Origin: Candidatus Aquidulcis sp.
Lineage (GTDB): Bacteria; Chloroflexota; Anaerolineae; UBA4142
Assembly: GCA_020723345.1 (NCBI GenBank)
Contig: DYJA01000029.1
Coordinates: 1 to 64,000, forward strand
Direction: 5' to 3'
Length of the DNA: 64,000 bases
How positions within the stretch are numbered: position 1 is the first letter of the stretch; each line of letters opens with the position of its first letter. Made by a program: the position numbers and the translations under genes. Of this stretch, positions 1 through 64,000 are shown piece by piece. The notes beneath the pieces were generated by a model, which searched no databases, had not been told where the DNA came from, and saw only the letters and a program-made list of their open reading frames with translations.

Positions 1-1
1 T

Positions 2-1042
2 TGCAATCGCGTCTGGCACTCTGGTATTCGATTTTTAAGGTGCGGAAAACAGGCTGAGACGTACGAAAGTTGGCAGTGGCGCGTCGAAGCGTGGTGTCAC
101 ACTCTTTACATGGCGGGGTTCCGCCCGCGCCATCGCGTCTTTCTCCCCTTTGGCTACAACGTCTACGTCGCGTTTTGGGAGGCGCACTACTCCTGCGAGA
201 AACTGGGTTGCGAAGTCATCCCCGGCGGCGCGCTGGATACTAAGGGTCGGATCCACAAAATCATCGAAACCCGCGCGAACGCGATCATGAATACGCCCAC
301 GTACGGTTTGCACCTTGCAGAGGAAGCGCAGAAACTGGGCATCGATCCGAAATCACTTGGGATCGAACGAATGCTCTGCGCGGGCGAACCAATGCCGAAT
401 GCCACGCGCAAACGATTGGAAGAACTGTTCGGCTGCCTGACCTTCGATCACATCGGCGGGACCGAACCGTGCGGCTGGGCGGGCATGTGCGAAATGCAGG
501 ATGGAATGCACATCGTCGAACCCTTCTTCTTGGTGGAAATCCTCGATTGCGAAACGCTCGACCGCGAAGTGGAAGAAGGCGAGATGGGCGTCGCCGTCGT
601 AACGCCGCTGGGGCGACGATCAATGCCGCTCATTCGTTTCAACACCAAGGATTTGGTGATCAAAGGAAAATCCTCGTGCGCGTGCGGACGAACCTCGCAA
701 AAGATCCAAGAGGTCGTCGGACGCGTCGACGACTTGCGCAAGATCCGCGGCGTCCTCTTCTCTCCCATATCCGTCGAGGAGGTGATCCGCGAGAAATTCC
801 CGGATGTAGTCGAGTACGAAATTCAGGTCGAGCGCAAGGGGACGATGGACGAAATTCCGCTGCGGATCGAATTGCTGCCGCGCCTGACCCAGACGGAGAT
901 AGATTGCCTCACGCGGCAACTGGGTGAACGACTGAAAGTCAAAACCAATTTGAATTTTCGAATCAAGGTCGAACCCTTTGGCACACTGCCCCGCTACACG
1001 CTCAAGGCATCCCGCTTTAAGGATCTGAGGGAGCAAAAATGA
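2..1042 (+). CDS. PaaK-type phenylacetate--CoA ligase family protein, 5' end cut by window
   Basis: This is an ANL-superfamily acyl-CoA ligase of the phenylacetate-CoA ligase branch. Members adenylate an aromatic or other carboxylic acid and transfer it to CoA in the cytoplasm. The frame is open to the window edge, so the N-terminus is missing; the first internal Met is at 110. Visible family features are an HIGGTEPCGW block, an RFNTKD motif, a CACG zinc-like pair and a C-terminal subdomain with VGRVDD. The conserved SGT-SG loop near the edge seems split between two frames around base 20, which may mean a one-base deletion. The stop overlaps the next start (ATGA). The substrate cannot be read from the sequence; the neighbouring oxidoreductase and branched-chain-type transporter suggest an organic acid. 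Confidence 0.8.
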   Translation, partial: CNRVWHSGIRFLRCGKQAETYESWQWRVEAWCHTLYMAGFRPRHRVFLPFGYNVYVAFWEAHYSCEKLGCEVIPGGALDTKGRIHKIIETRANAIMNTPTYGLHLAEEAQKLGIDPKSLGIERMLCAGEPMPNATRKRLEELFGCLTFDHIGGTEPCGWAGMCEMQDGMHIVEPFFLVEILDCETLDREVEEGEMGVAVVTPLGRRSMPLIRFNTKDLVIKGKSSCACGRTSQKIQEVVGRVDDLRKIRGVLFSPISVEEVIREKFPDVVEYEIQVERKGTMDEIPLRIELLPRLTQTEIDCLTRQLGERLKVKTNLNFRIKVEPFGTLPRYTLKASRFKDLREQK

Positions 1043-1206
1043 TCGATCAGATTCGCCGCGAGATCGAAACGATCGAAGCAAGCGCGACGCGGCTAAGAAT
1101 GTTGGCGCAAGATAATCCGGCGATTCGAAAGAACGTCGAGATACTATTGACGTTCGTCTACTTGTTGAAATTCATCACCCCAGAGACGACTGAGGAGAAG
1201 AACTGA
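1039..1206 (+). CDS. 55-aa hypothetical protein, translationally coupled on both sides
   Basis: This short frame begins with an ATG that overlaps the stop of the CoA ligase (ATGA at 1039-1042). It ends with a TGA that overlaps the start of the molybdopterin oxidoreductase (TGATG at 1204-1208). The 55-residue product starts MIDQIRREIETIE and is predominantly helical, with a hydrophobic stretch ILLTFVYLLKFI near the C-terminus. I do not recognise a family. The double overlap is strong evidence for translation and suggests a small partner or chaperone-like subunit of its neighbours, but the function is unknown. Confidence 0.65.
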   Translation: MIDQIRREIETIEASATRLRMLAQDNPAIRKNVEILLTFVYLLKFITPETTEEKN

Positions 1207-3293
1207 TGGAAGCGGTTACGCAGGTGCGTACAGTGTGCCGCAGTTGTCACGGCGGCTGCGGCGTCATCGCGCACGTGAAAGATAACAAGGTCATCAAAGT
1301 CGAAGGCGATCCCAGTTCGCCGATCAGCCACGGCACGTTGTGCGCGAAAGGTCTAGCGATCACGCAACTGGTCTATCACCCCGACCGGATCACGCATCCG
1401 ATGAAAAAGACGGACGCGGGTTGGGCGCGGATAACCTGGGATGAGGCGCTCGATACGATCGCGAACAAATTCAAGCGGGTGATCGCGGAGTACGGTCCCG
1501 AATCCATCGTCGTCAGTCAGGGCACGGGACGCGATTACGAAAGCCATTTGTATCGTTTCGCGAATCTGTTGGGGACGCCCAACGTCCTTACCGCCGGGCA
1601 CATGTGTTACGTTTCCCGCGTCGCGTCCACGCTGATTACCTGCGGCACGCTGCCCGTCGCCGATTACATGGGCGGTCCAAAACTGATCGTGTTGTGGGGC
1701 GTCAATCCGCTGTGGACGAATCCCGACGAATACAAAGGCGAGGTGTTTTGGCAAGCGTACGAAAAAGGGGCGAAATTGATGGTTGTCGATCCGCGCAAGG
1801 GATTCACGGCGGAGAAAGCCGATCTGTGGCTGCAAATTCGTCCGGGTACTGATGCCGCGCTCGTCCTGGGATTTCACTCGGTTATCATCGAGGAAGAATT
1901 GTACGACAAGGAATTCGTCGCGAACTACGTACACGGCTGGGACGCGTTCAAAGATCGCGTAAAAGAGTACTCGCTCGATCGCGTGCAAGAGATCACCTGG
2001 ATCGACAAGAACCTGATTCGGCAAGCCGCGCGGATGTACGCGACGACCAAGCCCGCGGCGATTCATTGGGGCGTGCCGACGGAGCAGACGAACAACTGCG
2101 TCAGTTACACGCGCGCCGCGACCGGACTGATGGCGATCACCGGCAATCTTGATGCGCCCGGCGGCAACGCGCTTTTTGTGAATCCGCCGACGCGCACCGT
2201 CGCCGAATTCGCGCAGCACAAGGCGCTCTCCCCGGAGCAGCAGAAAAAACGTTTGGGCGGCGAGCAGTTCAAACTCGGCGCGCGCGTCGCGCTGATCAAT
2301 CCAAAGAAGGCGTGGGACGCGATGCTGACGGGCAAACCCTATCCGCTCAAGGCGGGAATTCTGTGCGGCACGAATCCCGTCGTCACGCGCGCGAACGCCA
2401 AGGAAGCGTACGCGGCGTTGAGCAAAATCGAATTTCTCGCGGTCATCGATTTCTTCATGACTCCCACCGCCGACCTGGCGCATATTTTTCTGCCGTCGGG
2501 CACCTGGCTCGAGCAAAATCATATCGCGGATAATTGGAAGCGGCACGGCTATGTGCTCGCGCGCCAAAAGGCGGTCCAGGTTGACGAGTGCTGGCAGGAT
2601 CACAAGATTTTCATGGAACTCGGCAAGCGCATGGGGCAACAGTGGTGGGACACCGTCGAGCAGGCGTTGGATTATTTGCTCGAACCCGCAGGCATAACCT
2701 GGGAGCAATTCAAAGACAAGGGCTATTTACGCGGCGAGATGGTGTATCACAAGTACAAGCAGCGCGGGTTTTCGACGCCGACGAAAAAAGTGGAACTCTA
2801 TTCGACGATCATGGAGAAATGGGGTTACGACCCCTTGCCGAAATACGTCGAAGTGCCTGAAAGTCCGATTTCGAAACCCGAAGTCGCGAAAAAATTCCCG
2901 TACATTCTCGACGCGGGCTTGCGAACTCCGACGTTCTTCCATTCCGCGAATCGCCAGGTGCCGTGGCTCCGCGAAATCCGCGAGTTCCCGATCGTCGAGA
3001 TTCATCCCGCAACCGCGCAAAAACACAACATCGCCGAAGGCGATTGGGTGTACATCGAGTCGCCGCGCGGACGGATCAAGCAGCGCGCGCGCCTCAACGA
3101 GGGCATCCATCCCCAGGTGATCGTCGCCGAGCACGGCTGGTTCTACCCGGAAATGAAAGAAGACGGTCACGGCTGGAATATTTCCAACGTCAACCTCCTG
3201 ACCGATAACGCTTACGAAACGCTCGACCCGGCGATGGGCTCCACCAATCTGCGCGTGTGTTTGTGCAACATCGCGCGGTGCGATGACGCGTAG
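1206..3293 (+). CDS. Molybdopterin (bis-MGD) oxidoreductase, catalytic subunit
   Basis: A 695-residue enzyme of the DMSO-reductase/formate-dehydrogenase superfamily. The N-terminus carries a Cys-x2-Cys-x3-Cys-x27-Cys motif (C11, C14, C18, C46) for one [4Fe-4S] cluster. The GHMCYVSR segment places C134 where these enzymes hold the Mo or W ligand, so a Cys-ligated metal is likely. The C-terminal molybdopterin-dinucleotide domain is present (about 575-690, with the EIHPATAQKH segment). There is no Tat signal, so the protein should be cytoplasmic. The partner electron carrier is the four-cluster ferredoxin just downstream. The substrate is unknown; linkage to a CoA ligase suggests oxidation or reduction of an organic acid or aldehyde. 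Confidence 0.88.
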   Translation: MEAVTQVRTVCRSCHGGCGVIAHVKDNKVIKVEGDPSSPISHGTLCAKGLAITQLVYHPDRITHPMKKTDAGWARITWDEALDTIANKFKRVIAEYGPESIVVSQGTGRDYESHLYRFANLLGTPNVLTAGHMCYVSRVASTLITCGTLPVADYMGGPKLIVLWGVNPLWTNPDEYKGEVFWQAYEKGAKLMVVDPRKGFTAEKADLWLQIRPGTDAALVLGFHSVIIEEELYDKEFVANYVHGWDAFKDRVKEYSLDRVQEITWIDKNLIRQAARMYATTKPAAIHWGVPTEQTNNCVSYTRAATGLMAITGNLDAPGGNALFVNPPTRTVAEFAQHKALSPEQQKKRLGGEQFKLGARVALINPKKAWDAMLTGKPYPLKAGILCGTNPVVTRANAKEAYAALSKIEFLAVIDFFMTPTADLAHIFLPSGTWLEQNHIADNWKRHGYVLARQKAVQVDECWQDHKIFMELGKRMGQQWWDTVEQALDYLLEPAGITWEQFKDKGYLRGEMVYHKYKQRGFSTPTKKVELYSTIMEKWGYDPLPKYVEVPESPISKPEVAKKFPYILDAGLRTPTFFHSANRQVPWLREIREFPIVEIHPATAQKHNIAEGDWVYIESPRGRIKQRARLNEGIHPQVIVAEHGWFYPEMKEDGHGWNISNVNLLTDNAYETLDPAMGSTNLRVCLCNIARCDDA

Positions 3294-3318
3294 GACAAAT
3301 TTGCAAATTTGTCCTACG
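3289..3318. repeat. 30-bp perfect palindrome at an operon junction
   Basis: A perfect 30-bp palindrome centred on an AATTTGCAAATT core with GGACA/TGTCC arms. Its left arm contains the TAG stop of the oxidoreductase (3291-3293) and its right arm ends just before the GAGGAG ribosome site of the ferredoxin. A 21-bp relative lies at 10869-10889, again overlapping a TAG stop. It looks like a dispersed palindromic repeat rather than an operator. Confidence 0.75.
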
Positions 3319-3329
3319 AGGAGAAACTG

Positions 3330-3785
3330 ATGAACAGGGTCTCGTTGTACATAGACAAGAAGAACTGCATGGGTTGTCACGCGTGCGAGGCGGCATGCAA
3401 ACAGGAGCACGGGTTGGGCGTGGGTCCGCAGTTGGTGCGCGTAATCGAAAAGGTGCCGCAGTTCATTCCGATTTATTGCCATCAATGCGGCAACGCGCCG
3501 TGCAAGCGCGCGTGTCCCGTGGATGCGATTGTGACGAACGATCTGGGTATCGTCCTGGTCGTGAAGGAGAATTGTATCGGCTGTCGCGAATGTGTGCCGG
3601 CTTGTCCGTTTGGCGCGATGCAGTTCGACGAAAAGACCGCGCTCGCGCTGATGTGCGATGTCTGCATTCACCGGCTCGCCGAGGGCAAGGCGCCCGCGTG
3701 CGCGAGCGTTTGCGCGACGCATTGCATCAGCATTGTGGGCACGCAGAAGAAAACCGCCGCGGTGTTTGAACGCGCGGCGGCGTAG
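3330..3785 (+). CDS. Four-cluster [4Fe-4S] ferredoxin subunit (DmsB/HycB type)
   Basis: A 151-residue electron-transfer protein. The start at 3330 is chosen because GAGGAG at 3318-3323 lies at proper spacing; a TTG 21 bases upstream falls inside the palindrome. Cysteines C13, C16, C19 and C23 form the first cluster motif, followed by CHQCGNAPC, a CIGCREC-x3-C group and CDVCIHR, as in the iron-sulfur subunits of DMSO-reductase-family complexes. It probably passes electrons between the upstream molybdopterin enzyme and a soluble or membrane acceptor. No membrane anchor subunit is encoded nearby. Confidence 0.9.
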   Translation: MNRVSLYIDKKNCMGCHACEAACKQEHGLGVGPQLVRVIEKVPQFIPIYCHQCGNAPCKRACPVDAIVTNDLGIVLVVKENCIGCRECVPACPFGAMQFDEKTALALMCDVCIHRLAEGKAPACASVCATHCISIVGTQKKTAAVFERAAA

Positions 3786-3786
3786 T

Positions 3787-4140
3787 ATGACCGTGTGGCA
3801 AGACCCCCAGACTGGTCTCGAATGGCAGTTGGTATCTCCAGGTGAGATGGAATGGCATCAAGCATTGGAGTACGCCAGGACGCTTGAGTTGGGTGGCAAT
3901 TCGGATTGGCGTCTACCCAGTTTGGCGGAGTTGGAATCCTTGTTGGATCGGACGCGCGGGCGTTCGGACGGCAGACCGTTGATGCGCGACGACGTTCCCT
4001 TTCGCGATCGGCGTTCGTATTGGTCGAGCACGACGTTTGAAGAGAATACGCAGTGCGCGTGGATCGTGATGTTCGACGGCGCGTATCTGCTCAGTTATCC
4101 CAAACAGAATTCTTATGCGGTTCGGTGTGTGCGTGGATGA
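3787..4140 (+). CDS. DUF1566 (Lcl_C-type) domain protein
   Basis: A 117-residue protein starting two bases after the ferredoxin stop. It has the hallmarks of the DUF1566/Lcl_C domain: an opening WQDPQTGLEW, then NSDWRLPSLAELESLLD, then YWSST and a final YAVRCVRG. These domains are related to C-type-lectin-like and sulfatase-modifying-factor folds and occur in many uncharacterised bacterial proteins. There is no signal peptide. It may simply be co-transcribed with the redox genes; no specific role can be read. Confidence 0.75.
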   Translation: MTVWQDPQTGLEWQLVSPGEMEWHQALEYARTLELGGNSDWRLPSLAELESLLDRTRGRSDGRPLMRDDVPFRDRRSYWSSTTFEENTQCAWIVMFDGAYLLSYPKQNSYAVRCVRG

Positions 4141-4182
4141 TTTGGGGTGAAGAGAAAATTCGGCGACAGGGCAGGCAGCGGT

Positions 4183-4395
4183 GGAAATGCGCCAGTGATG
4201 TTGCTCGCAACCGGGACGCGGGAGGAGGTGAGAGGAACAAGTCAAACACTTGCTGGATGATGTAGCACAGATGGCGGATTCATTCTTTCGATGGGCGCAG
4301 TCTTGTGCGATGGTCGACCGGAAAATCTGCACGCGATGATCGATGCGGCGCGGGAATCCGGCGGCTGGTTCACAACCCGCGTCCAAGCGATGTGA
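4183..4395 (+). pseudogene. Decayed C-terminal end of a UroD-family methyltransferase
   Basis: Three reading frames joined by small frameshifts reproduce the end of a uroporphyrinogen-decarboxylase-family protein. The pieces are GNAPVMLLATGTREEVR (about 4183-4233), then a helical EQVKHLLDDVAQ segment, then GGFILSMGAVLCDGRPEN leading to a final AMIDAARESGG and a TGA at 4393-4395. The order and spacing match the GN-x-P, GT-x-EEV and GGFI blocks of the family. The N-terminal two thirds are gone. An intact family member is at 34756-36003, so this is probably the relic of another corrinoid methyltransferase. Confidence 0.75.
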
Positions 4396-4396
4396 T

Positions 4397-4439
4397 GGGA
4401 AAAGCCCACGATGGGCTTTATCCCCCGACCTTTCGGTCG
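4397..4439 (+). repeat. Two adjacent stem-loops before the binding-protein gene
   Basis: The first stem pairs AAAGCCCA (4401-4408) with TGGGCTTT (4412-4419). The second pairs CGACC (4426-4430) with GGTCG (4435-4439). They lie in the leader just before the strong AAGGAGGGAGGAG ribosome site of the next gene. They could affect mRNA stability or translation; no known riboswitch pattern is seen. Confidence 0.45.
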
Positions 4440-4467
4440 AGCGATCAATCCCAAGGAGGGAGGAGAA

Positions 4468-5742
4468 ATGAAAACGTGTTCTGTCAAAAGCGCGGTGCTC
4501 ATCTTTGCGCTTGCGCTGAGCGTAGCCAGTTGCGCGCCGACGCCAACAGTCGCGCCAACCAGCGCGCCTGCACCAACGAGCGCGCCTGCGCCGACCAGCC
4601 CGCCCGCCGCGGCTGCGCCAGCCGAAATCGTGGTTGGTGGGACTCTGCCAATTACGGGGCGCTATGCGGCAGGCGGCGCGCAAGTCAAGAATGGTTACGA
4701 ACTCGCGATCGAAGCGATCAACAAAGACGGCGGTCCGATGGTCAAAGCGTTCAACAAAAAGATCCCGTTGAAATACGAAATGCTAGACGACGCCTCGGAT
4801 CCGAATCAAGCGGTCCAACGCATGGAAACCCTGTACAACGACAAGAAAGTGATCGCTTACCTCGGTGGGTTTGGCAGCGACATGCACGCGGCGTCGGCGG
4901 CGATCGCGGAAAAGAACAAAACCCCGTACCTCGGCGTGGCATTCGCGCTGTACACCATTCACCAAAAAGGGTTCAAGTACTTGTTCTCCCCATTTATCAA
5001 GTCCCCGGGTGTCGCCAAAGACCTCTTCAAGATGTTCGATACGCTCAATCCAAAACCGACCAAGTACGCCATCTTCGCGGAAAAGACGGATTGGGGCGCG
5101 GAACTGTCGGCGCTGTGGAAAGCGGAAATTCAAGCGCGCGGCTGGCAACTTGTCACCGACGAGCAATACGCGCCTGGCTCGACGGATTACACGCAGTTGA
5201 TCGCCAAAGCGCGCGATGCCGGCGCGGAAGTCCTGCTCACACTTCCTGGTCCGCCCGACGGCATCGCGATCGTCAAGCAAATGAAGGAACTCAAGTTCAA
5301 TCCCAAGGCGCAATTCTTCATGCGCGCCGCGGACTCGCCGACCTGGAGTCAAGCATTGGGCAAAGACGGCGATTTCGTTATCTTCGCGCCCGGATGGCAT
5401 CCCGCGGTCAAGTTCCCGGGGGCGGCAGAGATGAATCAGGCGCATCAAGCCAAGTATAACGGTCCGGCGCAGGCGGTAACTGGGCCCGCGTATGCCGCCG
5501 TTCAGATTCTCGCGGACGCGCTCGGACGCGCCGCGACATTGGATCGCGATGCGCTGCGCGCGGCGATTGCCGCAACGGATATGATGACGGTCGAAGGTCC
5601 CGTCAAGTTCAACGCGGACGGCACGGGTCAAGTCATCATGATCTTCGACCAATGGCAAGCCGGCAAGCAGGAATTGATTTGGCCTGTTGACCAACAGACC
5701 AAACCGTTCGCTTACCCGGCAAAGCCATTCGATCAACGCTGA
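4468..5742 (+). CDS. Branched-chain-type ABC transporter substrate-binding lipoprotein (LivK family)
   Basis: A 424-residue periplasmic-binding protein of the Peripla_BP_6 family. The start at 4468 follows a purine-rich ribosome site and gives a lipoprotein signal peptide: MKTCSVKSAV, a hydrophobic core, and the lipobox SVASC. An Ala/Pro/Thr/Ser linker follows before the domain begins near IVVGGTLPITG. It captures the solute outside the membrane and delivers it to the LivHM-type permeases encoded downstream. Family members bind branched-chain amino acids, amides or aromatic acids. The neighbouring CoA ligase favours an organic or aromatic acid here, which is an inference. Confidence 0.9.
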   Translation: MKTCSVKSAVLIFALALSVASCAPTPTVAPTSAPAPTSAPAPTSPPAAAAPAEIVVGGTLPITGRYAAGGAQVKNGYELAIEAINKDGGPMVKAFNKKIPLKYEMLDDASDPNQAVQRMETLYNDKKVIAYLGGFGSDMHAASAAIAEKNKTPYLGVAFALYTIHQKGFKYLFSPFIKSPGVAKDLFKMFDTLNPKPTKYAIFAEKTDWGAELSALWKAEIQARGWQLVTDEQYAPGSTDYTQLIAKARDAGAEVLLTLPGPPDGIAIVKQMKELKFNPKAQFFMRAADSPTWSQALGKDGDFVIFAPGWHPAVKFPGAAEMNQAHQAKYNGPAQAVTGPAYAAVQILADALGRAATLDRDALRAAIAATDMMTVEGPVKFNADGTGQVIMIFDQWQAGKQELIWPVDQQTKPFAYPAKPFDQR

Positions 5743-5743
5743 T

Positions 5744-5829
5744 TGTCATTGCGAGCGGTCGCGGCGAAGCGATCTAGGTTGCGATGTGGGGATTGCTTCG
5801 CCGCACAGAACGCTCCTCGCAAGGACATA
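5744..5829. repeat. Palindromic repeat of the GTCATTGCGAG family
   Basis: Outer arms TGTCATTGCGAG and CTCCTCGCAAGGACA are nearly complementary. Inner arms GCGGCGAAGCGATC and GATTGCTTCGCCGC pair at 13 of 14 positions. The element fills the gap between the binding-protein gene and the first ATPase gene. Related TGTCATTTCGAG palindromes lie at 33021, 39657 and 55725. Confidence 0.7.
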
Positions 5830-5840
5830 TTGACGCTGCA

Positions 5841-6575
5841 ATGTTGCTCAAAACGGAACAAGTTACAAAATTGTTCGGCGGCTTGACGGCGGTGCGCGGG
5901 GTCAACCTGTCGGTGCGCGAGGGTGAGATCCTGGGTTTGATCGGTCCGAACGGCGCGGGCAAGACGACGATGTTCAACCTGATTACCGGGTTTTATCGGA
6001 TCGACCGCGGGCGGATCTTTTTCCAGGATCGGGATATCACTCGCCTTGGACCAGCGGATCGGTGCAAACAAGGAATCGCGCGCACTTTCCAACTCGTTCG
6101 CCCGTTCCAACACATGACGCTCGGCGAGAACGTCGCGGTGGGCTGTGTCTATGGACGCGTTCCGGCGACCAGTCGCCACGACGCGGAAATGCGCGCGCGC
6201 GCGATTCTCGAACTCGTCGGCTTGGCGGATCAATTCGACGCGCCCGCGCACAATCTGACGCTGATGAATCGCAAGCGGCTGGAGTTGGCGCGCGCGCTCG
6301 CCACGCAGCCGTTTCTCTTGTTGCTCGACGAGTTTCTCGCGGGGTTGAATCCATCCGAAGTCCATGTCGCGCTGGAACTGGTGCGGCAATTGCGCGCGTC
6401 GAACATCACGCTGATTCTTGTCGAGCACATCGTCGAAGCGGTCTTTGGCGTTTCCGATCGCGTGATCGTGCTGAACGTCGGCGAGAAAATTGCGGAGGGA
6501 TCGCCCGCGCAGGTCGCGGCGGATGAGCGGGTAATCGACGCGTACCTGGGTCGAGGGTTGCACGCACATGCTTGA
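5841..6575 (+). CDS. Branched-chain-type ABC transporter ATP-binding protein (LivG-like)
   Basis: A 244-residue ABC ATPase. ATG 5841 is preferred because upstream codons lie inside the palindromic repeat. It has Walker [10 protein letters not shown], a Q-loop in RTFQLVRP, Walker B LLLLDE and the switch region VEHIVEAV. The signature segment reads [16 protein letters not shown] instead of the usual LSGGQ/LSYGQ, a variant I associate with a LivG sub-branch. Walker B is followed by FLAGLNPSE rather than the usual DEP. The C-terminus overlaps the next ATPase gene by 8 bases. It energises import together with the other Liv components. Confidence 0.9.
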
Positions 6576-7305
6576 AGTCAAATCGGTCAATGCCAGTTAT
6601 GGAGATTTCCAGGCGCTGTGGGATGTGTCGCTTGTAGTCAACGCCGGAGAGATCGTCGTCCTCATCGGTCCGAATGGCGCGGGCAAAACGACGTTGATGC
6701 GAACGATCGTCGGATTGCATCGCCCTTCGGCGGGCAATGTCGTTCTGGACGGACACTCCACCGCGCGGCTGGATGGTTGCGAGCTCGTCGAGCGCGGCGT
6801 CGCGCTCGTGCCCGAGGGCAGGAAATTGTTCGGCGGGATGAGCGTTTTGGAGAATCTGGAGATGGGCGCGTACACCGCGCGCGCGCGGCAGGCGCGCGCC
6901 CAGACGCTCGCGTGGGTCTGGCAAGTCTTCCCCGTGCTGGCGGAGCGACGCCGCCAGATCGCCTCGACGCTGAGCGGCGGAATGCAGCAGATGCTCGCGA
7001 TCGGTCGCGCGCTGATGAGTCTGCCGCGTTTGCTGCTGCTGGACGAACCGTCGCTGGGTCTCGCGCCCCTGATCGTGCAAAACATTTTCGACGTCGTGAA
7101 TCTGGTCAACCGCAAAGGCGTCGCCGTGCTGCTCGTCGAGCAGAACGCGCGCGCCGCGCTGGAGATCGCGCAGCGCGCGTACGTGATGGAGCGGGGACGC
7201 ATCGCGGGGCAGGGCACGGGCGCGGAATTGTTGAGCGACCCAAACGTGCGCCGCGCGTACCTGGGTTACATTTCAACTGGGAAGAATCTTGCAGAGGGGA
7301 CGTGA
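6568..7305 (+). CDS. Branched-chain-type ABC transporter ATP-binding protein (LivF-like)
   Basis: A 245-residue ABC ATPase with Walker [10 protein letters not shown], a canonical signature LSGGMQQMLAIGRAL, Walker B LLLLDEPSLGLAP and a VEQNAR switch. These are typical LivF features. It overlaps the LivG-like gene by 8 bases, suggesting translational coupling. It should pair with the LivG-like subunit as a heterodimer, so one composite ATP site may use the non-canonical LivG signature. Its TGA stop lies at the edge of the following inverted repeat. Confidence 0.92.
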   Translation: MLEVKSVNASYGDFQALWDVSLVVNAGEIVVLIGPNGAGKTTLMRTIVGLHRPSAGNVVLDGHSTARLDGCELVERGVALVPEGRKLFGGMSVLENLEMGAYTARARQARAQTLAWVWQVFPVLAERRRQIASTLSGGMQQMLAIGRALMSLPRLLLLDEPSLGLAPLIVQNIFDVVNLVNRKGVAVLLVEQNARAALEIAQRAYVMERGRIAGQGTGAELLSDPNVRRAYLGYISTGKNLAEGT

Positions 7306-7372
7306 CAAGGGACAAGTGACGAGGGAGGTCTCTTATTTCTCATCCCGTGCCGCTTGTCACTTGTCCCTTGTC
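7304..7372. repeat. Inverted repeat with 17-bp perfect arms
   Basis: GACAAGGGACAAGTGAC (7304-7320) is exactly complementary to GTCACTTGTCCCTTGTC (7356-7372), with a 35-base loop. It sits between the livF-like stop (7303-7305) and the GTG start of the livH-like gene. It resembles the stop-overlapping palindromes at 3289 and 10869 in placement, but the sequence differs. Confidence 0.75.
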
Positions 7373-7386
7373 CCTGGAGTACTCCA

Positions 7387-8259
7387 GTGACTCTAATCAT
7401 TCAGAACCTGGTGTTCGGATTGTTCGTCGGCAGCATCTACGGCATCGCCGCGGTCGGGCTGGCGCTCGTCTTCGGCGTGATGAAGATGCTGAACATCGCG
7501 CATGGCGAACTCTTGATGATCGGCGGCTATGTGAGTTTCTGGCTGTTCCACCTGGCGGGGGTGGACCCGTTCCTCTCGCTGCTCATCTCTGCGCCTTTGC
7601 TGTTCGGACTGGGTGTCGTCTTGCATCAGGTCCTCTATCGCCACATTGCCCGGTTCGAAACGGAACAGAAGATCAAGAATTCGATGCTGGTCAGTTTCGG
7701 ATTGGTCTTGATCCTGCAGAATCTGGCGCAGCAAATGTGGACGGCGGACGAGCGCTCGATCCAGACCGCGTACTCCGGAGTGGGCGCGGATGTGCTGGGA
7801 GTCGCCTTGCCGTACACGCGGATGGCGAACCTGGGTCTCGCACTGCTCGTCGTCATCGGACTGCATTTGTTCTTGTCGCGCACGTACCTTGGCAAAGCGA
7901 TTCGCGCGACCGCGGATGAATGGGAATCGGCGATTCTCGTCGGAGTGAACATCCGGCAGACTTTTCTGATCACCTTCGGTCTGAGCGCGAGCTTGGCGGC
8001 GATCGCGGGCGCGTTGGTCGTGGTCGGTTACGGACTCTCGCCTTCCATCGGTTTGGCGTGGACGCTCAAGGCGCTCGTCGTCGTGGTGTTGGCGGGGACA
8101 GGGAGTGTTTTTGGAGTCGTTCCGGCAGGACTCTTGTTGGGCTTGGGAGAAGCGGTCAGCGGTATTATTGCGGGTCCGGCGTATCGCGAGGTTTTCGGGT
8201 TGTTGATCTTCGTCGCGATCCTGGTCGTCCGACCGCAAGGTTTGTTTGGGAGAGCGTAA
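7387..8259 (+). CDS. Branched-chain-type ABC transporter permease (LivH-like)
   Basis: A 290-residue integral membrane protein with about eight hydrophobic segments. It has the family blocks FGLFVGSIYGIAAVGLALVF and MLNIAHGELLMIGGY near the N-terminus, and a GSVFGVVPAGLLLGLGEA loop near the end. GTG 7387 is chosen as start because it begins exactly at the conserved N-terminus and follows a TGGAG site. It forms the membrane channel with the LivM-like protein immediately downstream. Confidence 0.9.
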   Translation: MTLIIQNLVFGLFVGSIYGIAAVGLALVFGVMKMLNIAHGELLMIGGYVSFWLFHLAGVDPFLSLLISAPLLFGLGVVLHQVLYRHIARFETEQKIKNSMLVSFGLVLILQNLAQQMWTADERSIQTAYSGVGADVLGVALPYTRMANLGLALLVVIGLHLFLSRTYLGKAIRATADEWESAILVGVNIRQTFLITFGLSASLAAIAGALVVVGYGLSPSIGLAWTLKALVVVVLAGTGSVFGVVPAGLLLGLGEAVSGIIAGPAYREVFGLLIFVAILVVRPQGLFGRA

Positions 8260-8260
8260 A

Positions 8261-9295
8261 GTGGAACAGGTAGGCAGCCAACTCAATCAACCAACCGTGC
8301 CGTTGCGCGCCGCGTTGTCTGCGCGTCGTCGGTTTTCGCGCGCGCGCGTATTCTCCTGGATCGTCGTCGCGCTAATTGCGCTGGCAATGGCGGCGGTGCC
8401 GCAAGTCACAACGCGCAGTGACGTTTTGAATCTCCTCTTCCTGATCTTTCTGTTCATTGTGCTGGGTCAGAGTTGGAACATCCTTGCCGGCTTTGCGGGT
8501 CAGGTGAGTTTGGGTCACGCCGCGCTCTTTGGACTCGGCGCGCTGACCACGCGCACATTGTGGTTCGGCGGGGTGCCGTTTCCACTCGCGTTTGCCGCGA
8601 GCGGGTTGGTCCCCGCCGTTTGCGCGTCGTTGATCGGCATTCCAACGTTCCGCTTGCGCGGCGCGTACTTTTCAATCGGCACACTGGCGATCGCGGAAGT
8701 GCTGCGGATCACCATCGCGAACACGTTGCCGCTGGTTTCGTTTTTGCCAGTCGACATGCTGGCGACGTACGAACTTGCGCCGCGTTATTATCTCGCGCTC
8801 GCGCTCGCGTTGGCGACGATGCTCGCGACGTACCTTCTGTTTCGTTCGCGATACGGCTTAGGCATTCTGGCAATCCGCGAGGATGAAGACGCGGCGCAGG
8901 CGACGGGTGTGCGCGCGCTGCCGCACAAGTTAGCCGCGCTCGTCATCAGCAGTTTCTTTGCGGGTTTGGCGGGGAGCACGTACGCGTTTTACCAGGTGAG
9001 TTACTATCCGGAGGCGCCTTTTCACGCAGGGTGGACGTTCGACGCGCTGCTCATCACGTTCGTCGGCGGAGTGGGTACGCTGATCGGTCCTGTCCTGGGC
9101 GCCATATTCTACATCTTCGTGCGCGAACGTCTAGCCGTTACGTTGGTGAGTCTGCATCCCTTGATCTTCGGCATCCTTTTCATTCTGATCGTGCTGATCT
9201 TCCCCGGCGGGTTGGTGGATATTGGGACGCGACTGCGACGAGCGTGGAACACGCGAAGAGCCAGCCACTCCGAATCTCGCTCGGCAGGCAAATAG
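8261..9295 (+). CDS. Branched-chain-type ABC transporter permease (LivM-like)
   Basis: A 344-residue permease. Family blocks are NILAGFAGQVSLGHAALFGL, RLRGAYFSIGTLA, a REDEDAAQATG cytoplasmic loop that contacts the ATPases, and FVGGVGTLIGPVLGA. GTG 8261 directly follows the livH-like stop and has GGGAGAG upstream; a TTG at 8246 is the alternative. It completes a five-gene transporter (binding protein, two ATPases, two permeases). The last 20 residues are Arg/Ser rich. Confidence 0.9.
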   Translation: MEQVGSQLNQPTVPLRAALSARRRFSRARVFSWIVVALIALAMAAVPQVTTRSDVLNLLFLIFLFIVLGQSWNILAGFAGQVSLGHAALFGLGALTTRTLWFGGVPFPLAFAASGLVPAVCASLIGIPTFRLRGAYFSIGTLAIAEVLRITIANTLPLVSFLPVDMLATYELAPRYYLALALALATMLATYLLFRSRYGLGILAIREDEDAAQATGVRALPHKLAALVISSFFAGLAGSTYAFYQVSYYPEAPFHAGWTFDALLITFVGGVGTLIGPVLGAIFYIFVRERLAVTLVSLHPLIFGILFILIVLIFPGGLVDIGTRLRRAWNTRRASHSESRSAGK

Positions 9296-9405
9296 CGCCG
9301 GTTGGCAGGGCGCGGACAAACGCGGACGAACGCGGATATTTTTTCAGTTGGAATGTGTGTGGAGTAAAGGCAATGGAGCCACGCAGCGCGAACGATTGCG
9401 ATCCA

Positions 9406-10854
9406 TCACTCGTCTGGAACGCGTTCATCCGTTATCATCAAATGCACTGCCCCGGTGCGAAAGGTGCGCGGCAAGGCAAGAATTTTGGGATTGGATCCGG
9501 TGTAGCGTTTCGCATCCTTCAACGCATCCGCAAATGTCGCGCGTGTTTTCATCCCCATCGCGCGCGCGTAGCCCGGCGCGTACGCGCCGACGATGTAGAC
9601 GGCGGCAGTGTGCATCTCCGCAATGTGCCCGCACGAAATCATCGAGAACGCGTGGTACGGGTGATAGCCGTACGCAAAACGATACTTGTTCACGTACTCT
9701 GGTTTGGCGCAAAAGTACTCACCGTACTTGTCGAGGTCGGGCAGGATATTGTGATAGTCGTTCTGGAACAGTTCGTACAGTTCACGGTACGATGGAAACT
9801 CTTCGTCGTGGAAATAGCCGTTGCAGATCGAACTGCAAATGACGACGCAGTTGTCCTTGAGCACGCGTTTGTGTCGAATGATTTGCGCGGCAATCGCCTG
9901 CATCATCAAAATTGGATTCGTGCCGTGTCCGTTGCCGTAGTGAAAATTCTGCGGCATCCCAAACATCATCACATCGTATTTTTCTTGGGCGAACGGGACG
10001 AACGTGCGCTGGTTCGCCACCTTCCACGAAAGCGGCTGAATCTCTGCGCCGTAGCCGGAGAAAATCGCGATTTGGCGTGCGTTCGTGTCGAGCACGGCAT
10101 CGCACATGAAAAACTTTTTGCCCATGTTGCTTTCCATGCGCATTCCGATCGCGTTCATTTTTTGGCGCATTCCACTGTGCGCCGAGACCGGGGTAAAATC
10201 GGAACCGTGCATGACAGCGGGGATGTGATGCGACCCAATCGATTTCCAATGCGTCAGCCCGGTCGCGATCATCTTGTAGCCGCCCGAATAACCGGCGTAC
10301 GGATTGCCGACGACGTGCCCGATCAGAATCGGCACATCCGACTCGAACACCTCGCGATTCATGATCACGCGGTCGCCCAATTCATCGTAACCCAGGTCAA
10401 CCAGATTGTCCCAATCTTCGGAATCGTGATTGACGATTTGATGCGTCGGCATAAATTCGCGATACACCTGATCGCCGATGAGCGCGCGAATTTCTTCATC
10501 TGTGTTTTTGCGGTGCAAGCCGTTCGAGCAAATCAGTTTGATGTCACGCTTGTCGACACCGGCTTGTAGCAACTCGGCGATGATGATCGGGATCGCGGTC
10601 TTGCGATGCGAATTCGCTTGAAAGCCGCCTTTCACGCGGTCGGGAAAACTGATCGTCACTTTCGATCCCGGTGTCGCGAGTTGCGCGAGCGGCGGCATCC
10701 CAATCGGATTCAAGATCGATTCGCGCGTCGCGGTTTCCACGTCCGGCAAGTACGGCGGATCGGCGACCGTTTCGCCGGGCACAAAAATATCTGCCGAGTC
10801 AGGGAGTTGCGCGGCGAGCGTGCCTTCCCCGTATTCAAATTGGACTGTTTTCAT
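9406..10854 (-). CDS. LarA-like (nickel-dependent lactate racemase family, DUF2088) protein
   Basis: A 482-residue protein related to LarA, whose characterised members epimerise or racemise 2-hydroxyacids with a nickel-pincer nucleotide. ATG at 10854 follows a GGAG site; upstream in-frame codons lie in the repeat. The CSNGLHRKNTDEE and NPYAGYSGGYKMIATG blocks correspond to the conserved His and SGG/Lys regions of the family. It is longer than the usual ~420 residues. It is the last gene of the leftward sugar operon, so a role on lactate or a related hydroxyacid formed from an aldolase product is plausible. No larBCE cofactor genes are in the window. Confidence 0.75.
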   Translation of the reverse strand: MKTVQFEYGEGTLAAQLPDSADIFVPGETVADPPYLPDVETATRESILNPIGMPPLAQLATPGSKVTISFPDRVKGGFQANSHRKTAIPIIIAELLQAGVDKRDIKLICSNGLHRKNTDEEIRALIGDQVYREFMPTHQIVNHDSEDWDNLVDLGYDELGDRVIMNREVFESDVPILIGHVVGNPYAGYSGGYKMIATGLTHWKSIGSHHIPAVMHGSDFTPVSAHSGMRQKMNAIGMRMESNMGKKFFMCDAVLDTNARQIAIFSGYGAEIQPLSWKVANQRTFVPFAQEKYDVMMFGMPQNFHYGNGHGTNPILMMQAIAAQIIRHKRVLKDNCVVICSSICNGYFHDEEFPSYRELYELFQNDYHNILPDLDKYGEYFCAKPEYVNKYRFAYGYHPYHAFSMISCGHIAEMHTAAVYIVGAYAPGYARAMGMKTRATFADALKDAKRYTGSNPKILALPRTFRTGAVHLMITDERVPDE

Positions 10855-10868
10855 TGATGCTCCCAGTG

Positions 10869-10889
10869 GGACAAATTTGAAATTTGTCC
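10869..10889. repeat. 21-bp palindrome overlapping a stop codon
   Basis: GGACAAATTT and AAATTTGTCC flank a single G, forming a perfect 21-bp inverted repeat. On the minus strand it overlaps the TAG stop of the TIM-family gene and precedes the ribosome site of the LarA-like gene. It is a shorter copy of the palindrome at 3289-3318. Confidence 0.75.
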
Positions 10890-11818
10890 TACGCGAGGTA
10901 CTTGGCGACAATGGCATTCAACTGCGCGACGTTGAAGCCGATCTCGCCAGTGAATTGCGTGAGCGCGACCAAACCGCCGTCAACCGTGGCGATGCTGGCA
11001 ATCATCGCCGCGGTTTCTTCTTTCAAACCACCGCCGTACACGACTGGAACCTTTGCGCCCAGATTTTCGAGAACAACGCGTTGAATGAACGCCGAGACGA
11101 ACGCGATGTACTCTTTGCCCGGCGGCACTTTGCCTGGACCGATCGCCCAGATGGGTTCGTATCCGACGACGACTTTTCCATCGCGTATAAACTGTTCAGC
11201 ACCCTTCAAGCCATTCAGCACTTGCGATTGCAAAACGCGCTCGATGCGCGGTTGCTGTTCCTCAAACATTCCGTCGCCGCGCTCTTCCGCCGATTCGCCC
11301 ACGCACATCAGCACGCGCAAACCCGCCGCAAGCGCGCATTGCGCTTCGTCGTGAATGAGTTGGTCAACTGTCGTTGCGGCGCGTGCGCGTGCTTCGACAT
11401 TCGTTGCAATCGTCGGATCGTACGCACTGAGGATTTGCGATTTGGCGCGGCGTTCTTCCGAGTGCCCGATGATCGCCCACTGACTTCCCAGGTTCGCCGC
11501 GGCGACGGCGGGCACGCTCGTCGTGAACGCGCCGAAGTTTTTGCCGGGGCGCACATCGTCCCAATGTACCCCTTGCACGCCAATCGCCAGCATCTTGCGA
11601 CGTTCGATCGGAAATCGCGCGAGACAACGCGCCGCCGTCGGCACGAGTCCTTCAGGCAAGAGAAAAGTCAACGCCAGATTCTCGTGCGCGCCCAATCCCA
11701 GCTCGACCGATTGGGTGATGACGGATTCGATCCAGCCGATCGGATCGTCCAGCGGGCACACGCCGCCAAGTTTACGCGGCACGTCAAATCGTTTTAGGTT
11801 CACAAAAATCTGTTTCAT
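10889..11818 (-). CDS. Triose-phosphate isomerase family protein
   Basis: A 309-residue TIM-barrel protein, longer than the usual ~250. The N-terminal VNLKRF keeps the catalytic Lys. WAIIGHSEERR carries the catalytic His and GYEPIWAIGPG the catalytic Glu; the phosphate-binding VVYGGGL and a loop near DGGLVAL follow. Canonical TIM converts DHAP and glyceraldehyde-3-phosphate, while some relatives (EryH/LerI) isomerise erythrulose-1-phosphate. In this operon it could process DHAP released by the aldolase or a less common ketose phosphate. It lies 4 bases after the kinase gene. Confidence 0.82.
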   Translation of the reverse strand: MKQIFVNLKRFDVPRKLGGVCPLDDPIGWIESVITQSVELGLGAHENLALTFLLPEGLVPTAARCLARFPIERRKMLAIGVQGVHWDDVRPGKNFGAFTTSVPAVAAANLGSQWAIIGHSEERRAKSQILSAYDPTIATNVEARARAATTVDQLIHDEAQCALAAGLRVLMCVGESAEERGDGMFEEQQPRIERVLQSQVLNGLKGAEQFIRDGKVVVGYEPIWAIGPGKVPPGKEYIAFVSAFIQRVVLENLGAKVPVVYGGGLKEETAAMIASIATVDGGLVALTQFTGEIGFNVAQLNAIVAKYLA

Positions 11819-11822
11819 CGTT

Positions 11823-13301
11823 TCACCTCAACTTGATTTGCTTGAACGCCGGATACAACGCGTAGAACGTTGGATACAGCGCGTCGTACCGCGCGTGATT
11901 TTCCAGATTCGGTTCATAGCGGATCGCCGGACGACACGCGCGGCGCGCCGCGTCGTTCGCATCGGAAAACATACCGATCGCGATGCCTGCAAGTAACGCG
12001 GCACCTTGCGCGGTCACATCGGCGACGGCGAGCGTTTCAATCGGCGCGCCCAACACATCGGCTTTCAATTGTTGCCACCACTCGTTGCGCGTGCCGCCGC
12101 CCACCGCGCGCATTTGTCGAATTCTGTGCGCGCTCGCTTGCTCGACTCCTTCCGCGAGATAGCGCATGCCGAATGTCACGCCTTCCATCGCCGCGCGAAT
12201 CAGATCGGCGCGCGCGTGATGCAGACGCAAACCGACCCACGCGCCAAACGCGTTGGGATCGCGCGGACGCGATGCCGCGCCGTCGAGATACGGCTCGAAC
12301 CACAAACCGTTTGCGCCAAGCGGCGAGGCGGATGCCTCTTGCATCAAACGCGTGATGACGGTTGGCGCATCATCGCCGCCGAATAAACGCGCGAGCCAGT
12401 TCACCACGCCGCCGCTCATCACGCCGCCGATTAAGTAGTAACGCTCGCGCGCCGTGTGATGTCCGCAGGACATTCCGCTCGTCCGGGCATAGTCGAGAAT
12501 CGGCGCAGTGAGTGGCGTCAGGAGCGCCTCGACGGTGCCCGACGAATCCAAGACCGACCCAGGTTCGATGATGCCCGCCGCAAGCGCGGCGCAGATGTGA
12601 TCGTGTCCGCCGGTGGCGACGGGCGTACCGGCGTTCAGCCCAGTTTCGTTTGCCGCAATGGGTGTGACTTTGCCGATGATCTGCCCGCTGGGAAATGCCG
12701 CTGGAAACAGATGCGTGGGCAGATTCAGCAATCGGATGAGATCGTCCGACCACGCGCGTCGTTCGACATCGAACAACATCGTGCGGCATGCGAGCGAGTA
12801 ACTCGTGGCGCGCTGATCGGTCAATCGAAACGCGATCCAATCGGCGATGTTAAGCCAGGTGTGCGCGCGCGTAAAAATTTCGGGGGCGTGCGCGCGGTAC
12901 CACATCAGTTTGCTCGCCGAGTAAATATGGCGCAGCGACAAACCCGTAATGCGGTACAATTCGGGTTCTGAGATTTGCGTGCGAATCGTTTCAAGCGAAC
13001 TGATCGTGCGTTGGTCGTGCCAGGGAATAATCGGCGCGAGGGGCTGCGCGTGTTCGTCGAGCAAGACACCGGACTCGCCCATGCTTGCAACCGCAACGCC
13101 GCCGATGCGATGCGTCGAACCCAGGTTCGTGATGACTTTGCGCGTCAGACGCGCGCAGACGCGCCACAATTCTTCGGCGTCGTACTCGCCGCTCAGATCG
13201 GGCGTCGGCGCGGACGCGCTTGCGACCGGTTGTCCGTCTTGACCAATGGCGAGTGCTTTGATGTTTGTCGTGCCCAGATCGAGACCGAGGACAACGTCCA
13301 T
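11823..13301 (-). CDS. FGGY-family carbohydrate kinase
   Basis: A 492-residue sugar kinase with the two-domain actin-like fold. GLDLGTTNIKA is the N-terminal phosphate loop, GGHDHICAAL the central sugar-proximal block, DSSGTVEALL the second phosphate loop, and VGGGTRNEWW the adenosine motif. Family members phosphorylate xylulose, fuculose, rhamnulose, gluconate or glycerol. Its place between isomerase/aldolase and TIM suggests it phosphorylates a ketose produced by the isomerase. It lies two bases after the aldolase stop. The specific sugar cannot be assigned from sequence. Confidence 0.88.
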   Translation of the reverse strand: MDVVLGLDLGTTNIKALAIGQDGQPVASASAPTPDLSGEYDAEELWRVCARLTRKVITNLGSTHRIGGVAVASMGESGVLLDEHAQPLAPIIPWHDQRTISSLETIRTQISEPELYRITGLSLRHIYSASKLMWYRAHAPEIFTRAHTWLNIADWIAFRLTDQRATSYSLACRTMLFDVERRAWSDDLIRLLNLPTHLFPAAFPSGQIIGKVTPIAANETGLNAGTPVATGGHDHICAALAAGIIEPGSVLDSSGTVEALLTPLTAPILDYARTSGMSCGHHTARERYYLIGGVMSGGVVNWLARLFGGDDAPTVITRLMQEASASPLGANGLWFEPYLDGAASRPRDPNAFGAWVGLRLHHARADLIRAAMEGVTFGMRYLAEGVEQASAHRIRQMRAVGGGTRNEWWQQLKADVLGAPIETLAVADVTAQGAALLAGIAIGMFSDANDAARRACRPAIRYEPNLENHARYDALYPTFYALYPAFKQIKLR

Positions 13302-13302
13302 C

Positions 13303-14331
13303 TCACTTGATCCAGCGCGTCAACGCGTCCATCGCTTTGCCTTCATCGTGTTGAATTTGCGCGAGCGCATCGTCCGCACGCGCGTTTTGATGAATGACGG
13401 CGTTCACGGCGAGCGCAGCAGCAAGCGGATCGGCTTGACCGGGGAACAAAATATTGCGCCCGATCATCGCGCCGCGCACACTCGCGCCCGCGCGTATTCC
13501 CTTTTCAAAATCGCGGAGCGTTGGCGCGACATCGCCCGTTGATTCGCCGCCGAGCATCAGGATCGGCAGCGTCGTCGCGAGCGCGACTGGTTCGTATCCA
13601 TCGACGTACGGAATTTTCAGCCAGGTGTGTTGCGACGATTCGCCCAGCGCCGCGCTCACGCTCACCAATTTCACGAGGAGTGGCGCGCTCGCGTTGTTTT
13701 TGTATTTGCCATCCACCATTTCTTGCGGCAGCGGCTCGACAAACGCAAACAATCCGCGCCGATGCAGTTCGGTGACGGCGCGCGCGCAATAGCCAATCGT
13801 CTTGAGCGTCCCTTCATCGTCGGCGACAAAACGATACATCATCTTGCCGCCATCAAGACGGAACACCGCAAGCGATTCGGCGGTATACGCCGTAAAGCGA
13901 TCATCGATCTCGCCGACAACGCCCGCAATCCCGCCGCGCTGCATACATCCGATCGACACACGATCATCGAGGAACGAGGGACCGCCACCCTGTTGAATCA
14001 AGTAATCCACGATGAGCAAATCTTCGATGAAATCCGGCGGCGCCATCACCCCGTCGAGCGACGGATCAGTCAAGATGCGCAAGGCGCGCCCCAGGTACTC
14101 TTGGCGATTGCCCATGATCAAGGGATCGTTCCCGGATTGCGTAACGCCGCGTTGCGGATGATCGCACGCGAGAATGACCAGTTTGCCGTCGCGCGTCAAA
14201 CGCGTTCGTTTGCGCCGCGCCGCGGCTTGCGCGGAAATGACGTGAGGTTGCATCACGCGAACCTCGGTGATCGCGTCCAAGATTCGGCGCGGCATGAATT
14301 CATTAACGCTGAAATGAAATGGTCTTGACAT
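13303..14331 (-). CDS. Cgl0159-type (beta/alpha)8 aldolase
   Basis: A 342-residue protein of the class I aldolase-like group related to DeoC/LsrF and known as the Cgl0159 family. ATG 14331 has a GAGG site upstream; the longer frame runs into a repeat. Useful landmarks are LVILACDHPQRG, GYCARAVTELHRRGLFAFVE and HTWLKIPYV, where the Lys is the probable Schiff-base residue, followed by PILMLGGES for phosphate binding. It likely cleaves a ketose-1-phosphate to DHAP plus an aldehyde, which fits the adjacent kinase and TIM-family genes. Confidence 0.7.
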   Translation of the reverse strand: MSRPFHFSVNEFMPRRILDAITEVRVMQPHVISAQAAARRKRTRLTRDGKLVILACDHPQRGVTQSGNDPLIMGNRQEYLGRALRILTDPSLDGVMAPPDFIEDLLIVDYLIQQGGGPSFLDDRVSIGCMQRGGIAGVVGEIDDRFTAYTAESLAVFRLDGGKMMYRFVADDEGTLKTIGYCARAVTELHRRGLFAFVEPLPQEMVDGKYKNNASAPLLVKLVSVSAALGESSQHTWLKIPYVDGYEPVALATTLPILMLGGESTGDVAPTLRDFEKGIRAGASVRGAMIGRNILFPGQADPLAAALAVNAVIHQNARADDALAQIQHDEGKAMDALTRWIK

Positions 14332-14350
14332 GCTATTCCTCGGATTTCGA

Positions 14351-14475
14351 GAAGGGCTAAGAAGGCGTAGAAGGCATAAGAGGGCGAGAGGGCAGAGAAG
14401 GCGCGAGGGCAAAGAGGGCGCGCTTTTCCTGCCTTCACCACCTTCTTCGCCTTCTCATGCCTTCTTATGCCCTCT
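14351..14475. repeat. Purine-rich/pyrimidine-rich imperfect inverted repeat
   Basis: The gap between isomerase and aldolase genes holds degenerate GAAGGC/GAGGGC units on the left (for example AGAAGGCATAAGAGGGCG) and their complements on the right (GCCTTCTTATGCCCTCTTC). The transcript could fold into a long hairpin. No gene is seen. Confidence 0.6.
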
Positions 14476-15852
14476 TCACCCCTCTTTCTGAACGAGAGTC
14501 AACGGAATTCCGGTGATCGCAGCGAACTCTTGCAAATCCGCGATGAGGTCAGCGTACGACATCGCAAGATGATGCTCCCACCCGCCGTAAATGAATTCGT
14601 CCAAAACCCGTTTCACTGGCGCGTCCGTTTTCACCCAAGAGAGTGTGCCGCGAATGAACATCTCCGTTGGCAGCGCTTCGCCGGTGGTCGCGAATAGGCG
14701 CAGGTTCTTGCCGTCGTTGCCCAAGCGCGTGAGCGTCACGCGACCCGGTTGCAAACCAAAACCAACCGTCAAACCGCGATTCATCTGAAAGTGCGTGAAG
14801 AGATGTTTGCGCGTTGCCGCGAGTCGCAGCGCGGCGCAGCCATTGTGCCACAGCAGCAGCGCGTTTTTGTCGCGGTCGATCGCGGAGACATCGGACAAGA
14901 ATGGAATCGAATTTGCGAGTCGCTGTACGATCAATGACGTGAGCGCGCCTTCGAGATCGCCTTCGCAGCCGCCGGGGATCATGTCGTCGTTCATCAAGGC
15001 GACGGACGAACACGCGGCGACGCCGTAATCGAATGGAAATTCGGGCCAGCATTTGACCGCGAGCGCACTCGCGTTCGTCTGCTCGGCGACCTGACGCATC
15101 GCCAGGTAAGCGCGCGCCTGCAAGTCTTCTTTCTCCGGCGGGACTTCGGACATGTCGTCGATCAATTCGCGCACGCGCACTTTGGTTGCGTCCACCTGTT
15201 TCGCGGGGAGCGCGCGCGCTAGGTTGAACACATCGCCTAAGCCGACCGCGACAACTTCGACACCGAGTTTCGCGCGCAGTTCCATTTCGTTAAACGCGAG
15301 ATCGAAGAAACCTTGTGCGCGCGTACCGAGCATCGCAATCTTGGTGCGATGCAGCCCACTCACGAGACCCAGCACGCGCACGAATCGTCCCATCTCTCCT
15401 TGGAACACATCATCGCCCGGGTTCGCAACCAGGTAGCGAAACGCGCGACCGATTTTGAAGAAATGACTTGAATTGACGTTGAGACCGACGAGCGAGTTCA
15501 AGCGCAAGCGTCCACTCGTCCAATCCGGCTCCAGCGGTGACCACAAAATGAGCGGCACGCGCAAACTGTCCGCCAAGTCCAAAGACAAGTCGCCCATGGT
15601 AAAAGTACCGTTCTGAATGATGAGCGCGTCGATCTGGGCTTGGTGGAAAAAGTTGATCGCTTGCGGGATCAAGCCGGGGGTTGGATCATCGGGGTTATCC
15701 AAAATCAAATCGTCGGGCGCGATGACCTCGACATTTGGAAATTGTTTCAACGCCGCGACGGAGCGCTGATAAATCTCGCGCGCGGCTTGATAATCGAAAC
15801 GACTGCGCGCAAGGCAAGCCAAGCCCAGTCGCAAACGGGGTAATGCTGCCAT
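14476..15852 (-). CDS. L-fucose/L-arabinose isomerase family protein
   Basis: A 458-residue protein of the fucose/arabinose isomerase family, which converts aldoses to ketoses using Mn(II). ATG 15852 has GGAGT upstream. Recognisable parts are the ALIIQNGTFTMGD segment, the ALAVKCWPEFPFDYG segment with acidic metal-site residues, and MNDDMIPGGCEGDLEGALTS, the usual Glu/Asp-bearing block. No signal peptide. It is separated from the upstream sulfatase-fold gene by about 300 bases holding repeats but probably shares its promoter. It would feed the kinase and aldolase of the same operon. Confidence 0.82.
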   Translation of the reverse strand: MAALPRLRLGLACLARSRFDYQAAREIYQRSVAALKQFPNVEVIAPDDLILDNPDDPTPGLIPQAINFFHQAQIDALIIQNGTFTMGDLSLDLADSLRVPLILWSPLEPDWTSGRLRLNSLVGLNVNSSHFFKIGRAFRYLVANPGDDVFQGEMGRFVRVLGLVSGLHRTKIAMLGTRAQGFFDLAFNEMELRAKLGVEVVAVGLGDVFNLARALPAKQVDATKVRVRELIDDMSEVPPEKEDLQARAYLAMRQVAEQTNASALAVKCWPEFPFDYGVAACSSVALMNDDMIPGGCEGDLEGALTSLIVQRLANSIPFLSDVSAIDRDKNALLLWHNGCAALRLAATRKHLFTHFQMNRGLTVGFGLQPGRVTLTRLGNDGKNLRLFATTGEALPTEMFIRGTLSWVKTDAPVKRVLDEFIYGGWEHHLAMSYADLIADLQEFAAITGIPLTLVQKEG

Positions 15853-15876
15853 CAGACTCCTTAAAGTTCGACAAAG

Positions 15877-16072
15877 AAAATTGGGCATGGTTCAAAAACT
15901 CTGAAAAGTTAGATTGACACTTTTGCACAACGGTTCGGAAATTTTTCGGCAACCAAGTGCCTCGAAGTGGCTATTTTGAGCATAAAACTGTGGATTCTTG
16001 ACTCTTATGTCCAGTTCGCCAAGTCTTCTGTCCTGGAAAAGTGTCAAGCTAACTTGAACCATGCCGAAAATT
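15877..16072. mobile_element. MITE-like element with long imperfect terminal inverted repeats
   Basis: The left arm (15877-15924) and right arm (16037-16072) are reverse complements apart from a 9-base insertion and a few mismatches. The shared parts are AATTKKGGCATGGTTCAA-like and AAGTTAGMTTGACACTTTT-like segments. They flank about 110 bases with no coding potential. The structure fits a small non-autonomous element inserted inside the leftward operon, but no target duplication was confirmed. Confidence 0.45.
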
Positions 16073-16074
16073 GT

Positions 16075-16126
16075 CCACGAAGAACACGAAGGAAATGGTC
16101 TTTCGTGTCCTTCGTGTTCTTTGTGG
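16075..16126. repeat. Hairpin repeat of ACGAAGAACACGAAGG units
   Basis: CCACGAAGAACACGAAGG on the left pairs with CCTTCGTGTTCTTTGTGG on the right, with one mismatch and a short spacer. It lies between the MITE-like element and the end of the sulfatase-fold gene. Confidence 0.65.
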
Positions 16127-16152
16127 ATCATCCTATTGGGTTTCGGTTCGTC

Positions 16153-17670
16153 TCACATCAATTGACGTCGCTCGGCGATGTGTTCTGCCGGGGTGCCAAC
16201 TTGTTCGAGCCAGTTCACGTAGCGGCGATGAATTTCACCGGCGAGCGCTTGGTTCTCTTTCAACACATCCTTCTCTTCTCCGGGATCTGTTGGCAGATGA
16301 TAGAGCGCGGGCGTGATCGGCACACACGCCAAATCGGGATTCAAAAGTTTGGCGCGGGCGAGTTTCCCTTCCGACGTTGGTTTAGCATAATTTCCGGAAT
16401 AATGCAAACACCAACCGTCTTCTGTTACGATGGCTGACTTTGCCATGACCGGCGTATGGCGAATCAGCGTGTTGGAGCAAACGACGAGATCGCGCAGCCG
16501 CGTGGTTTCATCGCGCAAGAGCGGCATCAGCGATTTGCCGTGAATCGCATCTGGCTTGAATTGCCAATCCTTGGTGTCAAACACGCCGCACTGGAGCGCT
16601 TGGATCTTCTCAGACCCGCTAATTGTCTCCGTGGTCACTAGACCTGCCATCTCTAGCATCGTCGGCATCAAATCCGGCGCTTGAACCAGGGCGGGGATCG
16701 TTTTTCTTTGGGTTTGTCCCGGCAAGCGAATCATCAAGGGCGTGCGCCGGATCGGATCATACAACCGCGCTGCCTCGTACACCATACTGCCGTCGATCTC
16801 TTGAATCACCGATTTGCCCACCAGGCCATGCTCGCCAAACAAAAAACCGTGATCGCTCGCAAAGATCACCGCCGTATCTTCCGCCATTCCCAGTTCGTCG
16901 AGTTTGTCGAGCAAGACGCCGAACCAGTGATCGACCATCGTCGCTTCGGCGCGATAAAGCGCATACATGTGTTGCACTTCGCGCTCGGTCGCGAATTTCT
17001 TCCAATAACCGTACACCGGATAGATGATCTCGTCGCCGAAATAATCGGGATCGTACATTTCGACATAGTGGCGGGGCGGATCCCAGGGTTCGTGTGGATC
17101 GAAGGTGTCAACCCAAAGCAGGAATTGGTCCTGATCCTGATTCTGTTCGAGCCAATCACATGCCGCTTTGACCGTGCGCGGTGTGAATCGATCTTCTTCC
17201 GATTTCCACCACGCCGAGTTACGCAAGTAGCGTTTGGCAAAATTGGGATTCCGGATTTTCTTTTCGTCGGCGGGCCATTTGACGTCCTTGGGCGCAGTCT
17301 TCCAAGCATCGGTCTCTTGTCCGCGCAGCCATTCCCAACCGGAAAAATCGCGGCAATAGTTGAATCCCGCGCCCATCAAGTGCGGCGTATCCGCCATCAA
17401 TTGCGTCACAAAGCCGGAAGCCGTGAGCAGTTGCGGCAAGGTGATCGCGTCGGCAGGCAAGGGCGACCATTCATGCTTGGTGAAACTGAAACATCCGGTC
17501 AGGAGGTCCAGACGATTGGGTACTGTGGGAAATGAACCCAGGTACGCATTGTTGAACACATTCGCCTGCGCGGAAAACTTGTCGAGTCGGGGCGTACGCG
17601 CGCGAGGGGTTCCGTAGCAAGATAAATTGTCGTACCGAAAACTGTCTGACATGAAAAAGACGATGTTCAT
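16153..17670 (-). CDS. Sulfatase-fold hydrolase with Thr at the nucleophile position (type T, copy 1)
   Basis: A 505-residue alkaline-phosphatase-superfamily protein without signal peptide. The normal sulfatase motif C/S-x-P-x-R is replaced by TVPNR: Thr49 occupies the formylglycine position and Arg53 is kept. D9 in MSDSFR and the SDHGFLFGEHG block supply metal ligands. The DNA at this site (ACA codon on the minus strand) is unambiguous. Thr cannot be converted to formylglycine by known maturases, so the enzyme may be a Thr-nucleophile phospho-ester hydrolase, an unusual sulfatase or a transferase. It is the first gene of the leftward LacI-linked operon. The closest relative in the window is at 38119-39642. 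Confidence 0.85.
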   Translation of the reverse strand: MNIVFFMSDSFRYDNLSCYGTPRARTPRLDKFSAQANVFNNAYLGSFPTVPNRLDLLTGCFSFTKHEWSPLPADAITLPQLLTASGFVTQLMADTPHLMGAGFNYCRDFSGWEWLRGQETDAWKTAPKDVKWPADEKKIRNPNFAKRYLRNSAWWKSEEDRFTPRTVKAACDWLEQNQDQDQFLLWVDTFDPHEPWDPPRHYVEMYDPDYFGDEIIYPVYGYWKKFATEREVQHMYALYRAEATMVDHWFGVLLDKLDELGMAEDTAVIFASDHGFLFGEHGLVGKSVIQEIDGSMVYEAARLYDPIRRTPLMIRLPGQTQRKTIPALVQAPDLMPTMLEMAGLVTTETISGSEKIQALQCGVFDTKDWQFKPDAIHGKSLMPLLRDETTRLRDLVVCSNTLIRHTPVMAKSAIVTEDGWCLHYSGNYAKPTSEGKLARAKLLNPDLACVPITPALYHLPTDPGEEKDVLKENQALAGEIHRRYVNWLEQVGTPAEHIAERRQLM

Positions 17671-17822
17671 TTTTCACTCCTTGAAAATACGACCGCCGAC
17701 GGCAGACCGCCGACCGTCGCAAAGGTTCTTATCCGAATATTGTAGCGTTCATCGGGATCGTTTTGCATGTCTGCGAGAAACCAGGTCGCTCACGCCATGT
17801 CCTACCTCTGCCGAAGTTGGTT

Positions 17823-17870
17823 TGGTTATTCGTTTTACCAAATTATAGCACCAACTGATCGGATTGTCAA
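17823..17870 (-). promoter_or_regulatory. Leftward sigma70 promoter with LacI-type operator
   Basis: On the minus strand the -35 TTGACA (17865-17870) is followed after exactly 17 bases by the -10 TATAAT (17842-17847), a perfect consensus. Directly downstream lies TGGTAAAACGAATAACCA (17823-17840), a partial palindrome with a central CG as in LacI/PurR operators. The 5' leader to the sulfatase-fold gene is about 160 bases with no further gene and a GACCGCC-rich repeat at about 17690-17718. Confidence 0.85.
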
Positions 17871-18017
17871 TATCTCGGTAGAAATACGCGTCGGTGAGGT
17901 CTTTCGTTTGACACAATCCGATAGAATTGCCGAAAAATAGGCACTGAAATAGGAACCCCTGCGACAAGTCAGTCTGGCGAATGTCCAATGCTCTATGCTT
18001 GAACACAAGTTCGGTGA

Positions 18018-18065
18018 TTGACAAACGCGTTAAAATATGATAAAATTTGGTAAAACGAATAACCA
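18018..18065 (+). promoter_or_regulatory. Rightward sigma70 promoter with LacI-type operator
   Basis: TTGACA (18018-18023), a 17-base spacer and TAAAAT (18041-18046) form a near-consensus promoter. TGGTAAAACGAATAACCA (18048-18065) follows at the expected start point. It is identical to the minus-strand operator at 17823-17840, and the two operator centres are 225 bp apart. It should drive lacI and the downstream transport and sulfatase genes under autoregulation. Confidence 0.85.
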
Positions 18066-18109
18066 CCGATGGCGTCAACCGGCAATCTGTTGGCAGACAC
18101 GGAGAGTAT

Positions 18110-19132
18110 ATGGCTTCGAACCGCAAACCCACCATGTACGATGTCGGAAAACGCGCTGGGGTCTCCAGTGCGACCGTCTCCTTCATTCTCAATGGTCGCA
18201 GCGACGGCAATGGCGATCGCATCAGCGAAGAAACGCGTCAACGCGTTTATCGCGCGATCGAAGAGTTAGGTTACGTCCCCAATCAGAGCGCGCGCGCCTT
18301 GCGTCGCCAGAAAACCGACCGCGTGTGTCTCGTGATTCCCCAAATTGGCACCCCTTTTATCGACGCGCTGACGAATTCGGTGCAATCAGTTGCCGAAACG
18401 CATGGCTACAGTCTGATTCTCGCGATGGCGGATACGCGTGATCGCGAGCGTCATGTGTATGATCAACTCCGTCGCGGTCTCGCCGATGGCGCGGTGATCA
18501 TTTCCCCTGAGCATCTTGCCAATGAAGAATTGGAACAGTTGGCGCGCGCGGGTTTGGCGTTGGCTGTTCAAAGCAATCGAGTGCAGGGGAAGAATTATGA
18601 CGTCGTCCGAATGAACGAGACTCCGGCGCTTGAGGCTGCTGTTCGCTATCTCTTTGAGCATGGACGGCGCCGATTTGCTTTCCTCTTCAACGTAATCGAA
18701 CCGAGTATCCAAGAAGAGCGCTTGCAGTGCTATTTGCGTACGCTGCGCGAATTGGGTGTGCCGATCATCGAACCGTTCGTTTTGCGACAAGCGGGCAGAT
18801 TGCGCGAGCAAGTCTATCGAAATGTAGTCAAACTACTCCAATCACCCGAACGCCCCGACGCGATCCTGGCTGGCTCAGATATGTTTGCGATCAGCGCGAT
18901 CTGGGCGATTCGTGATGCCGGGTTGCGCGTCCCCGAAGATATCGCGGTCATCGGCGTTGGAAATATTGCGGAAGGCGAAATCACGCATCCCCCATTGACG
19001 ACCGTCGGTTTGCTCACTCCCACTTTTAGCGCGCTCGCGGGACTGCTCTTTAGCCGTCTTGCCAGCAAAGCGCCGATAGAAGGGCGAGTCTCGACGCATC
19101 AGTGGGAACTCATCTTGCGCGGCTCCGCGTGA
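18110..19132 (+). CDS. LacI-family transcriptional regulator
   Basis: A 340-residue regulator. ATG 18110 follows GGAGAG. The N-terminal helix-turn-helix reads MYDVGKRAGVSSATVSFILN, followed by a hinge ALRRQKTDRV and a periplasmic-binding-like effector domain with IAVIGVGNIAEGE near the C-terminus. Such proteins repress sugar genes until a sugar or sugar phosphate binds. Two identical operator-like sites flank the divergent promoters just upstream, so this protein probably controls both units and its own gene. It is followed 18 bases later by a transporter permease gene. Confidence 0.92.
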   Translation: MASNRKPTMYDVGKRAGVSSATVSFILNGRSDGNGDRISEETRQRVYRAIEELGYVPNQSARALRRQKTDRVCLVIPQIGTPFIDALTNSVQSVAETHGYSLILAMADTRDRERHVYDQLRRGLADGAVIISPEHLANEELEQLARAGLALAVQSNRVQGKNYDVVRMNETPALEAAVRYLFEHGRRRFAFLFNVIEPSIQEERLQCYLRTLRELGVPIIEPFVLRQAGRLREQVYRNVVKLLQSPERPDAILAGSDMFAISAIWAIRDAGLRVPEDIAVIGVGNIAEGEITHPPLTTVGLLTPTFSALAGLLFSRLASKAPIEGRVSTHQWELILRGSA

Positions 19133-19150
19133 AGATAAAGGAAAGCAACG

Positions 19151-20098
19151 ATGCTGAGTTACATTATTCGGCGATTGATTCAAGCGATTCCTGTGTTGTT
19201 TGTCTCCGCGATCATCGTGTTTGCCCTCATGCGACTCACCCCAGGCGATCCAGTCCGTGCGATCCTCGGCGCCGATGCGACCGAAGAGCAGTGCCTCGCG
19301 CTGCAGCACGAAATGGGTCTGGATCAACCGCTGCCGATCCAATTCTTTGATTGGCTCTGGGATTTCGTGCGCGGCGATTTGGGCGTATCGTACATCAACA
19401 AACTCCCGGTGCGCGATCTGATTGCCCAGCGCGCCGTCGCCACGATTCAACTCGCCATCGCCGGTCTGCTCTTGACGATTCTGCTCGCATTGCCCCTGGG
19501 CATTCTTTCGGCGCTGACGGCGGGCAAGCGTTTGGATACGATTATTTCTGCCGTAACCTCTTTTGGAATTTCGATCCCGCACTTTTGGCTCGGCATTCTG
19601 GCGATTCTGCTGTTTGCCGTAACGCTCGGTTGGGTGCCCCCAGGTGGTTACGCGCCCCTGGGCAGTTCTCCTGACGCCTTCAAATTTCTGATTCTCCCTG
19701 CCCTCACGGTTTGCATCAACACCACCGCCGTTCTCACGCGCTTTGTGCGCGTCTCCATGCTCGATGTTTTGCACGAGCATTACGTCCGCACCGCGCACGC
19801 CAAAGGTTTGCGCGAACGAACTGTCATCGTCAAACATGCGCTGCTCAATGCGCTCATTCCCGTGTTGACCGTCCTGGGAATGCAACTCGGGCGCATGTTT
19901 GGCGGCTCGGTGATTGTGGAATCGGTCTATGCTTGGCCCGGGATGGGGCGTTTGCTCGTTAACGCGATCAATACCCGAGACTATCCAATCGTTCAAGCCG
20001 TCCTGATGATTATGGCAATCTTTTTCACGCTGGTAAATCTCATCGTTGATTTGCTCTATGGCGTCGTAGACCCGCGTGTGCGTCTGGCGAGGAGATAA
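19151..20098 (+). CDS. DppB-type ABC transporter permease
   Basis: A 315-residue permease of the peptide/nickel/oligosaccharide (PepT) class. It has the N-terminal YIIRRLIQAIPVLF helix, LRLTPGDP-like MRLTPGDPVRAIL, and the EAA-loop region YVRTAHAKGLRERTVIVKHAL that docks the ATPase. About six membrane spans are visible. With the DppC-type gene it forms the channel; the probable binding protein is at 26452. No ATPase genes of this class are in the window. Within a sulfatase and GH3 locus, the substrate may be an oligosaccharide rather than a peptide. Confidence 0.9.
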   Translation: MLSYIIRRLIQAIPVLFVSAIIVFALMRLTPGDPVRAILGADATEEQCLALQHEMGLDQPLPIQFFDWLWDFVRGDLGVSYINKLPVRDLIAQRAVATIQLAIAGLLLTILLALPLGILSALTAGKRLDTIISAVTSFGISIPHFWLGILAILLFAVTLGWVPPGGYAPLGSSPDAFKFLILPALTVCINTTAVLTRFVRVSMLDVLHEHYVRTAHAKGLRERTVIVKHALLNALIPVLTVLGMQLGRMFGGSVIVESVYAWPGMGRLLVNAINTRDYPIVQAVLMIMAIFFTLVNLIVDLLYGVVDPRVRLARR

Positions 20099-20100
20099 CG

Positions 20101-21006
20101 ATGGCAACCGCATTACCTCTTTCAGTTGTGCGTGGGAAAACGCGCGCGCGCAGCGGTGCCGGACCGATGAAAACGGCTGCGCGGCGTGTGCTGACCCATC
20201 CGGCTGGCGTTTTCGGTCTCACCGTTCTCGTTGGTTTTATCCTGATGGCGATCTGCGCTCCATTGATCGCGCCCTACGATCCGATCAAACAAATCGTCGG
20301 GCACGAACTGCGCGCGCCTTCGGCGGAACACTGGCTCGGCACAGATGAATACGGTCGCGATCTTTTCAGTCGCATTGTTTACGGTTGTCGCATTTCGATG
20401 CTGGTGAGTTTGATTGCGGTTAGTACTGGCGGATTCCTGGGAATCGTCCTGGGTCTCTTCAGCGGCTATCGCGGGGGCTTGGTGGATGCCGTGCTGATGC
20501 GCGTCGTCGACGTGATGCTGTCGTATCCCGCGATTATCCTCGGCATCGCGATTGTCGCCGTCATCGGCGCGGGGATGTTCAACGTCGCCTACGCGCTCGC
20601 GATCGTGAACGTACCGCATTTCGCGCGAGTCGTGCGCGCATCGGTCTTGACTCAGATGGGTCAGGAGTACGTCTCCAGCGCGATTGCGGCAGGGTGTTGT
20701 GATCGGCGGATCATGTTTCTTCATGTTTTGCCAAATTGCTTCGGACCGATTCTGGTGCAAGCCAGTACCGCCATCGGCGTCGCGGTGATCGCGGAAGCCT
20801 CGCTGTCGTTTCTTGGACTGGGCACTCAACCGCCCAATCCATCATGGGGTTCGATCTTGGGCGATGGACGCGCGTTTCTCCGGCGCGCCTGGTGGTACGG
20901 TGTGTCGCCCGGTATTTTCCTGGCGACCTTCCAACTCGGTTTGAATTTTCTCGCGAATGCATTGCGCGATGCGTTCGATCCGCGATTGATCAGGAGTCGA
21001 GGTTAG
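20101..21006 (+). CDS. DppC-type ABC transporter permease
   Basis: A 301-residue permease with an N-terminal cytoplasmic tail, the HWLGTDEYGRDLFSRIVYG signature and the EAA-like loop YVSSAIAAGCCDRRIMFLHV, ending with EASLSFLGLGTQPPNPSWG typical of DppC/OppC. It lies two bases after the DppB-type gene and is followed directly by a sulfatase gene (TAG then ATG). It should act as a heterodimer with the preceding gene product. Confidence 0.9.
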   Translation: MATALPLSVVRGKTRARSGAGPMKTAARRVLTHPAGVFGLTVLVGFILMAICAPLIAPYDPIKQIVGHELRAPSAEHWLGTDEYGRDLFSRIVYGCRISMLVSLIAVSTGGFLGIVLGLFSGYRGGLVDAVLMRVVDVMLSYPAIILGIAIVAVIGAGMFNVAYALAIVNVPHFARVVRASVLTQMGQEYVSSAIAAGCCDRRIMFLHVLPNCFGPILVQASTAIGVAVIAEASLSFLGLGTQPPNPSWGSILGDGRAFLRRAWWYGVSPGIFLATFQLGLNFLANALRDAFDPRLIRSRG

Positions 21007-22422
21007 ATGAAACGTCCCAATATACTATTCGTTCAATCGGATCAACATCGATTTGATTTTGTCGGCTGTCGTGGTCTGGTTCCGGTTCGAACACCCAATA
21101 TCGACGCGCTATGTACGCAAGGCGTCTATTTCACTCAAGCGTACAGCCCATCGCCTGTGTGCGCCCCAGCACGCGCGTGTGTTGCGTCGGGTAAGGATTA
21201 TGACCACTGTGGCGTACCATCGAATAATCACAACTACCCGCTCAATCAGCCAACGTATTATCGCGCGCTCCGGGACGCCGGATACCATGTTGCCGGAGCG
21301 GGCAAATTTGATCTCAACAAAGCGGAGCACGATTGGGGTCTCAATGGCACGCGACATATTAAAGAGTGGGGATTTAGCGAAGCCATAAACAGTGAGGGAA
21401 AATGGGCGACGGTCATCAGCTCAACCAGGGCGATGCCATACGGCGCGCATAATTCAACTACCATGCGGCATGGGATACATAACGAACGACGAGAAGGAGA
21501 ATTTGTGTTGCAGGAGACCATTCCGCCAATCAAACCGACCGGTCCATATATGAATTATTTGGCGCAGCAAGGTCTTGCCGAAATTCACATACGTGATTAC
21601 TGGAATCGGTTGCCCTACGAGACCACCGCTCCAACTCCCTTGCCCGACGAGGCATATAGCGATAATTGGATTGCCGCGAATGCTATGCGCTTTTTGAAGG
21701 GATTTCCCTCCGATCGTCCCTGGCACTTGTTTGTCGCCTTTGCGGGTCCGCATGACCCAATGGACGTGACGGCAAAAATGCAAGAGTCTTGGAAAGAGGT
21801 AGACTTTCCTCCCCCGAATGGCAATACGCAGTTCACGCCGCAGTTCCATACCGAGATTCGCCGAAACTACGCGGCGATCATCGAGAATATTGATCGGCAC
21901 CTTGGTCAATTCATTGATGTGGTCCGGGCGCGCGGCGAGTTGGACAACACAATCATCGTATATGCCAGTGATCATGGAGAAATGTTAGGCGATCACGATT
22001 TGTGGGGGAAAAATCAATATTACCAGCCGTCTGTCGGCATCCCGCTTGTCGTGGCTGGAACCGGAATTGCGCAAGGTGTTGAATGTCATGCGCCTGTGGC
22101 TCTCCATGACCTTGCTCCAACTTTTCTTGAATATGCGGGCGCGGCACCACTGTCGGAGATGGACGCTGTTTCGCTCAAGCCGGTGCTAGAGGGCAAGCGC
22201 GCAAGTACGCGTGATGTGGTTACATCTGGATTGCGCAAGTGGCGCATGATCTGCGACGGTCGCTATAAACTTGTCCTGGAACCCTCCAAGCCAACCGTCT
22301 TGTTTGATTTGGAGACCGACCCGCTCGAAAACACAAACATCGCCGCAGCCATGCCCGATCACGTTGAACGTCTCCGCAATTTGATGGAGAGCACTTCGAT
22401 CCGCGCATATCGCAACGCGTGA
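21007..22422 (+). CDS. Cys-type sulfatase (copy A)
   Basis: A 471-residue sulfatase without signal peptide. The active-site signature is CAPAR with C52 as the residue to be converted to formylglycine and R56 conserved. The N-terminal FVQSDQHRFD and YASDHGEMLGDHDLWGK blocks give the metal site. The overall layout (VRTPNIDAL, GKFDLNKAEHDWG) resembles choline-sulfatase-like S1 enzymes. It is probably activated by the anSME encoded two genes downstream and acts in the cytoplasm on an imported sulfate ester. A close paralogue is at 28121. Confidence 0.92.
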   Translation: MKRPNILFVQSDQHRFDFVGCRGLVPVRTPNIDALCTQGVYFTQAYSPSPVCAPARACVASGKDYDHCGVPSNNHNYPLNQPTYYRALRDAGYHVAGAGKFDLNKAEHDWGLNGTRHIKEWGFSEAINSEGKWATVISSTRAMPYGAHNSTTMRHGIHNERREGEFVLQETIPPIKPTGPYMNYLAQQGLAEIHIRDYWNRLPYETTAPTPLPDEAYSDNWIAANAMRFLKGFPSDRPWHLFVAFAGPHDPMDVTAKMQESWKEVDFPPPNGNTQFTPQFHTEIRRNYAAIIENIDRHLGQFIDVVRARGELDNTIIVYASDHGEMLGDHDLWGKNQYYQPSVGIPLVVAGTGIAQGVECHAPVALHDLAPTFLEYAGAAPLSEMDAVSLKPVLEGKRASTRDVVTSGLRKWRMICDGRYKLVLEPSKPTVLFDLETDPLENTNIAAAMPDHVERLRNLMESTSIRAYRNA

Positions 22423-22442
22423 TCGCCGTTGAGGAGAAAGAA

Positions 22443-23414
22443 ATGCTGCAAACCGGATCTCAAGCCCCCGACTTGTCATTACCAAGTGTGAATCATGGCA
22501 CGGTCTCGCGACGCGACTTGCCTGGCAAACGCATCGCCTGGTTGTTCCTGCCGTCGATCATTCACGAGGAACTCGGCGCGCAATTGACGCGGTATCAGGA
22601 AAACATCGCGACGTTTGAAGAACTGAACGCGGCGATTGTCGCGATCTCCGACGCGTCGCTGGAAGAGTTGCAATCGCTCGCCGCGAGTCGGCAAATCAAA
22701 TTCGCGCTGCTCAGCGATCCGCAAAAAAGCGTGTGGAAAGATTTCGCCGCGCCGGATTGTGATCAACCGATTCAGCCGACGGTCTTTGTTACGGACGAAC
22801 AGAATGTGATTCGCGCGGTGTACGAAGCCGCGCGCAATCCCAATTTGCCCGGACCGCTCGCGCTCGCCCGCGCCATTCGAAGATTGAACGATGCGCCCAA
22901 GCCAGCACTTGTCACTGAACAAGATTGGCGCATCGGACCGCTCGATGCGCCGGTAACTTTGATCGAGTACAGCGATTTTCAGTGCCATCATTGCCGCGAG
23001 TTGTCACACGTGATCGAACAATTGATTGCGGTGTATGGCGACAAGATTCAAGTCGTGCACCGGCATTTGCCGCTGCGCCAAACGCATCCGCTCGCGCAAG
23101 TTGCCGCTGAAGCCGCCGAGGCAGCGGGCTTGCAAGGCAAGTACTGGGAAATGCACCATCGTTTGTTCGCGGCAAATGACGCGCTCGAGCGCGATTGTCT
23201 AATCCTGTACGCGCGCGAAATCGGTCTGAACGTCGAGCAATTTATCAGCGACCTCGATGGTCATCGTGGCGAAGCGCCCGTGAATGAGGATTGGCGACAA
23301 GCGGTGCAGAGCGGAATCAAATTGCCGCCGACACTATTCATCAATTCGATCTTGTTTGAAGGCGCGCGCACCGAAGCCGCGCTGCGCGCCCGGATTGATA
23401 GCCTGCTGGCTTGA
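22443..23414 (+). CDS. Peroxiredoxin-like/DsbA-like thioredoxin fusion
   Basis: A 323-residue, two-domain protein. ATG 22443 follows GAGGAGAAAG. Residues 1-150 resemble an AhpC/TSA fold (GSQAPDLSLPSV, later SDPQKSVWKDF) but the peroxidatic Cys is absent: the loop reads LFLPSIIHEELG. Residues about 160-323 are a DsbA-like domain with an active CHHC motif (C181, C184) after YSDFQ. No signal peptide is present, so it is probably a cytoplasmic thiol-disulfide protein. It lies between a Cys-type sulfatase and the sulfatase maturase, which suggests it keeps the sulfatase Cys reduced or supports the maturase. That role is an inference. Confidence 0.8.
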   Translation: MLQTGSQAPDLSLPSVNHGTVSRRDLPGKRIAWLFLPSIIHEELGAQLTRYQENIATFEELNAAIVAISDASLEELQSLAASRQIKFALLSDPQKSVWKDFAAPDCDQPIQPTVFVTDEQNVIRAVYEAARNPNLPGPLALARAIRRLNDAPKPALVTEQDWRIGPLDAPVTLIEYSDFQCHHCRELSHVIEQLIAVYGDKIQVVHRHLPLRQTHPLAQVAAEAAEAAGLQGKYWEMHHRLFAANDALERDCLILYAREIGLNVEQFISDLDGHRGEAPVNEDWRQAVQSGIKLPPTLFINSILFEGARTEAALRARIDSLLA

Positions 23415-23438
23415 AAACCAAACGAATCAGTGATTTCT

Positions 23439-24719
23439 ATGTCACCGTCCGCATTCCAAGTCATGCTCAAACCGCGCGGCGCGATCTGCAATCTCGATTG
23501 TCGCTACTGCTTTTTTCTCTCTAAAGAGCGGTTGTATCCCAACAGCACGTTCCGCATGAGCGACGCGCTCTTGGAAGCATACACGCGCCAATACATCGCA
23601 GCCCAACGCGTGCCCGAAGTAACCTTTGCGTGGCAAGGCGGCGAACCGACGTTGATGGGTTTGGATTTTTTTCGTCGCGCCGTCGAACTGCAAAAGCAAT
23701 ATGCCAAGCCGGGCATGACGATTCACAACGCGCTGCAAACGAACGCGACAACGCTCGACGATGCCTGGTGCGAATTTTTCCGCGCGAATAATTTTCTGCT
23801 CGGTGTCAGTCTCGATGGTCCGCGCGATCTGCACGATGCGTACCGCGTCGACAAGGGCGGCGCGCCGACGTTCGACCGCGTGATGCGCGGCATCGAATTG
23901 CTGAAACAGCATCGCGTCGAGTTCAACATTCTCACCACCGTTCACGCCGCCAATGCGCCGCATCCACTCGACGCGTACCGTTTTTTTCGCGACGAGGTCG
24001 GTACGCAGTTCATCCAGTTCATTCCCATCGTCGAGCGCGATAATGCTACGGGTTTCCAAGAAGGCGATCAGGTCACGGCGCGTTCGGTTACCGGCAAGCA
24101 GTACGGCGATTTTCTGATCGCGGTTTTTGACGAGTGGGTGCGCCGCGACGTGGGACGCGTGTTCGTGCAAATTTTCGATGTCGCGCTCGGCGTGTGGTCG
24201 GGAGAGCCCGCCGCGTTGTGCATCTTTACAGAGACGTGTGGCGACGCGCTTGCGATGGAACATAACGGCGATCTGTTTGCGTGCGATCACTTTGTCGAGC
24301 CGCGTTTCAAGTTGGGCAATCTCGGCGAAACGCCGCTGATCGAAATCGTCGCCTCGCCTCAACAACGCCAGTTCGGGCGAGACAAACGCGACACGTTGCC
24401 ATGGTATTGCCGCGAATGCTCTGTGCGCTTCATCTGCAATGGCGGTTGTCCCAAAGACCGCATTCTTAAAACTCCCGATGGCGAGCCCGGGTTGAACTAT
24501 TTGTGCGCAGGATTCAAGACATTCTTCACGCACATTGATCAACCGATGCAGACGATGGCGCGGTTGCTCGACGAACAGCGTCCCCCCGCCGACATCATGC
24601 TCGTACTGGCGCGCCAGGAAGTCGAACTGGAACGCGCGTTTAAGACAGCGGGGCGTAACGATCCGTGTCCGTGCGGCAGCGGCAAAAAATTCAAACAGTG
24701 TCACGGCTCGAAAAAGTGA
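23439..24719 (+). CDS. Anaerobic sulfatase-maturating enzyme (radical SAM/SPASM) with SEC-C tail
   Basis: A 426-residue radical SAM protein. The SAM-cluster motif is CNLDCRYC (C17, C21, C24). [11 protein letters not shown] follows, and a SPASM region with [18 protein letters not shown] and [18 protein letters not shown] binds two extra clusters. The end is a SEC-C zinc motif, [19 protein letters not shown]. anSMEs oxidise an active-site Cys or Ser of sulfatases to formylglycine without oxygen. Likely clients here are the Cys-type enzymes at 21007 and 28121 and the Ser-type enzyme at 51407. ATG 23439 is the probable start; a GTG at 23430 is possible. Confidence 0.92.
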
Positions 24720-26368
24720 AAACATTGACTGGCTATTTCCAAAACGCGCTGCGCCCCGATCTCATCGCCGGCTTCACCGTCGCGATGATCGCGGTACCGC
24801 AGGCGATGGCGTATGCCGCGATTGCGGGCGTCAATCCCATCTACGGACTCTACACCGCGATTCTGCCGGCGATCATCGCCGCGCTGTTCGGCAGTTCGCG
24901 CCATCTCAACACCGGTCCCACCAACGGCATTGCGCTCGTGACGATTGGCGTTTTGCTGCCCGTCGTTCAACGCGCGGACTATGTCGAATACGTCTTTGCG
25001 ATTGCCATCATCAGCGGCGCGATTCGGCTGGCGCTCGGCGTGTTGCGACTGGGCGGCATTATTCGCTATGTCTCCAACTCCGTCCTCACCGGCTTTCTCA
25101 CCGGCGCGAGTATTTTGATCGTCCTCAATCAACTCGGCAATTTGCTCGGTCTGCCGCATACGACTTTGCGCGAACCGCTGAACATTCTGCTCAATGCGCT
25201 GCGCGACGTGTTCGCGCTCAATCCGTTCACCGCGCTCACCGGCATCACGACGATTCTGTTGTTGGTCGTAATCCGTCGACTGAACACGCAGTTGCCCGCG
25301 CCCTTGCTCGCGATCGTTGGCGCGAGTGTGGGCGTGGAGCTGTTGGGCTGGGACGCGCAAGGAGTCGAACGGGTGAGTAACCTGGGATCGGTGCAGGTCG
25401 GTCTCGCGTTCCATCTTCCGCAAATTGATCCGGGGTATTGGGAAATGTTGCTGGCGGGCGGCGGGGCGGTGGCGTTGCTGGGCTTGGTCGAACCGTTGTC
25501 CGTCGCCAAATCGCTTGCGGCGACATCGGGGCAACGGATTGATTCATCGCGCGAGTTCGTCGGGCAGGGACTGGGTTCACTGGTCGGCGGATTTTTCCAA
25601 TGCATTCCCGCGTCGGGGTCGCTCTCGCGCAGCGCGGTGAATTTCAGCAGCGGCGCGCAGACGCGTGTGGCGAGCATCCTTTCGGGCGTTTTTGTCTTGC
25701 TCGCGGCGCTCGCGTTCGCGCCGTGGTTGGGGTTCATTCCCACCGCCGCGCTGGCTGGAATCGTCGTCGTGGCGGCGGCAAAGATGATTGATGTCAAGCA
25801 CATCCAGTTGACGTGGTCGAGTCATATCACCAGCCGCATTGTGTTTCTCGTGACGTTGGTGGCGACGTTGCTGTTGCCTTTGCATTACGCGATTTATCTC
25901 GGCGTGATTCTGTCCATCGGCTTGTATCTGTACGAGAGCAGCAAGATCGAGTTGAGCTACCTCATCGAGCATGAGGGTCAATTCATCGAGCGCAGTTACG
26001 ATGACTTGCTCAAGCATCCGGTCCCGATCGCGATCATTCACGTCGAAGGCACACTGTACTTTGGCGCGGCGGACGAACTCGAACGGCGCCTGGACGCGTT
26101 GTTTCAGTCGGGGGTTGAAGTCGTGATTCTGCGTTTGCGACGCGTGCATCATCTGGCAAGCACCGGCATCGTCGCGCTGGAACGGATTGCCGCGAGCGCG
26201 AAGCGACACGGAACGCGCGTGATCTTGTGCGGCGTCCGCACGAACCTGATCGCAACGCTTCAATCCTCCGGTGCAGTCGCGCTCTTTGGCAAAGAGAATA
26301 TTTTCGAAGCGAACGATACGCTGTTTGAATCCACCCGCGCGGCTTTGCGGCGAGCCAAGCCAAGCTAG
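24716..26368 (+). CDS. SulP-family anion permease with STAS domain
   Basis: A 550-residue transporter. GTG 24716 overlaps the maturase stop (GTGA) and gives a normal SulP N-terminus, [23 protein letters not shown]. About ten to twelve membrane segments follow with [12 protein letters not shown] and [23 protein letters not shown], then a C-terminal STAS domain from about residue 425 ([21 protein letters not shown]). SulP proteins carry sulfate, bicarbonate or dicarboxylates. In this sulfatase operon it may move sulfate released in the cytoplasm; the direction of transport is not evident. Confidence 0.9.
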
Positions 26369-26451
26369 AAATGGAGGCAAATCAAATCATCCCATAGCGG
26401 TCAACAACCGCTGAACCCAATGAACAAATGTATGTCCCAGGAGGAAAAGAA

Positions 26452-28038
26452 ATGGACACGAAGAAGATCGCTTATGTGATGGCGAGCGCGTTGGTTCTGC
26501 TCAGTTTCACCGCTTGCCAAGCGGCGCCGCCCAGCCCGACGAGTGTCCCGGCTGCCGCGGCGACTCAAGCGCCCGCTGGAACGGCTGCGCCTGCCGTGAC
26601 CAAGGGCGGTATTCTCCGGATTGGCACGATTAACGACGCCATGCCCAATGCGCCTCATCGGACTGTGGCAGGTAACATGAGTTGGCAGGGTTCGGTCTAT
26701 GACACTTTGACACGCTACAATGACAAAATGCAGCCGCAACCCGAACTCGCGGAAAGCTGGGCGTGGAGCAATGAAGGCAAAACGCTCACGATGAAAATCC
26801 GCAAGGGGGTCAAATTCCATAACGGTCGCGAACTGACGGCGGAAGACGTTGAGTTGAACTTTAAGGACCTGGCGGATCCCAAAGCGGCTTCGCAGATGAA
26901 GCCGACGATGGACAATATCGCCTCGTTCGAGCGTCCGGATTCGCACACGTTGGTGATCAATCTGAAAGCGCCCGCCGTCAACTTTTTTGACACCACCGAA
27001 CGCATGACGATCGTTGATTCCAAGGCGCTGGCTGACATCATGGCTGGGAAAAGCACGCCCGTGGGAACGGGTCCCTTTGTGTGGAAGCAATGGACGACGG
27101 GGAGCAAACTGGTTCTGGAACGCAACCCCAACTATTGGCGAGCGGGGTTTCCCTATTTGGATGGGATTGAGATTTCCGTCCTCCCGGACGCCAATGCAAT
27201 GGCTTTGAATCTGGAAGCGGGCGCTACGGACTTGATCATAACTCCGGAACTGGCGGATGTCGTGCGGATGCAGAAAGATAGCAAGTATCGTGTCATCCAA
27301 CCGAAAGCCCAGAGTCCGCTCATGTATGTTGGCGTCAATACGCTTACCAAGCCCCTGGACGACAAGCGCGTGCGCCAAGCGCTCAACTATGCGATGCCCC
27401 GCCAGCGCTTTGTGGACACGATCATGTTGGGTCTGTCCACCCCCATGTCCATCTATTGGCCGCCAACCTCGCCGGCTTTTGACGCGAAGCAAAACCAGTC
27501 ATACCCCTATGACTTGACCAAAGCCGCGGCGCTCCTCAAGGAAGCCGGCGTCACACCGGGCGCGCTCACCATCGAATACAACACCGTGGTGGCAACGCTC
27601 AAAAGCTTTGCCATCCTCTACGAAAAAGAGCTGACCACGCTTGGTTTCAAAGTAACTCTGGAACCGGTCGAGGCAGCCAATTTCCAAACCAAGAATGTCA
27701 ACAAGCAGTTCAAGATGCTGTGGATCGGTCAAGCCGATGGGAATTCCGTGACTCCCGCCAATTTCTTGATCAACAACAACCCCTGGCGCGCTGGCAACAA
27801 CACCAGCAATTTCCGTTCGAAGGATTATGAGGACCTGGTCGCCAAGTCGAACCTCGAGTTCGATCCCGAGAAACAAGTGGCGCTCTATGCGCAGATCAAC
27901 AAGGTCCTGTTGGACGAGTCCTTCAACATACCGTTTTCCTACATGCCTTCCTTCTGGTTGACGTCTGCCAAGGTCAACGGTGTGGAACTCACCATCCTCA
28001 ATGCTCTGCAGTTCGAGAAAACGTATCTCGCCAAGTAA
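26452..28038 (+). CDS. ABC transporter substrate-binding lipoprotein, SBP_bac_5 class
   Basis: A 528-residue extracellular binding protein. ATG 26452 follows CAGGAGGA and gives a lipoprotein signal with lipobox FTAC, then an Ala/Pro/Thr linker. The fold is indicated by LTMKIRKGVKFHNGRELTAEDV, GTGPFVWKQW and LNYAMPRQRFVDTIM, standard for peptide/nickel/oligosaccharide-type receptors. It is the likely partner of the DppBC-type permeases at 19151-21006 in the same transcriptional direction. Confidence 0.9.
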   Translation: MDTKKIAYVMASALVLLSFTACQAAPPSPTSVPAAAATQAPAGTAAPAVTKGGILRIGTINDAMPNAPHRTVAGNMSWQGSVYDTLTRYNDKMQPQPELAESWAWSNEGKTLTMKIRKGVKFHNGRELTAEDVELNFKDLADPKAASQMKPTMDNIASFERPDSHTLVINLKAPAVNFFDTTERMTIVDSKALADIMAGKSTPVGTGPFVWKQWTTGSKLVLERNPNYWRAGFPYLDGIEISVLPDANAMALNLEAGATDLIITPELADVVRMQKDSKYRVIQPKAQSPLMYVGVNTLTKPLDDKRVRQALNYAMPRQRFVDTIMLGLSTPMSIYWPPTSPAFDAKQNQSYPYDLTKAAALLKEAGVTPGALTIEYNTVVATLKSFAILYEKELTTLGFKVTLEPVEAANFQTKNVNKQFKMLWIGQADGNSVTPANFLINNNPWRAGNNTSNFRSKDYEDLVAKSNLEFDPEKQVALYAQINKVLLDESFNIPFSYMPSFWLTSAKVNGVELTILNALQFEKTYLAK

Positions 28039-28050
28039 GGTCATTAGGGC

Positions 28051-28080
28051 AATGGTGCGCTGAGAAATCAGCGCACCATT
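28051..28080. repeat. Perfect 13-bp stem with GAAA loop
   Basis: AATGGTGCGCTGA (28051-28063) pairs with TCAGCGCACCATT (28068-28080) around a GAAA tetraloop. It follows the binding-protein gene. There is no T-tract, so it looks more like an mRNA-stabilising hairpin than an intrinsic terminator; a partial transcription stop cannot be excluded. Confidence 0.7.
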
Positions 28081-28120
28081 ACCAGCTCTCCGCGAGATTG
28101 AATTGTTCAGGAGGACTCTA

Positions 28121-29533
28121 ATGTCCAAGCGCCCCAACATTCTTTTCTTGCTCGCCGATCAACATCGCTTTGATTTTATCGGCAGCAACCCGGCGCTGCC
28201 GGTTCGCACACCAAACCTGGATGCGCTGGCAGCGCGCGGAGTTCGTTTCGACAATGCGATCTGTCCATCGCCGTTGTGTGCGCCCGCGCGCGCCTGCCTC
28301 GCCTCGGGCAAGGATTATCACCGCGCGCGGGTTGCCGCCAATCGGAACGATTATCCGCTCGATCAGCCCACGTATTACGCGATGCTGCGCGAAGCGGGTT
28401 ATCACGTCGCGGGAGTCGGCAAATTCGATCTCCACAAAGCCAGTTTCGATTGGGGCATTGACGGACAAAAATATCTGCGTGAATGGGGCTTCACCGAAGG
28501 CATCAACAGCGAAGGCAAGTGGGACGCGATCATGAGCGCGACCGGCAGCGTGCCACCCGCGCTCGCCAAACATTCGCGGCAAGATGGTCTTGATAGCGCG
28601 GCGCTTGCGGAACACGCGCGCAATGCGATGTCAGGAACGATACCGCCGATCACGCCAAAGGGTCCCTACATTGATTTTCTGCATCGGCGCGGTTTGGCTG
28701 AGACGCACATCCGCGACTTTTGGTCTCGCGATCCGTACCAAGACACCCATCCGACGCCGTTGCCGGATGACGCGTATTGCGATAACTGGATTGCGGCGAA
28801 CGCTCTGCGATTGCTGGCTACTTTTCCAAACAATCAACCGTGGCACCTCGTAGTGAATTTCGCGGGACCGCACGATCCGGTGGATGTGACTCAATCCATG
28901 CACGAACGTTGGCAAGGTATCCATTTTCCAGCCGCGAATGACATTCATCTTCTCGATACTGCTACACACGACAGAATTCGTTGCAACTATGCGGCGATCA
29001 TCGAGAACATCGATCGACATCTCGGACAGTTGATCCAAGTCGTCCAAGCGCGCGGAGAATTGGACAACACGATGATCGTCTACAGCAGCGATCACGGCGA
29101 GATGTTGGGCGATCACGACTTGTGGGGAAAAAAGTCGTACTATCAACCATCGGTGGGTGTGCCGCTCATCATCGCCGGACCGGGGATTGTGTCGGATGTA
29201 GTTTGCCGAGCGCCGGTCGCGCTGCACGATCTCGCGCCGACGTTTCTCGAATACGCGGCAGCGCGTCCACTGCCGGATGCTGATGCGGTTTCACTCGAAC
29301 CGATCCTTGCCGGGCGAGCGACCAGAACACGCGAGTTTGTGATCGCCGGTTTGCAGAAATGGCATACGATTTTCGATGGGCGTTTCAAGTTGGTGATCAA
29401 GGAAGGGCAAGCGCCTATCCTGTTCGATCTGGAGACCGATCCATTTGAAAACTCGAATGTCGCGGCAACGAGACCGGAACAAGTTCGGGCGATGACGCGG
29501 CTGTTGCCAATTACGCTACTGCCATTCTTGTGA
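28121..29533 (+). CDS. Cys-type sulfatase (copy B)
   Basis: A 470-residue sulfatase closely related to the one at 21007. ATG 28121 follows CAGGAGGA. The signature CAPAR contains C53 (formylglycine site) and R57. FLLADQHRFD, YSSDHGEMLGDHDLWGKKSYY and the VRTPNLDALAARG segment match copy A. No signal peptide, so cytoplasmic. Two closely related copies in one operon suggest different regiospecificity on one sulfated substrate, which is an inference. Confidence 0.92.
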   Translation: MSKRPNILFLLADQHRFDFIGSNPALPVRTPNLDALAARGVRFDNAICPSPLCAPARACLASGKDYHRARVAANRNDYPLDQPTYYAMLREAGYHVAGVGKFDLHKASFDWGIDGQKYLREWGFTEGINSEGKWDAIMSATGSVPPALAKHSRQDGLDSAALAEHARNAMSGTIPPITPKGPYIDFLHRRGLAETHIRDFWSRDPYQDTHPTPLPDDAYCDNWIAANALRLLATFPNNQPWHLVVNFAGPHDPVDVTQSMHERWQGIHFPAANDIHLLDTATHDRIRCNYAAIIENIDRHLGQLIQVVQARGELDNTMIVYSSDHGEMLGDHDLWGKKSYYQPSVGVPLIIAGPGIVSDVVCRAPVALHDLAPTFLEYAAARPLPDADAVSLEPILAGRATRTREFVIAGLQKWHTIFDGRFKLVIKEGQAPILFDLETDPFENSNVAATRPEQVRAMTRLLPITLLPFL

Positions 29534-29552
29534 AGAAAGAGGGAGAAACCTG

Positions 29553-31697
29553 ATGCAGATCGAATCAGTCTCCTATCCCGTTTCCGAATCCGCACGCCAA
29601 GTGACGGAATTGGCGCAGACCTCCACCCAGCGGGTTATCGCGTCCGTCGGCATCATTGCGGCAGTCGCGTTCATCGGCGCGGCGGCATCGTGGCCCGAGC
29701 ATTACCAATGGAATCTTGTCCCAGGCATGCTCATCATCGTACTCACATCGGTCATCGCGTATCAATTGCTTGCGCGCGCGTTCATTGCATCGCAAGTGAT
29801 TTGGCAATTCGGCTTGAGCGCCGCCGTGCTGACGCTTGCCGCCATATTTCAACAGCCGGAAATGTTGTTTCTCCTCGCGCTCTTGCCGCTGATGGCGGTG
29901 GTTGCCCTCGGCGTTGGGGGCGGGTTTGCCAGTGAAGCCGGCGTGATCGCGTCGATGTTGTTTGCCGCGCGCAGCCCATTTTTCCCACCGCTAGGCGAGG
30001 GATATCCTTGGGCGATTATTCTTGGCGGAGGTTTGTGCGGCTTGCTGGGGTGGGCTTCCACATCATCGCTAGTCACCGTGATGGGTTGGTTTGTGTATTC
30101 GTACAAAAACCTGCAAACCAACTTGGAAGAAATTCGCCAACAACGCACGCAACTCAATCGCGCGCTGCGTCAACTCGACCAGGCGAATCAGATGTTGCAG
30201 CGCGCCAACGCATCGCTGGTCGCCGCGCGGCGGGCGGCAGAAGAAGCCGAGCGCTTCAAAGCCGAGTTTGTCGCGAACGTGAGTCACGAACTTCGCACGC
30301 CGCTCAACCTCATCATCGGCTTTGCGCAAGTCATGGTCACGTCGCCGGAAAGTTACGGCGGCGAGCCATTGCCGGGCGGATATCGGTCTGACATTTATGC
30401 GATCTACAATTCGGCGAAGCATCTGCGCGCGCTGGTGGACGATGTCCTCGATATGGGGCGGCTCGACGCGAATAAGATCGCGCTTGTGCGCCAACCGGTA
30501 CCGGTCGCCGCGCTCGTGAACGAAATCGAAACCATGGTGCGCGATTACGTCACCGCCAAAGGTCTCGAACTGCGCGCGTATCTCGATCCCGACTTGCCGA
30601 TTCTACAGATCGACCAACTCCGAATCCGGCAAGTGCTACTCAACCTGCTGGTCAACGCCGTGCGCTTTACCGAAAAGGGAATTATCCAGTTGCAAGTTTC
30701 GCGGCAGGATCAACAAGTGATGTTTCGCGTGCAAGACACAGGGCGCGGGATCGCGCCCGAAGATTTGCCGCACATCTTTGAGCCGTTCCACACCACCAAT
30801 CATCACGCCGAAACCCCGTGGCACACCGGCACGGGATTGGGCATACCGATCAGCAAGAAATTTGTCGAATTGCACGGCGGTCAGATGGGAGTTGAGAGTG
30901 GACTGTACGAGGGAACGACTTTTTGGTTCACGCTGCCTTGCGAAACGTGTGGCGAGCCGAATATCCAATGGATCAAGCCGCGCGCCGCGCCGCCGGACGC
31001 GGAAGAAATGGAGCGCATCGTCGTCGTGGTTACGCCGGATGATGGAGTGACTAGCACGCTGCAACGACAGATCGCCAACTTTAGATTTGTCACGGCGGAA
31101 AATTTGGCAGCAGGCGCAGCGATGGCGCATGAATTCCAAGCGACCGCGCTGATTGCCGATGAGACGCCGGACAACTTGCCGACGATGGACATCCCCATCG
31201 TCAACGTACCCTTGCCGACGCGCGAGAAGATCGCCGCCGCGCTCGGCGCGCGCGATTTGCTGACCAAACCAGTGAGCGCGGAGCAACTCATCGCCGCGCT
31301 CGACCGGTCGGGGCGAACGGCGCCGCGCGTATTGATCGCGGATCAAGACCCAGGATTAGCGCGCTTGTTTCGCCGCATTTTGCGTCCACGCGTCGCGAAT
31401 CAAAACTTGCTTGAGGCGTACACCAGCGATGAAATTCTCACGCGCCTTGCCGCCGACCGTCCTGATATGATCTTGCTGAGTGTGGACTTGCAACAACCGA
31501 GTGTTCGTCAAATGTTGGCGCAGCCGGAATATCGGGATGTGTGGGTCATTCTCATCGGCGAAGAATGGGACGAATGGATGCGCGTGCTTCAGCCGCTGCA
31601 AATCTTTCGTTCGAGTGGATTTCGTTCGGGGGAATTGATGCGGACACTGCAAGCGATCCTGGGATCGTTTGGCAGCATGGGAGCCGCCGCTGCCTAA
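29553..31697 (+). CDS. Membrane hybrid sensor histidine kinase with degenerate receiver
   Basis: A 714-residue kinase. Residues about 28-180 hold several membrane segments, followed by a coiled-coil stretch (185-235), a HisKA motif NVSHELRTPLN with phospho-accepting H245, and an ATPase domain with DTGRGIAPEDLP and GTGLGIPISKKFV. The C-terminus (about 480-705) carries two receiver-like modules. The second begins RVLIADQDPG but reads ILLSVDL where the phospho-Asp should be, so it is probably inactive. It follows the second sulfatase by 20 bases and overlaps tail to tail with the regulator gene on the other strand. Confidence 0.88.
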   Translation: MQIESVSYPVSESARQVTELAQTSTQRVIASVGIIAAVAFIGAAASWPEHYQWNLVPGMLIIVLTSVIAYQLLARAFIASQVIWQFGLSAAVLTLAAIFQQPEMLFLLALLPLMAVVALGVGGGFASEAGVIASMLFAARSPFFPPLGEGYPWAIILGGGLCGLLGWASTSSLVTVMGWFVYSYKNLQTNLEEIRQQRTQLNRALRQLDQANQMLQRANASLVAARRAAEEAERFKAEFVANVSHELRTPLNLIIGFAQVMVTSPESYGGEPLPGGYRSDIYAIYNSAKHLRALVDDVLDMGRLDANKIALVRQPVPVAALVNEIETMVRDYVTAKGLELRAYLDPDLPILQIDQLRIRQVLLNLLVNAVRFTEKGIIQLQVSRQDQQVMFRVQDTGRGIAPEDLPHIFEPFHTTNHHAETPWHTGTGLGIPISKKFVELHGGQMGVESGLYEGTTFWFTLPCETCGEPNIQWIKPRAAPPDAEEMERIVVVVTPDDGVTSTLQRQIANFRFVTAENLAAGAAMAHEFQATALIADETPDNLPTMDIPIVNVPLPTREKIAAALGARDLLTKPVSAEQLIAALDRSGRTAPRVLIADQDPGLARLFRRILRPRVANQNLLEAYTSDEILTRLAADRPDMILLSVDLQQPSVRQMLAQPEYRDVWVILIGEEWDEWMRVLQPLQIFRSSGFRSGELMRTLQAILGSFGSMGAAAA

Positions 31698-32884
31698 CTC
31701 CACGGTGCCAACGCCTCTACCAACGCCTGCTGGCTGACCGGCTTGGTGAGAGAACTCGCCGCGCCGAGATCCGCCGCGAGTTTCGGTTCATTCACGACGG
31801 AACAGATAATGACCGGAATCCCGGCGAGTTCAGGCGTGCCCTTGAAGGAGACGAGTAATTCCCAGCCATCCTCTTCGGGCATCATCACGTCGAGCAGAAT
31901 GACTGTGGGTAGTGTTTGCGCCAGCAATTCGCGCGCCTCTTTGCCGTTCTTTGCGCCGATGACGTGCCAATTCTGTTCGGCGAGATAGCGGCGATACAAA
32001 TCGTGCAAGCCCGCGTTGTCGTCCACAATGAGCAGCGTACGCGCAGGCACATCGCGCCACGCCAGCGTGATCGAGCATTCTTCCGATTCTTCGTGGATCG
32101 CAAAACGCCCGTTGACTTGGTTCATCAATTTCGCGCACAACGGCAATCCGCTGTTCGACGTTGGCGGCTCTGATACTGGTTTGACGCGGAAAGAAATAAA
32201 CAAGCCGGTTTCGTTTTCGCTGGAATGGCGTTCTAGTCGCACCGTGGTGTCACGCGTGTTCGTGATGACGAAGGTGATCAAGTTGAGCAACGCTTGCCGG
32301 AGGATGACGCGATCGGCGCGCACCACCAGCGATTCGAGAGCGGCGTACTCGACTTGAACGTGATGGATGCGCGCGAGCGCGGCGACGACCGCCTGCATTT
32401 CGGTCAAGACCTGCATCACGCTGATCCTTTCCCAGGTCGCGCTCGCGAACAATCGCTCGGTTTCGAGATGAACGCTTTGCTCAGCGGTCGTCGGTTCAGC
32501 CGCCGCGCGTTTGTCCCACAACACCGCGGCGATGTGTTCCAATCCTTCGGCGTGGTCGCGAAAAAATTGGCTCTTGCTGATCGCCAGTTGTTCCATCGTC
32601 TCGTTCGCGGCGAGTCCTTCGACATAGCGCAGTTCAAAGATCCGGTAATAGCGCCAATCGGGCGATTGCGCCGGTATTCCGGTTTGCGGTTTGAGCGTTT
32701 CGATCGCGTCCAACAACACGCGCCGCAAATTCTGACTGCGATTCGACGGCAGGCGCGCCTCGGGCGGCAAAAGGATTTCGACGAGCGGATGCGTTCGCAA
32801 ATACGGCGTATCGTACAGCCGGTTGTAAGCGTCGTGCACCTGCTTGACAAACTCTTGGCGCGCCGTTGTCGTTGAATCTGACAT
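31694..32884 (-). CDS. Response regulator with helix-turn-helix-like N-terminus and pseudo-kinase middle
   Basis: A 396-residue protein. Residues about 50-120 resemble a sigma-70 region-4-like helix-turn-helix (RYVEGLAANETMEQLAISKS). The middle part (about 150-275) resembles a histidine-kinase ATPase domain but lacks clear DxGxG boxes. The C-terminus is an intact receiver: TLLIVDDNAG, the phospho-acceptor Asp in VILLDVMMP and the Lys in SSLTKPVS. It converges on the sensor kinase gene with a 4-base overlap and is its probable partner. Confidence 0.8.
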   Translation of the reverse strand: MSDSTTTARQEFVKQVHDAYNRLYDTPYLRTHPLVEILLPPEARLPSNRSQNLRRVLLDAIETLKPQTGIPAQSPDWRYYRIFELRYVEGLAANETMEQLAISKSQFFRDHAEGLEHIAAVLWDKRAAAEPTTAEQSVHLETERLFASATWERISVMQVLTEMQAVVAALARIHHVQVEYAALESLVVRADRVILRQALLNLITFVITNTRDTTVRLERHSSENETGLFISFRVKPVSEPPTSNSGLPLCAKLMNQVNGRFAIHEESEECSITLAWRDVPARTLLIVDDNAGLHDLYRRYLAEQNWHVIGAKNGKEARELLAQTLPTVILLDVMMPEEDGWELLVSFKGTPELAGIPVIICSVVNEPKLAADLGAASSLTKPVSQQALVEALAPWS

Positions 32885-32918
32885 ACCAAACCTCTATGGG
32901 ACTTGGATGGGAGTTGCA

Positions 32919-32991
32919 GGGGAAGAAATGTCTTTTCGGAGTGGCGAGTATGGTGTACGCTATTATATGCGAATTTCGATCAAAGCCAAAG
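32919..32991 (+). promoter_or_regulatory. Upstream block shared with the sugar-transporter leader
   Basis: This 73-base block aligns with 36256-36331. Common parts are GGGGAARAAAT, CTTTTCGGARTG and a closing TCAAAKCCAAAG. In the second copy it sits directly before a ribosome site. Here it lies ahead of a gene remnant and the corrinoid genes. It may be a duplicated promoter or operator region. Confidence 0.4.
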
Positions 32992-33020
32992 CACGGCTTC
33001 TCAAAAACCAGCCACTTTTT

Positions 33021-33071
33021 GTCATTTCGAGCAGAGCGAGAAATCTCTGTTTGCGAAAACGAGATTTCTCG
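33021..33071. repeat. Partial GTCATTTCGAG-family repeat
   Basis: It starts GTCATTTCGAGCAGAGCG and has inner arms CGAGAAATCTC (33037-33047) and GAGATTTCTCG (33061-33071). The closing outer arm seen in the copy at 55725-55801 is missing. Confidence 0.7.
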
Positions 33072-33079
33072 TCGGCAAG

Positions 33080-33290
33080 AACCGTGCGATCTCTTCCTGG
33101 GATCGTGCGCCGCGCATGAAGATCAAGCCAAGAAAGAACCCGTCACGTACTTTCTCACTAAGGTTGGATCGAAGCAGGCGATAGTCCGTTCGAAGAGTAC
33201 AAACGCCTCTGGGACGATGAATCCGTCGTTATCCCACCCGATCAGACGATTCGGTACGAACGCCTTTTCTCTTCCGCCGAAGGAATCTAG
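33080..33290 (+). pseudogene. Frameshifted gene remnant upstream of the corrinoid module
   Basis: One frame reads AHEDQAKKEPVTYFLTKVG and, after a frameshift near 33164, another continues WIEAGDSPFEEYKRLWDD and RYERLFSSAEGI to a TAG at 33288-33290, just before the next start. The two pieces read like the end of one protein. I cannot name the family with confidence; small cysteine-containing proteins of the DUF1638 type do accompany corrinoid methyltransferases. A repeat (33021-33071) lies where its middle would be. Confidence 0.4.
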
Positions 33291-34091
33291 ATGGAAATTA
33301 TTGGCGAAAAAATCAACGGTACGCGAACCCAGGTCAAGCAAGCCATTGCCGAACGCAATGCCGAATTCATTCAAAACCTGGCGCGCAAGCAAGTCGAGGG
33401 CGGCGCGCACTGGCTCGATATCAACGCAGGCACCGTGCCCGAGCGCGAGCCGGACGATTTGGTCTGGCTCGTCAATCTCGTGCAGGACGTAGTCGAGGTG
33501 CCGCTCTGCTTGGACAGCGCGAATCCCAACGCGTTGCGCGTCGCGATAAAGCATGTCAGAAAAACGCCGATGATCAATTCCATCAGTGGTGAAACGAATC
33601 GTTTGAACGGCATCCTGCCGATCGTCGCCGAGTTCGGCTGCGAAGTGATCGTGCTGTGCATGGACGACAAAGGCGTTCCGGCGTCGGTGGACGCGCGGCT
33701 CGACGTGATCCACCAAGTGTTTATGGAAACGCGCCGCGCCGGTGTGCCTGATGAAAGAATATACGTGGACCCGTTAGTGCTGACCATCGCGACAAACACC
33801 GAGGCGGGACGCATCACCTTCGACACGATGCGCGCCATCCGCACTCAATTCCCTCAAGCGCACATTTCCTGCGGCTTGAGTAACGTGTCGTTCGGTTTGC
33901 CTGTCCGCGCATTGATCAATCGAACGTTCTTGGTGCTGGCGTTAAATGCGGGCATGGACACTGCCATCATTGACCCGAATGATCGCGAGTTGCAGGCAGC
34001 GATGCGCGCCGCCGATTTGTTGCTGGGGCGCGATAAACATTGTTTGAATTACACGCGCGCGTATCGCGCGGGTCTATTGGAAAAGAAATAG
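33291..34091 (+). CDS. Methyltetrahydrofolate:corrinoid methyltransferase (pterin-binding domain)
   Basis: A 266-residue TIM-barrel protein of the pterin-binding family (AcsE/MtgA/MtrH-like). EIIGEKINGTR opens the barrel, ARKQVEGGAHWLDINAG and PLCLDSANP give the pterin-site Asp residues, and TPMINSISGET is typical of methyltetrahydrofolate:corrinoid enzymes. It moves a methyl group between the corrinoid protein encoded next and tetrahydrofolate (the MT2 role). GAAGGA is the ribosome site. The three-gene set lets the cell use methyl groups from an O-, N- or S-methylated substrate. Confidence 0.88.
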   Translation: MEIIGEKINGTRTQVKQAIAERNAEFIQNLARKQVEGGAHWLDINAGTVPEREPDDLVWLVNLVQDVVEVPLCLDSANPNALRVAIKHVRKTPMINSISGETNRLNGILPIVAEFGCEVIVLCMDDKGVPASVDARLDVIHQVFMETRRAGVPDERIYVDPLVLTIATNTEAGRITFDTMRAIRTQFPQAHISCGLSNVSFGLPVRALINRTFLVLALNAGMDTAIIDPNDRELQAAMRAADLLLGRDKHCLNYTRAYRAGLLEKK

Positions 34092-34118
34092 ACACAGCAA
34101 TTCTTTCAGAGGAAGGGT

Positions 34119-34754
34119 ATGTCAGAAGAACTGATTTACGCCATAGCCGACTTGCAAGAAGAAAATGCGCTTGCGCTCACCAGGCAATTGCTGGCGAGCG
34201 GGACCGACCCCTTGACAATTCTCAACGACTGCCGCGCGGCCATGGAGATCGTGGGCAAGCGGTTTGCGGCGGGAGAATACTTTATCCCGGAATTGATCCT
34301 CGCCGGCGAGATGCTCAAGTCCATTTCCGCCGAGGTCAAGCCGTGCATCAAGCAGGCAGCGGTGGCGGGCAAGAAGGGCAAGGTGCTCATCGGCACGGTC
34401 AAGGGCGATATCCATGACCTCGGCAAGGACATTGTCGTGTTTATGCTGGACGTGAATGGTTTCGAGGTCAAAGACCTCGGCGTCGACGTTCCGGTGCAGA
34501 CGTTTGTTGATAGCATCAAGAGCTTTCAACCAGATGTTGTGGGACTCTCCGGCCTCTTGACGATCGCCTACACATCGATGAAAGAGACGGTTGACGCGAT
34601 CGCCGCGGCTGGGCTGAGGGATAACGTCAAGATCATGATCGGCGGCGGCACGGTGGACGATCAGGTTCGCCGGTTTGCCGGGGCGGATGCGTTTGGCAAA
34701 GATGCCATGGCGGCGGTCGCGCTAGCTCGCCAATGGACAAATGGCGGTATGTAA
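34119..34754 (+). CDS. Corrinoid (B12-binding) methyl-carrier protein
   Basis: A 211-residue two-domain protein: a helical cap domain (1-85) and a Rossmann-like B12 domain (86-211). The lower-ligand motif is DIHDLG with H99, followed by the conserved GLSGLLT and GGGTVDD blocks. It shuttles methyl groups between an MT1 enzyme (probably the UroD-family protein downstream) and the pterin enzyme upstream. The start follows AGAGGAAGGG. A corrinoid-reactivating ATPase (RACo/RamA type) is not in the window. Confidence 0.92.
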   Translation: MSEELIYAIADLQEENALALTRQLLASGTDPLTILNDCRAAMEIVGKRFAAGEYFIPELILAGEMLKSISAEVKPCIKQAAVAGKKGKVLIGTVKGDIHDLGKDIVVFMLDVNGFEVKDLGVDVPVQTFVDSIKSFQPDVVGLSGLLTIAYTSMKETVDAIAAAGLRDNVKIMIGGGTVDDQVRRFAGADAFGKDAMAAVALARQWTNGGM

Positions 34755-34755
34755 A

Positions 34756-36003
34756 ATGTCTCAGTCACCCGAACAATTGCTTGCCGAGCGCAAGCAGCGT
34801 CTGCTCGATACCTATGCCATGAAACAACCGGACCGCGTTCCGATTTCGATCACGCTCAATTACATGCTGGCGCGGCTGGGTGGAATTACCTGCCAGGAAT
34901 TGGAAACCAATCCGGACAAGGCGCAGGAACTGCTCGAAAAGTGGGCGTTGCATTTCCAGCCCGATCAAATCGGGGGCGTCGGTTTGTTCGTTTCGCCACC
35001 CAGTGTCATCCTCGGCGATCGGCAAACCAAATGGCCCGGCTTTGGTTTGCCGCCGGAGCAACCTTTTCAGTTCGTCGAAGGCGAGTATATGAAGGCGGAG
35101 GAGTACGACGAGTTTATCGAAGACCCCACCAACTTTACGTTGCGCAAGTTCATGCCCCGCGCGTTCAAGGAATTGGAGGGCTTCACCGACTTGCCCCGTT
35201 TTCCCATTGTGTTGCTCGGCTATGCTGGTCTCAACTTCCTCAGCCGTCTCAATATGCCCTCCGTGAAAGCAAGTCTGGAGGCAGTGGAGAAAATGCTGCA
35301 GTGGTACGCGGACAACGCGGCGCGGGCGCGAGCGAATGCCCAACGGATGATGGCGCTTGGTTTCCCAGTCGGCATTGGCGGCGGTCCGTTGATCATGGCG
35401 CCATTTGATTTTATTTCCGATACCTTGCGCGGGATGCGCGGAATTTTTCTCGACATCTATCGCCGCCCCGACAAGGTTCTAGCCGCCGAAGAAAAAGCGC
35501 GGCACACCTGTGCGGATGCCGCGATCCAAGCCGCGCGCACCTCCGGTGCAAAGTATGTGCGGATCCCGTTGCATCGCGGTTCCGACGGTTTCATGTCCAT
35601 CGAACAATTCAAGACTTTTTACTGGCCCCAACTCAAGGGCTTGATGCTAGACTTGGTGGATGCGGGGCTAACTCCAATCCCATTCTACGAAGGCATCTGG
35701 GACGAACGGCTGGAATATTTGCGCGAGTTGCCAAAGGGCAAGACCGCCGGGCAATGGCAAAGCAGCAATATGTTCAAGGTGAAAGAAATCCTGGGAGATG
35801 TGATGCCGCACTTTGGCGGTTTCCCCGTCTCGCTGTTGCAAGGTGGCACCCCGGATCAAGTCCGCGCCTACACCAAGAAGATGTGCGAAAGCGTAGGCAA
35901 AGGCGGGGGATTCATTATGGGGACGAATACCGCGATGGACGAATGTAACGCCGAGCTCGTCAAGGTTTGGATCGACGCGACTAAAGAGTACGGCGTGTAC
36001 TAA
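34756..36003 (+). CDS. UroD-family methyltransferase (probable MT1 of the corrinoid system)
   Basis: A 415-residue uroporphyrinogen-decarboxylase-family protein. In corrinoid operons such proteins transfer a methyl group from the substrate to Co(I)-corrinoid (MtaA, MtbA and O-demethylase MT1 types). It starts one base after the corrinoid-protein stop; an in-frame ATG at 34741 is an alternative. The order MT2-corrinoid-MT1 supports the assignment. The methyl donor is unknown: methoxylated sugars or aromatics and betaine-like compounds are candidates. A decayed family member lies at 4183-4395. Confidence 0.82.
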   Translation: MSQSPEQLLAERKQRLLDTYAMKQPDRVPISITLNYMLARLGGITCQELETNPDKAQELLEKWALHFQPDQIGGVGLFVSPPSVILGDRQTKWPGFGLPPEQPFQFVEGEYMKAEEYDEFIEDPTNFTLRKFMPRAFKELEGFTDLPRFPIVLLGYAGLNFLSRLNMPSVKASLEAVEKMLQWYADNAARARANAQRMMALGFPVGIGGGPLIMAPFDFISDTLRGMRGIFLDIYRRPDKVLAAEEKARHTCADAAIQAARTSGAKYVRIPLHRGSDGFMSIEQFKTFYWPQLKGLMLDLVDAGLTPIPFYEGIWDERLEYLRELPKGKTAGQWQSSNMFKVKEILGDVMPHFGGFPVSLLQGGTPDQVRAYTKKMCESVGKGGGFIMGTNTAMDECNAELVKVWIDATKEYGVY

Positions 36004-36017
36004 TCTTGCGCGGTTGG

Positions 36018-36134
36018 CAACATAGCGGTCGCGTCCACCGAATCTTGGCGACCACACCCGCAGTGGCTGCTGATCTGACTGACCATGTGTGGACGGTGAA
36101 CGAACTCTTGTGTTTCAGTCCAAAGCGCGTGTGA
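36018..36134 (+). pseudogene. Transposase C-terminal remnant
   Basis: The frame ending at TGA 36132-36134 reads RVHRILATTPAVAADLTDHV followed by WTVNELLCF. The TPA-x-AA-LTDHVWT-x-x-ELL pattern is typical of the C-terminal end of insertion-sequence transposases. No upstream part or inverted repeat remains. It lies between the corrinoid module and the sugar transporter; the rest of this gap, up to 36255, shows nothing recognisable. Confidence 0.6.
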
Positions 36135-36255
36135 CTCCACCTTGTTCTGGGGCGCTATCAGAGATGTCGTTCCACATGATATTGACCAACGTCTTTGAGT
36201 CGGAATCGAGATGGGACGTGGGCGACAGCAAACGAGACTAGAAGGGGAGGCGAAG

Positions 36256-36331
36256 GGGAAAAAATCGCTTTTCGGAATGTCGAACGTAGTGTATACAACA
36301 GCTAAATGCTAATCTCAGTCAAATCCAAAGG
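36256..36331 (+). promoter_or_regulatory. Leader block with a TGTATACA palindrome, shared with 32919-32991
   Basis: This 76-base block is homologous to 32919-32991 and contains the palindrome TGTATACA (36291-36298), which is similar to the GGTATACC (55890-55897) next to the GntR gene. It leads into the AAAGGAGGAG ribosome site of the sugar-binding protein gene. A GntR-type operator is possible but unproven. Confidence 0.4.
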
Positions 36332-36340
36332 AGGAGACGT

Positions 36341-37993
36341 ATGAGTGACAAGGCAATTTCACGACGTGAGTTCTTGCGACTCTCTGCCACGCTAGCGGCA
36401 GGCGGTGTCTTGGCGGCATGTGCGCCAGCGACAACAGCGCCAACCGCCGCGCCGACCAAAGCCGCCGCGACGGCAGCGCCAGCAACAACCGCTGCCGCGA
36501 CGACAGCGCCGGCAACTTCTGCGCCAACCGCTGCGGCAGCCGCGTGTGCCAAAGGAGACATTTGCATCCGGACGACCACGGTCAAACTGACCACAGCCCC
36601 GGTGACGTTCCGTTGGCTGGACACCGGCGAAGTCAAAGCCGAATTCTGGAAAAAGTTCTTTGCGCTTTATGAGCAAGCCCATCCCAATTTCAAGTGGACC
36701 TACGATGGTTTGGGCTGGAACGAGATTGCCAAGATTGTCCCATTGGGTATTCAGAATGGGAACTTGCACGACGTATTTAGCATTCCTCTCGGCATCTCGT
36801 CAGCCCAAGCGCTCGCAGAAGGATGGATTCGCCCGCTGGATGACCAGATTCCGGACTTGGAAAAAATCAAGGCGGCTTTTCCACCAATGTCGTTCGTTGA
36901 AGGCATCAATGTCTTCAATGGGAAGACTTATTCATTGCCCACCGGCACGAACATGCGCACGACCGATGCGTTGCTGTTCAATCGAGACTATATGGAGAAA
37001 GCCGGTTATGATCCGGTTGCCAAGCCATTTTCTTGGGATGACTTTCGAGCCGCCGCAAAGAAGATCACCGAGCAAGGGGCAGGCAAATACTTTGGCTTGA
37101 TCCAAGAGGGGGCTCAACTTCCCCGGTGGGGCATGATGGTCGGCACCCTATCCCGTATGTCCGGTGGGGGCTCGTACATTCAAACATCCGGTACCAATGG
37201 GTACCTTAATTTGCGCAAGGGCGAGTACATCTTTACCGACGATACGTACATTGCCGCGATCGAGTTGTTGCTTGCGCTAAAAGCGGATGGCAGCGTTTTC
37301 CCGGGAGGAATGGCAATGAACGCGCTCCAAGCGCGCGCCCAATTCGGCAATGGTGCCGCCGGCATGATCCTGCAAGGACTGTGGTGTCTCGATTCTTGGA
37401 AAAAGGATAACAAAAATCTCAGGTACGGAGTGGCGCTCACGCCGACCATCAAGGGTGGCGGCACCTATTCGCCTCAGCACGCCGCGGCGGGTGGTAACAA
37501 CGAGATGTGGGTTTACGCCAAGACCAAGTATCCCGACGTCGCTGCCGACATCCTGTATCATCGCAGCACCTTGGAAGGTCAATATGCGTGGAACAAGATC
37601 GCCGGCGTAGGCAATCCCGCGATCTTTCCGGAAGCGGTGGAGACGGCGTCCACCGATCCCATCGACGTCAATGGGCTGAAGCTGATGTTCAGTCAGTTCC
37701 GCTTGGGTCCGACGCCTGCCGTGCGGAATGCGGATGCTGCCAAGGTAGACGTGGAATTCAAAACCATCACGCCGAGCGTGGAGCAAGTGATTCAGGGCTT
37801 GATGTCGGGTCAGGTCACCGGCGTCAAGCAAGCGATGCAAGGCGTCAAGGATGCGTACGAAAAAGAACTCGACCGCGCGATCAAAGCGGCGCAAGCCAAA
37901 GGCGCAAAGGTGTCCCGCGACGATTACGTCTTTTCGAACTGGGATGTGAACAAGGATTACGTCGAAGCGGACTACAAGGCGGCGAAGAAATAA
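36341..37993 (+). CDS. Sugar ABC transporter substrate-binding protein, Tat-type lipoprotein
   Basis: A 550-residue extracellular solute-binding protein (SBP family 1). The N-terminus has a twin-arginine motif SRREFLRLS, a hydrophobic stretch and lipobox LAAC, so it is likely exported folded and lipid-anchored. An Ala/Thr/Pro linker and a domain starting near VTFRWLDTGEVKAEFW follow. A MalFG-type permease pair lies downstream at 39743-41703, with a sulfatase-fold gene inserted between. It should bind an oligosaccharide. Confidence 0.88.
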   Translation: MSDKAISRREFLRLSATLAAGGVLAACAPATTAPTAAPTKAAATAAPATTAAATTAPATSAPTAAAAACAKGDICIRTTTVKLTTAPVTFRWLDTGEVKAEFWKKFFALYEQAHPNFKWTYDGLGWNEIAKIVPLGIQNGNLHDVFSIPLGISSAQALAEGWIRPLDDQIPDLEKIKAAFPPMSFVEGINVFNGKTYSLPTGTNMRTTDALLFNRDYMEKAGYDPVAKPFSWDDFRAAAKKITEQGAGKYFGLIQEGAQLPRWGMMVGTLSRMSGGGSYIQTSGTNGYLNLRKGEYIFTDDTYIAAIELLLALKADGSVFPGGMAMNALQARAQFGNGAAGMILQGLWCLDSWKKDNKNLRYGVALTPTIKGGGTYSPQHAAAGGNNEMWVYAKTKYPDVAADILYHRSTLEGQYAWNKIAGVGNPAIFPEAVETASTDPIDVNGLKLMFSQFRLGPTPAVRNADAAKVDVEFKTITPSVEQVIQGLMSGQVTGVKQAMQGVKDAYEKELDRAIKAAQAKGAKVSRDDYVFSNWDVNKDYVEADYKAAKK

Positions 37994-37994
37994 A

Positions 37995-38100
37995 TCGTGA
38001 TGCGTGATGCGTGAAACGTGATGCGTGATGCGTGTTGCGTGACGCACCCTGAGCGGAGCGTAGCGCAGTCGAAGGGTCACGCATCACGTATCACCGATCA
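37995..38100. repeat. Tandem GTGATGCGTGA units and palindromic spacer
   Basis: At least four near-copies of GTGATGCGTG are followed by CCCTGAGCGGAGCGTAGCG-CAGTCGAAGGG and then the complements CACGCATCAC and CGTATCAC. It could fold into a long hairpin between the binding-protein and sulfatase-fold genes. Confidence 0.7.
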
Positions 38101-38118
38101 TCAAGTTGGAGGAACTAA

Positions 38119-39642
38119 ATGAATATCGTGTTTGTCATGTCGGATACATTCCGTCGAGATAATCTGAATTGTTATGGTGCATCGCGCGCCAAAACGCCGC
38201 GATTGGATCAACTGGCGAGCCAATCGTTCATCTTTGATAATGCCGCGGTGGGGTCTTTCCCCACACTTCCCAATCGCACAGACATCATGAGTGGGCGTTT
38301 TAGTTTTATTGACAGCCAATGGGGTCCGCTCTCCCGGCAGACGATCACCCTGCAACAGATTTTATCGGCATCGGGTATCACGACGATGTTGATTGCCGAC
38401 AACCCACACTTGGTTGAAGATGGCAACAACTATTGTCGCGGATTCAACGGCTGGGATTGGATTCGCGGACAGGAAAGCGATTTGTGGTACACCTCGCCCA
38501 AGAACCCTCACATGCCGAATGATCAAGGCAAGAACAAGGGGCGCAATGCCGTTCTGGAAAATATCCTCCGCAATTCGAGTTGGTGGAAATGCGAGGAGGA
38601 TCGTCACGCGCCGCGCTCGATTCAGTCGGCGTGTCGCTGGCTGGAATCAAATCAAGATCAAGACAAGTTCTTCCTCTGGATCGATCTCTTCGATCCCCAC
38701 GAACCCTGGGACGCGCCCAAGCATTATCTCGATCTCTATGAAAAAGAATATCACGGCGCTGAACTGCTTTACCCACATTATGGCTTTTGGAAAGAATTTT
38801 TAACTGCCGAAGAAATCCAGCATTGCCGCAATCTCTATCTCGCCGAAGTGAGCATGGTGGATCACTGGGTTGGCGTGCTCCTCGACAAGTTGGACGAGTT
38901 GGGTCTCACCGAAGATACCGCGGTGATTTTTACGAGCGACCACGGCTTTTTGCTCGGCGAAAAGGATTTCATTGGCAAAGCGCGCCACATCCCAAAACCC
39001 GACGGGAGTATGCAGATCGAAGCGCAGCGCCAGTGGAACGATATTCGTCGTGTGCCATTGCTCGTTCGCCTGCCCGGTCAAGTCGAGAGTAAAACGGTCC
39101 CCGCACTCGTTCAATCGCCGGACCTCATGCCGACGATTCTTGAAATGGCGGGACTCGTCAGCACGCAAGGGTTCGGCAGTGACGCCAAGATCCAAGCACA
39201 CCAGTGTGGCACATTTGTCAATGTGCGATGGACTTTTGACCCGGCGACCATCCACGGCCGATCGCTGATGCCAATCTTGCGCGGCGAAACTGCGCGTCAT
39301 CGCGACATCACCGTTAGTTCTCACACGCTGCTGCAACATACTCCCTACTATGCCCGGTGCGCCATCGCCACCGAAGACGGCTGGGTGCTACACTATTCCG
39401 GCTGCTATGATCTTTCTTCGGTCCAGGGCAAGATCCGCCACGCGTCTGTGGTGGGGAGCAATGAATCGCGCGTCCCCATCGCGCCCGCGCTCTACAACAT
39501 CAACACGGATCCGAACGAAGAACGCGATGTGATCGAGAGCAATGAACCGCTCGCGCGCGAGATTCACCAACGCTACGTGCGATTCCTGGAAGAGATCAAA
39601 ACGCCCGAAGAAAATCTCGCCGGAAGACGGATGCTGCGGTAA
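38119..39642 (+). CDS. Sulfatase-fold hydrolase with Thr at the nucleophile position (type T, copy 2)
   Basis: A 507-residue paralogue of the protein at 16153, alignable over the full length (shared SFPT-x-PNR, RGQE, FDPHEPWD, VQ-PDLMPT-LEMAGLV). Thr49 stands at the formylglycine position (TLPNR) and R53 is kept; the codon is ACA. D9 and SDHGFLLGEK provide metal ligands. No signal peptide. It is placed inside a sugar ABC transporter operon, between the binding protein and permeases, so its substrate probably enters by that transporter. Confidence 0.85.
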   Translation: MNIVFVMSDTFRRDNLNCYGASRAKTPRLDQLASQSFIFDNAAVGSFPTLPNRTDIMSGRFSFIDSQWGPLSRQTITLQQILSASGITTMLIADNPHLVEDGNNYCRGFNGWDWIRGQESDLWYTSPKNPHMPNDQGKNKGRNAVLENILRNSSWWKCEEDRHAPRSIQSACRWLESNQDQDKFFLWIDLFDPHEPWDAPKHYLDLYEKEYHGAELLYPHYGFWKEFLTAEEIQHCRNLYLAEVSMVDHWVGVLLDKLDELGLTEDTAVIFTSDHGFLLGEKDFIGKARHIPKPDGSMQIEAQRQWNDIRRVPLLVRLPGQVESKTVPALVQSPDLMPTILEMAGLVSTQGFGSDAKIQAHQCGTFVNVRWTFDPATIHGRSLMPILRGETARHRDITVSSHTLLQHTPYYARCAIATEDGWVLHYSGCYDLSSVQGKIRHASVVGSNESRVPIAPALYNINTDPNEERDVIESNEPLAREIHQRYVRFLEEIKTPEENLAGRRMLR

Positions 39643-39656
39643 GGTACGACTTGGGT

Positions 39657-39707
39657 TGTCATTTCGAGAGTACATACCGCCGCGCGGTATGTACTCTCGA
39701 AATGACA
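39657..39707. repeat. 51-bp near-perfect palindrome, TGTCATTTCGAG family
   Basis: Arms of 24 bases beginning TGTCATTTCGAGAGTACATA are exactly complementary around a CGC loop. It lies between the sulfatase-fold gene and the permease gene. It shares its ends with the repeats at 33021 and 55725. Confidence 0.85.
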
Positions 39708-39742
39708 TGGGCTGAGTAGTTTGCGGTAAAAGGAGACTTTGA

Positions 39743-40729
39743 ATGGAAACTGAATTGCGCGTTGCCAGAAGAATATCCGCCACCAAAGAACGGAAAAAAT
39801 CGAGTTGGGTGCGTCAACTCTGGGACGGACGTTGGTGTTATCTTTTCGCCGCGCCGGCGTTGATCCTCGCCACCATGTTCACGTTCTATCCGATTGTCTC
39901 GTCGTGGTACTTTTCACTGTTGCAATGGTCGGGGTTTACGGCGGACAAAACCTTTGTTGGACTGGCGAACTATGTCGAACTCGTTCAAGACAAGTACTTT
40001 TGGGACGCGTTCCTGCGCTCGTTTCAGTTCATGATCGTCGGCGTGCCAATCCAACTCACCCTGGCGTTGCTCGTCGCGATCGTGCTGAACGATCAGGCGC
40101 TTAAACTTTCACCGCTCTTCCGTACCATGTTCTTTTTGCCGGTCGTCACAACCGCCGCCATCGTCGGTATGTTGATGACGCTGATCCTCAGTCCATTCAA
40201 TGGTCCCGTCAACGGCGTTCTCCGCGATCTTCACTTGATCACTCAGCCGATTGATTTCTTGGGCAGCCCGCAAACGACGCTTTGGACGGTGATTGCGGTT
40301 TACATTTGGAAATGGCTGGGGCAGCCGATGATCTATTGGCTTGCCGCGCTCCAGACGATTCCGCGCGAACTGTACGAAGCCGCCAAAGTCGACGGCGCGG
40401 GCTGGTGGAGACAACTGTGGAGCATTACGCTTCCCCTTATCGTGCCGTTTGCGATTGTCATCATTCTCGTCACCGCCGTCGGCGCGCTGCACGTCTTTCC
40501 GCTGATCCAAACCTTGACCGGTGGTGGTCCATTCTTCGCGACCGAAGTCATGGAAGTTTATATCTATCGCGTCGCCTTCGGCGGCGAGACAGGCATGGGG
40601 ACACCCCGCTTGGGGTACGCGTCGGCAGCCGGTGTGTTCTTTGGCGTCGCCGTGATGGTCCTTGCGCTCATGCAGGCATGGGGCGCGCGTAGTTTGCGCG
40701 ATTTTCGCTCGGATCTGCAATCGCTGTGA
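39743..40729 (+). CDS. Sugar ABC transporter permease (MalF-like)
   Basis: A 328-residue permease with a cytoplasmic N-terminus, about six membrane spans and the EAA loop ELYEAAKVDGAGWWRQLWSITLP that contacts the ATPase. It is a CUT1-type component. The ribosome site AAAGGAGA precedes ATG 39743. It pairs with the MalG-like gene at 40816. No MalK/MsmX-type ATPase is present in the window. Confidence 0.9.
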   Translation: METELRVARRISATKERKKSSWVRQLWDGRWCYLFAAPALILATMFTFYPIVSSWYFSLLQWSGFTADKTFVGLANYVELVQDKYFWDAFLRSFQFMIVGVPIQLTLALLVAIVLNDQALKLSPLFRTMFFLPVVTTAAIVGMLMTLILSPFNGPVNGVLRDLHLITQPIDFLGSPQTTLWTVIAVYIWKWLGQPMIYWLAALQTIPRELYEAAKVDGAGWWRQLWSITLPLIVPFAIVIILVTAVGALHVFPLIQTLTGGGPFFATEVMEVYIYRVAFGGETGMGTPRLGYASAAGVFFGVAVMVLALMQAWGARSLRDFRSDLQSL

Positions 40730-40732
40730 AAA

Positions 40733-40797
40733 GTGATTCGTGATACGGGATTCGTGAAATTCAATGTCACGTATCACGCATCATGTCACTTGTCACA
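40733..40797. repeat. GTGATTCGTGATACG-type inverted repeat
   Basis: CGTGATACG on the left and CGTATCACG on the right pair, with flanking GTGAT/TCAT extensions. It is related in composition to the repeats at 37995-38100 and sits between the two permease genes. Confidence 0.6.
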
Positions 40798-40815
40798 TTT
40801 TTGGAGAAGTTTCAG

Positions 40816-41703
40816 ATGGCATTGGCTTTTTCGCGACCCCGACGCAGAACTCGGGCACAAGCATTACCCCGCCGGTGGAGCGGCTCCAGTCGGCGCGCGA
40901 TGATTGCGAGTCTCATTCTGATCCCGATCTGCCTCCTCTGGATTTATCCGTTCCTGTGGATGATTTCCGCATCGCTCAAGCCGAACGCGGAATTTTTCCA
41001 AGGCACGGGCTTGATTCCGGCATCGCCGCAATGGAGCAATTACGTGCGCGCGTGGCAGAACGCACGCATCGGCGATTATTTCTTCAATTCAGTCATCGTC
41101 ACCGTCTCGTCTGTCGCGATTGCAACGATTACCGGCGCGATGATCGGCTATGTCTTGGGACGTTTTTCGTTTCCTGGCAAAAAACTGATCATGGGTTTGT
41201 TCGTCGCGACCGTATTCATCCCGCAGGGCTATACCATCATCCCGGTTTTCGAGATCGTCAATCGGTTGGGACTCGCGGATACGTTGTGGGGCGTGATTCT
41301 CGCGGAAGCCGGAGGAGTGAATGTCCTCTCGATCTTGCTCTTCGCCGGATATTTCGCGCAACTCCCGCGCGAATTGGAAGAAGCCGCGCAAATGGATGGC
41401 GCCGGATTCTTGCGTGTGTTTTGGTCCATCATGCTGCCGCTGTCCAAGCCGGTGATCGCTTCGACGATCATCTTGCGTTTCATCACGATCTGGAACAGTT
41501 TCTTGCTGCCGCTCGTGCTGACGCTTTCGCGACCCGCCCTCCGGACACTCGCCGTCGGGATCTACGCGTTCCGGGGAGAGTATTACGTCGATTGGAGTGG
41601 CATGGCAGCGGCGGCGACGATCAGTCTTCTGCCGGTAATTATCATGTTCATCCTTTTGCAGCGCTATTTCGTCGAGGGAATTTCTGGCGCAGTCAAACAA
41701 TAA
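40816..41703 (+). CDS. Sugar ABC transporter permease (MalG-like)
   Basis: A 295-residue permease. ATG 40816 follows TTGGAGAAG. It has the N-terminal LIPICLLWIYPFLWMISASLK helix, the EAA loop ELEEAAQMDGAGFLRVFWSIMLP and a C-terminal YFVEGISGAVKQ ending typical of MalG-type proteins. It forms the channel of the CUT1 transporter with the MalF-like protein. Confidence 0.9.
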   Translation: MALAFSRPRRRTRAQALPRRWSGSSRRAMIASLILIPICLLWIYPFLWMISASLKPNAEFFQGTGLIPASPQWSNYVRAWQNARIGDYFFNSVIVTVSSVAIATITGAMIGYVLGRFSFPGKKLIMGLFVATVFIPQGYTIIPVFEIVNRLGLADTLWGVILAEAGGVNVLSILLFAGYFAQLPRELEEAAQMDGAGFLRVFWSIMLPLSKPVIASTIILRFITIWNSFLLPLVLTLSRPALRTLAVGIYAFRGEYYVDWSGMAAAATISLLPVIIMFILLQRYFVEGISGAVKQ

Positions 41704-41735
41704 AGTTGCTCATTCGCCGTTGGCGCACTAGCGAT

Positions 41736-41831
41736 CGGATGAAAATAATTGGACACAGATTAACACAGATTAACACAGATAGTTAAAAAATCAGTGTGAA
41801 TCAGTGTTTATCCGTGTCCTATTTTCTCGGG
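41736..41831. repeat. GGACACAGATTAACACAGATT-type inverted repeat, copy 1
   Basis: It starts CGGATGAAAATAATTGGACA, runs through ACACAGATT units, and closes with complements ATCAGTGTTTATCCGTGTCC and TATTTTC-TCGGGAG. A second copy at 56783-56870 shares both ends. Both lie immediately before a ribosome site and ATG. Confidence 0.8.
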
Positions 41832-41838
41832 AGAAGAA

Positions 41839-44283
41839 ATGACATACAAAGATGCAACCCTGCCAATCGAGCAACGTGTGGATGATCTGTTGGCGCAAAT
41901 GACGTTGGAAGAAAAAGTGGCGCAATTGTGTTGCGTGATGCCGCGCATGTTAATCGGCGATCAAATCCCCGACCCAGGATTGATGAAAAAGTACATGGCA
42001 AATGGTCTCGGGCGGATGGCGCAATTCTCGATGGTGTTCGTCGACAACCCGGAGCAGATCGCCGAGTTTGCCAATCACATTCAAAAGTTCGTGATCGAAA
42101 ATACGCGACTCGGAATCCCGCTGATGTTCCAGAATGAAGCGTTGAACGGATTCACCGCCGTCGGCGCAACCAACTTTCCCACGCCGATCGCGCTGGCATC
42201 GACCTGGGAACCCGAGTTGGTGGAACAAGCCGCGCAAGTGATCCGTGATCAGATGCGCGCGACCGGCGTTCACATCGCGCTTGCGCCGGTGATTGACCTG
42301 GCGCAAGACCCGCGCTGGGGGCGTGGGCATGAAGCTTTTGGCGAAGACCCGTATCTTTCGTCGGCATTCGGTGCGGCGTTCGTGCGCGGCTTGCAAGGCG
42401 CTGATTTGCGAACAGGCGTTGTCTCGTGCGCCAAACATTTTCTGGGCTACAGCATTTCGCAAGGTGGCTTGAACATGGGCGCGGTACGCATCGGCGAGCG
42501 CGAATTGTACGAGACGTTTGCGCGTCCCTTCGAGACTGCGATCCATGAATGTGATTTGGCGATGGTAATGGTGACGTATTCCGAAATCGACGGTCAGCCG
42601 GTGAGCGTCAACAAAAATATTTTGCGCGATTTGTTGCGCGACAAGATGGGATTCAAAGGGTCGGCGACTTGCGATGGTCACTCGATTGAGTTGACCGTTA
42701 CAAAACAACATGTGGCGAAGAACATGCAAGAAGCCGCGATCATGGCGATTGAAGCCGGGCTGGATGGGGATACTCCTGTCTCCGAAGCGTATCACGAACT
42801 AGTTGGCGCGGTCAATCAGGGTCTGGTCGATGTGAAATATGTGGACGAAGCCGTGCGGCGCATTCTAACCATCAAGTTCCGGCTGGGGTTGTTCGAGAAT
42901 CCGTTCGTCGATGTGAACAAGGTCAGGTCGGCTTTCGAAAATCCGGCGCATCGTCAACTCTCGCGCAAATTGGCGGAGCATTCGATCACGCTGCTCAAGA
43001 ACGATGGACATTTGCTGCCGTTGAAAAACGTCAAGACGATTGCGGTGATTGGTCCCCACGCCGATAGCGTGCGCGATAGTCTGTTCGCCGGGTACACCTT
43101 CCCGGCAATGATGGAAATGATAAAGAACTTGCGCCGCGGCGGCAGAGCATCCATGCAAGGTGTGGCGGATAAAGTCATGGAGCAAGAGAACCAGAAGTCG
43201 GAGCCGTCCGAGTTTTTTGTCGCGCTGGGCGAACTCGGTGACATCAATCAATATATCGAGAAGGAATATGGCGCGGTCAGTCTGCGCGACGCAATCGCGA
43301 AACGCAAAGGTGTGGAGGTGATCTACGCCAAGGGCTGCGGCATCGCTGATCCATCCAAGGATGGATTCGCGGAAGCAGTCGCGGCAGCGCGAAAAGCAGA
43401 CGTGGTTGTGGTCGCACTCGGCGGCAGATCGGGCTGGGGCAAGGATGCCACTTGTGGTGAAGGGCGCGATGCGTCCACCATCGAATTGATGGGAGTTCAG
43501 GAGGAATTGCTCAAAGCGATTCACGCGATCGGCAAACCGGTGGTACTTGTACTTTTCGATGGGCGACCACTCGCGATTCCGTGGGCGGCAGACGCTTCGC
43601 GTATTCCAGCGATTATCTATGCCTGGTTCCCTGGTCAAGCCGGCGGCGAAGCGCTCGCGGATGTTTTGTTTGGCGAGGTCAACCCCGGCGGAAAATTGCC
43701 GGTGACGATACCGCGCAGCACTGGTCAGGTACCGCTATTCTACAATCATAAAGCAGGCAGCGGTTACCAAACAAACTACAACGAAGGCGTCGCCGCTTTC
43801 CTAGGTTACGGCTATGTCAATGAATCGAACCTGCCCTTGTACGCGTTCGGGCACGGATTGAGTTACACAAGATGTGAATTCAGCGATTTGCAGTTGAGCG
43901 CAAAGCAAGTTGACTCGTCCGGTGAAATCGCGATTGCGTGTTCGATCAAAAATGTTGGCGTTGTGGCGGGCAGTGAAGTGGTGCAACTCTACCTGCACGA
44001 TTGCGAAGCGCGCGTCACTCGCCCGGTGCAAGAACTGGTCGGGTTCAAGCGCGTCGAACTCAAACCGGGGGAGCGTTGCAGGGTGACGTTCGTCGTGAAG
44101 ATGAATCAACTTGGCTTTTACAATCACAACATGCAGTTCGTTGTCGAGCCGGGCAACATGGAAGTGATGATTGGCGCGAGTTCGGATGACATTCGCTTGC
44201 GAAGCGCGTTTGAGATCACCGGCGAAACTGTGTCGGTGCTAGGCAAACGCAGTTACCTCTCGCAAGCGCAAGTCGAGAAATAG
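41839..44283 (+). CDS. GH3 glycoside hydrolase (beta-glucosidase/xylosidase-like)
   Basis: An 814-residue three-domain GH3 enzyme: TIM barrel (about 1-350), alpha/beta sandwich (about 380-640) and a C-terminal fibronectin-III-like domain (about 690-790). The nucleophile is probably D279 in GSATCDGHSIE, a variant of the common VSDW motif. PRWGRGHEAFGEDPYL and CAKHFLGYS are standard substrate-site blocks. No signal peptide, so it should be cytoplasmic. An unusual Lys/Glu-rich stretch (about 430-480) lies within the second domain. It sits between a sugar transporter and a sulfatase-fold gene. Confidence 0.9.
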   Translation: MTYKDATLPIEQRVDDLLAQMTLEEKVAQLCCVMPRMLIGDQIPDPGLMKKYMANGLGRMAQFSMVFVDNPEQIAEFANHIQKFVIENTRLGIPLMFQNEALNGFTAVGATNFPTPIALASTWEPELVEQAAQVIRDQMRATGVHIALAPVIDLAQDPRWGRGHEAFGEDPYLSSAFGAAFVRGLQGADLRTGVVSCAKHFLGYSISQGGLNMGAVRIGERELYETFARPFETAIHECDLAMVMVTYSEIDGQPVSVNKNILRDLLRDKMGFKGSATCDGHSIELTVTKQHVAKNMQEAAIMAIEAGLDGDTPVSEAYHELVGAVNQGLVDVKYVDEAVRRILTIKFRLGLFENPFVDVNKVRSAFENPAHRQLSRKLAEHSITLLKNDGHLLPLKNVKTIAVIGPHADSVRDSLFAGYTFPAMMEMIKNLRRGGRASMQGVADKVMEQENQKSEPSEFFVALGELGDINQYIEKEYGAVSLRDAIAKRKGVEVIYAKGCGIADPSKDGFAEAVAAARKADVVVVALGGRSGWGKDATCGEGRDASTIELMGVQEELLKAIHAIGKPVVLVLFDGRPLAIPWAADASRIPAIIYAWFPGQAGGEALADVLFGEVNPGGKLPVTIPRSTGQVPLFYNHKAGSGYQTNYNEGVAAFLGYGYVNESNLPLYAFGHGLSYTRCEFSDLQLSAKQVDSSGEIAIACSIKNVGVVAGSEVVQLYLHDCEARVTRPVQELVGFKRVELKPGERCRVTFVVKMNQLGFYNHNMQFVVEPGNMEVMIGASSDDIRLRSAFEITGETVSVLGKRSYLSQAQVEK

Positions 44284-44374
44284 GAATTGACGGCGATTGT
44301 GCAGTGCCGACAGAACCTTTTCACTCGTTTAGCAGAGCACGCGGTCCAAAATTTTCGTCGAAAGGACAAAAACG

Positions 44375-45775
44375 ATGAACCTGATTGTGATTATGACTGA
44401 TTCTCTACGCAAGGATCATGTTGGCGCGTACGGCAACAAGCGCGTTCGCACCCCGGGGATAGACAAATTCGCTGCCAAGAGCTTGGTGTTCGAACGCGCT
44501 TTTCCGGAAGGGTTGCCGACGATCAATGTTCGCCGTGCGCTCTTCACGGGGCGACGCTCTTTTCCCAGCTATGACTGGGCACCATGGAAGGGGGACCTCG
44601 TACCCTTCCTTGGGTGGCAGCCGCTCAGCGAGGACGATGTGACACTGACCGAAGTATTACGCGCAAATGGATATGTCTGTGGTCTAGTCGCCGATTCCTA
44701 TCACATGTTCAAGCCGCGTCAGAATTTTGCCCGCGGTTTTCATGCCTACACCTTCATTCGGGGACAAGAAACCGATCCCTGGAAGAGTGGTCCGGTGCCG
44801 GACGAACTGGTCAAAAAGTACTGCCATCCCGAGTTGGATCGCCGGCACAAAATCCGAACCTTACAACACCTTCGGAACAACCTGTGGCGGAAGACTGAAG
44901 AAGACTATTTGCCGGCTCGAGTCTTTCGCACCGCCGCCGAGTGGCTAGAGGAGAACCGGTCGTACAAGAACCTGTTTCTGTGGGTAGATTGCTTCGACCC
45001 GCACGAGCCGTGGGATTCTCCAAAGGAATATGTTGATCTGTACGACCCAGGATACACAGGGCGCGATTTCATTCTGCCCCAGTCAGGAGATTGCAGTTAC
45101 ATGTCACCGGCGGAGCTGAACCACTGCCGTGCCAACTATGCCGGCGAAGTGACGTTTGTGGACAAGTGGTTCGGCTGGTTCATGGAGCGGGTCGAAGAAC
45201 TGGGATTGATGGAGAACAGCGTGATTCTGTTCCTTGCGGATCATGGGCATCCGCTTGGAGAACACGGCATTATTTCCAAGAATCCGACGTGTCTGTATCC
45301 GGAACTGGTGGATGTTCCGTTTATGCTGCGGATTCCAGGGCGCACTCAGGAAGGGAGCCGGACGAATGTGTTGGTGCAGTTCCACGACGTAGCGCCGACA
45401 TTGCTGGATGCGCTTGGAGTGGCGTATCCGGCGGATTACACGCATAATGGGCAGAGTTTCCTAAATGCGCTTGCGCCGGGGGTGCCTTCGCCGCGCGATC
45501 ATTTTGTCTGCGGGTATCATGACAGCGCATTGGTCGAAGATGGAGAGTGGTCCTACATCTTTACCCAGGATCCATCCTCGCGCCGGCTCTTCAACATTCG
45601 TCAAGACCCAGATTGGCGCACCAATCTCTATGCGGACAAGCCAGTGGAGGTAAGGCGACTGCACTCTCTCTTGCTCGAGGTAGCCGACCCCGAGAAGTTG
45701 AAGAACAAGATTGATTTCAATCCGATTCACTTTTTTCCCCCATCCGACGCTTTGAATGCGAGGGAATTGCGGTGA
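44375..45775 (+). CDS. Sulfatase-fold hydrolase with Thr at the nucleophile position (type T, divergent copy 3)
   Basis: A 466-residue alkaline-phosphatase-superfamily protein. The active-site segment is TINVR: Thr49 (ACG codon) replaces Cys/Ser, the following Pro is Asn, and R53 is kept. VIMTDSLRKD and LFLADHGHPLGEHG carry metal ligands; FDPHEPWD is shared with the other type-T copies. It is more distant from copies 1 and 2 than they are from each other. No signal peptide. It is the last gene of the sugar-transporter/GH3 group. Confidence 0.83.
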   Translation: MNLIVIMTDSLRKDHVGAYGNKRVRTPGIDKFAAKSLVFERAFPEGLPTINVRRALFTGRRSFPSYDWAPWKGDLVPFLGWQPLSEDDVTLTEVLRANGYVCGLVADSYHMFKPRQNFARGFHAYTFIRGQETDPWKSGPVPDELVKKYCHPELDRRHKIRTLQHLRNNLWRKTEEDYLPARVFRTAAEWLEENRSYKNLFLWVDCFDPHEPWDSPKEYVDLYDPGYTGRDFILPQSGDCSYMSPAELNHCRANYAGEVTFVDKWFGWFMERVEELGLMENSVILFLADHGHPLGEHGIISKNPTCLYPELVDVPFMLRIPGRTQEGSRTNVLVQFHDVAPTLLDALGVAYPADYTHNGQSFLNALAPGVPSPRDHFVCGYHDSALVEDGEWSYIFTQDPSSRRLFNIRQDPDWRTNLYADKPVEVRRLHSLLLEVADPEKLKNKIDFNPIHFFPPSDALNARELR

Positions 45776-45782
45776 TGGTGAA

Positions 45783-48700
45783 TTACACTATCTTCAATGC
45801 TTGCGCTTGCGCCAACGCGCGCGCGCGATTGTTCACACTCAACTTGCGATAGATGTTTTTCAAGTGTGTGTTTACCGTATTGCCGGAGATGGACAACTGC
45901 GCGGCAATCTCTCCGTTGGATGCGCCAGCACTTGCCATCTGCAGCACCTGACGTTCGCGCACGCTGATGGATGCCGCTGTAGACAAAACACTCAGTTCAT
46001 CTTTTGATAACAACTTTGGCGCGCCCAGCGTGTGACCTAGGATTCGCAAGATTTCTTTGACGAACGATTGTGTTTCGGTTGTGAATTTTTCAGTATGTAA
46101 CACAAGCGCGAGCAATCGGGCACACTGCGCGCCATAATCCAAGAACGGACGCAGCCACGCTTCCGGCGCGGCTAAGCGAACGGCATCCGCCATCACCTGG
46201 CGCGCTTGATTGAGTTGATGTTGTTCGAACAACGCAATTGCCAACATGATGCGCGCGCCGAGCAAAGGTTGACTGCGGAGACCGTGCGGGTATTGCGCGA
46301 GCAGACGCGTGAGCATTGCTTGCGCGTCCGCATACTTTTTTTGCGCTAACAGAAATTCGGCGCGGACAAACGCCGTCAAAGGATGCGTGTCTGCGTCGCT
46401 GCCTTCACTCAACAATCGTTCTGCCGCGTCACAATCTCCCTGACGCACGCAAAACAGGGCTTGATACGCAATCAAGTCTTCGTCGAGCCACAAGCCCGAT
46501 GGATGTTTGATGTGCAATTCGCGTATGGCTTGCATCGTCGCGAGCGCGGCTGTGGGATTGCCTTGCGCCGATTGAATCGACGCGCGTTGAATCGCCAGCG
46601 CAACCGGCATATTCGTGCTGGTTGGATTGGGATCCACCTCCGCGGCGCGCAAAAGCATTTGATGCGCCTGCGCCAATTGATTGCGTTCAAAATACACGCG
46701 GCTCAACACGCTCAGGATGATGCTTGCCGGTCCCGGCAATTTGCCGAGTTGAACGAGCGCGTGCCGTAAAACTTGGTGCGCGATCTTCTCGCTGCGGCGA
46801 AGTTGTCCGCGTGACATGGCGAGCGTGGCGCACGATGACCCCGCAATCAGAATGACAAAGAGATTCCGTTGCGCGAGCGCCATTTGATAGACCTGCTGTG
46901 ACTGCGCCTCCGCTTGATCCAGTTCCGACCGACGATAGTAGTTCATAAAGCGCGGAAGGAGATTCAACAATTGCCATCCACCGTCGCGTTCCGCCCGAAT
47001 CGGTAACTTGACTGTCTCAGGACTGCCCACTGCCCAAAGACGGCGAATCTTTTGAATCTCTGCGAGCACATCTTGTTCGTCGTTCGTTCGCGCCGCGGTT
47101 GGCTTGCGCCGAATATTCTTTTCGATCCGCGCGAGAAACTGTTCGACCTCGGCGGGCGGCATTGCCACGCGCGCCAAGCGCAGGTACACGAACAGCAGCG
47201 TCTTGTGTTGTTGCATGACTGTTTCCGGCAATTGCCGCAGCCAACGCAGCAATCGCGAATCTTCGCCAAACTCTTCCAACTCGCGTTGCGCCACGCTCTC
47301 GATTAAAGCGGCTGCTTCTTCCCAATCTTCGATTTCCAACAAATGATACACGGCGTCCGCCGGCGCGTTGTGAACGCGATACCATTCGGCGGCTTGGCGA
47401 TGCAAGCGCGGAATTTCGGCGGGGAATTGTGTCTGCAATTGATTGCGCAACATTTCGGCGAACAAGTCGTGATAGCGATACCAATCCTGTTCCCCCAAGC
47501 GTGTTACGAAAAGATTTTCTTCCCACAAGCGCGACAACATTTCCGCGCCATCCGATTTCCCTATAACCGCATCGCACAAATCGCCGGTGAGTTGTCGCAG
47601 GATGGATGTTCTGACCAAAAAGGATTGCGCCTCCGGCGATTGGCGATACAGCACGCTCTCCGCAAAATATTCGCGCAGAAAAGTGTGCGCGCCGGTAAAT
47701 GTGGTCAAGAAATCGCGATGGTTGCCTTGCTGAGTCAGAGCCAACGCCGCGAGCGCCAAACCGGTCACCCAGCCCGCGGTGTGCTTGACGATCGCGTGCA
47801 TCTCGCTGTACGCTAACGGATGGCTCGGTAGGTTCTGCCACAAAAAGTCAATGCCCTCGTCCAGCGTGAAACGCAAATCGTCTATTTGGATTTCGGTGAG
47901 GATTTGTTTCGCGCGCAGATGCCCCCGCGCGAAAGGCGGTTTAGCGTGACTGGAGATGACGAGCTGCAAACCCGGCGGCAAGTGTTCGAGCAAGGTCTGG
48001 AGCGCGGCGTGAATTTCCGGATGTTGGATGCAATGATAATCGTCCAGAATCAAACCGATGCGCGGAAGGGTGGCATTGGCGAGGCGAACGACATCATTCG
48101 CGAGTAGGGTCACAATTTCGGAGAGGGCGGTTGACGATGGGAAATGAACCTGTCCGAGGTTCTGTCCCAGGTTCGGATTCACGGCTTGCAGCGCAGCCGC
48201 CACCGTGTACCAAAAACGCAAGGGGTGGTCATCGGCATTGTCGAGCGACACCCACGCCACGGGTATCCCACACGACTGTTGCCATTCATTCAGTAACGTG
48301 CTTTTGCCGAATCCGCTCGGCGCAATGACCAGAGTTACCGGCTTGTTGATGCGCTGAATCAGCCGCGGACGCGCGATGAGATGACGCGGCAAAGCGGGCG
48401 GCTTGATTTTCGATAACGGCAAAAAAGAATAGTCGGTCTCGTTTCTGCCCGGAGGAGTGGCTGTGAAATCAGACGGTTTCGCGGGGTTCACAAAGCGCGC
48501 GAGCGTGGCTTGTCCCGCCAATCGCGCGCTGGCTTGCTCGAGACGTTCACGCGTCAATTCTTCGGCACGCCCCAGGTACGCCTTGAAAAGTTTGCCATCG
48601 CGCCGACGATAGGCGTACCAGTAGGCGATGTCGCGCCGCAGTTCGCGCCGCGCGCTAAGGTGTCCTGCTTCGCCTTCGAAGAAAAATCCGTCGTGATGCC

Positions 48701-48815
48701 GCAGCCAAGTTTGCCAAACGGGTGACCCAACTTGAATCGTTTGGGCTGGCACTCTCCGCGTCCCTGGAACTTGCAACACGTCATTTCGAACTACGGGTAT
48801 GTCGCGCTTCCGCAT
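45783..48815 (-). CDS. MalT-type LuxR-family ATP-dependent regulator
   Basis: A 1010-residue STAND-class regulator. Residues 1-100 form a segment ending with RRDGKLFKAYLGRAEELT that I associate with Chloroflexota members. The NTPase has Walker A APSGFGKST at 165-173. TPR-like repeats fill about 480-930 and a LuxR helix-turn-helix lies at the C-terminus (SVRERQVLQMASAGASNGEI). MalT-type proteins activate carbohydrate genes on binding a sugar plus ATP. It is divergent from the pgmB/GH3/sulfatase operon, its likely target, and ends 8 bases from the previous gene. Confidence 0.9.
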   Translation of the reverse strand: MRKRDIPVVRNDVLQVPGTRRVPAQTIQVGSPVWQTWLRHHDGFFFEGEAGHLSARRELRRDIAYWYAYRRRDGKLFKAYLGRAEELTRERLEQASARLAGQATLARFVNPAKPSDFTATPPGRNETDYSFLPLSKIKPPALPRHLIARPRLIQRINKPVTLVIAPSGFGKSTLLNEWQQSCGIPVAWVSLDNADDHPLRFWYTVAAALQAVNPNLGQNLGQVHFPSSTALSEIVTLLANDVVRLANATLPRIGLILDDYHCIQHPEIHAALQTLLEHLPPGLQLVISSHAKPPFARGHLRAKQILTEIQIDDLRFTLDEGIDFLWQNLPSHPLAYSEMHAIVKHTAGWVTGLALAALALTQQGNHRDFLTTFTGAHTFLREYFAESVLYRQSPEAQSFLVRTSILRQLTGDLCDAVIGKSDGAEMLSRLWEENLFVTRLGEQDWYRYHDLFAEMLRNQLQTQFPAEIPRLHRQAAEWYRVHNAPADAVYHLLEIEDWEEAAALIESVAQRELEEFGEDSRLLRWLRQLPETVMQQHKTLLFVYLRLARVAMPPAEVEQFLARIEKNIRRKPTAARTNDEQDVLAEIQKIRRLWAVGSPETVKLPIRAERDGGWQLLNLLPRFMNYYRRSELDQAEAQSQQVYQMALAQRNLFVILIAGSSCATLAMSRGQLRRSEKIAHQVLRHALVQLGKLPGPASIILSVLSRVYFERNQLAQAHQMLLRAAEVDPNPTSTNMPVALAIQRASIQSAQGNPTAALATMQAIRELHIKHPSGLWLDEDLIAYQALFCVRQGDCDAAERLLSEGSDADTHPLTAFVRAEFLLAQKKYADAQAMLTRLLAQYPHGLRSQPLLGARIMLAIALFEQHQLNQARQVMADAVRLAAPEAWLRPFLDYGAQCARLLALVLHTEKFTTETQSFVKEILRILGHTLGAPKLLSKDELSVLSTAASISVRERQVLQMASAGASNGEIAAQLSISGNTVNTHLKNIYRKLSVNNRARALAQAQALKIV

Positions 48816-48824
48816 CAGACCTCC

Positions 48825-48876
48825 TTGTCAAGTTACCCAACAACGTCGATTCTACACCTGTTGTGTAACTTGTCAA
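48825..48876 (-). promoter_or_regulatory. Promoter with inverted repeat for the MalT-type gene
   Basis: On the minus strand TTGACA (48871-48876), a 16-base spacer and TAGAAT (48849-48854) resemble a sigma70 promoter. An AGGAGG ribosome site lies at 48819-48824. An imperfect inverted repeat, TTGTCAAGTTACCCAAC (48825-48841) and GTTGTGTAACTTGTCAA (48860-48876), spans the promoter and may be an operator. Confidence 0.65.
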
Positions 48877-48967
48877 ACTGATGGACCTACTCAGTCCGTT
48901 TGGTCAGTCGCGGAAATACCGTAAACGAGGGATGGGCAACGGATAATTTTAGGTTTATTGTGCGATT

Positions 48968-49630
48968 ATGCGGAGTTTTCCACAACCCAGCCGGTATATT
49001 GCCGCACTCTTCGATCTCGATGGTGTAATCGTCGATACGGCGAAGTATCACTATTTGGCATGGCGGCGGCTGGCGAATGAATTGGGTTTTGATTTTTCGG
49101 AAGCGCAAAACGAGCGATTGAAAGGCGTGAGCCGGACGCGCTCGCTCGAAATCCTGCTTGAGATTGGCAGATTGAATTTTGATGAGCCGACCAAACAAAT
49201 GCTTGCCGCAAAGAAAAACGTGTGGTACGTCGAGCACATTCAAAAGATGGATGCATCCGAAATCCTGCCCGGCGCGCGCGAATGTTTGATGCGATTGCGC
49301 GCCAGGGGTGTGAAAACCGCGCTCGGCACCGCGAGCAAAAACGCGCCGCTCATCTTGCGCAATTCGAAAATCGAAAATCTTTTCGATGCGATTGTAGACG
49401 GCAACAAGGTCACCAAAGCCAAGCCCGACCCCGAAGTGTTTTTGCTCGGCGCGCGCGAACTGGGTGTGAGTGCCAATTTATGCGTCGTGTTTGAAGACGC
49501 CGAGGCGGGGTTGCAAGCGGCGAGAATCGCAGGGATGTATGCGGTCGGCATTGGCAAAGCCGATGTGCTAAAGAGCGCGAATGTCGTTGTGGCGGGTTTG
49601 CATGCGTTTGTCGAAGACACAATATTCTGA
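48968..49630 (+). CDS. pgmB: Beta-phosphoglucomutase (HAD family)
   Basis: A 220-residue HAD-superfamily protein. FDLDGVIVDTAKYH contains the nucleophile and acid/base Asp pair. LKGVSRTRSLEILL is the beta-PGM cap signature, GTASKN is HAD motif II, and VFEDAEAGLQAA is motif IV. It interconverts beta-glucose-1-phosphate and glucose-6-phosphate, usually after a disaccharide phosphorylase. No phosphorylase is in the window. It heads a tight group with two GH3 genes and a sulfatase (gaps of 24, 18 and 20 bases). Confidence 0.88.
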   Translation: MRSFPQPSRYIAALFDLDGVIVDTAKYHYLAWRRLANELGFDFSEAQNERLKGVSRTRSLEILLEIGRLNFDEPTKQMLAAKKNVWYVEHIQKMDASEILPGARECLMRLRARGVKTALGTASKNAPLILRNSKIENLFDAIVDGNKVTKAKPDPEVFLLGARELGVSANLCVVFEDAEAGLQAARIAGMYAVGIGKADVLKSANVVVAGLHAFVEDTIF

Positions 49631-49654
49631 AAAGGTGGATTCCAGGAGACTCAC

Positions 49655-51388
49655 ATGAACACTATTGATCTAAAAAGTACTCCATTCAATTTGTCTGACG
49701 ATGACATTCGTTGGGTGAAACAAACGCTGGCGACAATGGACGTGCGCGCCAAAGTCGGACAACTTTTTTGTCTGCTGGTGGCTCAGGAGGAGATCACCGA
49801 TCTACTCCGACAACTTGAAACGCTTGATTTAAAGCCCGGCGGGTTTATGTGTCGTCCATTGCCGGGCGCGGTCGTACAGAAAATTCATCGCGATTTGCAA
49901 AATCGTTTTGAGATTCCGCTGCTCCTCGCGGCGAATCTCGAACGCGGCGGCATCGGCATTGCGCTCGATGGCACGAACTTTGCCTCGCAAATGCAAGTCG
50001 CCGCGACGGATGACGAAACGATGGCGTATCGCCTCGGTCTGGTGTGCGGACGCGAAGCGCGCGCGGTCGGATGCAACTGGACGTTTTCGCCGGTCGTGGA
50101 CATTGATTTCAACTTTCAGAATCCGATCACCAACACGCGGACGTATGGCTCGGATCCTGACCGCGTGTTGCGGATGGCGCGCGCGTACATCCGAGGCATA
50201 CAAAAATGTGGACTTGACGTTTCGATCAAGCATTTTCCCGGCGATGGCGTGGATGGGCGCGACCAACATTTGCTCACCAGCGTCAACTCGTTGTCCGTCC
50301 AAGCGTGGGATGAAACATACGGCAAAATCTACAAAGAACTCATCGCGGCGGGCGCAAACACCGTAATGTCGGCGCACATTCTGCAACCGGCGTATTCGAA
50401 AAAATTACGCCCGGGGATTCGCGACGAAGATATTATGCCGTCATCGCTCGCGCCGGAATTGAACAATCAACTATTGCGCGAGCAATTGGGATTCAACGGT
50501 TTGATTGTCACCGATGCAACGCCGATGGCGGGATTCACAATTCCGATGCCGCGCGAACGCGCCGTCCCAACTTCGATTGCCGCTGGCAATGATATGTTCT
50601 TGTTTACCCACGACCTCGAAGAAGATTTTCGTTTTATGCTCGCAGGAGTCCGCGACGGCATTTTGACTCAGGCGCGTTTGGATGAGGCGGTCACGCGGAT
50701 TCTCGCGCTCAAAGCATCGCTGCATTTGCGCGAACGCAAAGCGCAAGGCGCGCTCGTGCCGGACGAAAGCGCGTTGCAGATTTTGAATTGCGCGGAACAT
50801 CGCGCGTGGGCAACCGACTGCGCGGACAAAGCCATCACGCTCGTCAAAGACACCCAGAATATTTTGCCGCTCTCGCCGGAAAAACACAAACGGATTTTGT
50901 TGTACGTGCTGGGTGACACCGGTGGATACTTGGATTTCGGTGGAACGAGCAGCAAGAAATTCGTAGAGTTGTTACGCGAACGCGGATTTGACGTGACTCC
51001 ATTTGATTACAGCAAAACCCAAGGCGCGACCATGTTCAATCATTCATTCAAGGCGCAACCAATCAATCAATGGAAACGCGAGTACGACCTCGTATTGTAC
51101 TTTGCCAGTTTGAAAACTGCGAGCAATCAAACAGTCGTCCGCATCAATTGGGCGCAACCGATGGGCATTGACGTTCCCAAGTTTGTCAGCGAAATTCCCA
51201 CGGTGTTCGTCTCGGTTGATAATCCGTATCACCTGCAAGATGTTCCCAGGGTCAAAACGTTTATCAATGCGTACACGTCGAGCGAATTCGTCGTTGAGGC
51301 GTTAGTCGAAAAATTGCTGGGCAAATCGTCCTTTCAAGGGATTAACCCGGTAGACCCGTTCTGCAACTTGTGGGACGCGCGGTTGTAG
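49655..51388 (+). CDS. GH3 glycosidase of the NagZ-like (KHFPG-x-G) branch
   Basis: A 577-residue GH3 protein. KHFPGDGVDGRDQH (about 192-205) is the NagZ-type loop with a DxH acid/base dyad at D203/H205, and D287 in GLIVTDATP is the probable nucleophile. Such loops occur in beta-N-acetylhexosaminidases, and some of these enzymes are phosphorolytic, which could explain the pgmB neighbour if the product were a sugar-1-phosphate. A second domain (about 375-577) is retained, but there is no Fn3 tail. No signal peptide. Confidence 0.82.
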   Translation: MNTIDLKSTPFNLSDDDIRWVKQTLATMDVRAKVGQLFCLLVAQEEITDLLRQLETLDLKPGGFMCRPLPGAVVQKIHRDLQNRFEIPLLLAANLERGGIGIALDGTNFASQMQVAATDDETMAYRLGLVCGREARAVGCNWTFSPVVDIDFNFQNPITNTRTYGSDPDRVLRMARAYIRGIQKCGLDVSIKHFPGDGVDGRDQHLLTSVNSLSVQAWDETYGKIYKELIAAGANTVMSAHILQPAYSKKLRPGIRDEDIMPSSLAPELNNQLLREQLGFNGLIVTDATPMAGFTIPMPRERAVPTSIAAGNDMFLFTHDLEEDFRFMLAGVRDGILTQARLDEAVTRILALKASLHLRERKAQGALVPDESALQILNCAEHRAWATDCADKAITLVKDTQNILPLSPEKHKRILLYVLGDTGGYLDFGGTSSKKFVELLRERGFDVTPFDYSKTQGATMFNHSFKAQPINQWKREYDLVLYFASLKTASNQTVVRINWAQPMGIDVPKFVSEIPTVFVSVDNPYHLQDVPRVKTFINAYTSSEFVVEALVEKLLGKSSFQGINPVDPFCNLWDARL

Positions 51389-51406
51389 GACAGAAAAGGA
51401 GACACT

Positions 51407-52852
51407 ATGGCTTCTCGTCCAAATCTAGTTCTGTTCATCGCCGATCAATGGCGCGGCGATGTGGTGGGGCACATGGGCAATCCCGCTGCTGTGACGCCCA
51501 ATCTCGACCGGATGGTACAGACCGACGCGGTTTCGTTCAGAAACGCGTTTTGCCAGAATCCCGTCAGCACCCCGAGTCGATGTTCCTTCATGAGCGGATG
51601 GTATCCGCACGTGCATGGGCATCGCACCATGACCCACATGCTCCGCCCGCATGAACCGATGCTGCTCAAAACGCTCAAGGATGCTGGCTACTATGTCTTT
51701 TGGGATGGCAGAAATGACACAGTCCCAGCCCAGAACGGTTTCGAGCCATTCTGCAACGAAGTATACCAACCCCTCACGCTAAGCGGTCTACGAAAGTTAT
51801 CACACGGAGCCCCCGATAGCAAGCCGAATTATTCTTTCTACATCGGGCGGCAAGAAAAAGAACCTGGGCAACCATATCCGCCCGGTCCCGATTGGGGCTG
51901 GGTGATGGGGGCAATTGAGTTCCTTCAGCGCTTGCCCGCGGATCGTCCCTTTTGTCTTTATCTGTCGGTGGTGTTTCCGCACCCGCCGTATGGCGTGGAA
52001 GATCCGTGGTACAGCCAGATTGATCGCAAGCGGCTACCGCCGCGCATTCCGTCACCCGATTGGTCGACCAAACCCAGTATGCTCAAGGGCATCGCGTCGC
52101 TCCAAGGTCTGCAGGGCTGGTCCGAGGAACGCTGGGACGAACTGCGCGCCACATACTATGGCATGTGCGCGCGCATCGATCACCAACTGGGTCTGGTCAT
52201 GGACGCGCTGCGTCGTTCAGGTCATTACGATGATACCGCGGTCTTTATGTTTTCGGACCATGGTGACTATACGGGCGACTATGGGATCGTGGAAAAGAAC
52301 CAAAACACATTCGAGGATTGTCTGACGCGCGTTCCGTTCGTCATCAAACCTCCTGCTAGCGTTCCGGTCAAGCCGCGCATCTGCGACGCATTGGTTGAGT
52401 TGATCGACATGCCCGCGACGGTGGAGGCATTGGCAGGCATCACACCGCAACACACACACTTTGGGCGATCGCTCTTGCCGTTGTTGGCGGGCGAGACGGA
52501 GGAGCACCGCGACGCTGTGTTTTGCGAAGGCGGGCGCATCCACGGTGAGAAACAGTGCATGGAATCAGATGCCGATCTAAAAGGACCCTATATGCCGCGT
52601 TTGTATTGGCAGCGGCAGGAGGGACCGGAACACACGAAAGCGGTGATGTGCCGGACACGCGAGTGGAAATATGTGCGTCGCTTGTACGAACAGGATGAAT
52701 TGTACAATCTGCGCGACGATCCGCGCGAAATGAACAATCGCATCAACGATCCGGCGCTGGCGGGCGTGGTAGCGCAGATGAAAGAGCGGATGCTGACATT
52801 TTTCCTGGAAACGGGCGATGTCGTTCCGTATGACATCGACCGGCGCTTTTGA
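51407..52852 (+). CDS. Ser-type sulfatase
   Basis: A 481-residue sulfatase. The active-site signature STPSR places S54 as the formylglycine precursor with R58 conserved. FIADQWRGDVVG and MFSDHGDYTGDYGIV hold metal ligands. Ser-type sulfatases depend on the anaerobic radical-SAM maturase, which is encoded at 23439. There is no signal peptide, unlike many Ser-type enzymes that work in the periplasm. It lies between two GH3 genes, so sulfate removal and glycoside cleavage are probably sequential steps on one substrate. Confidence 0.9.
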   Translation: MASRPNLVLFIADQWRGDVVGHMGNPAAVTPNLDRMVQTDAVSFRNAFCQNPVSTPSRCSFMSGWYPHVHGHRTMTHMLRPHEPMLLKTLKDAGYYVFWDGRNDTVPAQNGFEPFCNEVYQPLTLSGLRKLSHGAPDSKPNYSFYIGRQEKEPGQPYPPGPDWGWVMGAIEFLQRLPADRPFCLYLSVVFPHPPYGVEDPWYSQIDRKRLPPRIPSPDWSTKPSMLKGIASLQGLQGWSEERWDELRATYYGMCARIDHQLGLVMDALRRSGHYDDTAVFMFSDHGDYTGDYGIVEKNQNTFEDCLTRVPFVIKPPASVPVKPRICDALVELIDMPATVEALAGITPQHTHFGRSLLPLLAGETEEHRDAVFCEGGRIHGEKQCMESDADLKGPYMPRLYWQRQEGPEHTKAVMCRTREWKYVRRLYEQDELYNLRDDPREMNNRINDPALAGVVAQMKERMLTFFLETGDVVPYDIDRRF

Positions 52853-52872
52853 GCCGGTCGCGAGATAGACAG

Positions 52873-55314
52873 ATGACAAACGAAAAAATCGAATCGCTGA
52901 TTGCTCAAATGACCGTGGACGAAAAGATTTCGCTCTTGGCGGGCGCGGATTGGTGGCACACGATTCCCATCAAACGGTTGAACATTCCCGTGTTCAAAGT
53001 GAGCGATGGTCCCGTGGATGCGCGAGGAAGTAACTTTGTATCGGGACCAAAGTCGGCGTGTTTTCCGTGCGGGACCGCGCTCGCGGCAACGTGGAATCCC
53101 GATTTGGTCGAGCAGGTTGGCAGTGCGCTCGCGGAGGACGCGCAAGCCAAGGGCGCGCACATCTTGCTCGCGCCGACGGTGAACATTCAGCGCTCGCCGC
53201 TCGCGGGACGCAATTTCGAATGTTATTCCGAAGACCCGTATCTCACCGCGCGCATGGCGGTCGCGTACATCACCGGTTTGCAAAGCGGCGGCGTCGGCGC
53301 GTGCATCAAACATTTCGTGTGCAACGATTCTGAATTCGAGCGCATGTCCATGAGTTCGCAAGTGGATGAACGTCCGCTCCGCGAGATTTATTTGCGTCCA
53401 TTTGAAATTGCGATCCGCGAAGCGAAACCGTGGGCGGTCATGTCGTCGTACAATCGCATCAATGGCGCTTATGCCAGCGAGAACGATTATCTCTTGCGCG
53501 ACATCTTGAAAGGCGAATGGGGCTTTGATGGTATCGTCATCTCCGATTGGTATGGCACGTACAGTCCGCAGGTTGCCACCGGCGGACTCGACTTGGAAAT
53601 GCCGGGACCGGCGCGCTGGATGGGCAAACCCGCGCGCGATGCATACACGCGCGGCGCGCTGACCGACAAACAACTCGACGACAAGGTGCGCCGATTGTTG
53701 CGAACGTTCGAAAGAGCCGGCGTGTTCGAGCATCCTGATCTGCAACCGGAGCAAGCGATTGACCAACCGGCACATCGCGCGATCGCGCGGCAAGCGGCAA
53801 GTGAAGCCATCGTCCTACTCAAGAATGACCGCGCGATTTTGCCGCTCGATCCTGCCAGGCGTCGATCCATCGCGGTGATCGGCGCGAACGCCAAGTGGGC
53901 ATCGTACAGAGGCGAAGGAAGCGCGCGCGTCAATCCGCATTACGTAATCGCGCCGTTGGATGCGATCGCGCACCGCGCGGGTGATCGCGCGTCGTTTGCG
54001 ATCGGGTGCAACATTCGCAAGCAACCGCCGGTCTTCGACGAGAGCAGTTTGACCGCTCCACTCACCGTGCAGTACTATGCCAATCGCAATCTGAGCGGCG
54101 AGCTGGTTTACGCGGAGACCGTTCGCAAACTCGAAATGTTTTGGTTTAACGACACGGTGCCGGGGGTCGAATTGGAAAATCTTTCGGCGCGCATTACAGG
54201 CGCGTTCAAAGTCGCGGATAACGGGACGTACGAGATTGGTATGTGGAGTACGTGCGCCAGTCGTCTGTTCGTGGATGGCGCGCTCATCGTCAACCAGTGG
54301 GACGATCCGGAGCGTCAAGGCGAACGCGTAAAACTGGGTGCGGTCGAGTTACGTGCCGGTCAAACTTATCAACTCCAAGTCGAATGTGTGGGACAGAAGA
54401 ACGCGCTCTGGTTACGATTGCGTGCCGGCTGCATGGCGCAAACGCCCGCCGATTCGATGGAGCAAGCGATCGCGCTCGCGGCGCGCTCCGATGTGGCGAT
54501 TGTGTTTACCGGATTGACCGCCGAGTGGGAAGGCGAAGGATATGATCGTCCCGACATGGGACTCCCGGGCGATCAAGCGAAATTGATCGAGCAGGTTGCG
54601 GCAGCGAATTCAAATACGATGGTGGTGCTCAACGCCGGTTCGCCGGTGAACATGCCCTGGCTTGACAAGGTCGCCGCTGTGGTGGAGTGCTGGTATCTTG
54701 GGCAAGAGACCGGCAATGCGATTGCGGATGTTCTCTTTGGCGATGTGAATCCGTCCGGCAAATTGCCGACGACTTTTCCGAAACGTTTGCAAGACAATCC
54801 GGCGTACATCAATTATCCGGGCGAGAATGGCAAAGTGCTGTACGGTGAAGCGCTCTTCGTCGGCTATCGTTACTATGACAAGAAGGATATCGAACCGCTT
54901 TTCCCGTTTGGGTACGGCTTGTCGTACACGACGTTCGCATATCGCCATCTCAAACTTAGCCAGTCGGAGTACGCGGCGGGCGAACCGATTCGGTTTAGCA
55001 TCGAGATCGAGAACACCGGCAAGCGCGCAGGACAGGAGATTGTCCAGGTGTACGTGCGCGATGTCGCCGCGCGGCTCGTGCGCCCGGAAAAAGAGTTAAA
55101 GCAGTTTGCCAAAGTTGCGCTAAAACCAGGCGAGATCCAGACGCTCAACTTGACGCTGGACGAGCAATCGCTCGCGTATTATGATCCCTCGGCGAAACAA
55201 TGGATCGTCGAGCCGGGCGAATTTCAAATCGTAGTCGGCAGTTCATCGCGCGATATTCGCGCCAGCGCGATCTTCAGCGTGACCCATACCCCGTCGGAGA
55301 CTCGCAAAGAATGA
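52873..55314 (+). CDS. GH3 beta-glucosidase with PA14 insertion
   Basis: An 813-residue GH3 enzyme. ATG 52873 is the probable start. The nucleophile D225 lies in GIVISDWYGTY. The TIM barrel (about 1-310) and alpha/beta domain are interrupted by a PA14 module (about 395-540, with VQYYANRNLSGE and SRLFVDGALI), as in KmBglI-type enzymes where PA14 shapes the pocket. An Fn3-like domain (about 690-800) ends the protein. No signal peptide. It is the last gene of the pgmB group. Confidence 0.9.
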   Translation: MTNEKIESLIAQMTVDEKISLLAGADWWHTIPIKRLNIPVFKVSDGPVDARGSNFVSGPKSACFPCGTALAATWNPDLVEQVGSALAEDAQAKGAHILLAPTVNIQRSPLAGRNFECYSEDPYLTARMAVAYITGLQSGGVGACIKHFVCNDSEFERMSMSSQVDERPLREIYLRPFEIAIREAKPWAVMSSYNRINGAYASENDYLLRDILKGEWGFDGIVISDWYGTYSPQVATGGLDLEMPGPARWMGKPARDAYTRGALTDKQLDDKVRRLLRTFERAGVFEHPDLQPEQAIDQPAHRAIARQAASEAIVLLKNDRAILPLDPARRRSIAVIGANAKWASYRGEGSARVNPHYVIAPLDAIAHRAGDRASFAIGCNIRKQPPVFDESSLTAPLTVQYYANRNLSGELVYAETVRKLEMFWFNDTVPGVELENLSARITGAFKVADNGTYEIGMWSTCASRLFVDGALIVNQWDDPERQGERVKLGAVELRAGQTYQLQVECVGQKNALWLRLRAGCMAQTPADSMEQAIALAARSDVAIVFTGLTAEWEGEGYDRPDMGLPGDQAKLIEQVAAANSNTMVVLNAGSPVNMPWLDKVAAVVECWYLGQETGNAIADVLFGDVNPSGKLPTTFPKRLQDNPAYINYPGENGKVLYGEALFVGYRYYDKKDIEPLFPFGYGLSYTTFAYRHLKLSQSEYAAGEPIRFSIEIENTGKRAGQEIVQVYVRDVAARLVRPEKELKQFAKVALKPGEIQTLNLTLDEQSLAYYDPSAKQWIVEPGEFQIVVGSSSRDIRASAIFSVTHTPSETRKE

Positions 55315-55362
55315 TTCCATCGGGAACACATGCTGATGTCCCGTGAAGTTGGAAGATGGATG

Positions 55363-55629
55363 TTACCCAATAACCAGAGCCACTTTCAAGGAAACAGCCA
55401 AGGTCTTTGCAAGGTTTGACATTCGTGGACATTGTCCCAGAGGCAAGATTGTGTACGGCTCGACAAGACCATCGCAAATAATCTGACCTTTGAAGGGCAA
55501 CACGGTCGCGTTCAGTATGACGGGAAGTGGCTGACCGCGAACGACGACCCCGATCGGCTCATACAGACCCAGGGTGTCGTAGAGATGATCGGACTTTTTC
55601 GCGGGCATGAACACCGCGTATTTTTTCAA
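55363..55629 (-). pseudogene. C-terminal fragment of an uncharacterised protein
   Basis: This 88-codon minus-strand frame contains KKYAVFMPAKKSDHLYDTLG, then LPVILNATVLPFKGQIICDG and LVEPYTILPLG. The pattern (TxLPFxGxIxYDGL) resembles the end of a conserved bacterial protein group I recall but cannot name securely. There is no N-terminal part or ribosome site. It is likely a relic in the 590-base gap between the GH3 and GntR genes. Confidence 0.4.
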
Positions 55630-55705
55630 AATTTCAATTCAATACTACGCGCGAACCTTCGCAAGGGCGAGTTACAGAAAATTGGGGATGCCGATTCCAA
55701 ATTGG

Positions 55706-55827
55706 CTGGTGATTACCCATTACCGTCATTTCGAGCGGAGCGAGAAATCTCCGCTTGCGAAAACGAGATTTCTCGCGGCACAAACCGCCGCTCGAAATGA
55801 CATAACCGAGTTTTGGGTAATCACCAG
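55706..55827. repeat. Nested palindromic repeats upstream of the GntR promoter
   Basis: Outer 14-bp arms CTGGTGATTACCCA (55706-55719) and TGGGTAATCACCAG (55814-55827) enclose a GTCATTTCGAG-family element (55725-55801). That element has 14-bp ends GTCATTTCGAGCGG/CCGCTCGAAATGAC and 11-bp inner arms CGAGAAATCTC/GAGATTTCTCG. The arrangement suggests insertion of one palindrome into the loop of another. Confidence 0.8.
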
Positions 55828-55837
55828 AAATTGGGTA

Positions 55838-55897
55838 TTGACAAACATCAAGAAAAGTAGTATTGTATGCCTGCTGGTAGACGGTCGACGGTATACC
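55838..55897 (+). promoter_or_regulatory. Promoter and candidate operator of the GntR gene
   Basis: TTGACA (55838-55843), a 17-base spacer and TATTGT (55861-55866) form a good sigma70 promoter. Downstream, GGTATACC (55890-55897) is a palindrome of the kind bound by FCD-type GntR proteins. It lies 6 bases before the first possible ATG, which would suit autorepression. Confidence 0.7.
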
Positions 55898-55903
55898 AAA
55901 TTT

Positions 55904-56695
55904 ATGTATAGTTCGGCGGGCGTTATGTTATACGACGGAAATGAATTCCTTCAGCAGCAGACGTTGGCTAATTTGGCAGCTGATCGACTCAGCCGCGCCA
56001 TCACTTTCGGCGAACTAAAGCCGGGTGAGCGACTCGTCGAACGCGAACTCTCCGAACGATTCGGCATCAGCCGCGCCCCGATTCGCGAAGCCCTCTTTGC
56101 GCTCGAACGTCAGGGTTTGATCTACAGCATCGTGCGCCGGGGTACCTTCGTCAGAACTTGGACGAAGCAAGATCTTTGGGAAGTCGCCTCATTACGCTCC
56201 ACGCTTTTTGCTTTGGCGGGGCAACTTGCTGCGCCCTGTATCTCCGACGATGACCTCACCTATCTCCAAGGTCTAGTTGATGAAATGCAGACTGCCGCCA
56301 ACCGCGACGATGACCGGCGTTTGATTGACCTCGATTTTTATTTTGAACAGCGCGTCCTCAAGTGTTGCCCGCACAAACGCTTGCAGCAAAGTTTGCTTGA
56401 TATGCGGCTCCAGTTTCGCGTGTTCCGAACCGCCACGGTGGAACCTGCCCATGCGATCTATCCGGCAGCGTATCGCGCCATCATGAATGCCTTCCGGCAA
56501 AGAGATCCTGAACTAGTTCAGCGCACGATCCACGATGAGTTGACTAAAGTCGCCGAGGCAGCATTGATCCCCTTACCCGATGAGGGCGCAGTTCAAATCA
56601 CGCTGCCGACTGCCAGAATGTTACCAGACGATCGGACACGACTCATCCCCACGACAGATATCGGTGAATTCTTATTCAGCCACAGAAACACATAG
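55904..56695 (+). CDS. GntR-family regulator, FCD (FadR) subfamily
   Basis: A 263-residue regulator (257 if ATG 55925 is used). The winged helix includes LKPGERLVERELSERFGIS and RAPIREALFALERQGLI, and an all-helical FCD effector domain follows. This subgroup usually senses organic acids or sugar acids through a metal site. Upstream coding is excluded by the promoter at 55838. Its targets may include the genes to the right and, judging from a similar palindrome at 36291, perhaps the sugar transporter. Confidence 0.88.
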   Translation: MYSSAGVMLYDGNEFLQQQTLANLAADRLSRAITFGELKPGERLVERELSERFGISRAPIREALFALERQGLIYSIVRRGTFVRTWTKQDLWEVASLRSTLFALAGQLAAPCISDDDLTYLQGLVDEMQTAANRDDDRRLIDLDFYFEQRVLKCCPHKRLQQSLLDMRLQFRVFRTATVEPAHAIYPAAYRAIMNAFRQRDPELVQRTIHDELTKVAEAALIPLPDEGAVQITLPTARMLPDDRTRLIPTTDIGEFLFSHRNT

Positions 56696-56782
56696 AATTT
56701 CACAACAAGTTTCTGGGCGATTCCATTTTCGGGAGAATTCCCCATGAACTTGCGTTCACCATCCTTCGGCAAGCTCAGGACT

Positions 56783-56870
56783 CGGATGAAAATCATTGGA
56801 CACAGATGAACACAGAACACACAGATAAAAATCAGTGTTCATCCGTGTTCATCAGCGTCCTATTTTCGGG
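56783..56870. repeat. GGACACAGATGAACACAGA-type inverted repeat, copy 2
   Basis: It starts CGGATGAAAATCATTGGACA and closes with ATCAGTGTTCATCCGTG and GCGTCCTATTTTCGGGAG. It matches the copy at 41736-41831 at both ends and, like it, sits just before a start codon. A short CCTTCGGCAAGCTCAGGA segment precedes it. Confidence 0.8.
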
Positions 56871-56882
56871 AGAATGTAAAAA

Positions 56883-57638
56883 ATGATAGAAACGTTCACG
56901 CAATTGCGGAGCACGACGGAACTCGGGCGCATTACCGATTTGCAGAGCGAACTTGAGAATCTGGCGCGGGAACGCGGCGCGTGCATCTTTGGTGTGGCGG
57001 ACTTGGTTCCGGTTCGCGATACGATCGTCGCGCAGGGCGGCGAGTGGTTGGCAAATTTTCCGCGCGGCATTTCTTTCGGCGTCAGTTGGGCGACCGGCAT
57101 CGTCAGTCAGATGCCGCATCACAAGGAAAAGAACCTCGCGCTAACGTACGACATTTTCCTCGACGCGATGAGTTACTATCTCGACGACATTTCCTTGCGC
57201 TTGAGTTTCGTCTTGGAGCGCGCGGGCTATCGCACGGTGCCGGTGCCGGCGTCACAGATCCTCGACGACGAAAAACTGATCGGCTTGGTCTCGCACAAAC
57301 TCGTCGGGCATCAAGCCGGTTTGGGCTGGATCGGCAAGAATGCGCTTTTGATCACGCCGCAGGTTGGTCCGCGCTTGCGCCTCGGCACGGTGCTGACCGA
57401 CGCGCCATTGATCGCGGGCACGCCGATGGACGATCAATGCGGCGATTGCCGCGCGTGCGTTGACGCGTGTCCGCCCAAAGCGTTGCTCGGTCGCAACTTT
57501 CACGCGGAGGATGAACGCGTGGCGCGCGTCAAGGTCGATATGTGTGAAGCGTATCGTCATCACCTCAAGAAAAATGTCACGGGCGTTCAGGCATGCGGCA
57601 TGTGTCTGTATGCCTGTCCCGTTGGCAGACGCTATTAG
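56883..57638 (+). CDS. QueG-like double-cluster 4Fe-4S protein
   Basis: A 251-residue protein with the C-terminal 4Fe-4S double-cluster domain of epoxyqueuosine-reductase relatives: CGDCRACVDACPPKAL and CGMCLYACPVG. The LGWIGKNALLITPQVGPRL block is also typical of that group. The N-terminal half is only loosely QueG-like, and these relatives are common in anaerobes near corrinoid or dehalogenation genes, so queuosine synthesis is not certain. Co-directional with the PLP enzyme downstream. Confidence 0.75.
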   Translation: MIETFTQLRSTTELGRITDLQSELENLARERGACIFGVADLVPVRDTIVAQGGEWLANFPRGISFGVSWATGIVSQMPHHKEKNLALTYDIFLDAMSYYLDDISLRLSFVLERAGYRTVPVPASQILDDEKLIGLVSHKLVGHQAGLGWIGKNALLITPQVGPRLRLGTVLTDAPLIAGTPMDDQCGDCRACVDACPPKALLGRNFHAEDERVARVKVDMCEAYRHHLKKNVTGVQACGMCLYACPVGRRY

Positions 57639-57739
57639 TTTGCCAATGTCTGAGTTCCCCACCGACCGAAAGGAACACGGGAAACAAACGTCAGTGGTTT
57701 GTTCGATCAGTGGGGAAAATTGAATCTGACATTGCCAAA
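57639..57739. repeat. Long imperfect hairpin repeat
   Basis: TTTGCCAATGTCTGAGTTCC pairs imperfectly with the tail AATCTGACATTGCCAAA, with inner GTTCCCCACCGA/TCAGTGGGGAA arms and a central CGAAAGGAACACGGGAAACA stretch. A related sequence (ACAGACCGAAGGAAACGCAG) occurs at about 63011. Confidence 0.6.
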
Positions 57740-57755
57740 TTAGGGAGAAGATCTC

Positions 57756-59030
57756 ATGGAAAAGAAACGCGGCGCTGGCACGACAATTATTCACGGCGGG
57801 CACGGTCCGTATGAAGGCGCGCTGCCCACTGATTCCGTAGTCGCTCCGATCCATCAGAGTACCACCTTCGCTTTTGCAACCGTCGAAGAGCACCAGAATT
57901 CGATCTTTGGCGATCTGCGCTATCCGATGTACACGCGCGCGGCGTCGAGCAATCCGACGATCCGATTGTTGGAAACCAAACTAGCCGCGTTGTACGGCGC
58001 GGACGCCGCACTCGCCACCGCGTCGGGCATGGCGGCGATCAATTACACGTTGATGCACCTGCTCCAACCCGGCGATCACGTCGTCCTGGGACGCTGCTAC
58101 CGGCTGACGCACAACATCGCCCAGATGATCCTCGGCGACAAAATGGGCGTCGAGTACACCCTGATGCTCAGCGATGACGTTAAAGACCTGCCCAAGTTTC
58201 TCAACGATCGCACCAAGGTTTTGTTTCTGGATGTTCCCAGCAATCCGATGATCACAGTCTACGACCTGGAGCAAGCCGTCAAAATCGCACACGCGCGCGG
58301 CATCACCGTCGTGCTCGATGAAACGTGCGCCACGCCGCTGAACTTGCGCGCGTTCGACCTGGGAGTCGACATCGTCGCTTGCTCGCTGACCAAGTACTTG
58401 TGCGGACACGGCGACGCGGTCGGCGGCGCGATCATCTCCAATTACAAACGCGTCAAGCAAATTCGCAAGGGACTGTATCCGCGCATCGGCGCGGCGATCA
58501 GTCCGTTCAATGCCTGGCTGATCATGCAAGGACTCAAGACGTTGCACCTGCGCGTGCCGCGTCACAATCAAACCACGCAAGCGCTCGCCGAATTTTTGGA
58601 AAAGCATCCCAAGGTCGCGCACGTATTTTATCCCGGCTTGCCGAGTCATCCGCAATACGAACTTGCCAAGCGCATGATGTCGGGCTTTGGCGGACTCTTG
58701 TCGTTTGTCGTCAAAGGCGGCGATCCCGCCGCGACCGCGATGGCAAACTGGCTCAAGATCGGAAAAATCGGCACGAGTTTTGGTCAAGCGGAAACGATGG
58801 TGGAAACCGGCTGGATGTCGCACTATGAATGGTCGATGGACGAGCGCATTCGCTTTGGAATTTATCCGGGCTTTGTGCGCGTTGCGCCGGGCTTGGAAGA
58901 CGCCGAAGATTTGATCGCCGATTTCGATCAGGCGCTCGCGCAGATCCAAGTCGACGAGACCGCTGTGCTACCCGAATTGAAGAAAGAAATGGAACTGGAG
59001 TGGAAGCCGACTGTGACGACGATGGAATAG
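57756..59030 (+). CDS. Cys/Met-metabolism PLP-dependent enzyme
   Basis: A 424-residue fold-type I PLP enzyme of the trans-sulfuration group (methionine gamma-lyase, cystathionine gamma-lyase or O-acetylhomoserine sulfhydrylase). PLP is bound by K213 in SLTKYLCGHGDAVGG. Other landmarks are YPMYTRAASSNPT, ATASGMAAINYTLMHL and LDVPSNPM. The start follows AGGGAGA. It could link sulfur or methyl metabolism to the methyl-transfer genes, but substrate residues do not allow a firm choice. Confidence 0.87.
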   Translation: MEKKRGAGTTIIHGGHGPYEGALPTDSVVAPIHQSTTFAFATVEEHQNSIFGDLRYPMYTRAASSNPTIRLLETKLAALYGADAALATASGMAAINYTLMHLLQPGDHVVLGRCYRLTHNIAQMILGDKMGVEYTLMLSDDVKDLPKFLNDRTKVLFLDVPSNPMITVYDLEQAVKIAHARGITVVLDETCATPLNLRAFDLGVDIVACSLTKYLCGHGDAVGGAIISNYKRVKQIRKGLYPRIGAAISPFNAWLIMQGLKTLHLRVPRHNQTTQALAEFLEKHPKVAHVFYPGLPSHPQYELAKRMMSGFGGLLSFVVKGGDPAATAMANWLKIGKIGTSFGQAETMVETGWMSHYEWSMDERIRFGIYPGFVRVAPGLEDAEDLIADFDQALAQIQVDETAVLPELKKEMELEWKPTVTTME

Positions 59031-59036
59031 CCGGAG

Positions 59037-59069
59037 AGACCTGTCAGGTTTTGGAAACCTGACAGGTCT
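59037..59069. repeat. Perfect 15-bp hairpin
   Basis: AGACCTGTCAGGTTT (59037-59051) and AAACCTGACAGGTCT (59055-59069) pair around TGG. It directly follows the PLP-enzyme gene; without a T-tract, an intrinsic terminator is not evident. The following 120 bases before the next gene hold nothing recognisable. Confidence 0.85.
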
Positions 59070-59190
59070 GACTGGCGACCGGAGGGAGGTGGCGAGCAAA
59101 TTCGAGAGACGAACAACGAGGCGAACACACGGGTTCGATCAAGATTCTAAAGGGTTTAGCAACACCAAAAAATTGCTGGGAGATGATCCA

Positions 59191-60825
59191 ATGAAAAAGC
59201 AGCACGCTCGATTACTGTTTGCATTGTGTTTCCTGATCGTACTAACGGGAGGACTGCTGATCGCTTGCGCGCCAACTCCGGCAGCGCCCACTCAGCCACC
59301 CGCACCCGCCGCGCCAACTCAACCCGCCGCGCCCGCGGCAACCAAGCCGCCTGCCACAGCCGCAGCGCCCCAGCCCACCGCGCCGCCCGCGACCAAGCCC
59401 GCCGCGGCACCGACGACCCTCAACATTGGCGCGGACTGGGAACAGAATAGTCTTCAGCCCGAGACTGACGGAATTTACATGATGCGTTTCGGCTTTTTGG
59501 AGACTTTGGTCGGCGTCAGTTACGATGACAAACTCGTGCCAGCGCTGGCAACCAAATGGGACCGCGTGGACGATCTCACTTGGAAGTTCACTCTCCGCTC
59601 GGGCGTCAAATTTCACAACGGGCAACCGTTCAACGCCGCTGCCGCGGTCTTCGCTTTGAAACGCGCGTTTGCGGCAAAGGGCGCGGATTCCTCACTCCAA
59701 GGCGCGACCATCGAAGCGCAAGGCGCGGACGCGATCGTGATCCGCACGGCAAAAGCATCCAACATCATTCCCGCCGTGATGTCCGACTGGGCAACCGGCA
59801 TCCTCGCGAAAGAATCTTTTGACGCTCAGGACAAAGTAACGACGCCGATTGGCACCGGAGCATTCAAGTACGTCGATTGGACACGCGGTCAGCGCCTCAC
59901 CGTCACCAAGTTCGACGATTATTGGGGAACCAAAGCTAAAGTAGACCGAGCCGTGTTCCACTTTGTCCCCGATGGACGCACGCGCGCGACGATGCTGCGG
60001 ACCGGCGAAGTACACATCGCCCGCGCGATTCCGGTCGAGGATGCGACCGCGCTCAAAAACGATGCCAAAGTCACCATCGTCAATTCGCCGCTCCGCCGAT
60101 TCCGCGCGATGTTTTTCAACAACAGCAAGCCGCCGTTCAACAACGTCAAAGTGCGCCAGGCGATCAACTATGCAATCAACAAGCAAGCGATCTTGACCGG
60201 CGTTCACAACGGCTACGGCGCGGTGGCGGAGGGACCTTTTGTGCCCGGATTGCCCTGGTCGCCTACTTTGACCGGATACAAATATGACGTCGAAAAAGCC
60301 AAAGCGTTGCTCAAAGAGGCGGGCGCGAGCGATCTCGCGTTCACCATCGTCACCTACACCGGACGCCCCGAACTCCCCGTGATCGCCGAAGTGGTCCAAC
60401 AGCAACTCAAGCAGATCGGCGTCAAGGTTGACATTCAGATCGTGGAGTACACGCCGCTGGAGCAGCAACTTCTCGCCGGTAATTATCAAGCCACGCTGCT
60501 CGCGCGCAATCCCGCGTTCCGCGTCTACGATCCGCAAAGTTTCTTGGATTCGGATTACAAGACCAAGGGCACGTTCAACATCAGCCAGTATTCCAATTCG
60601 GCGGTAGACGATCTGGTTGGCAAAGCGACCGCCGAAAAGGAGGCGGAGGCGCGCTACAAACTTCAGCAACAAATTCAAAAGACGGTCGTGGATACGGATG
60701 CGATCAGCGTCTTTCTGAGTTACTATGTTCAGATCGACGGCTACACCAAATCCGTCTCCGGCTACCGCACGCATCCGACCGAATTTCTGCTGATCTCGCC
60801 CGACATCAGTTTGACGCTACCGTGA
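59191..60825 (+). CDS. ABC transporter substrate-binding lipoprotein, SBP_bac_5 class (second system)
   Basis: A 544-residue binding protein. ATG 59191 gives a signal peptide with lipobox LIAC followed by a long Ala/Pro/Thr linker to about residue 77. FTLRSGVKFHNGQPFNAAAAV and GTGAFKYVDW identify the peptide/nickel/opine receptor class. It is followed by its own DppBC-type permeases. Ligand class cannot be decided from sequence; the adjacent DmeF-like gene makes a metal or metal-chelate possible. Confidence 0.88.
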   Translation: MKKQHARLLFALCFLIVLTGGLLIACAPTPAAPTQPPAPAAPTQPAAPAATKPPATAAAPQPTAPPATKPAAAPTTLNIGADWEQNSLQPETDGIYMMRFGFLETLVGVSYDDKLVPALATKWDRVDDLTWKFTLRSGVKFHNGQPFNAAAAVFALKRAFAAKGADSSLQGATIEAQGADAIVIRTAKASNIIPAVMSDWATGILAKESFDAQDKVTTPIGTGAFKYVDWTRGQRLTVTKFDDYWGTKAKVDRAVFHFVPDGRTRATMLRTGEVHIARAIPVEDATALKNDAKVTIVNSPLRRFRAMFFNNSKPPFNNVKVRQAINYAINKQAILTGVHNGYGAVAEGPFVPGLPWSPTLTGYKYDVEKAKALLKEAGASDLAFTIVTYTGRPELPVIAEVVQQQLKQIGVKVDIQIVEYTPLEQQLLAGNYQATLLARNPAFRVYDPQSFLDSDYKTKGTFNISQYSNSAVDDLVGKATAEKEAEARYKLQQQIQKTVVDTDAISVFLSYYVQIDGYTKSVSGYRTHPTEFLLISPDISLTLP

Positions 60826-60834
60826 AGTAAAACA

Positions 60835-60998
60835 GCATCCTGAGCGGAATGGAGCGAAGCGGAATGCAGTCGAAGGATGCGCTGAATTGGAAGATACCTT
60901 GCTCGTGACGCATCCTTCGACTACGCGGCGTCGTTCGACTCCACTTCCTTCGGCTATTGCTCAGGACTCCGCTCACGACGCCGCTCCGCTCAGGATGC
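60835..60998. repeat. Nested inverted repeats of GCATCCTGAGCGG type
   Basis: GCATCCTGAGCGG (60835-60847) and CCGCTCAGGATGC (60986-60998) enclose AGTCGAAGGATGCG (60868-60881) and CGCATCCTTCGACT (60909-60922). The element occupies most of the 237-base gap between binding protein and permease. A shorter relative (CCTGAGCGGAGCG) occurs at about 38047. Confidence 0.75.
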
Positions 60999-61062
60999 TT
61001 TCGTAATCCAAAGTTTGCCCGTTCGTCAAAACTCAATGGTGAGATTCGGATAGGGGGCGCGT

Positions 61063-62004
61063 ATGTTGTCCGCTTTAACCCCAAAACTCGGTTCGATTTT
61101 GGTGATCCTCTTCGGCGCGTCGATCATCACTTTTCTCTTCATGTTCATGATCCCCGGCGATCCGGCGTGGACGATTGCGCGCGGTCGGTACGGCGAGAGC
61201 ACGATCACGCCGGAGATGTTGGCGGAAGTCCGCGCTGAGACCGGTTTGGATCAGCCCTTGCCGATTCAATACGCGCGCTGGCTCGCCAATGTCGTCACAG
61301 GCGATCTAGGCATTTCCTTTCTGACCAAGGAACCCGTGGGTCCCTATTTGGGCAAGGCGTTTCTCGTGACATTGCAACTCACGGTGATCAGTCTGGTGCT
61401 GTCGTTGATTTTGGCGCTGCCGCTGGGTCTCATCGCCGCGCTCAAACCGCTATCCTGGATCGATACGGCAAGCACCACGATTTCGCAATTTGGAATTTCG
61501 GTTCCGGAATACTGGTTGGGTCCCGTCCTCGTCCTGATCTTCTCGGTGCATTTTGGCGTGCTGCCTTCGGCGGAGTGGGGCGATTGGAAACACATGGTGC
61601 TCCCTGCCGTCGTGCTCGGCTTTCGTCCGCTCTCCTATTTCACGCGGATGATCCGGGTCGGTTTGGTGGATGTGCTGCGCGAAAATTACATTCGCACCGC
61701 GCACGCCAAGGGACTTGCTCAATCGCGCGTGATCGGCTATCACGCGCTCAGGAACGCGTTGATTCCGCTGATCACCGTCGTCGGGCTGCAATTCGCGGGC
61801 TTGCTCGGCGGCTCGGTGATCGTCGAAGTGATTTTCGCGGTGCCGGGCGTTGGTCGGCTGTTATATCAATCCGTCATGGGACGCGATCTGCCGGTCATTC
61901 AAGCCGGAGTACTTTTGGTTGTCGGCGCGATGGGCGTGGCGAACGTGTTGGCAGATTGCGTCTGCCTGATCGCCGACCCGACGTTGCGCTGCGCGGAGGA
62001 CTAA
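61063..62004 (+). CDS. DppB-type ABC transporter permease (second system)
   Basis: A 313-residue permease with FMFMIPGDPAWTIARG near the N-terminus, GLDQPLPIQYARWL and the EAA-type loop YIRTAHAKGLAQSRVIGYHALRN split over residues about 205-227. It belongs to the same class as 19151-20098. A GGGGG-rich stretch precedes the ATG. It works with the gene two bases downstream; no ATPase follows before the CDF gene. Confidence 0.9.
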   Translation: MLSALTPKLGSILVILFGASIITFLFMFMIPGDPAWTIARGRYGESTITPEMLAEVRAETGLDQPLPIQYARWLANVVTGDLGISFLTKEPVGPYLGKAFLVTLQLTVISLVLSLILALPLGLIAALKPLSWIDTASTTISQFGISVPEYWLGPVLVLIFSVHFGVLPSAEWGDWKHMVLPAVVLGFRPLSYFTRMIRVGLVDVLRENYIRTAHAKGLAQSRVIGYHALRNALIPLITVVGLQFAGLLGGSVIVEVIFAVPGVGRLLYQSVMGRDLPVIQAGVLLVVGAMGVANVLADCVCLIADPTLRCAED

Positions 62005-62005
62005 C

Positions 62006-62971
62006 ATGGCATCACCTTGTTCAGCCGATCCGCTGACCGTCGCCCCCGCAGCCGCCATTGGAGATTTTCCGCCTGGCGGATTGAGCGACGCCATTGTCTC
62101 ACGCGTCGCAACAAAGTCGGGTCGCCAATCCAAAACTTTTTTCCAACGCGCCTTTCGAACGCTAGCCGCGACGGGACCTGGCACCATCCTGGGTTTGGTA
62201 ATCCTGGGTTTGATGATCGTTCTCTGCGCGCTCGCGCCGATCATCGCGCCGCACGATCCGACCGAGATGAATATGCTGGCGCGCTTGCAAGGTCCGTCGT
62301 GGCAGTATCCGCTTGGAACCGATGGGCTGGGGCGCTGCATTCTCACGCGCTTGCTGTACGGCGGACAAATATCGTTGGGCGTCTCATTTCTGGTCACGAT
62401 TGCGACGACGCTGATCGGTTCGGTGATCGGCTTGGCATCTGCCATGTCGAGCAAACTCGTCGACGAAGCGATCATGCGTTTTGTCGACATCGTGTTGGCT
62501 TTTCCGCCGGTCATCCTGGTTCTCGTCATCGCCGGTCTGCTCAAGCCCGATCTGACCAACCTGGCTTTGGCATTGATCATCGTCGGCTGGTCGCCGTTTG
62601 CGCGGCTCGCGCGCATCCAAGCCATGGTCGTCAAGCAACGCGAATTTGTCGAGGCGGCGATCTGCACGGGCGCAAGTTCTTTGCGCGTGGCTTTTCGTCA
62701 CATCTTTCCGAATGTCCTGGGACCGCTCCTCGCTTTGTCATTTTTGCGTCTCGGTTTTGCATTGTTGTCGCTCGCGGGCTTGTCCTTTTTGGGGCTTGGC
62801 GCGCAGCCACCCACGCCAGAATGGGGCGTGATGCTCAACGAAGCGCGGCGGTACATGAGCATCGATCCGCTGGTCATGCTCGCGCCCGGCGCAACGATCT
62901 TTTTGGCGACGTTGAGCGTCAGCATCGCGGGCGAGGGCTTGCGGATGGTGCTTGATCCAACTCACCGCTGA
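62006..62971 (+). CDS. DppC-type ABC transporter permease (second system)
   Basis: A 321-residue permease. QYPLGTDGLGRCILTRLLYGG is the DppC signature and FVEAAICTGASSLRVAFRHIF the EAA-type loop; LSFLGLGAQPPTPEWGVM closes the family pattern. An N-terminal tail of about 55 residues is cytoplasmic. The start ATG lies just after the previous stop. Confidence 0.9.
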   Translation: MASPCSADPLTVAPAAAIGDFPPGGLSDAIVSRVATKSGRQSKTFFQRAFRTLAATGPGTILGLVILGLMIVLCALAPIIAPHDPTEMNMLARLQGPSWQYPLGTDGLGRCILTRLLYGGQISLGVSFLVTIATTLIGSVIGLASAMSSKLVDEAIMRFVDIVLAFPPVILVLVIAGLLKPDLTNLALALIIVGWSPFARLARIQAMVVKQREFVEAAICTGASSLRVAFRHIFPNVLGPLLALSFLRLGFALLSLAGLSFLGLGAQPPTPEWGVMLNEARRYMSIDPLVMLAPGATIFLATLSVSIAGEGLRMVLDPTHR

Positions 62972-63005
62972 TCAGGCAAAGTAGAACCACGTCCCAATCG
63001 GCATA

Positions 63006-63082
63006 TCCCCACAGACCGAAGGAAACGCAGACAAACAGGAAAGCGCAAAAGAGTCAGTGTTCCTTTCCATCAGTGGAAAAAT
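63006..63082. repeat. Degenerate hairpin repeat
   Basis: The TCCCCACAGACCGAAGGAAA left part and CCTTTCCATCAGTGGAAAAA right part are partly complementary, related to the repeat at 57639-57739. It lies in the gap before the efflux gene. Confidence 0.5.
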
Positions 63083-63151
63083 CACGCCGACAAACATTTT
63101 TGCGGGCACGACAGTTCTCGCAAAGAAATAATACAATACCTGGAGATACAA

Positions 63152-64000
63152 ATGCACACACAAACTTTGTCCGATTGGCAACACGCTCATCGCTTTACGA
63201 TTGACAGCAGTCAAAACGAGCGAAAAACCAAGATCGTGATCGCGCTGACCGGCACGATGATGATCGTCGAGATTGCCGCCGGCATGATCTTTGGCTCCAT
63301 GGCGCTCCTCGCCGATGGCTGGCACATGGGCACGCACATGGCAGCCCTGACGATCACCGTCTTTACGTACATCTATGCGCGCAAACACCTCGACGATCCA
63401 CAATTCAGTTTCGGCACCGGCAAGATGGGCGCGCTTGGCGGATTCGCCAGCGCGGTTGCGCTCGCGGTCATCGCGCTGATGATGGCGCTCGAATCGGTGG
63501 AACGATTCTTTGCGCCGCGCGAGATCCAACTCGACCAAGCCCTCATGGTCGCGGTGATTGGATTGATCGTGAATCTGCTCAGCGCGTTGATCTTGCAAGG
63601 ACACGAACACGGGCACGGGCATGGACACGCGGCGCATCCCGAACACCACGAACACGAGCATCACGAACATGAGCATCACGAACACGAAAATCACGAGCAC
63701 GATGATCACGAACATGAACACGAAACGGCGCACGCGCAAGGAGAAACCGATCACAACTTGAAATCGGCGTACATGCACGTACTCGCCGACGCGTTGACCT
63801 CGGTGCTGGCGATTGCCGCGCTCCTGGCGGGCAAGTTGATCGGTTGGTTGTGGCTGGACACGATGATGGGTTTTGTCGGCGCGGCGGTAATTACGTGGTG
63901 GGCGTACACCTTGGTGCGAGACACCAGCGCGGTGCTGCTGGATTCCGGCGCGGATGAGAAACTCTTGTCCAACATTCGGTCGGCAATCGAGTCCGATGCC
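63152..64000 (+). CDS. DmeF-like cation diffusion facilitator, 3' end cut by window
   Basis: The frame is open to the window end (283 codons seen). TGGAGA precedes ATG 63152. It starts WQHAHRF, then ERKTKIVIALTGTMMIVEI, FGSMALLADGWHMGTHMAAL (the CDF metal site with D and H) and FSFGTGKMGALGGFAS, all typical of DmeF-type Co/Ni efflux proteins. A very long His/Glu loop (about residues 151-193, repeated HEHHE units) follows, and a second HVLADALTS metal motif. Family function is export of Co(II), Ni(II) or Zn(II). It neighbours a peptide/nickel-class importer. Confidence 0.9.
   Translation, partial: MHTQTLSDWQHAHRFTIDSSQNERKTKIVIALTGTMMIVEIAAGMIFGSMALLADGWHMGTHMAALTITVFTYIYARKHLDDPQFSFGTGKMGALGGFASAVALAVIALMMALESVERFFAPREIQLDQALMVAVIGLIVNLLSALILQGHEHGHGHGHAAHPEHHEHEHHEHEHHEHENHEHDDHEHEHETAHAQGETDHNLKSAYMHVLADALTSVLAIAALLAGKLIGWLWLDTMMGFVGAAVITWWAYTLVRDTSAVLLDSGADEKLLSNIRSAIESDA

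Follow-up and report, generated by a model that had tools for sequence, protein, structure and literature searches.

A threonine-type sulfatase-fold protein of Candidatus Aquidulcis sp. and the altered active site of its clade

The gene at positions 44375-45775 (+) of the 64,000-nucleotide stretch of Candidatus Aquidulcis sp. DNA analysed here (the window) is an intact open reading frame (ORF) encoding a sulfatase-fold protein of 466 amino acids, which belongs to a clade spread across bacterial and archaeal phyla. Compared with sulfatases that use formylglycine (FGly), two replacements go together in this clade: Cys or Ser by Thr at the nucleophile position, and the sulfate-binding lysine of the GKxH motif (LysA) by Asp107. 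With LysA exchanged too and the remaining active-site residues strictly conserved, the site looks like a change of chemistry and not like decay. The sequence-only reading had described it as a loss of formylglycine, which is right in that the Cys/Ser is gone, but undersells the remodelling. We give about an even chance to the proposal that the protein is a cytosolic enzyme of the alkaline phosphatase superfamily that works with a single metal and an unmodified Thr49 as nucleophile, hydrolysing (or transferring the group of) a phosphodiester or phosphonate ester carried by an imported sugar.

The gene product and its active site

The 44375 protein matches the Pfam Sulfatase family (PF00884; E 2e-38; 132.9 bits against a cut-off of 25), which places it in the superfamily. 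Its top NCBIfam model, the arylsulfatase PRK13759, is matched at 156.7 bits against a cut-off of 481, and the protein is thus left without a named NCBIfam family. An AlphaFold2 model built from 34 aligned family members (pLDDT 90.6; pTM 0.91) has the sulfatase fold; by VIA-align its best PDB matches are S1 sulfatases (6hhm, Z 36.2, 2.9 Å, 386 aligned), with phosphonate monoester hydrolases (PMHs) at Z 31.5-33 (2vqr, Z 32.6) and the YejM/PbgA domain at Z 31.6. The ORF opens straight at strand 1 (residues 2-8 after Met1), with no N-terminal membrane domain, and since no extension lies ahead of that strand, the protein has no visible export signal.

The active-site signature of the protein is LPTINVRRALFTG. 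Alignment and codons place the nucleophile position in the motif TINVR (44519-44533, +), where Thr49 (ACG, 44519-44521) stands in place of the Cys or Ser that FGly S1 sulfatases present for oxidation, as the sequence-only reading had said. Asn51 (AAT, 44525-44527) at +2 departs from the C/S-x-P/A-x-R signature of these enzymes, and Arg53 at +4 is kept. Two changes go beyond Thr49 and Asn51. In the metal motif (44399-44404, +), the clade alignment pairs Asp9, a predicted metal ligand, with Ser10, which replaces the second Asp of classical sulfatases. Asp107 takes the place of the GKxH lysine: Asp107-x-x-His110 (44693-44704, +), conserved in the clade, falls on the GK-x-H motif of SpAS2 (4upl) with one residue extra. 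The leaving-group pair of FGly S1 sulfatases (HisB-LysB) is retained as His210, the putative leaving-group histidine within the aligned clade signature D205-C-F-D-P-H210-E-P-W-D214 (44987-45016, +), and its partner Lys302 (45278-45280, +). Asp289-His290 (45239-45244, +) are further predicted metal ligands.

A clade of threonine and cysteine members

Scanning 84,980 species genomes yielded 80 loci in 11 named bacterial and 4 archaeal phyla, the largest shares falling to Poribacteria (33) and Armatimonadota (16), with 4 loci lacking a phylum placement. Two of the scan loci, L059 and L060, agree in length, match and identity and come from bins labelled 'Thermoplasmata' and 'Deltaproteobacteria', so one record is probably misbinned or mislabelled. 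Together with loci from further genome searches, 241 distinct sulfatase-fold ORFs were aligned, and 150 of them fall into the clade by motif (128 Thr, 22 Cys and 0 Ser). The Thr to Cys ratio is not a natural frequency, since most sequences were retrieved with the 44375 protein or the Cys subgroup as the search query. At least two Thr members (L062, and L061 at 804) escaped the motif pattern and were counted among the 'other' ORFs.

Nine residues are invariant in all 128 Thr members, namely D9, R53, W81, D107, H210, E211, D289, H290 and K302, of which H210 and E211 were part of the selection motif; so was Ser/Thr at residue 10, likewise found in 128/128. His110 is present in 115 of the 128. The LysA place holds Asp in every Thr member and in all 22 Cys members. 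A GK-type motif, by contrast, is retained in 71 of the 80 Cys/Ser proteins that fall outside the clade; the LysA pattern flagged 3 of the 128 Thr rows, all through a later 'PGK', and one of the 11 'other' Thr rows. Residue 51 is Pro in 121 Thr members, Gln in 3, Asn in 2 and Glu in 2, the Asn carriers being the 44375 protein and L048 (Planctomycetota). Asn51 is therefore a minor variant, and the third, further altered motif proposed from the sequence does not form a class of its own: the 44375 protein belongs to a large conserved clade and is not a third lost site. The substitution for a 'usually invariant' Pro is real, but the wording was too strong, as motif Pro is also reported at 87% in sulfatases (Barbeyron et al., PMC5066984).

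At E 1e-30, a match to the 44375 protein was found in 4 of 20 genomes of the order, its own genome included, and a match was found in 66 of 400 genomes across the phylum; the distribution of this gene type is thus patchy, and the genomes most closely related to its own mainly do without it. The wide occurrence of Thr in PF00884 is already in print (PMC5066984). In the open-licence PMC literature no characterised clade member was found, nor were the clade definition, the linked LysA-to-Asp change or the Cys subgroup on the same scaffold.

Three trees bear on the history of the Thr. In a 122-row tree that excluded residues 10, 49 and 107 (58% identity clustering; 400-aa minimum), 45 Thr and 3 Cys rows form one clade (SH-aLRT 100). 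A 68-row tree built without residues 10 and 49 unites 44 Thr and 6 Cys rows (bootstrap/SH-aLRT 100/99), and a 56-row tree richer in Cys rows, which took 38 of 147 clade members, unites 30 Thr and 8 Cys rows (100/100). All three Thr proteins of the window fall into the one clade, with the 44375 branch separate from the 16153/38119 pair (in the 56-row tree the 16153 protein is represented by its sister 38119). The suggestion of an old clade is thereby supported; that of distance from the other two Thr types is borne out by the separate branch. An independent recent loss of FGly in the 44375 gene alone was rejected by this clade membership.

In all three trees the Cys rows group with FPT-type Thr proteins and are not basal (98; 100/99; 99/98). 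When all clade Thr rows were forced together, the AU test rejected the arrangement in the 68-row tree (p-AU 0.034) but did not reject it in the 56-row tree (0.187); in both, the tested group had been defined with a first tree already in view. A Cys group nested inside the Thr clade is thus suggested by the best trees and is not settled; such nesting would mean that Thr was gained a second time or that Cys was restored within the clade. A two-state model on the 56-row tree, conditional on that topology and blind to its uncertainty, assigns Thr to the clade ancestor (probability >0.999). We advance tentatively, as a possibility below even chances, a switch from a Cys/FGly nucleophile to Thr followed by a later return to Cys in the Chloroflexota 'PCMPAR' lineage, in which FGly would have been re-acquired with an adjacent anaerobic maturase; this lineage keeps Asp107 and FDPHEPF. 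If such a return is true, FGly would be a reversible addition to a phosphoesterase site built on Thr.

Outside the clade, Thr occurs in separate superfamily groups (TNPSH and THPGH types) and once within a Cys clade. The sequence-only reading had allowed that formylglycine was lost more than once; the Thr of such distant groups may fit this, and within the clade the AU values leave it undecided. The single case, L207 (G033, 629-2095), is a lone Thr (PSTTGARR) among Cys sulfatases that has also lost GKxH, apparently an independent second instance of the paired changes. Another remodelled sulfatase-fold group (L192, L196, L201, L217 and L219) has Cys in PC[LVN]P[SG]R or PCVPAR, a D-S metal motif, no GKxH, and Asp/Glu at the Lys302 place.

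Neighbouring genes and maturases

The genome assembly comprises 6.34 Mb in 132 contigs and matches PF00884 at 8 places, 7 of them strong. Six of the seven strong genes lie within this window, at 16153-52852, where position 49 is Thr in 16153, 38119 and 44375, Cys in 21007 and 28103, and Ser in 51407, so that the three active-site types stand side by side; the seventh, on another contig, has Cys. The 44375 gene ends an operon-like same-strand run (+) of a sugar ABC transporter solute-binding protein (SBP_bac_1; 36341-37993), the second Thr-type gene (FPTLPNR; 38119-39642), two ABC permeases (BPD_transp_1; 39743-40729 and 40783-41703) and a GH3 glycoside hydrolase (41839-44283) lying 91 bases upstream. 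That it closes a GH3/sugar-transport group, as read from the sequence, is correct by position; a MalT/LuxR-type regulator follows on the opposite strand. The third Thr-type gene (FPTVPNR; 16153-17670, -) encodes the sister of the 38119 protein.

Two further gene sets were seen in the window. The segment 19151-29533 is a self-contained desulfation unit, with peptide-type ABC permeases, the Cys sulfatases 21007 and 28103, a peroxiredoxin/thioredoxin-like protein (22419), an anSME maturase (23430; TIGR03942, 1.1e-149), a SulP-type anion permease (24665) and a solute-binding protein (26428). At 33291-36003, directly upstream of the sugar-transport run, pterin-binding, corrinoid and URO-D-like proteins in a row form a corrinoid methyltransferase set.

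In the vicinity of 20 Chloroflexota Thr loci, SBP_bac_1 accounts for 13 of 147 neighbour proteins and BPD_transp_1 for 6, compared with at most 1/147 and 2/147 in 20 control regions drawn mostly from the same genomes (the control list holds families with two or more members, and SBP_bac_1 is absent from it). Outside Chloroflexota the link to sugar transporters is weak, with SBP_bac_1 making up 3/144 neighbours; no family exceeds 5/144 across the 32 loci, and this neighbourhood therefore gives no substrate clue. Neighbour ORFs were chosen longest-first, so that a few are spurious; 3/147 were left out outside Chloroflexota, 8/155 in Chloroflexota and 44/191 in the controls, and in 3 of the 20 Chloroflexota loci (L303, L306 and L311) another frame overlies the Thr gene.

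Members of the Cys subgroup carry PC[MI]PAR, D-[ST], [ST]DHxH-type and FDPHEP[FWY] motifs. Among 48 genomes searched for anSME (TIGR03942) and FGE (PF03781), 14 carry a Cys-subgroup gene, and in 5 of these an anSME lies within 5 kb of it (about 70 bases in G005 and G018, 2.0 kb in G412, about 3.2 kb in G279 and 4.7 kb in G364). Among the matches listed for the five anSME genomes with Thr genes of the clade (G000, G406, G201, G252 and G294), no anSME lies within 5 kb of a clade Thr gene on the same contig, the nearest Thr gene being 16153-17670 of this window, 5.8 kb off. The counts are small, and the pattern fits FGly maturation of the Cys form and none of the Thr form.

Neither anSME nor FGE was matched at the thresholds used in 5 of the 48 genomes (G081, G105, G158, G209 and G356), and G241 has sub-cut-off anSME fragments only. 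In G081 (95% complete) all four full-length sulfatase-fold genes are Thr, and in G105 (94% complete) both are, one of them from another Thr group; each genome also has one fragment. Cys genes are nevertheless present in four of these six maturase-poor genomes (G158, G209, G241 and G356), and co-occurrence as proof of independence from maturation was therefore dropped; since the Cys-bearing G158, G209 and G356 lack maturase matches too, maturase absence serves as weak, supporting evidence. Two interrupted genes from genomes 99% complete, the PCMPAR-type L263 (G158:C2:766323-767822), broken by an in-frame TAG, and a related match split with TGA (G136:C11:118416-119884), are likely decaying copies. 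The Candidatus Aquidulcis genome has 17 FGE-sulfatase (PF03781) domain matches for only seven strong sulfatase-fold genes, so most of its FGE-like domains must serve another purpose.

Candidate chemistry and known systems

In the favoured reading of the 44375 protein as a phosphoester hydrolase, Asp9, Asp289 and His290 would bind a single divalent metal ion that activates Thr49, and Thr49 would attack at phosphorus in a phosphodiester or phosphonate monoester carried by an imported sugar. His210 and Lys302 would assist the leaving group, and the phospho-Thr49 intermediate would be hydrolysed or handed to an acceptor. We infer a preference for phosphorus over sulfur: the clade is altered at one of the two places separating sulfatases from phosphonate/phosphodiester hydrolases, and it also carries Thr where MCR-1 has its phosphorylated Thr285. 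Against a phosphoester reading, His110 (HisA) is sulfatase-like and, as aligned, mostly kept in the clade; the Cys members, too, have Asp107 and otherwise the same site, and an anSME adjoins some of them, so that loss of LysA alone does not amount to loss of FGly chemistry.

It is fairly unlikely that the protein is a true sulfatase acting without formylglycine on sulfate esters of imported sugars, with Thr49 positioning the metal or attacking slowly. Retention of Arg53, His110, His210 and Lys302 would agree with this, as would the carbohydrate sulfatases found as closest folds and the ordinary Cys-type sulfatase genes and anSME in the same window. The Asp at LysA in 128/128 Thr members is hard to reconcile with it, as in choline sulfatase Lys102 touches the sulfate and activity is undetectable in K102L, and there a C54S exchange, too, lowers kcat/KM about 4000-fold (1.19 against 4.8e3; PMC5870055). 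A cytosolic transferase, handing the phospho-Thr49 group on to a sugar or another acceptor in the manner of EptA, MCR-1 and LtaS, is quite improbable: its predicted metal and nucleophile set is the same as that of MCR-1 (PMC5216409), but the ORF opens at strand 1 with no membrane domain, the NCBIfam LtaS and PEtN-transferase models score far under cut-off (LtaS, 24.8 against 970 bits; EptA, 16 against 561), and the genes lie in uptake and catabolic surroundings, both in the window and near Chloroflexota relatives. Loss of the hallmark residue might also mark a catalytically dead relative with a binding or regulatory role; this is very improbable, since nine active-site residues besides Thr49 stay invariant in 128/128 sequences across many phyla, which decay would not have preserved. 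That an ordinary Cys sulfatase was altered by a local sequencing error or a recent mutation, the outcome that the sequence-only reading had named as its refutation, has a negligible chance and was rejected, since every base of ACG would have to change to give a Cys codon, excluding a single base error, and all nearest relatives carry Thr; nothing was found in its favour.

Automatic annotation would label clade proteins as sulfatases (the best NCBIfam match being 'arylsulfatase', under cut-off) although residues that define a sulfatase are replaced, and correct naming alters estimates of how far uncultured Chloroflexota, Poribacteria, Armatimonadota and archaea use sulfated sugars. With a Thr and a Cys form on otherwise one and the same active site, the clade is also a natural experiment on formylglycine versus a plain hydroxyl nucleophile. 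Barbeyron et al. (2016; PMC5066984) report Thr in 30 of 59 Pfam PF00884 seed sequences and advise that uncharacterised Thr proteins should not be called functional sulfatases. These proteins share with the clade the Thr in place of the catalytic Cys/Ser; the example in the available part of that paper, where the clade is not described, is the streptococcal-type TXNXE, whereas the clade has TxPxR, and the 44375 protein TxNxR.

Among characterised systems, the FGly S1 sulfatases (6hhm, S1_7; 7oz8, S1_46) share with the 44375 protein the fold, Arg53, His110, His210, Lys302 and the Asp/Asp/His metal ligands, and differ in having Cys/Ser for Thr49, Pro for Asn51, LysA for Asp107 and a second Asp for Ser10; the motif FDPHEPWD belongs to the clade. 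The PMHs and phosphodiesterases (S1_0; RlPMH 2vqr, BcPMH 2w8s) resemble it in fold (Z 32-33), in the Asp/Asp/His ligands, predicted by alignment as D9, D289 and H290, and in having lost LysA while keeping HisB and LysB. Unlike the 44375 protein with its Thr49, Asp107, His110 and Ser10, they use a formylglycine nucleophile and have Tyr at LysA, Thr/Asp at HisA (PMC5488252) and Gln for the second Asp. LtaS, EptA, MCR-1 and YejM have Thr at the nucleophile position and a metal site of an acidic residue, Asp and His. In MCR-1, Zn is held by Glu246, Thr285, Asp465 and His466, and Thr285 was found phosphorylated (PMC5216409); YejM, a Mg phosphatase, has a catalytic Thr (PMC7576196). D9, T49, D289 and H290 of the 44375 protein correspond to E246, T285, D465 and H466 of MCR-1, and what sets it apart from these membrane-domain proteins is the sulfatase-type Arg53 and the His210/Lys302 pair.

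Follow-up and report, generated by a model that had tools for sequence, protein, structure and literature searches.

A putative cytosolic sulfated-oligosaccharide locus that combines Cys- and Ser-type sulfatases with Thr-type proteins of the same fold

Why should a single locus encode sulfatase-fold proteins with three different residues, Cys, Ser, and Thr, at the position of the catalytic nucleophile? The original prediction counted six such genes in about 37 kb of the window, as we call the whole 64,000-nucleotide stretch of Candidatus Aquidulcis DNA analyzed here, and took the three residues as a sign that one complex substrate carries several kinds or positions of ester. The inventory of two Cys-, one Ser-, and three Thr-type genes was confirmed by profile search and alignment. 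All six genes are intact and match the Pfam Sulfatase family (PF00884), their scores of 125-161 bits being well above the cut-off of 25, and in an alignment of the six proteins the nucleophiles share one column, together with the metal ligands. The Cys types are C21007 (21007-22422, plus strand; 161.3 bits; CAPAR, codon TGC at 21160-21162) and C28121 (28121-29533, plus strand; 141.5 bits; CAPAR, codon TGT at 28277-28279), which are 59% identical. The Ser type is S51407 (51407-52852, plus strand; STPSR, codon AGC at 51566-51568). These three proteins carry the [CS]-x-[PA]-x-R motif, while Thr breaks it in T16153 (16153-17670, minus strand; 124.8 bits; GSFPTVPNR, with TVPNR from the nucleophile on, codon ACA at 17524-17526), T38119 (38119-39642, plus strand; TLPNR, codon ACA at 38263-38265), and T44375 (44375-45775, plus strand; TINVR, codon ACG at 44519-44521). 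For T44375 the Thr had been assigned correctly, but its motif is TxNxR and not TxPxR.

The Thr proteins are 57% and 35-38% identical among themselves and 27-31% identical to C21007, C28121, and S51407. Overall, the locus holds at least three distinct subfamilies, with pairwise identities of 27-33% between groups. The 6.34-Mb genome encodes seven PF00884 proteins over cut-off, and six of them fall within 37 kb of the window, so the clustering is not due to chance; the seventh, on another contig, is of the Cys type (CCPSR). No signal peptide or transmembrane segment was apparent in the six proteins in a hydropathy check.

The surroundings of the six genes form three sub-loci. The first runs on the minus strand from 17670 to 9406, where T16153 lies upstream of a catabolic run on the same strand (9406-15888, assigned by family matches): a FucI/SftI-like isomerase (14476-15888), a Cgl0159-like aldolase (13303-14412), an FGGY kinase (11823-13301), a TIM-like isomerase (10889-11818), and a LarA-like protein (9406-10917). 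The isomerase is nearest to the sulfoquinovose isomerase SftI, at 240 bits and below the cut-off of 700, and a sulfo-TAL-like or 6-deoxysugar pathway is possible for this run; the substrate of the locus may thus be fucose-like, sulfoquinovose-like, or of another kind. The second sub-locus (19.1-31.7 kb) comprises, on the plus strand, Dpp/Opp-type ABC permeases B and C (19151-21006; PF00528), C21007, a thioredoxin/DsbA-like protein, the maturase gene, a SulP/STAS anion transporter (24665-26368; PF00916, 292 bits) whose start overlaps the end of the maturase gene, an SBP_bac_5 lipoprotein (26428-28038; PF00496), and C28121, and also includes a sensor kinase. In the third sub-locus (36.3-55.3 kb), T38119 sits between the substrate-binding protein (36341-37993) and the first permease (39743-40729) of a CUT1-type ABC importer (36341-41703, plus strand; second permease 40783-41703). 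An open reading frame at 40764-41786, which overlaps the second permease, is a frame without family match. The importer is followed by a beta-xylosidase/arabinosidase-like GH3 (41839-44283, plus strand), T44375, a MalT-type regulator, a beta-phosphoglucomutase, a second GH3 (49655-51388, plus strand; top NCBIfam matches Bet13-16Glucosase at 105 bits and NagZ-type at 104 bits, all below cut-off), S51407, and a GH3 with PA14 (52849-55314, plus strand) whose start overlaps the stop of S51407. The three GH3 proteins likewise showed no apparent signal peptide or membrane segment in the hydropathy check, and RNA folding of the start region of S51407 revealed nothing. From these features we infer that imported sulfated oligosaccharides are broken down inside the cell, with SulP moving sulfate.

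The single radical-SAM maturase that had been noted is indeed an anSME (radical SAM/SPASM; 23430-24719, plus strand), which scores 498 bits against TIGR03942; no other protein of the genome exceeds the cut-off of 349. The FGE family (PF03781) is represented by 17 clear proteins, all on other contigs; PF03781 is a broad family in which membership alone does not establish a working FGE, but given these proteins the anSME need not be the sole maturase of the genome. Enzymes of the anSME type accept Cys as well as Ser as substrate residue (PMC3920027). Directly between C21007 and anSME lies the two-domain AhpC/TSA plus DsbA-like thioredoxin (22419-23414, plus strand; PF00578 with 61 bits, PF13462 with 70 bits), for which a redox role around an active-site Cys is conceivable. 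This fused protein also weakly resembles the Rcas_1661 (seleno)lipoprotein family.

Does the Ser of S51407 define a class of its own? We gathered S51407-like proteins from relatives as well as 399 genomes of the phylum, and in 15 of them the nucleophile was readable. All 15 have Cys, encoded by TGC or TGT, and the AGC of the window is one base away; even the relatives in genomes G247, G314, and G281, which are 64-66% identical, retain Cys. A separate Ser class was therefore rejected: the Ser is a single-base variant within a Cys subfamily and marks neither a catalytic nor a substrate class, and the substrate should not be read from Cys versus Ser. Together with C21007 and C28121, S51407 is best explained as an ordinary formylglycine sulfatase, predicted to hydrolyze sulfate esters, with its maturase encoded in the same locus. 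The anSME would oxidize the Cys or Ser of [CS]xPxR to formylglycine in these three proteins, and SulP would likely transport the sulfate that they release.

While the Cys/Ser part of the locus is ordinary, the interesting part is the Thr clade and its anSME-linked Cys branch. T16153, T38119, and T44375, the last on a divergent branch, belong to one ancient clade, which we named after its FDPHEP motif; the His of this motif is the counterpart of sulfatase His211. A search of GTDB genomes for FDPHEP proteins returned 80 Thr loci, distributed over Chloroflexota, Armatimonadota, Planctomycetota, Poribacteria, Latescibacterota, Bathyarchaeota, Brockarchaeota, Thermoproteota, and others. A tree of 123 rows places 107 proteins in the clade, of which 101 carry Thr and five Cys, while one is unreadable. 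The idea that the Thr proteins are decayed paralogues of the local Cys ones was rejected on account of the 27-31% identity and the separate clade (100/100 support). To our knowledge, no member of the Thr clade has been assayed. Among 93 operon-neighbor proteins of Thr genes, GFO/IDH/MocA proteins, xylose-isomerase-like TIM barrels, and ABC transporters recurred weakly, and no decisive shared partner was found.

The Thr proteins might be noncatalytic remnants or binding proteins that keep the sulfatase fold. Two features agree with this: Thr is no formylglycine precursor (PMC5066984), and Lys113, the sulfate-binding residue of the sulfatase GK motif, is missing. Its position is taken by Asp94 throughout the clade, in Thr and Cys members of the tree set alike, a correspondence of moderate certainty because the alignment is gapped there. 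But in 54 diverse FDPHEP-Thr proteins from many phyla, Thr49, Arg53, Asp192-Pro-His194-Glu-Pro, Asp274-His275-Gly, and Lys287 are invariant, and Asp9 is conserved in at least 90%. Since the same column holds Thr in 54 of 54 homologues, the Thr assignments are not artifacts, and the invariance of Thr49, Arg53, His194, Asp274, His275, and Lys287 indicates a live active site, whereas drift would scatter the nucleophile. Moreover, the window maintains three intact copies. We therefore consider loss of catalysis very unlikely. An AlphaFold2 model of T38119 (pLDDT 90.2) has the complete sulfatase/phosphonate monoester hydrolase (PMH) fold and matches solved S1 sulfatases and PMHs with Z scores of 30-35 over about 400 residues, the best matches being S1_7, S1_46, and PMH (Z 33-35). 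No solved structure within the clade was found by profile search, in which the neighbors were again S1 sulfatases and PMHs. According to SulfAtlas, Asp occupies the Lys113 position in 87 of 4058 sequences, and Thr is present in 30 of the 59 PF00884 seed sequences, the TxNxE-type ones among them being uncharacterized according to its authors (PMC5066984).

How are the Thr proteins matured, if at all? The SulfAtlas authors point out that oxidation of Thr would give a ketone and not formylglycine, and they do not count Thr proteins as sulfatases (PMC5066984). Oxidation by anSME or another maturase to such a ketone cofactor could be imagined, for TxPxR preserves the frame of maturase recognition and anSME is encoded in the same locus. 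We searched 50 Thr-bearing genomes for anSME and the FGE family. Twelve have neither: 11 archaea (Bathyarchaeota, Brockarchaeota, and Thermoproteota including Caldivirga sp. MU80) and one Calescamantes bacterium. We then read nearly all PF00884 genes of these 12 genomes, the exceptions being a weak 42-bit fragment (G076) and a short piece (G089). In 11 of the 12, Thr is the nucleophile in all 44 distinct genes read, up to 14 per genome. The remaining one, G089, is a 1.2-Mb MAG with no maturase detected, in which three genes are of the Thr type and four of the Cys type; a maturase may be missing from this assembly, and the absence of a maturase from a MAG can hence be an assembly gap. An anSME is present in 28 of the 50 genomes, as expected if these also hold Cys/Ser enzymes, but there was none in 1,008 kb of DNA flanking the 80 Thr loci, and a specific tie between anSME and Thr loci was accordingly rejected. 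With Thr enzymes in genomes that lack both maturases, no anSME near their loci, and the Pro of xPxR absent from T44375, a ketone cofactor is highly improbable. As judged from these gene distributions, the Thr clade seems to need no maturation and to be independent of the known maturases, and we do not expect T16153, T38119, and T44375 to be anSME substrates. In the maturase-free Bathyarchaeota and Thermoproteota (L104-L153), other PF00884 families are abundant as well, with a Thr nucleophile that lacks Arg at +4 (for example VPTQPSF and HYWDPH).

The Cys members of the FDPHEP clade behave differently with respect to anSME. Eleven FDPHEP-Cys proteins, all from the phylum of the window, form one clade (100/99), and in four of eight genomes (G046, G008, G247, G314) an anSME gene lies no more than about 12 kb away from them. 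In G046, an S51407-like Cys gene, anSME, and FDPHEP-Cys follow each other with genes touching; in G247 and G314, FDPHEP-Cys adjoins S51407-like Cys genes, and anSME is about 3-12 kb off. In trees with the nucleophile masked, the Cys branch falls inside the Thr branch (branches with 95/96 and 98/94), and a single Thr clade occurred in 0 of 200 bootstrap trees; a single Thr clade nevertheless survived the AU tests (p = 0.34 and 0.33), and we therefore do not claim a Thr-to-Cys direction.

Genome G008, from the same family but another genus, shares nine blocks with the window at 77-90% nucleotide identity: GH3, two permeases, the binding protein, SulP, anSME, the isomerase, the TIM-like protein, and LarA. 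The last three are 90-93% identical in G008 and the beta-xylosidase/arabinosidase-like GH3 90%, and the anSME-SulP pair is kept. Over the 58 kb of the G008 contig that were read, the single sulfatase-fold gene, which separates SulP from the binding protein, is of the FDPHEP-Cys type (SSMPCMPAR); in the slot of T38119, between the binding protein and the first permease, G008 has no gene. The anSME of the window is closer to that of G008 (88% identity) than to that of G001 (78%), which is of the same genus as the window; for SulP the values are 86% and 66%. This pattern suggests horizontal movement of the core. On the basis of these sequence comparisons (against G008:C91:757-17740), the catabolic core was probably transferred horizontally, and its sulfatase genes turned over. 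Two further observations concern the neighborhood. In G008 (L165 10383-17744), a fructose-6-phosphate aldolase/transaldolase-like gene lies between the isomerase and anSME. The window itself has a corrinoid methyltransferase set (pterin-binding methyltransferase, corrinoid protein, UroD-like; 33291-36003) inside the sulfatase locus, and UroD-like or corrinoid genes are located near sulfatase or anSME genes also in G008, G060, and G021, which hints at demethylation of a methylated substrate.

With these subfamilies at hand, we returned to the proposed link between nucleophile and ester. Conservation of the mixed set in related genomes had been proposed as a check. The exact set was absent from all 13 same-genus or same-family genomes, which contain no C21007-like gene, no S51407-like gene, and one close Thr homologue (G004). 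Nor is GH3 adjacency conserved, with one GH3a match among the loci retrieved. What does recur, in more distant genomes, is the pairing of FDPHEP and S51407-like genes, which lie within about 10 kb of each other at 6 of 17 S51407-like loci (p about 7e-7 if a generous 2% chance per locus is assumed, although proximity is inflated by the sulfatase islands that many of these genomes hold). The FDPHEP partner is of the Thr type in G143 and G262, but of the Cys type in G046, G247, G314, and at a second locus in G262; the association follows subfamily and not nucleophile type. G143 and G262 (L201 786-8823, L205 162-8410), which represent two genera, have a mixed array in common, in which an FDPHEP-Thr gene is accompanied by an S51407-like Cys gene and two further Cys sulfatase genes. 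As no anSME was found in either genome, the Cys types of these arrays must be matured by FGE or in some other way. Such recurring arrays, together with the three or more subfamilies of the locus, make an attack on several positions of a substrate plausible. But three nucleophile types standing for three ester types or positions is unlikely: the Ser occurs in a Cys subfamily and is one base away from Cys, Thr and Cys alternate inside one clade in equivalent loci, G008 has the same transporter, GH3, and isomerase with one such enzyme in the stretch read, and the exact set is missing from the close relatives. The processing of a substrate at this locus stands, as sulfated-sugar utilization by ABC importers, GH3s, SulP, and an isomerase, kinase, and aldolase, while the equation of nucleophile with ester type is unsupported. 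Instead of three groups, the six proteins are better divided into two, namely formylglycine enzymes (Cys/Ser) and a maturase-free Thr clade.

Taken together, we favor, with reasonable though far from full confidence, a cytosolic sulfated-oligosaccharide locus in which formylglycine sulfatases are paired with maturase-free esterases that use a Thr nucleophile. In T16153, T38119, and T44375, the plain hydroxyl of Thr49 would attack the ester without any maturation, held by one metal (Asp9, Asp274, His275) and helped by Arg53, His194, and Lys287. The resulting covalent sulfo- or phospho-threonine would be resolved by water, for which the clade-specific Asp94, at the place of sulfatase Lys113, and the nearly invariant His97 may provide the activating base. 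That a plain nucleophile is chemically possible is indicated by a choline sulfatase with unmodified Cys, which performs multiple turnovers (PMC6189696); exchange of the Cys for Ser in choline sulfatase lowers kcat/KM about 1000-fold (PMC5870055).

Which ester would the Thr proteins cut? They could be phosphodiesterases or phosphonate monoester hydrolases that act through a phospho-Thr intermediate, as LtaS/EptA and NPP do, on a phosphorylated part of the same substrate, an explanation that differs from the favored one solely in the ester cut. With Z scores of 33.4 and 33.2, PMHs rank among the nearest folds, as they do among the profile matches; Lys113 is lost, weak matches to Phosphodiest (PF01663) occur, and LtaS/EptA are established to use a Thr nucleophile at a single Asp/Glu-Thr-Asp-His metal site. 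But S1 sulfatases are equally close by fold and profile, the window shows no genes that would point to phosphonates or phosphodiesters, and FDPHEP-Cys proteins with the residues of the clade are found in sulfatase islands or, in the G008 stretch, as the sole sulfatase-fold gene beside anSME and SulP. This phosphoester activity is a serious possibility that we nevertheless rate below an even chance. For the Thr clade as a whole, a sulfate ester comes close to an even chance and phosphate or phosphonate is a considerable prospect, whereas a noncatalytic role has a small and any other option a slight probability. SulP, anSME, the sulfatase islands, and replacement by the Cys sister lean to sulfate, the chemistry and the loss of Lys113 to phosphate. 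Back at the favored pairing of formylglycine and Thr enzymes, its boldest form would make the FDPHEP-Thr proteins genuine sulfatases with unmodified Thr, a maturase-free S1 branch spread over both bacteria and archaea, in which a natural switch between Thr and Cys goes with the presence of anSME; we put this forward tentatively, as an idea more likely to fail than to hold.

Type I sulfatases are defined by formylglycine, and relatives with Thr are in most cases either wrongly annotated as sulfatases or left aside. The Thr proteins described here should not be annotated as "sulfatase"; with its own Cys branch near anSME, the clade provides naturally matched Thr and Cys enzymes with which to ask whether sulfate esters can be processed by this fold free of the cofactor. 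Compared to the S1 sulfatases of SulfAtlas, the FDPHEP proteins share the whole fold (nearest solved S1_7, 6hhm, Z 35.2, and S1_46, 7oz8, Z 33.5) as well as Arg53, the metal Asp/Asp/His, His194, and Lys287, but have Thr where the S1 enzymes have Cys/Ser and Asp94 at the position of Lys113, with about 20-27% identity to any solved member; C21007, C28121, and S51407 have [CS]xPxR in common with S1. PMHs (2w8s, 2vqr, 4uph) match the fold of the Thr protein with Z 31-33, and their active site has a single-Asp metal site with Asp-His (DHG) and conserved Lys and His, like the Thr clade. However, PMHs form formylglycine from CxPxR, which is impossible for the Thr clade. LtaS and EptA use an unmodified Thr nucleophile on one metal bound via Thr, Asp, and His, and act on phosphodiesters. 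The invariant Thr49 beside Asp274-His275, a predicted metal site, resembles this arrangement, but local matches are weak, S1 sulfatases and PMHs head the list of similar folds instead, and LtaS/EptA are membrane-anchored, whereas T16153, T38119, and T44375 lack a transmembrane segment or signal peptide and start at the first core strand. Finally, as in polysaccharide-utilization sulfatase loci with anSME, the window combines several sulfatases, glycoside hydrolases, and transporters with one maturase; it differs from them in that its enzymes are apparently cytosolic and fed by ABC importers, and in that Thr-type members are added or swapped between genera.
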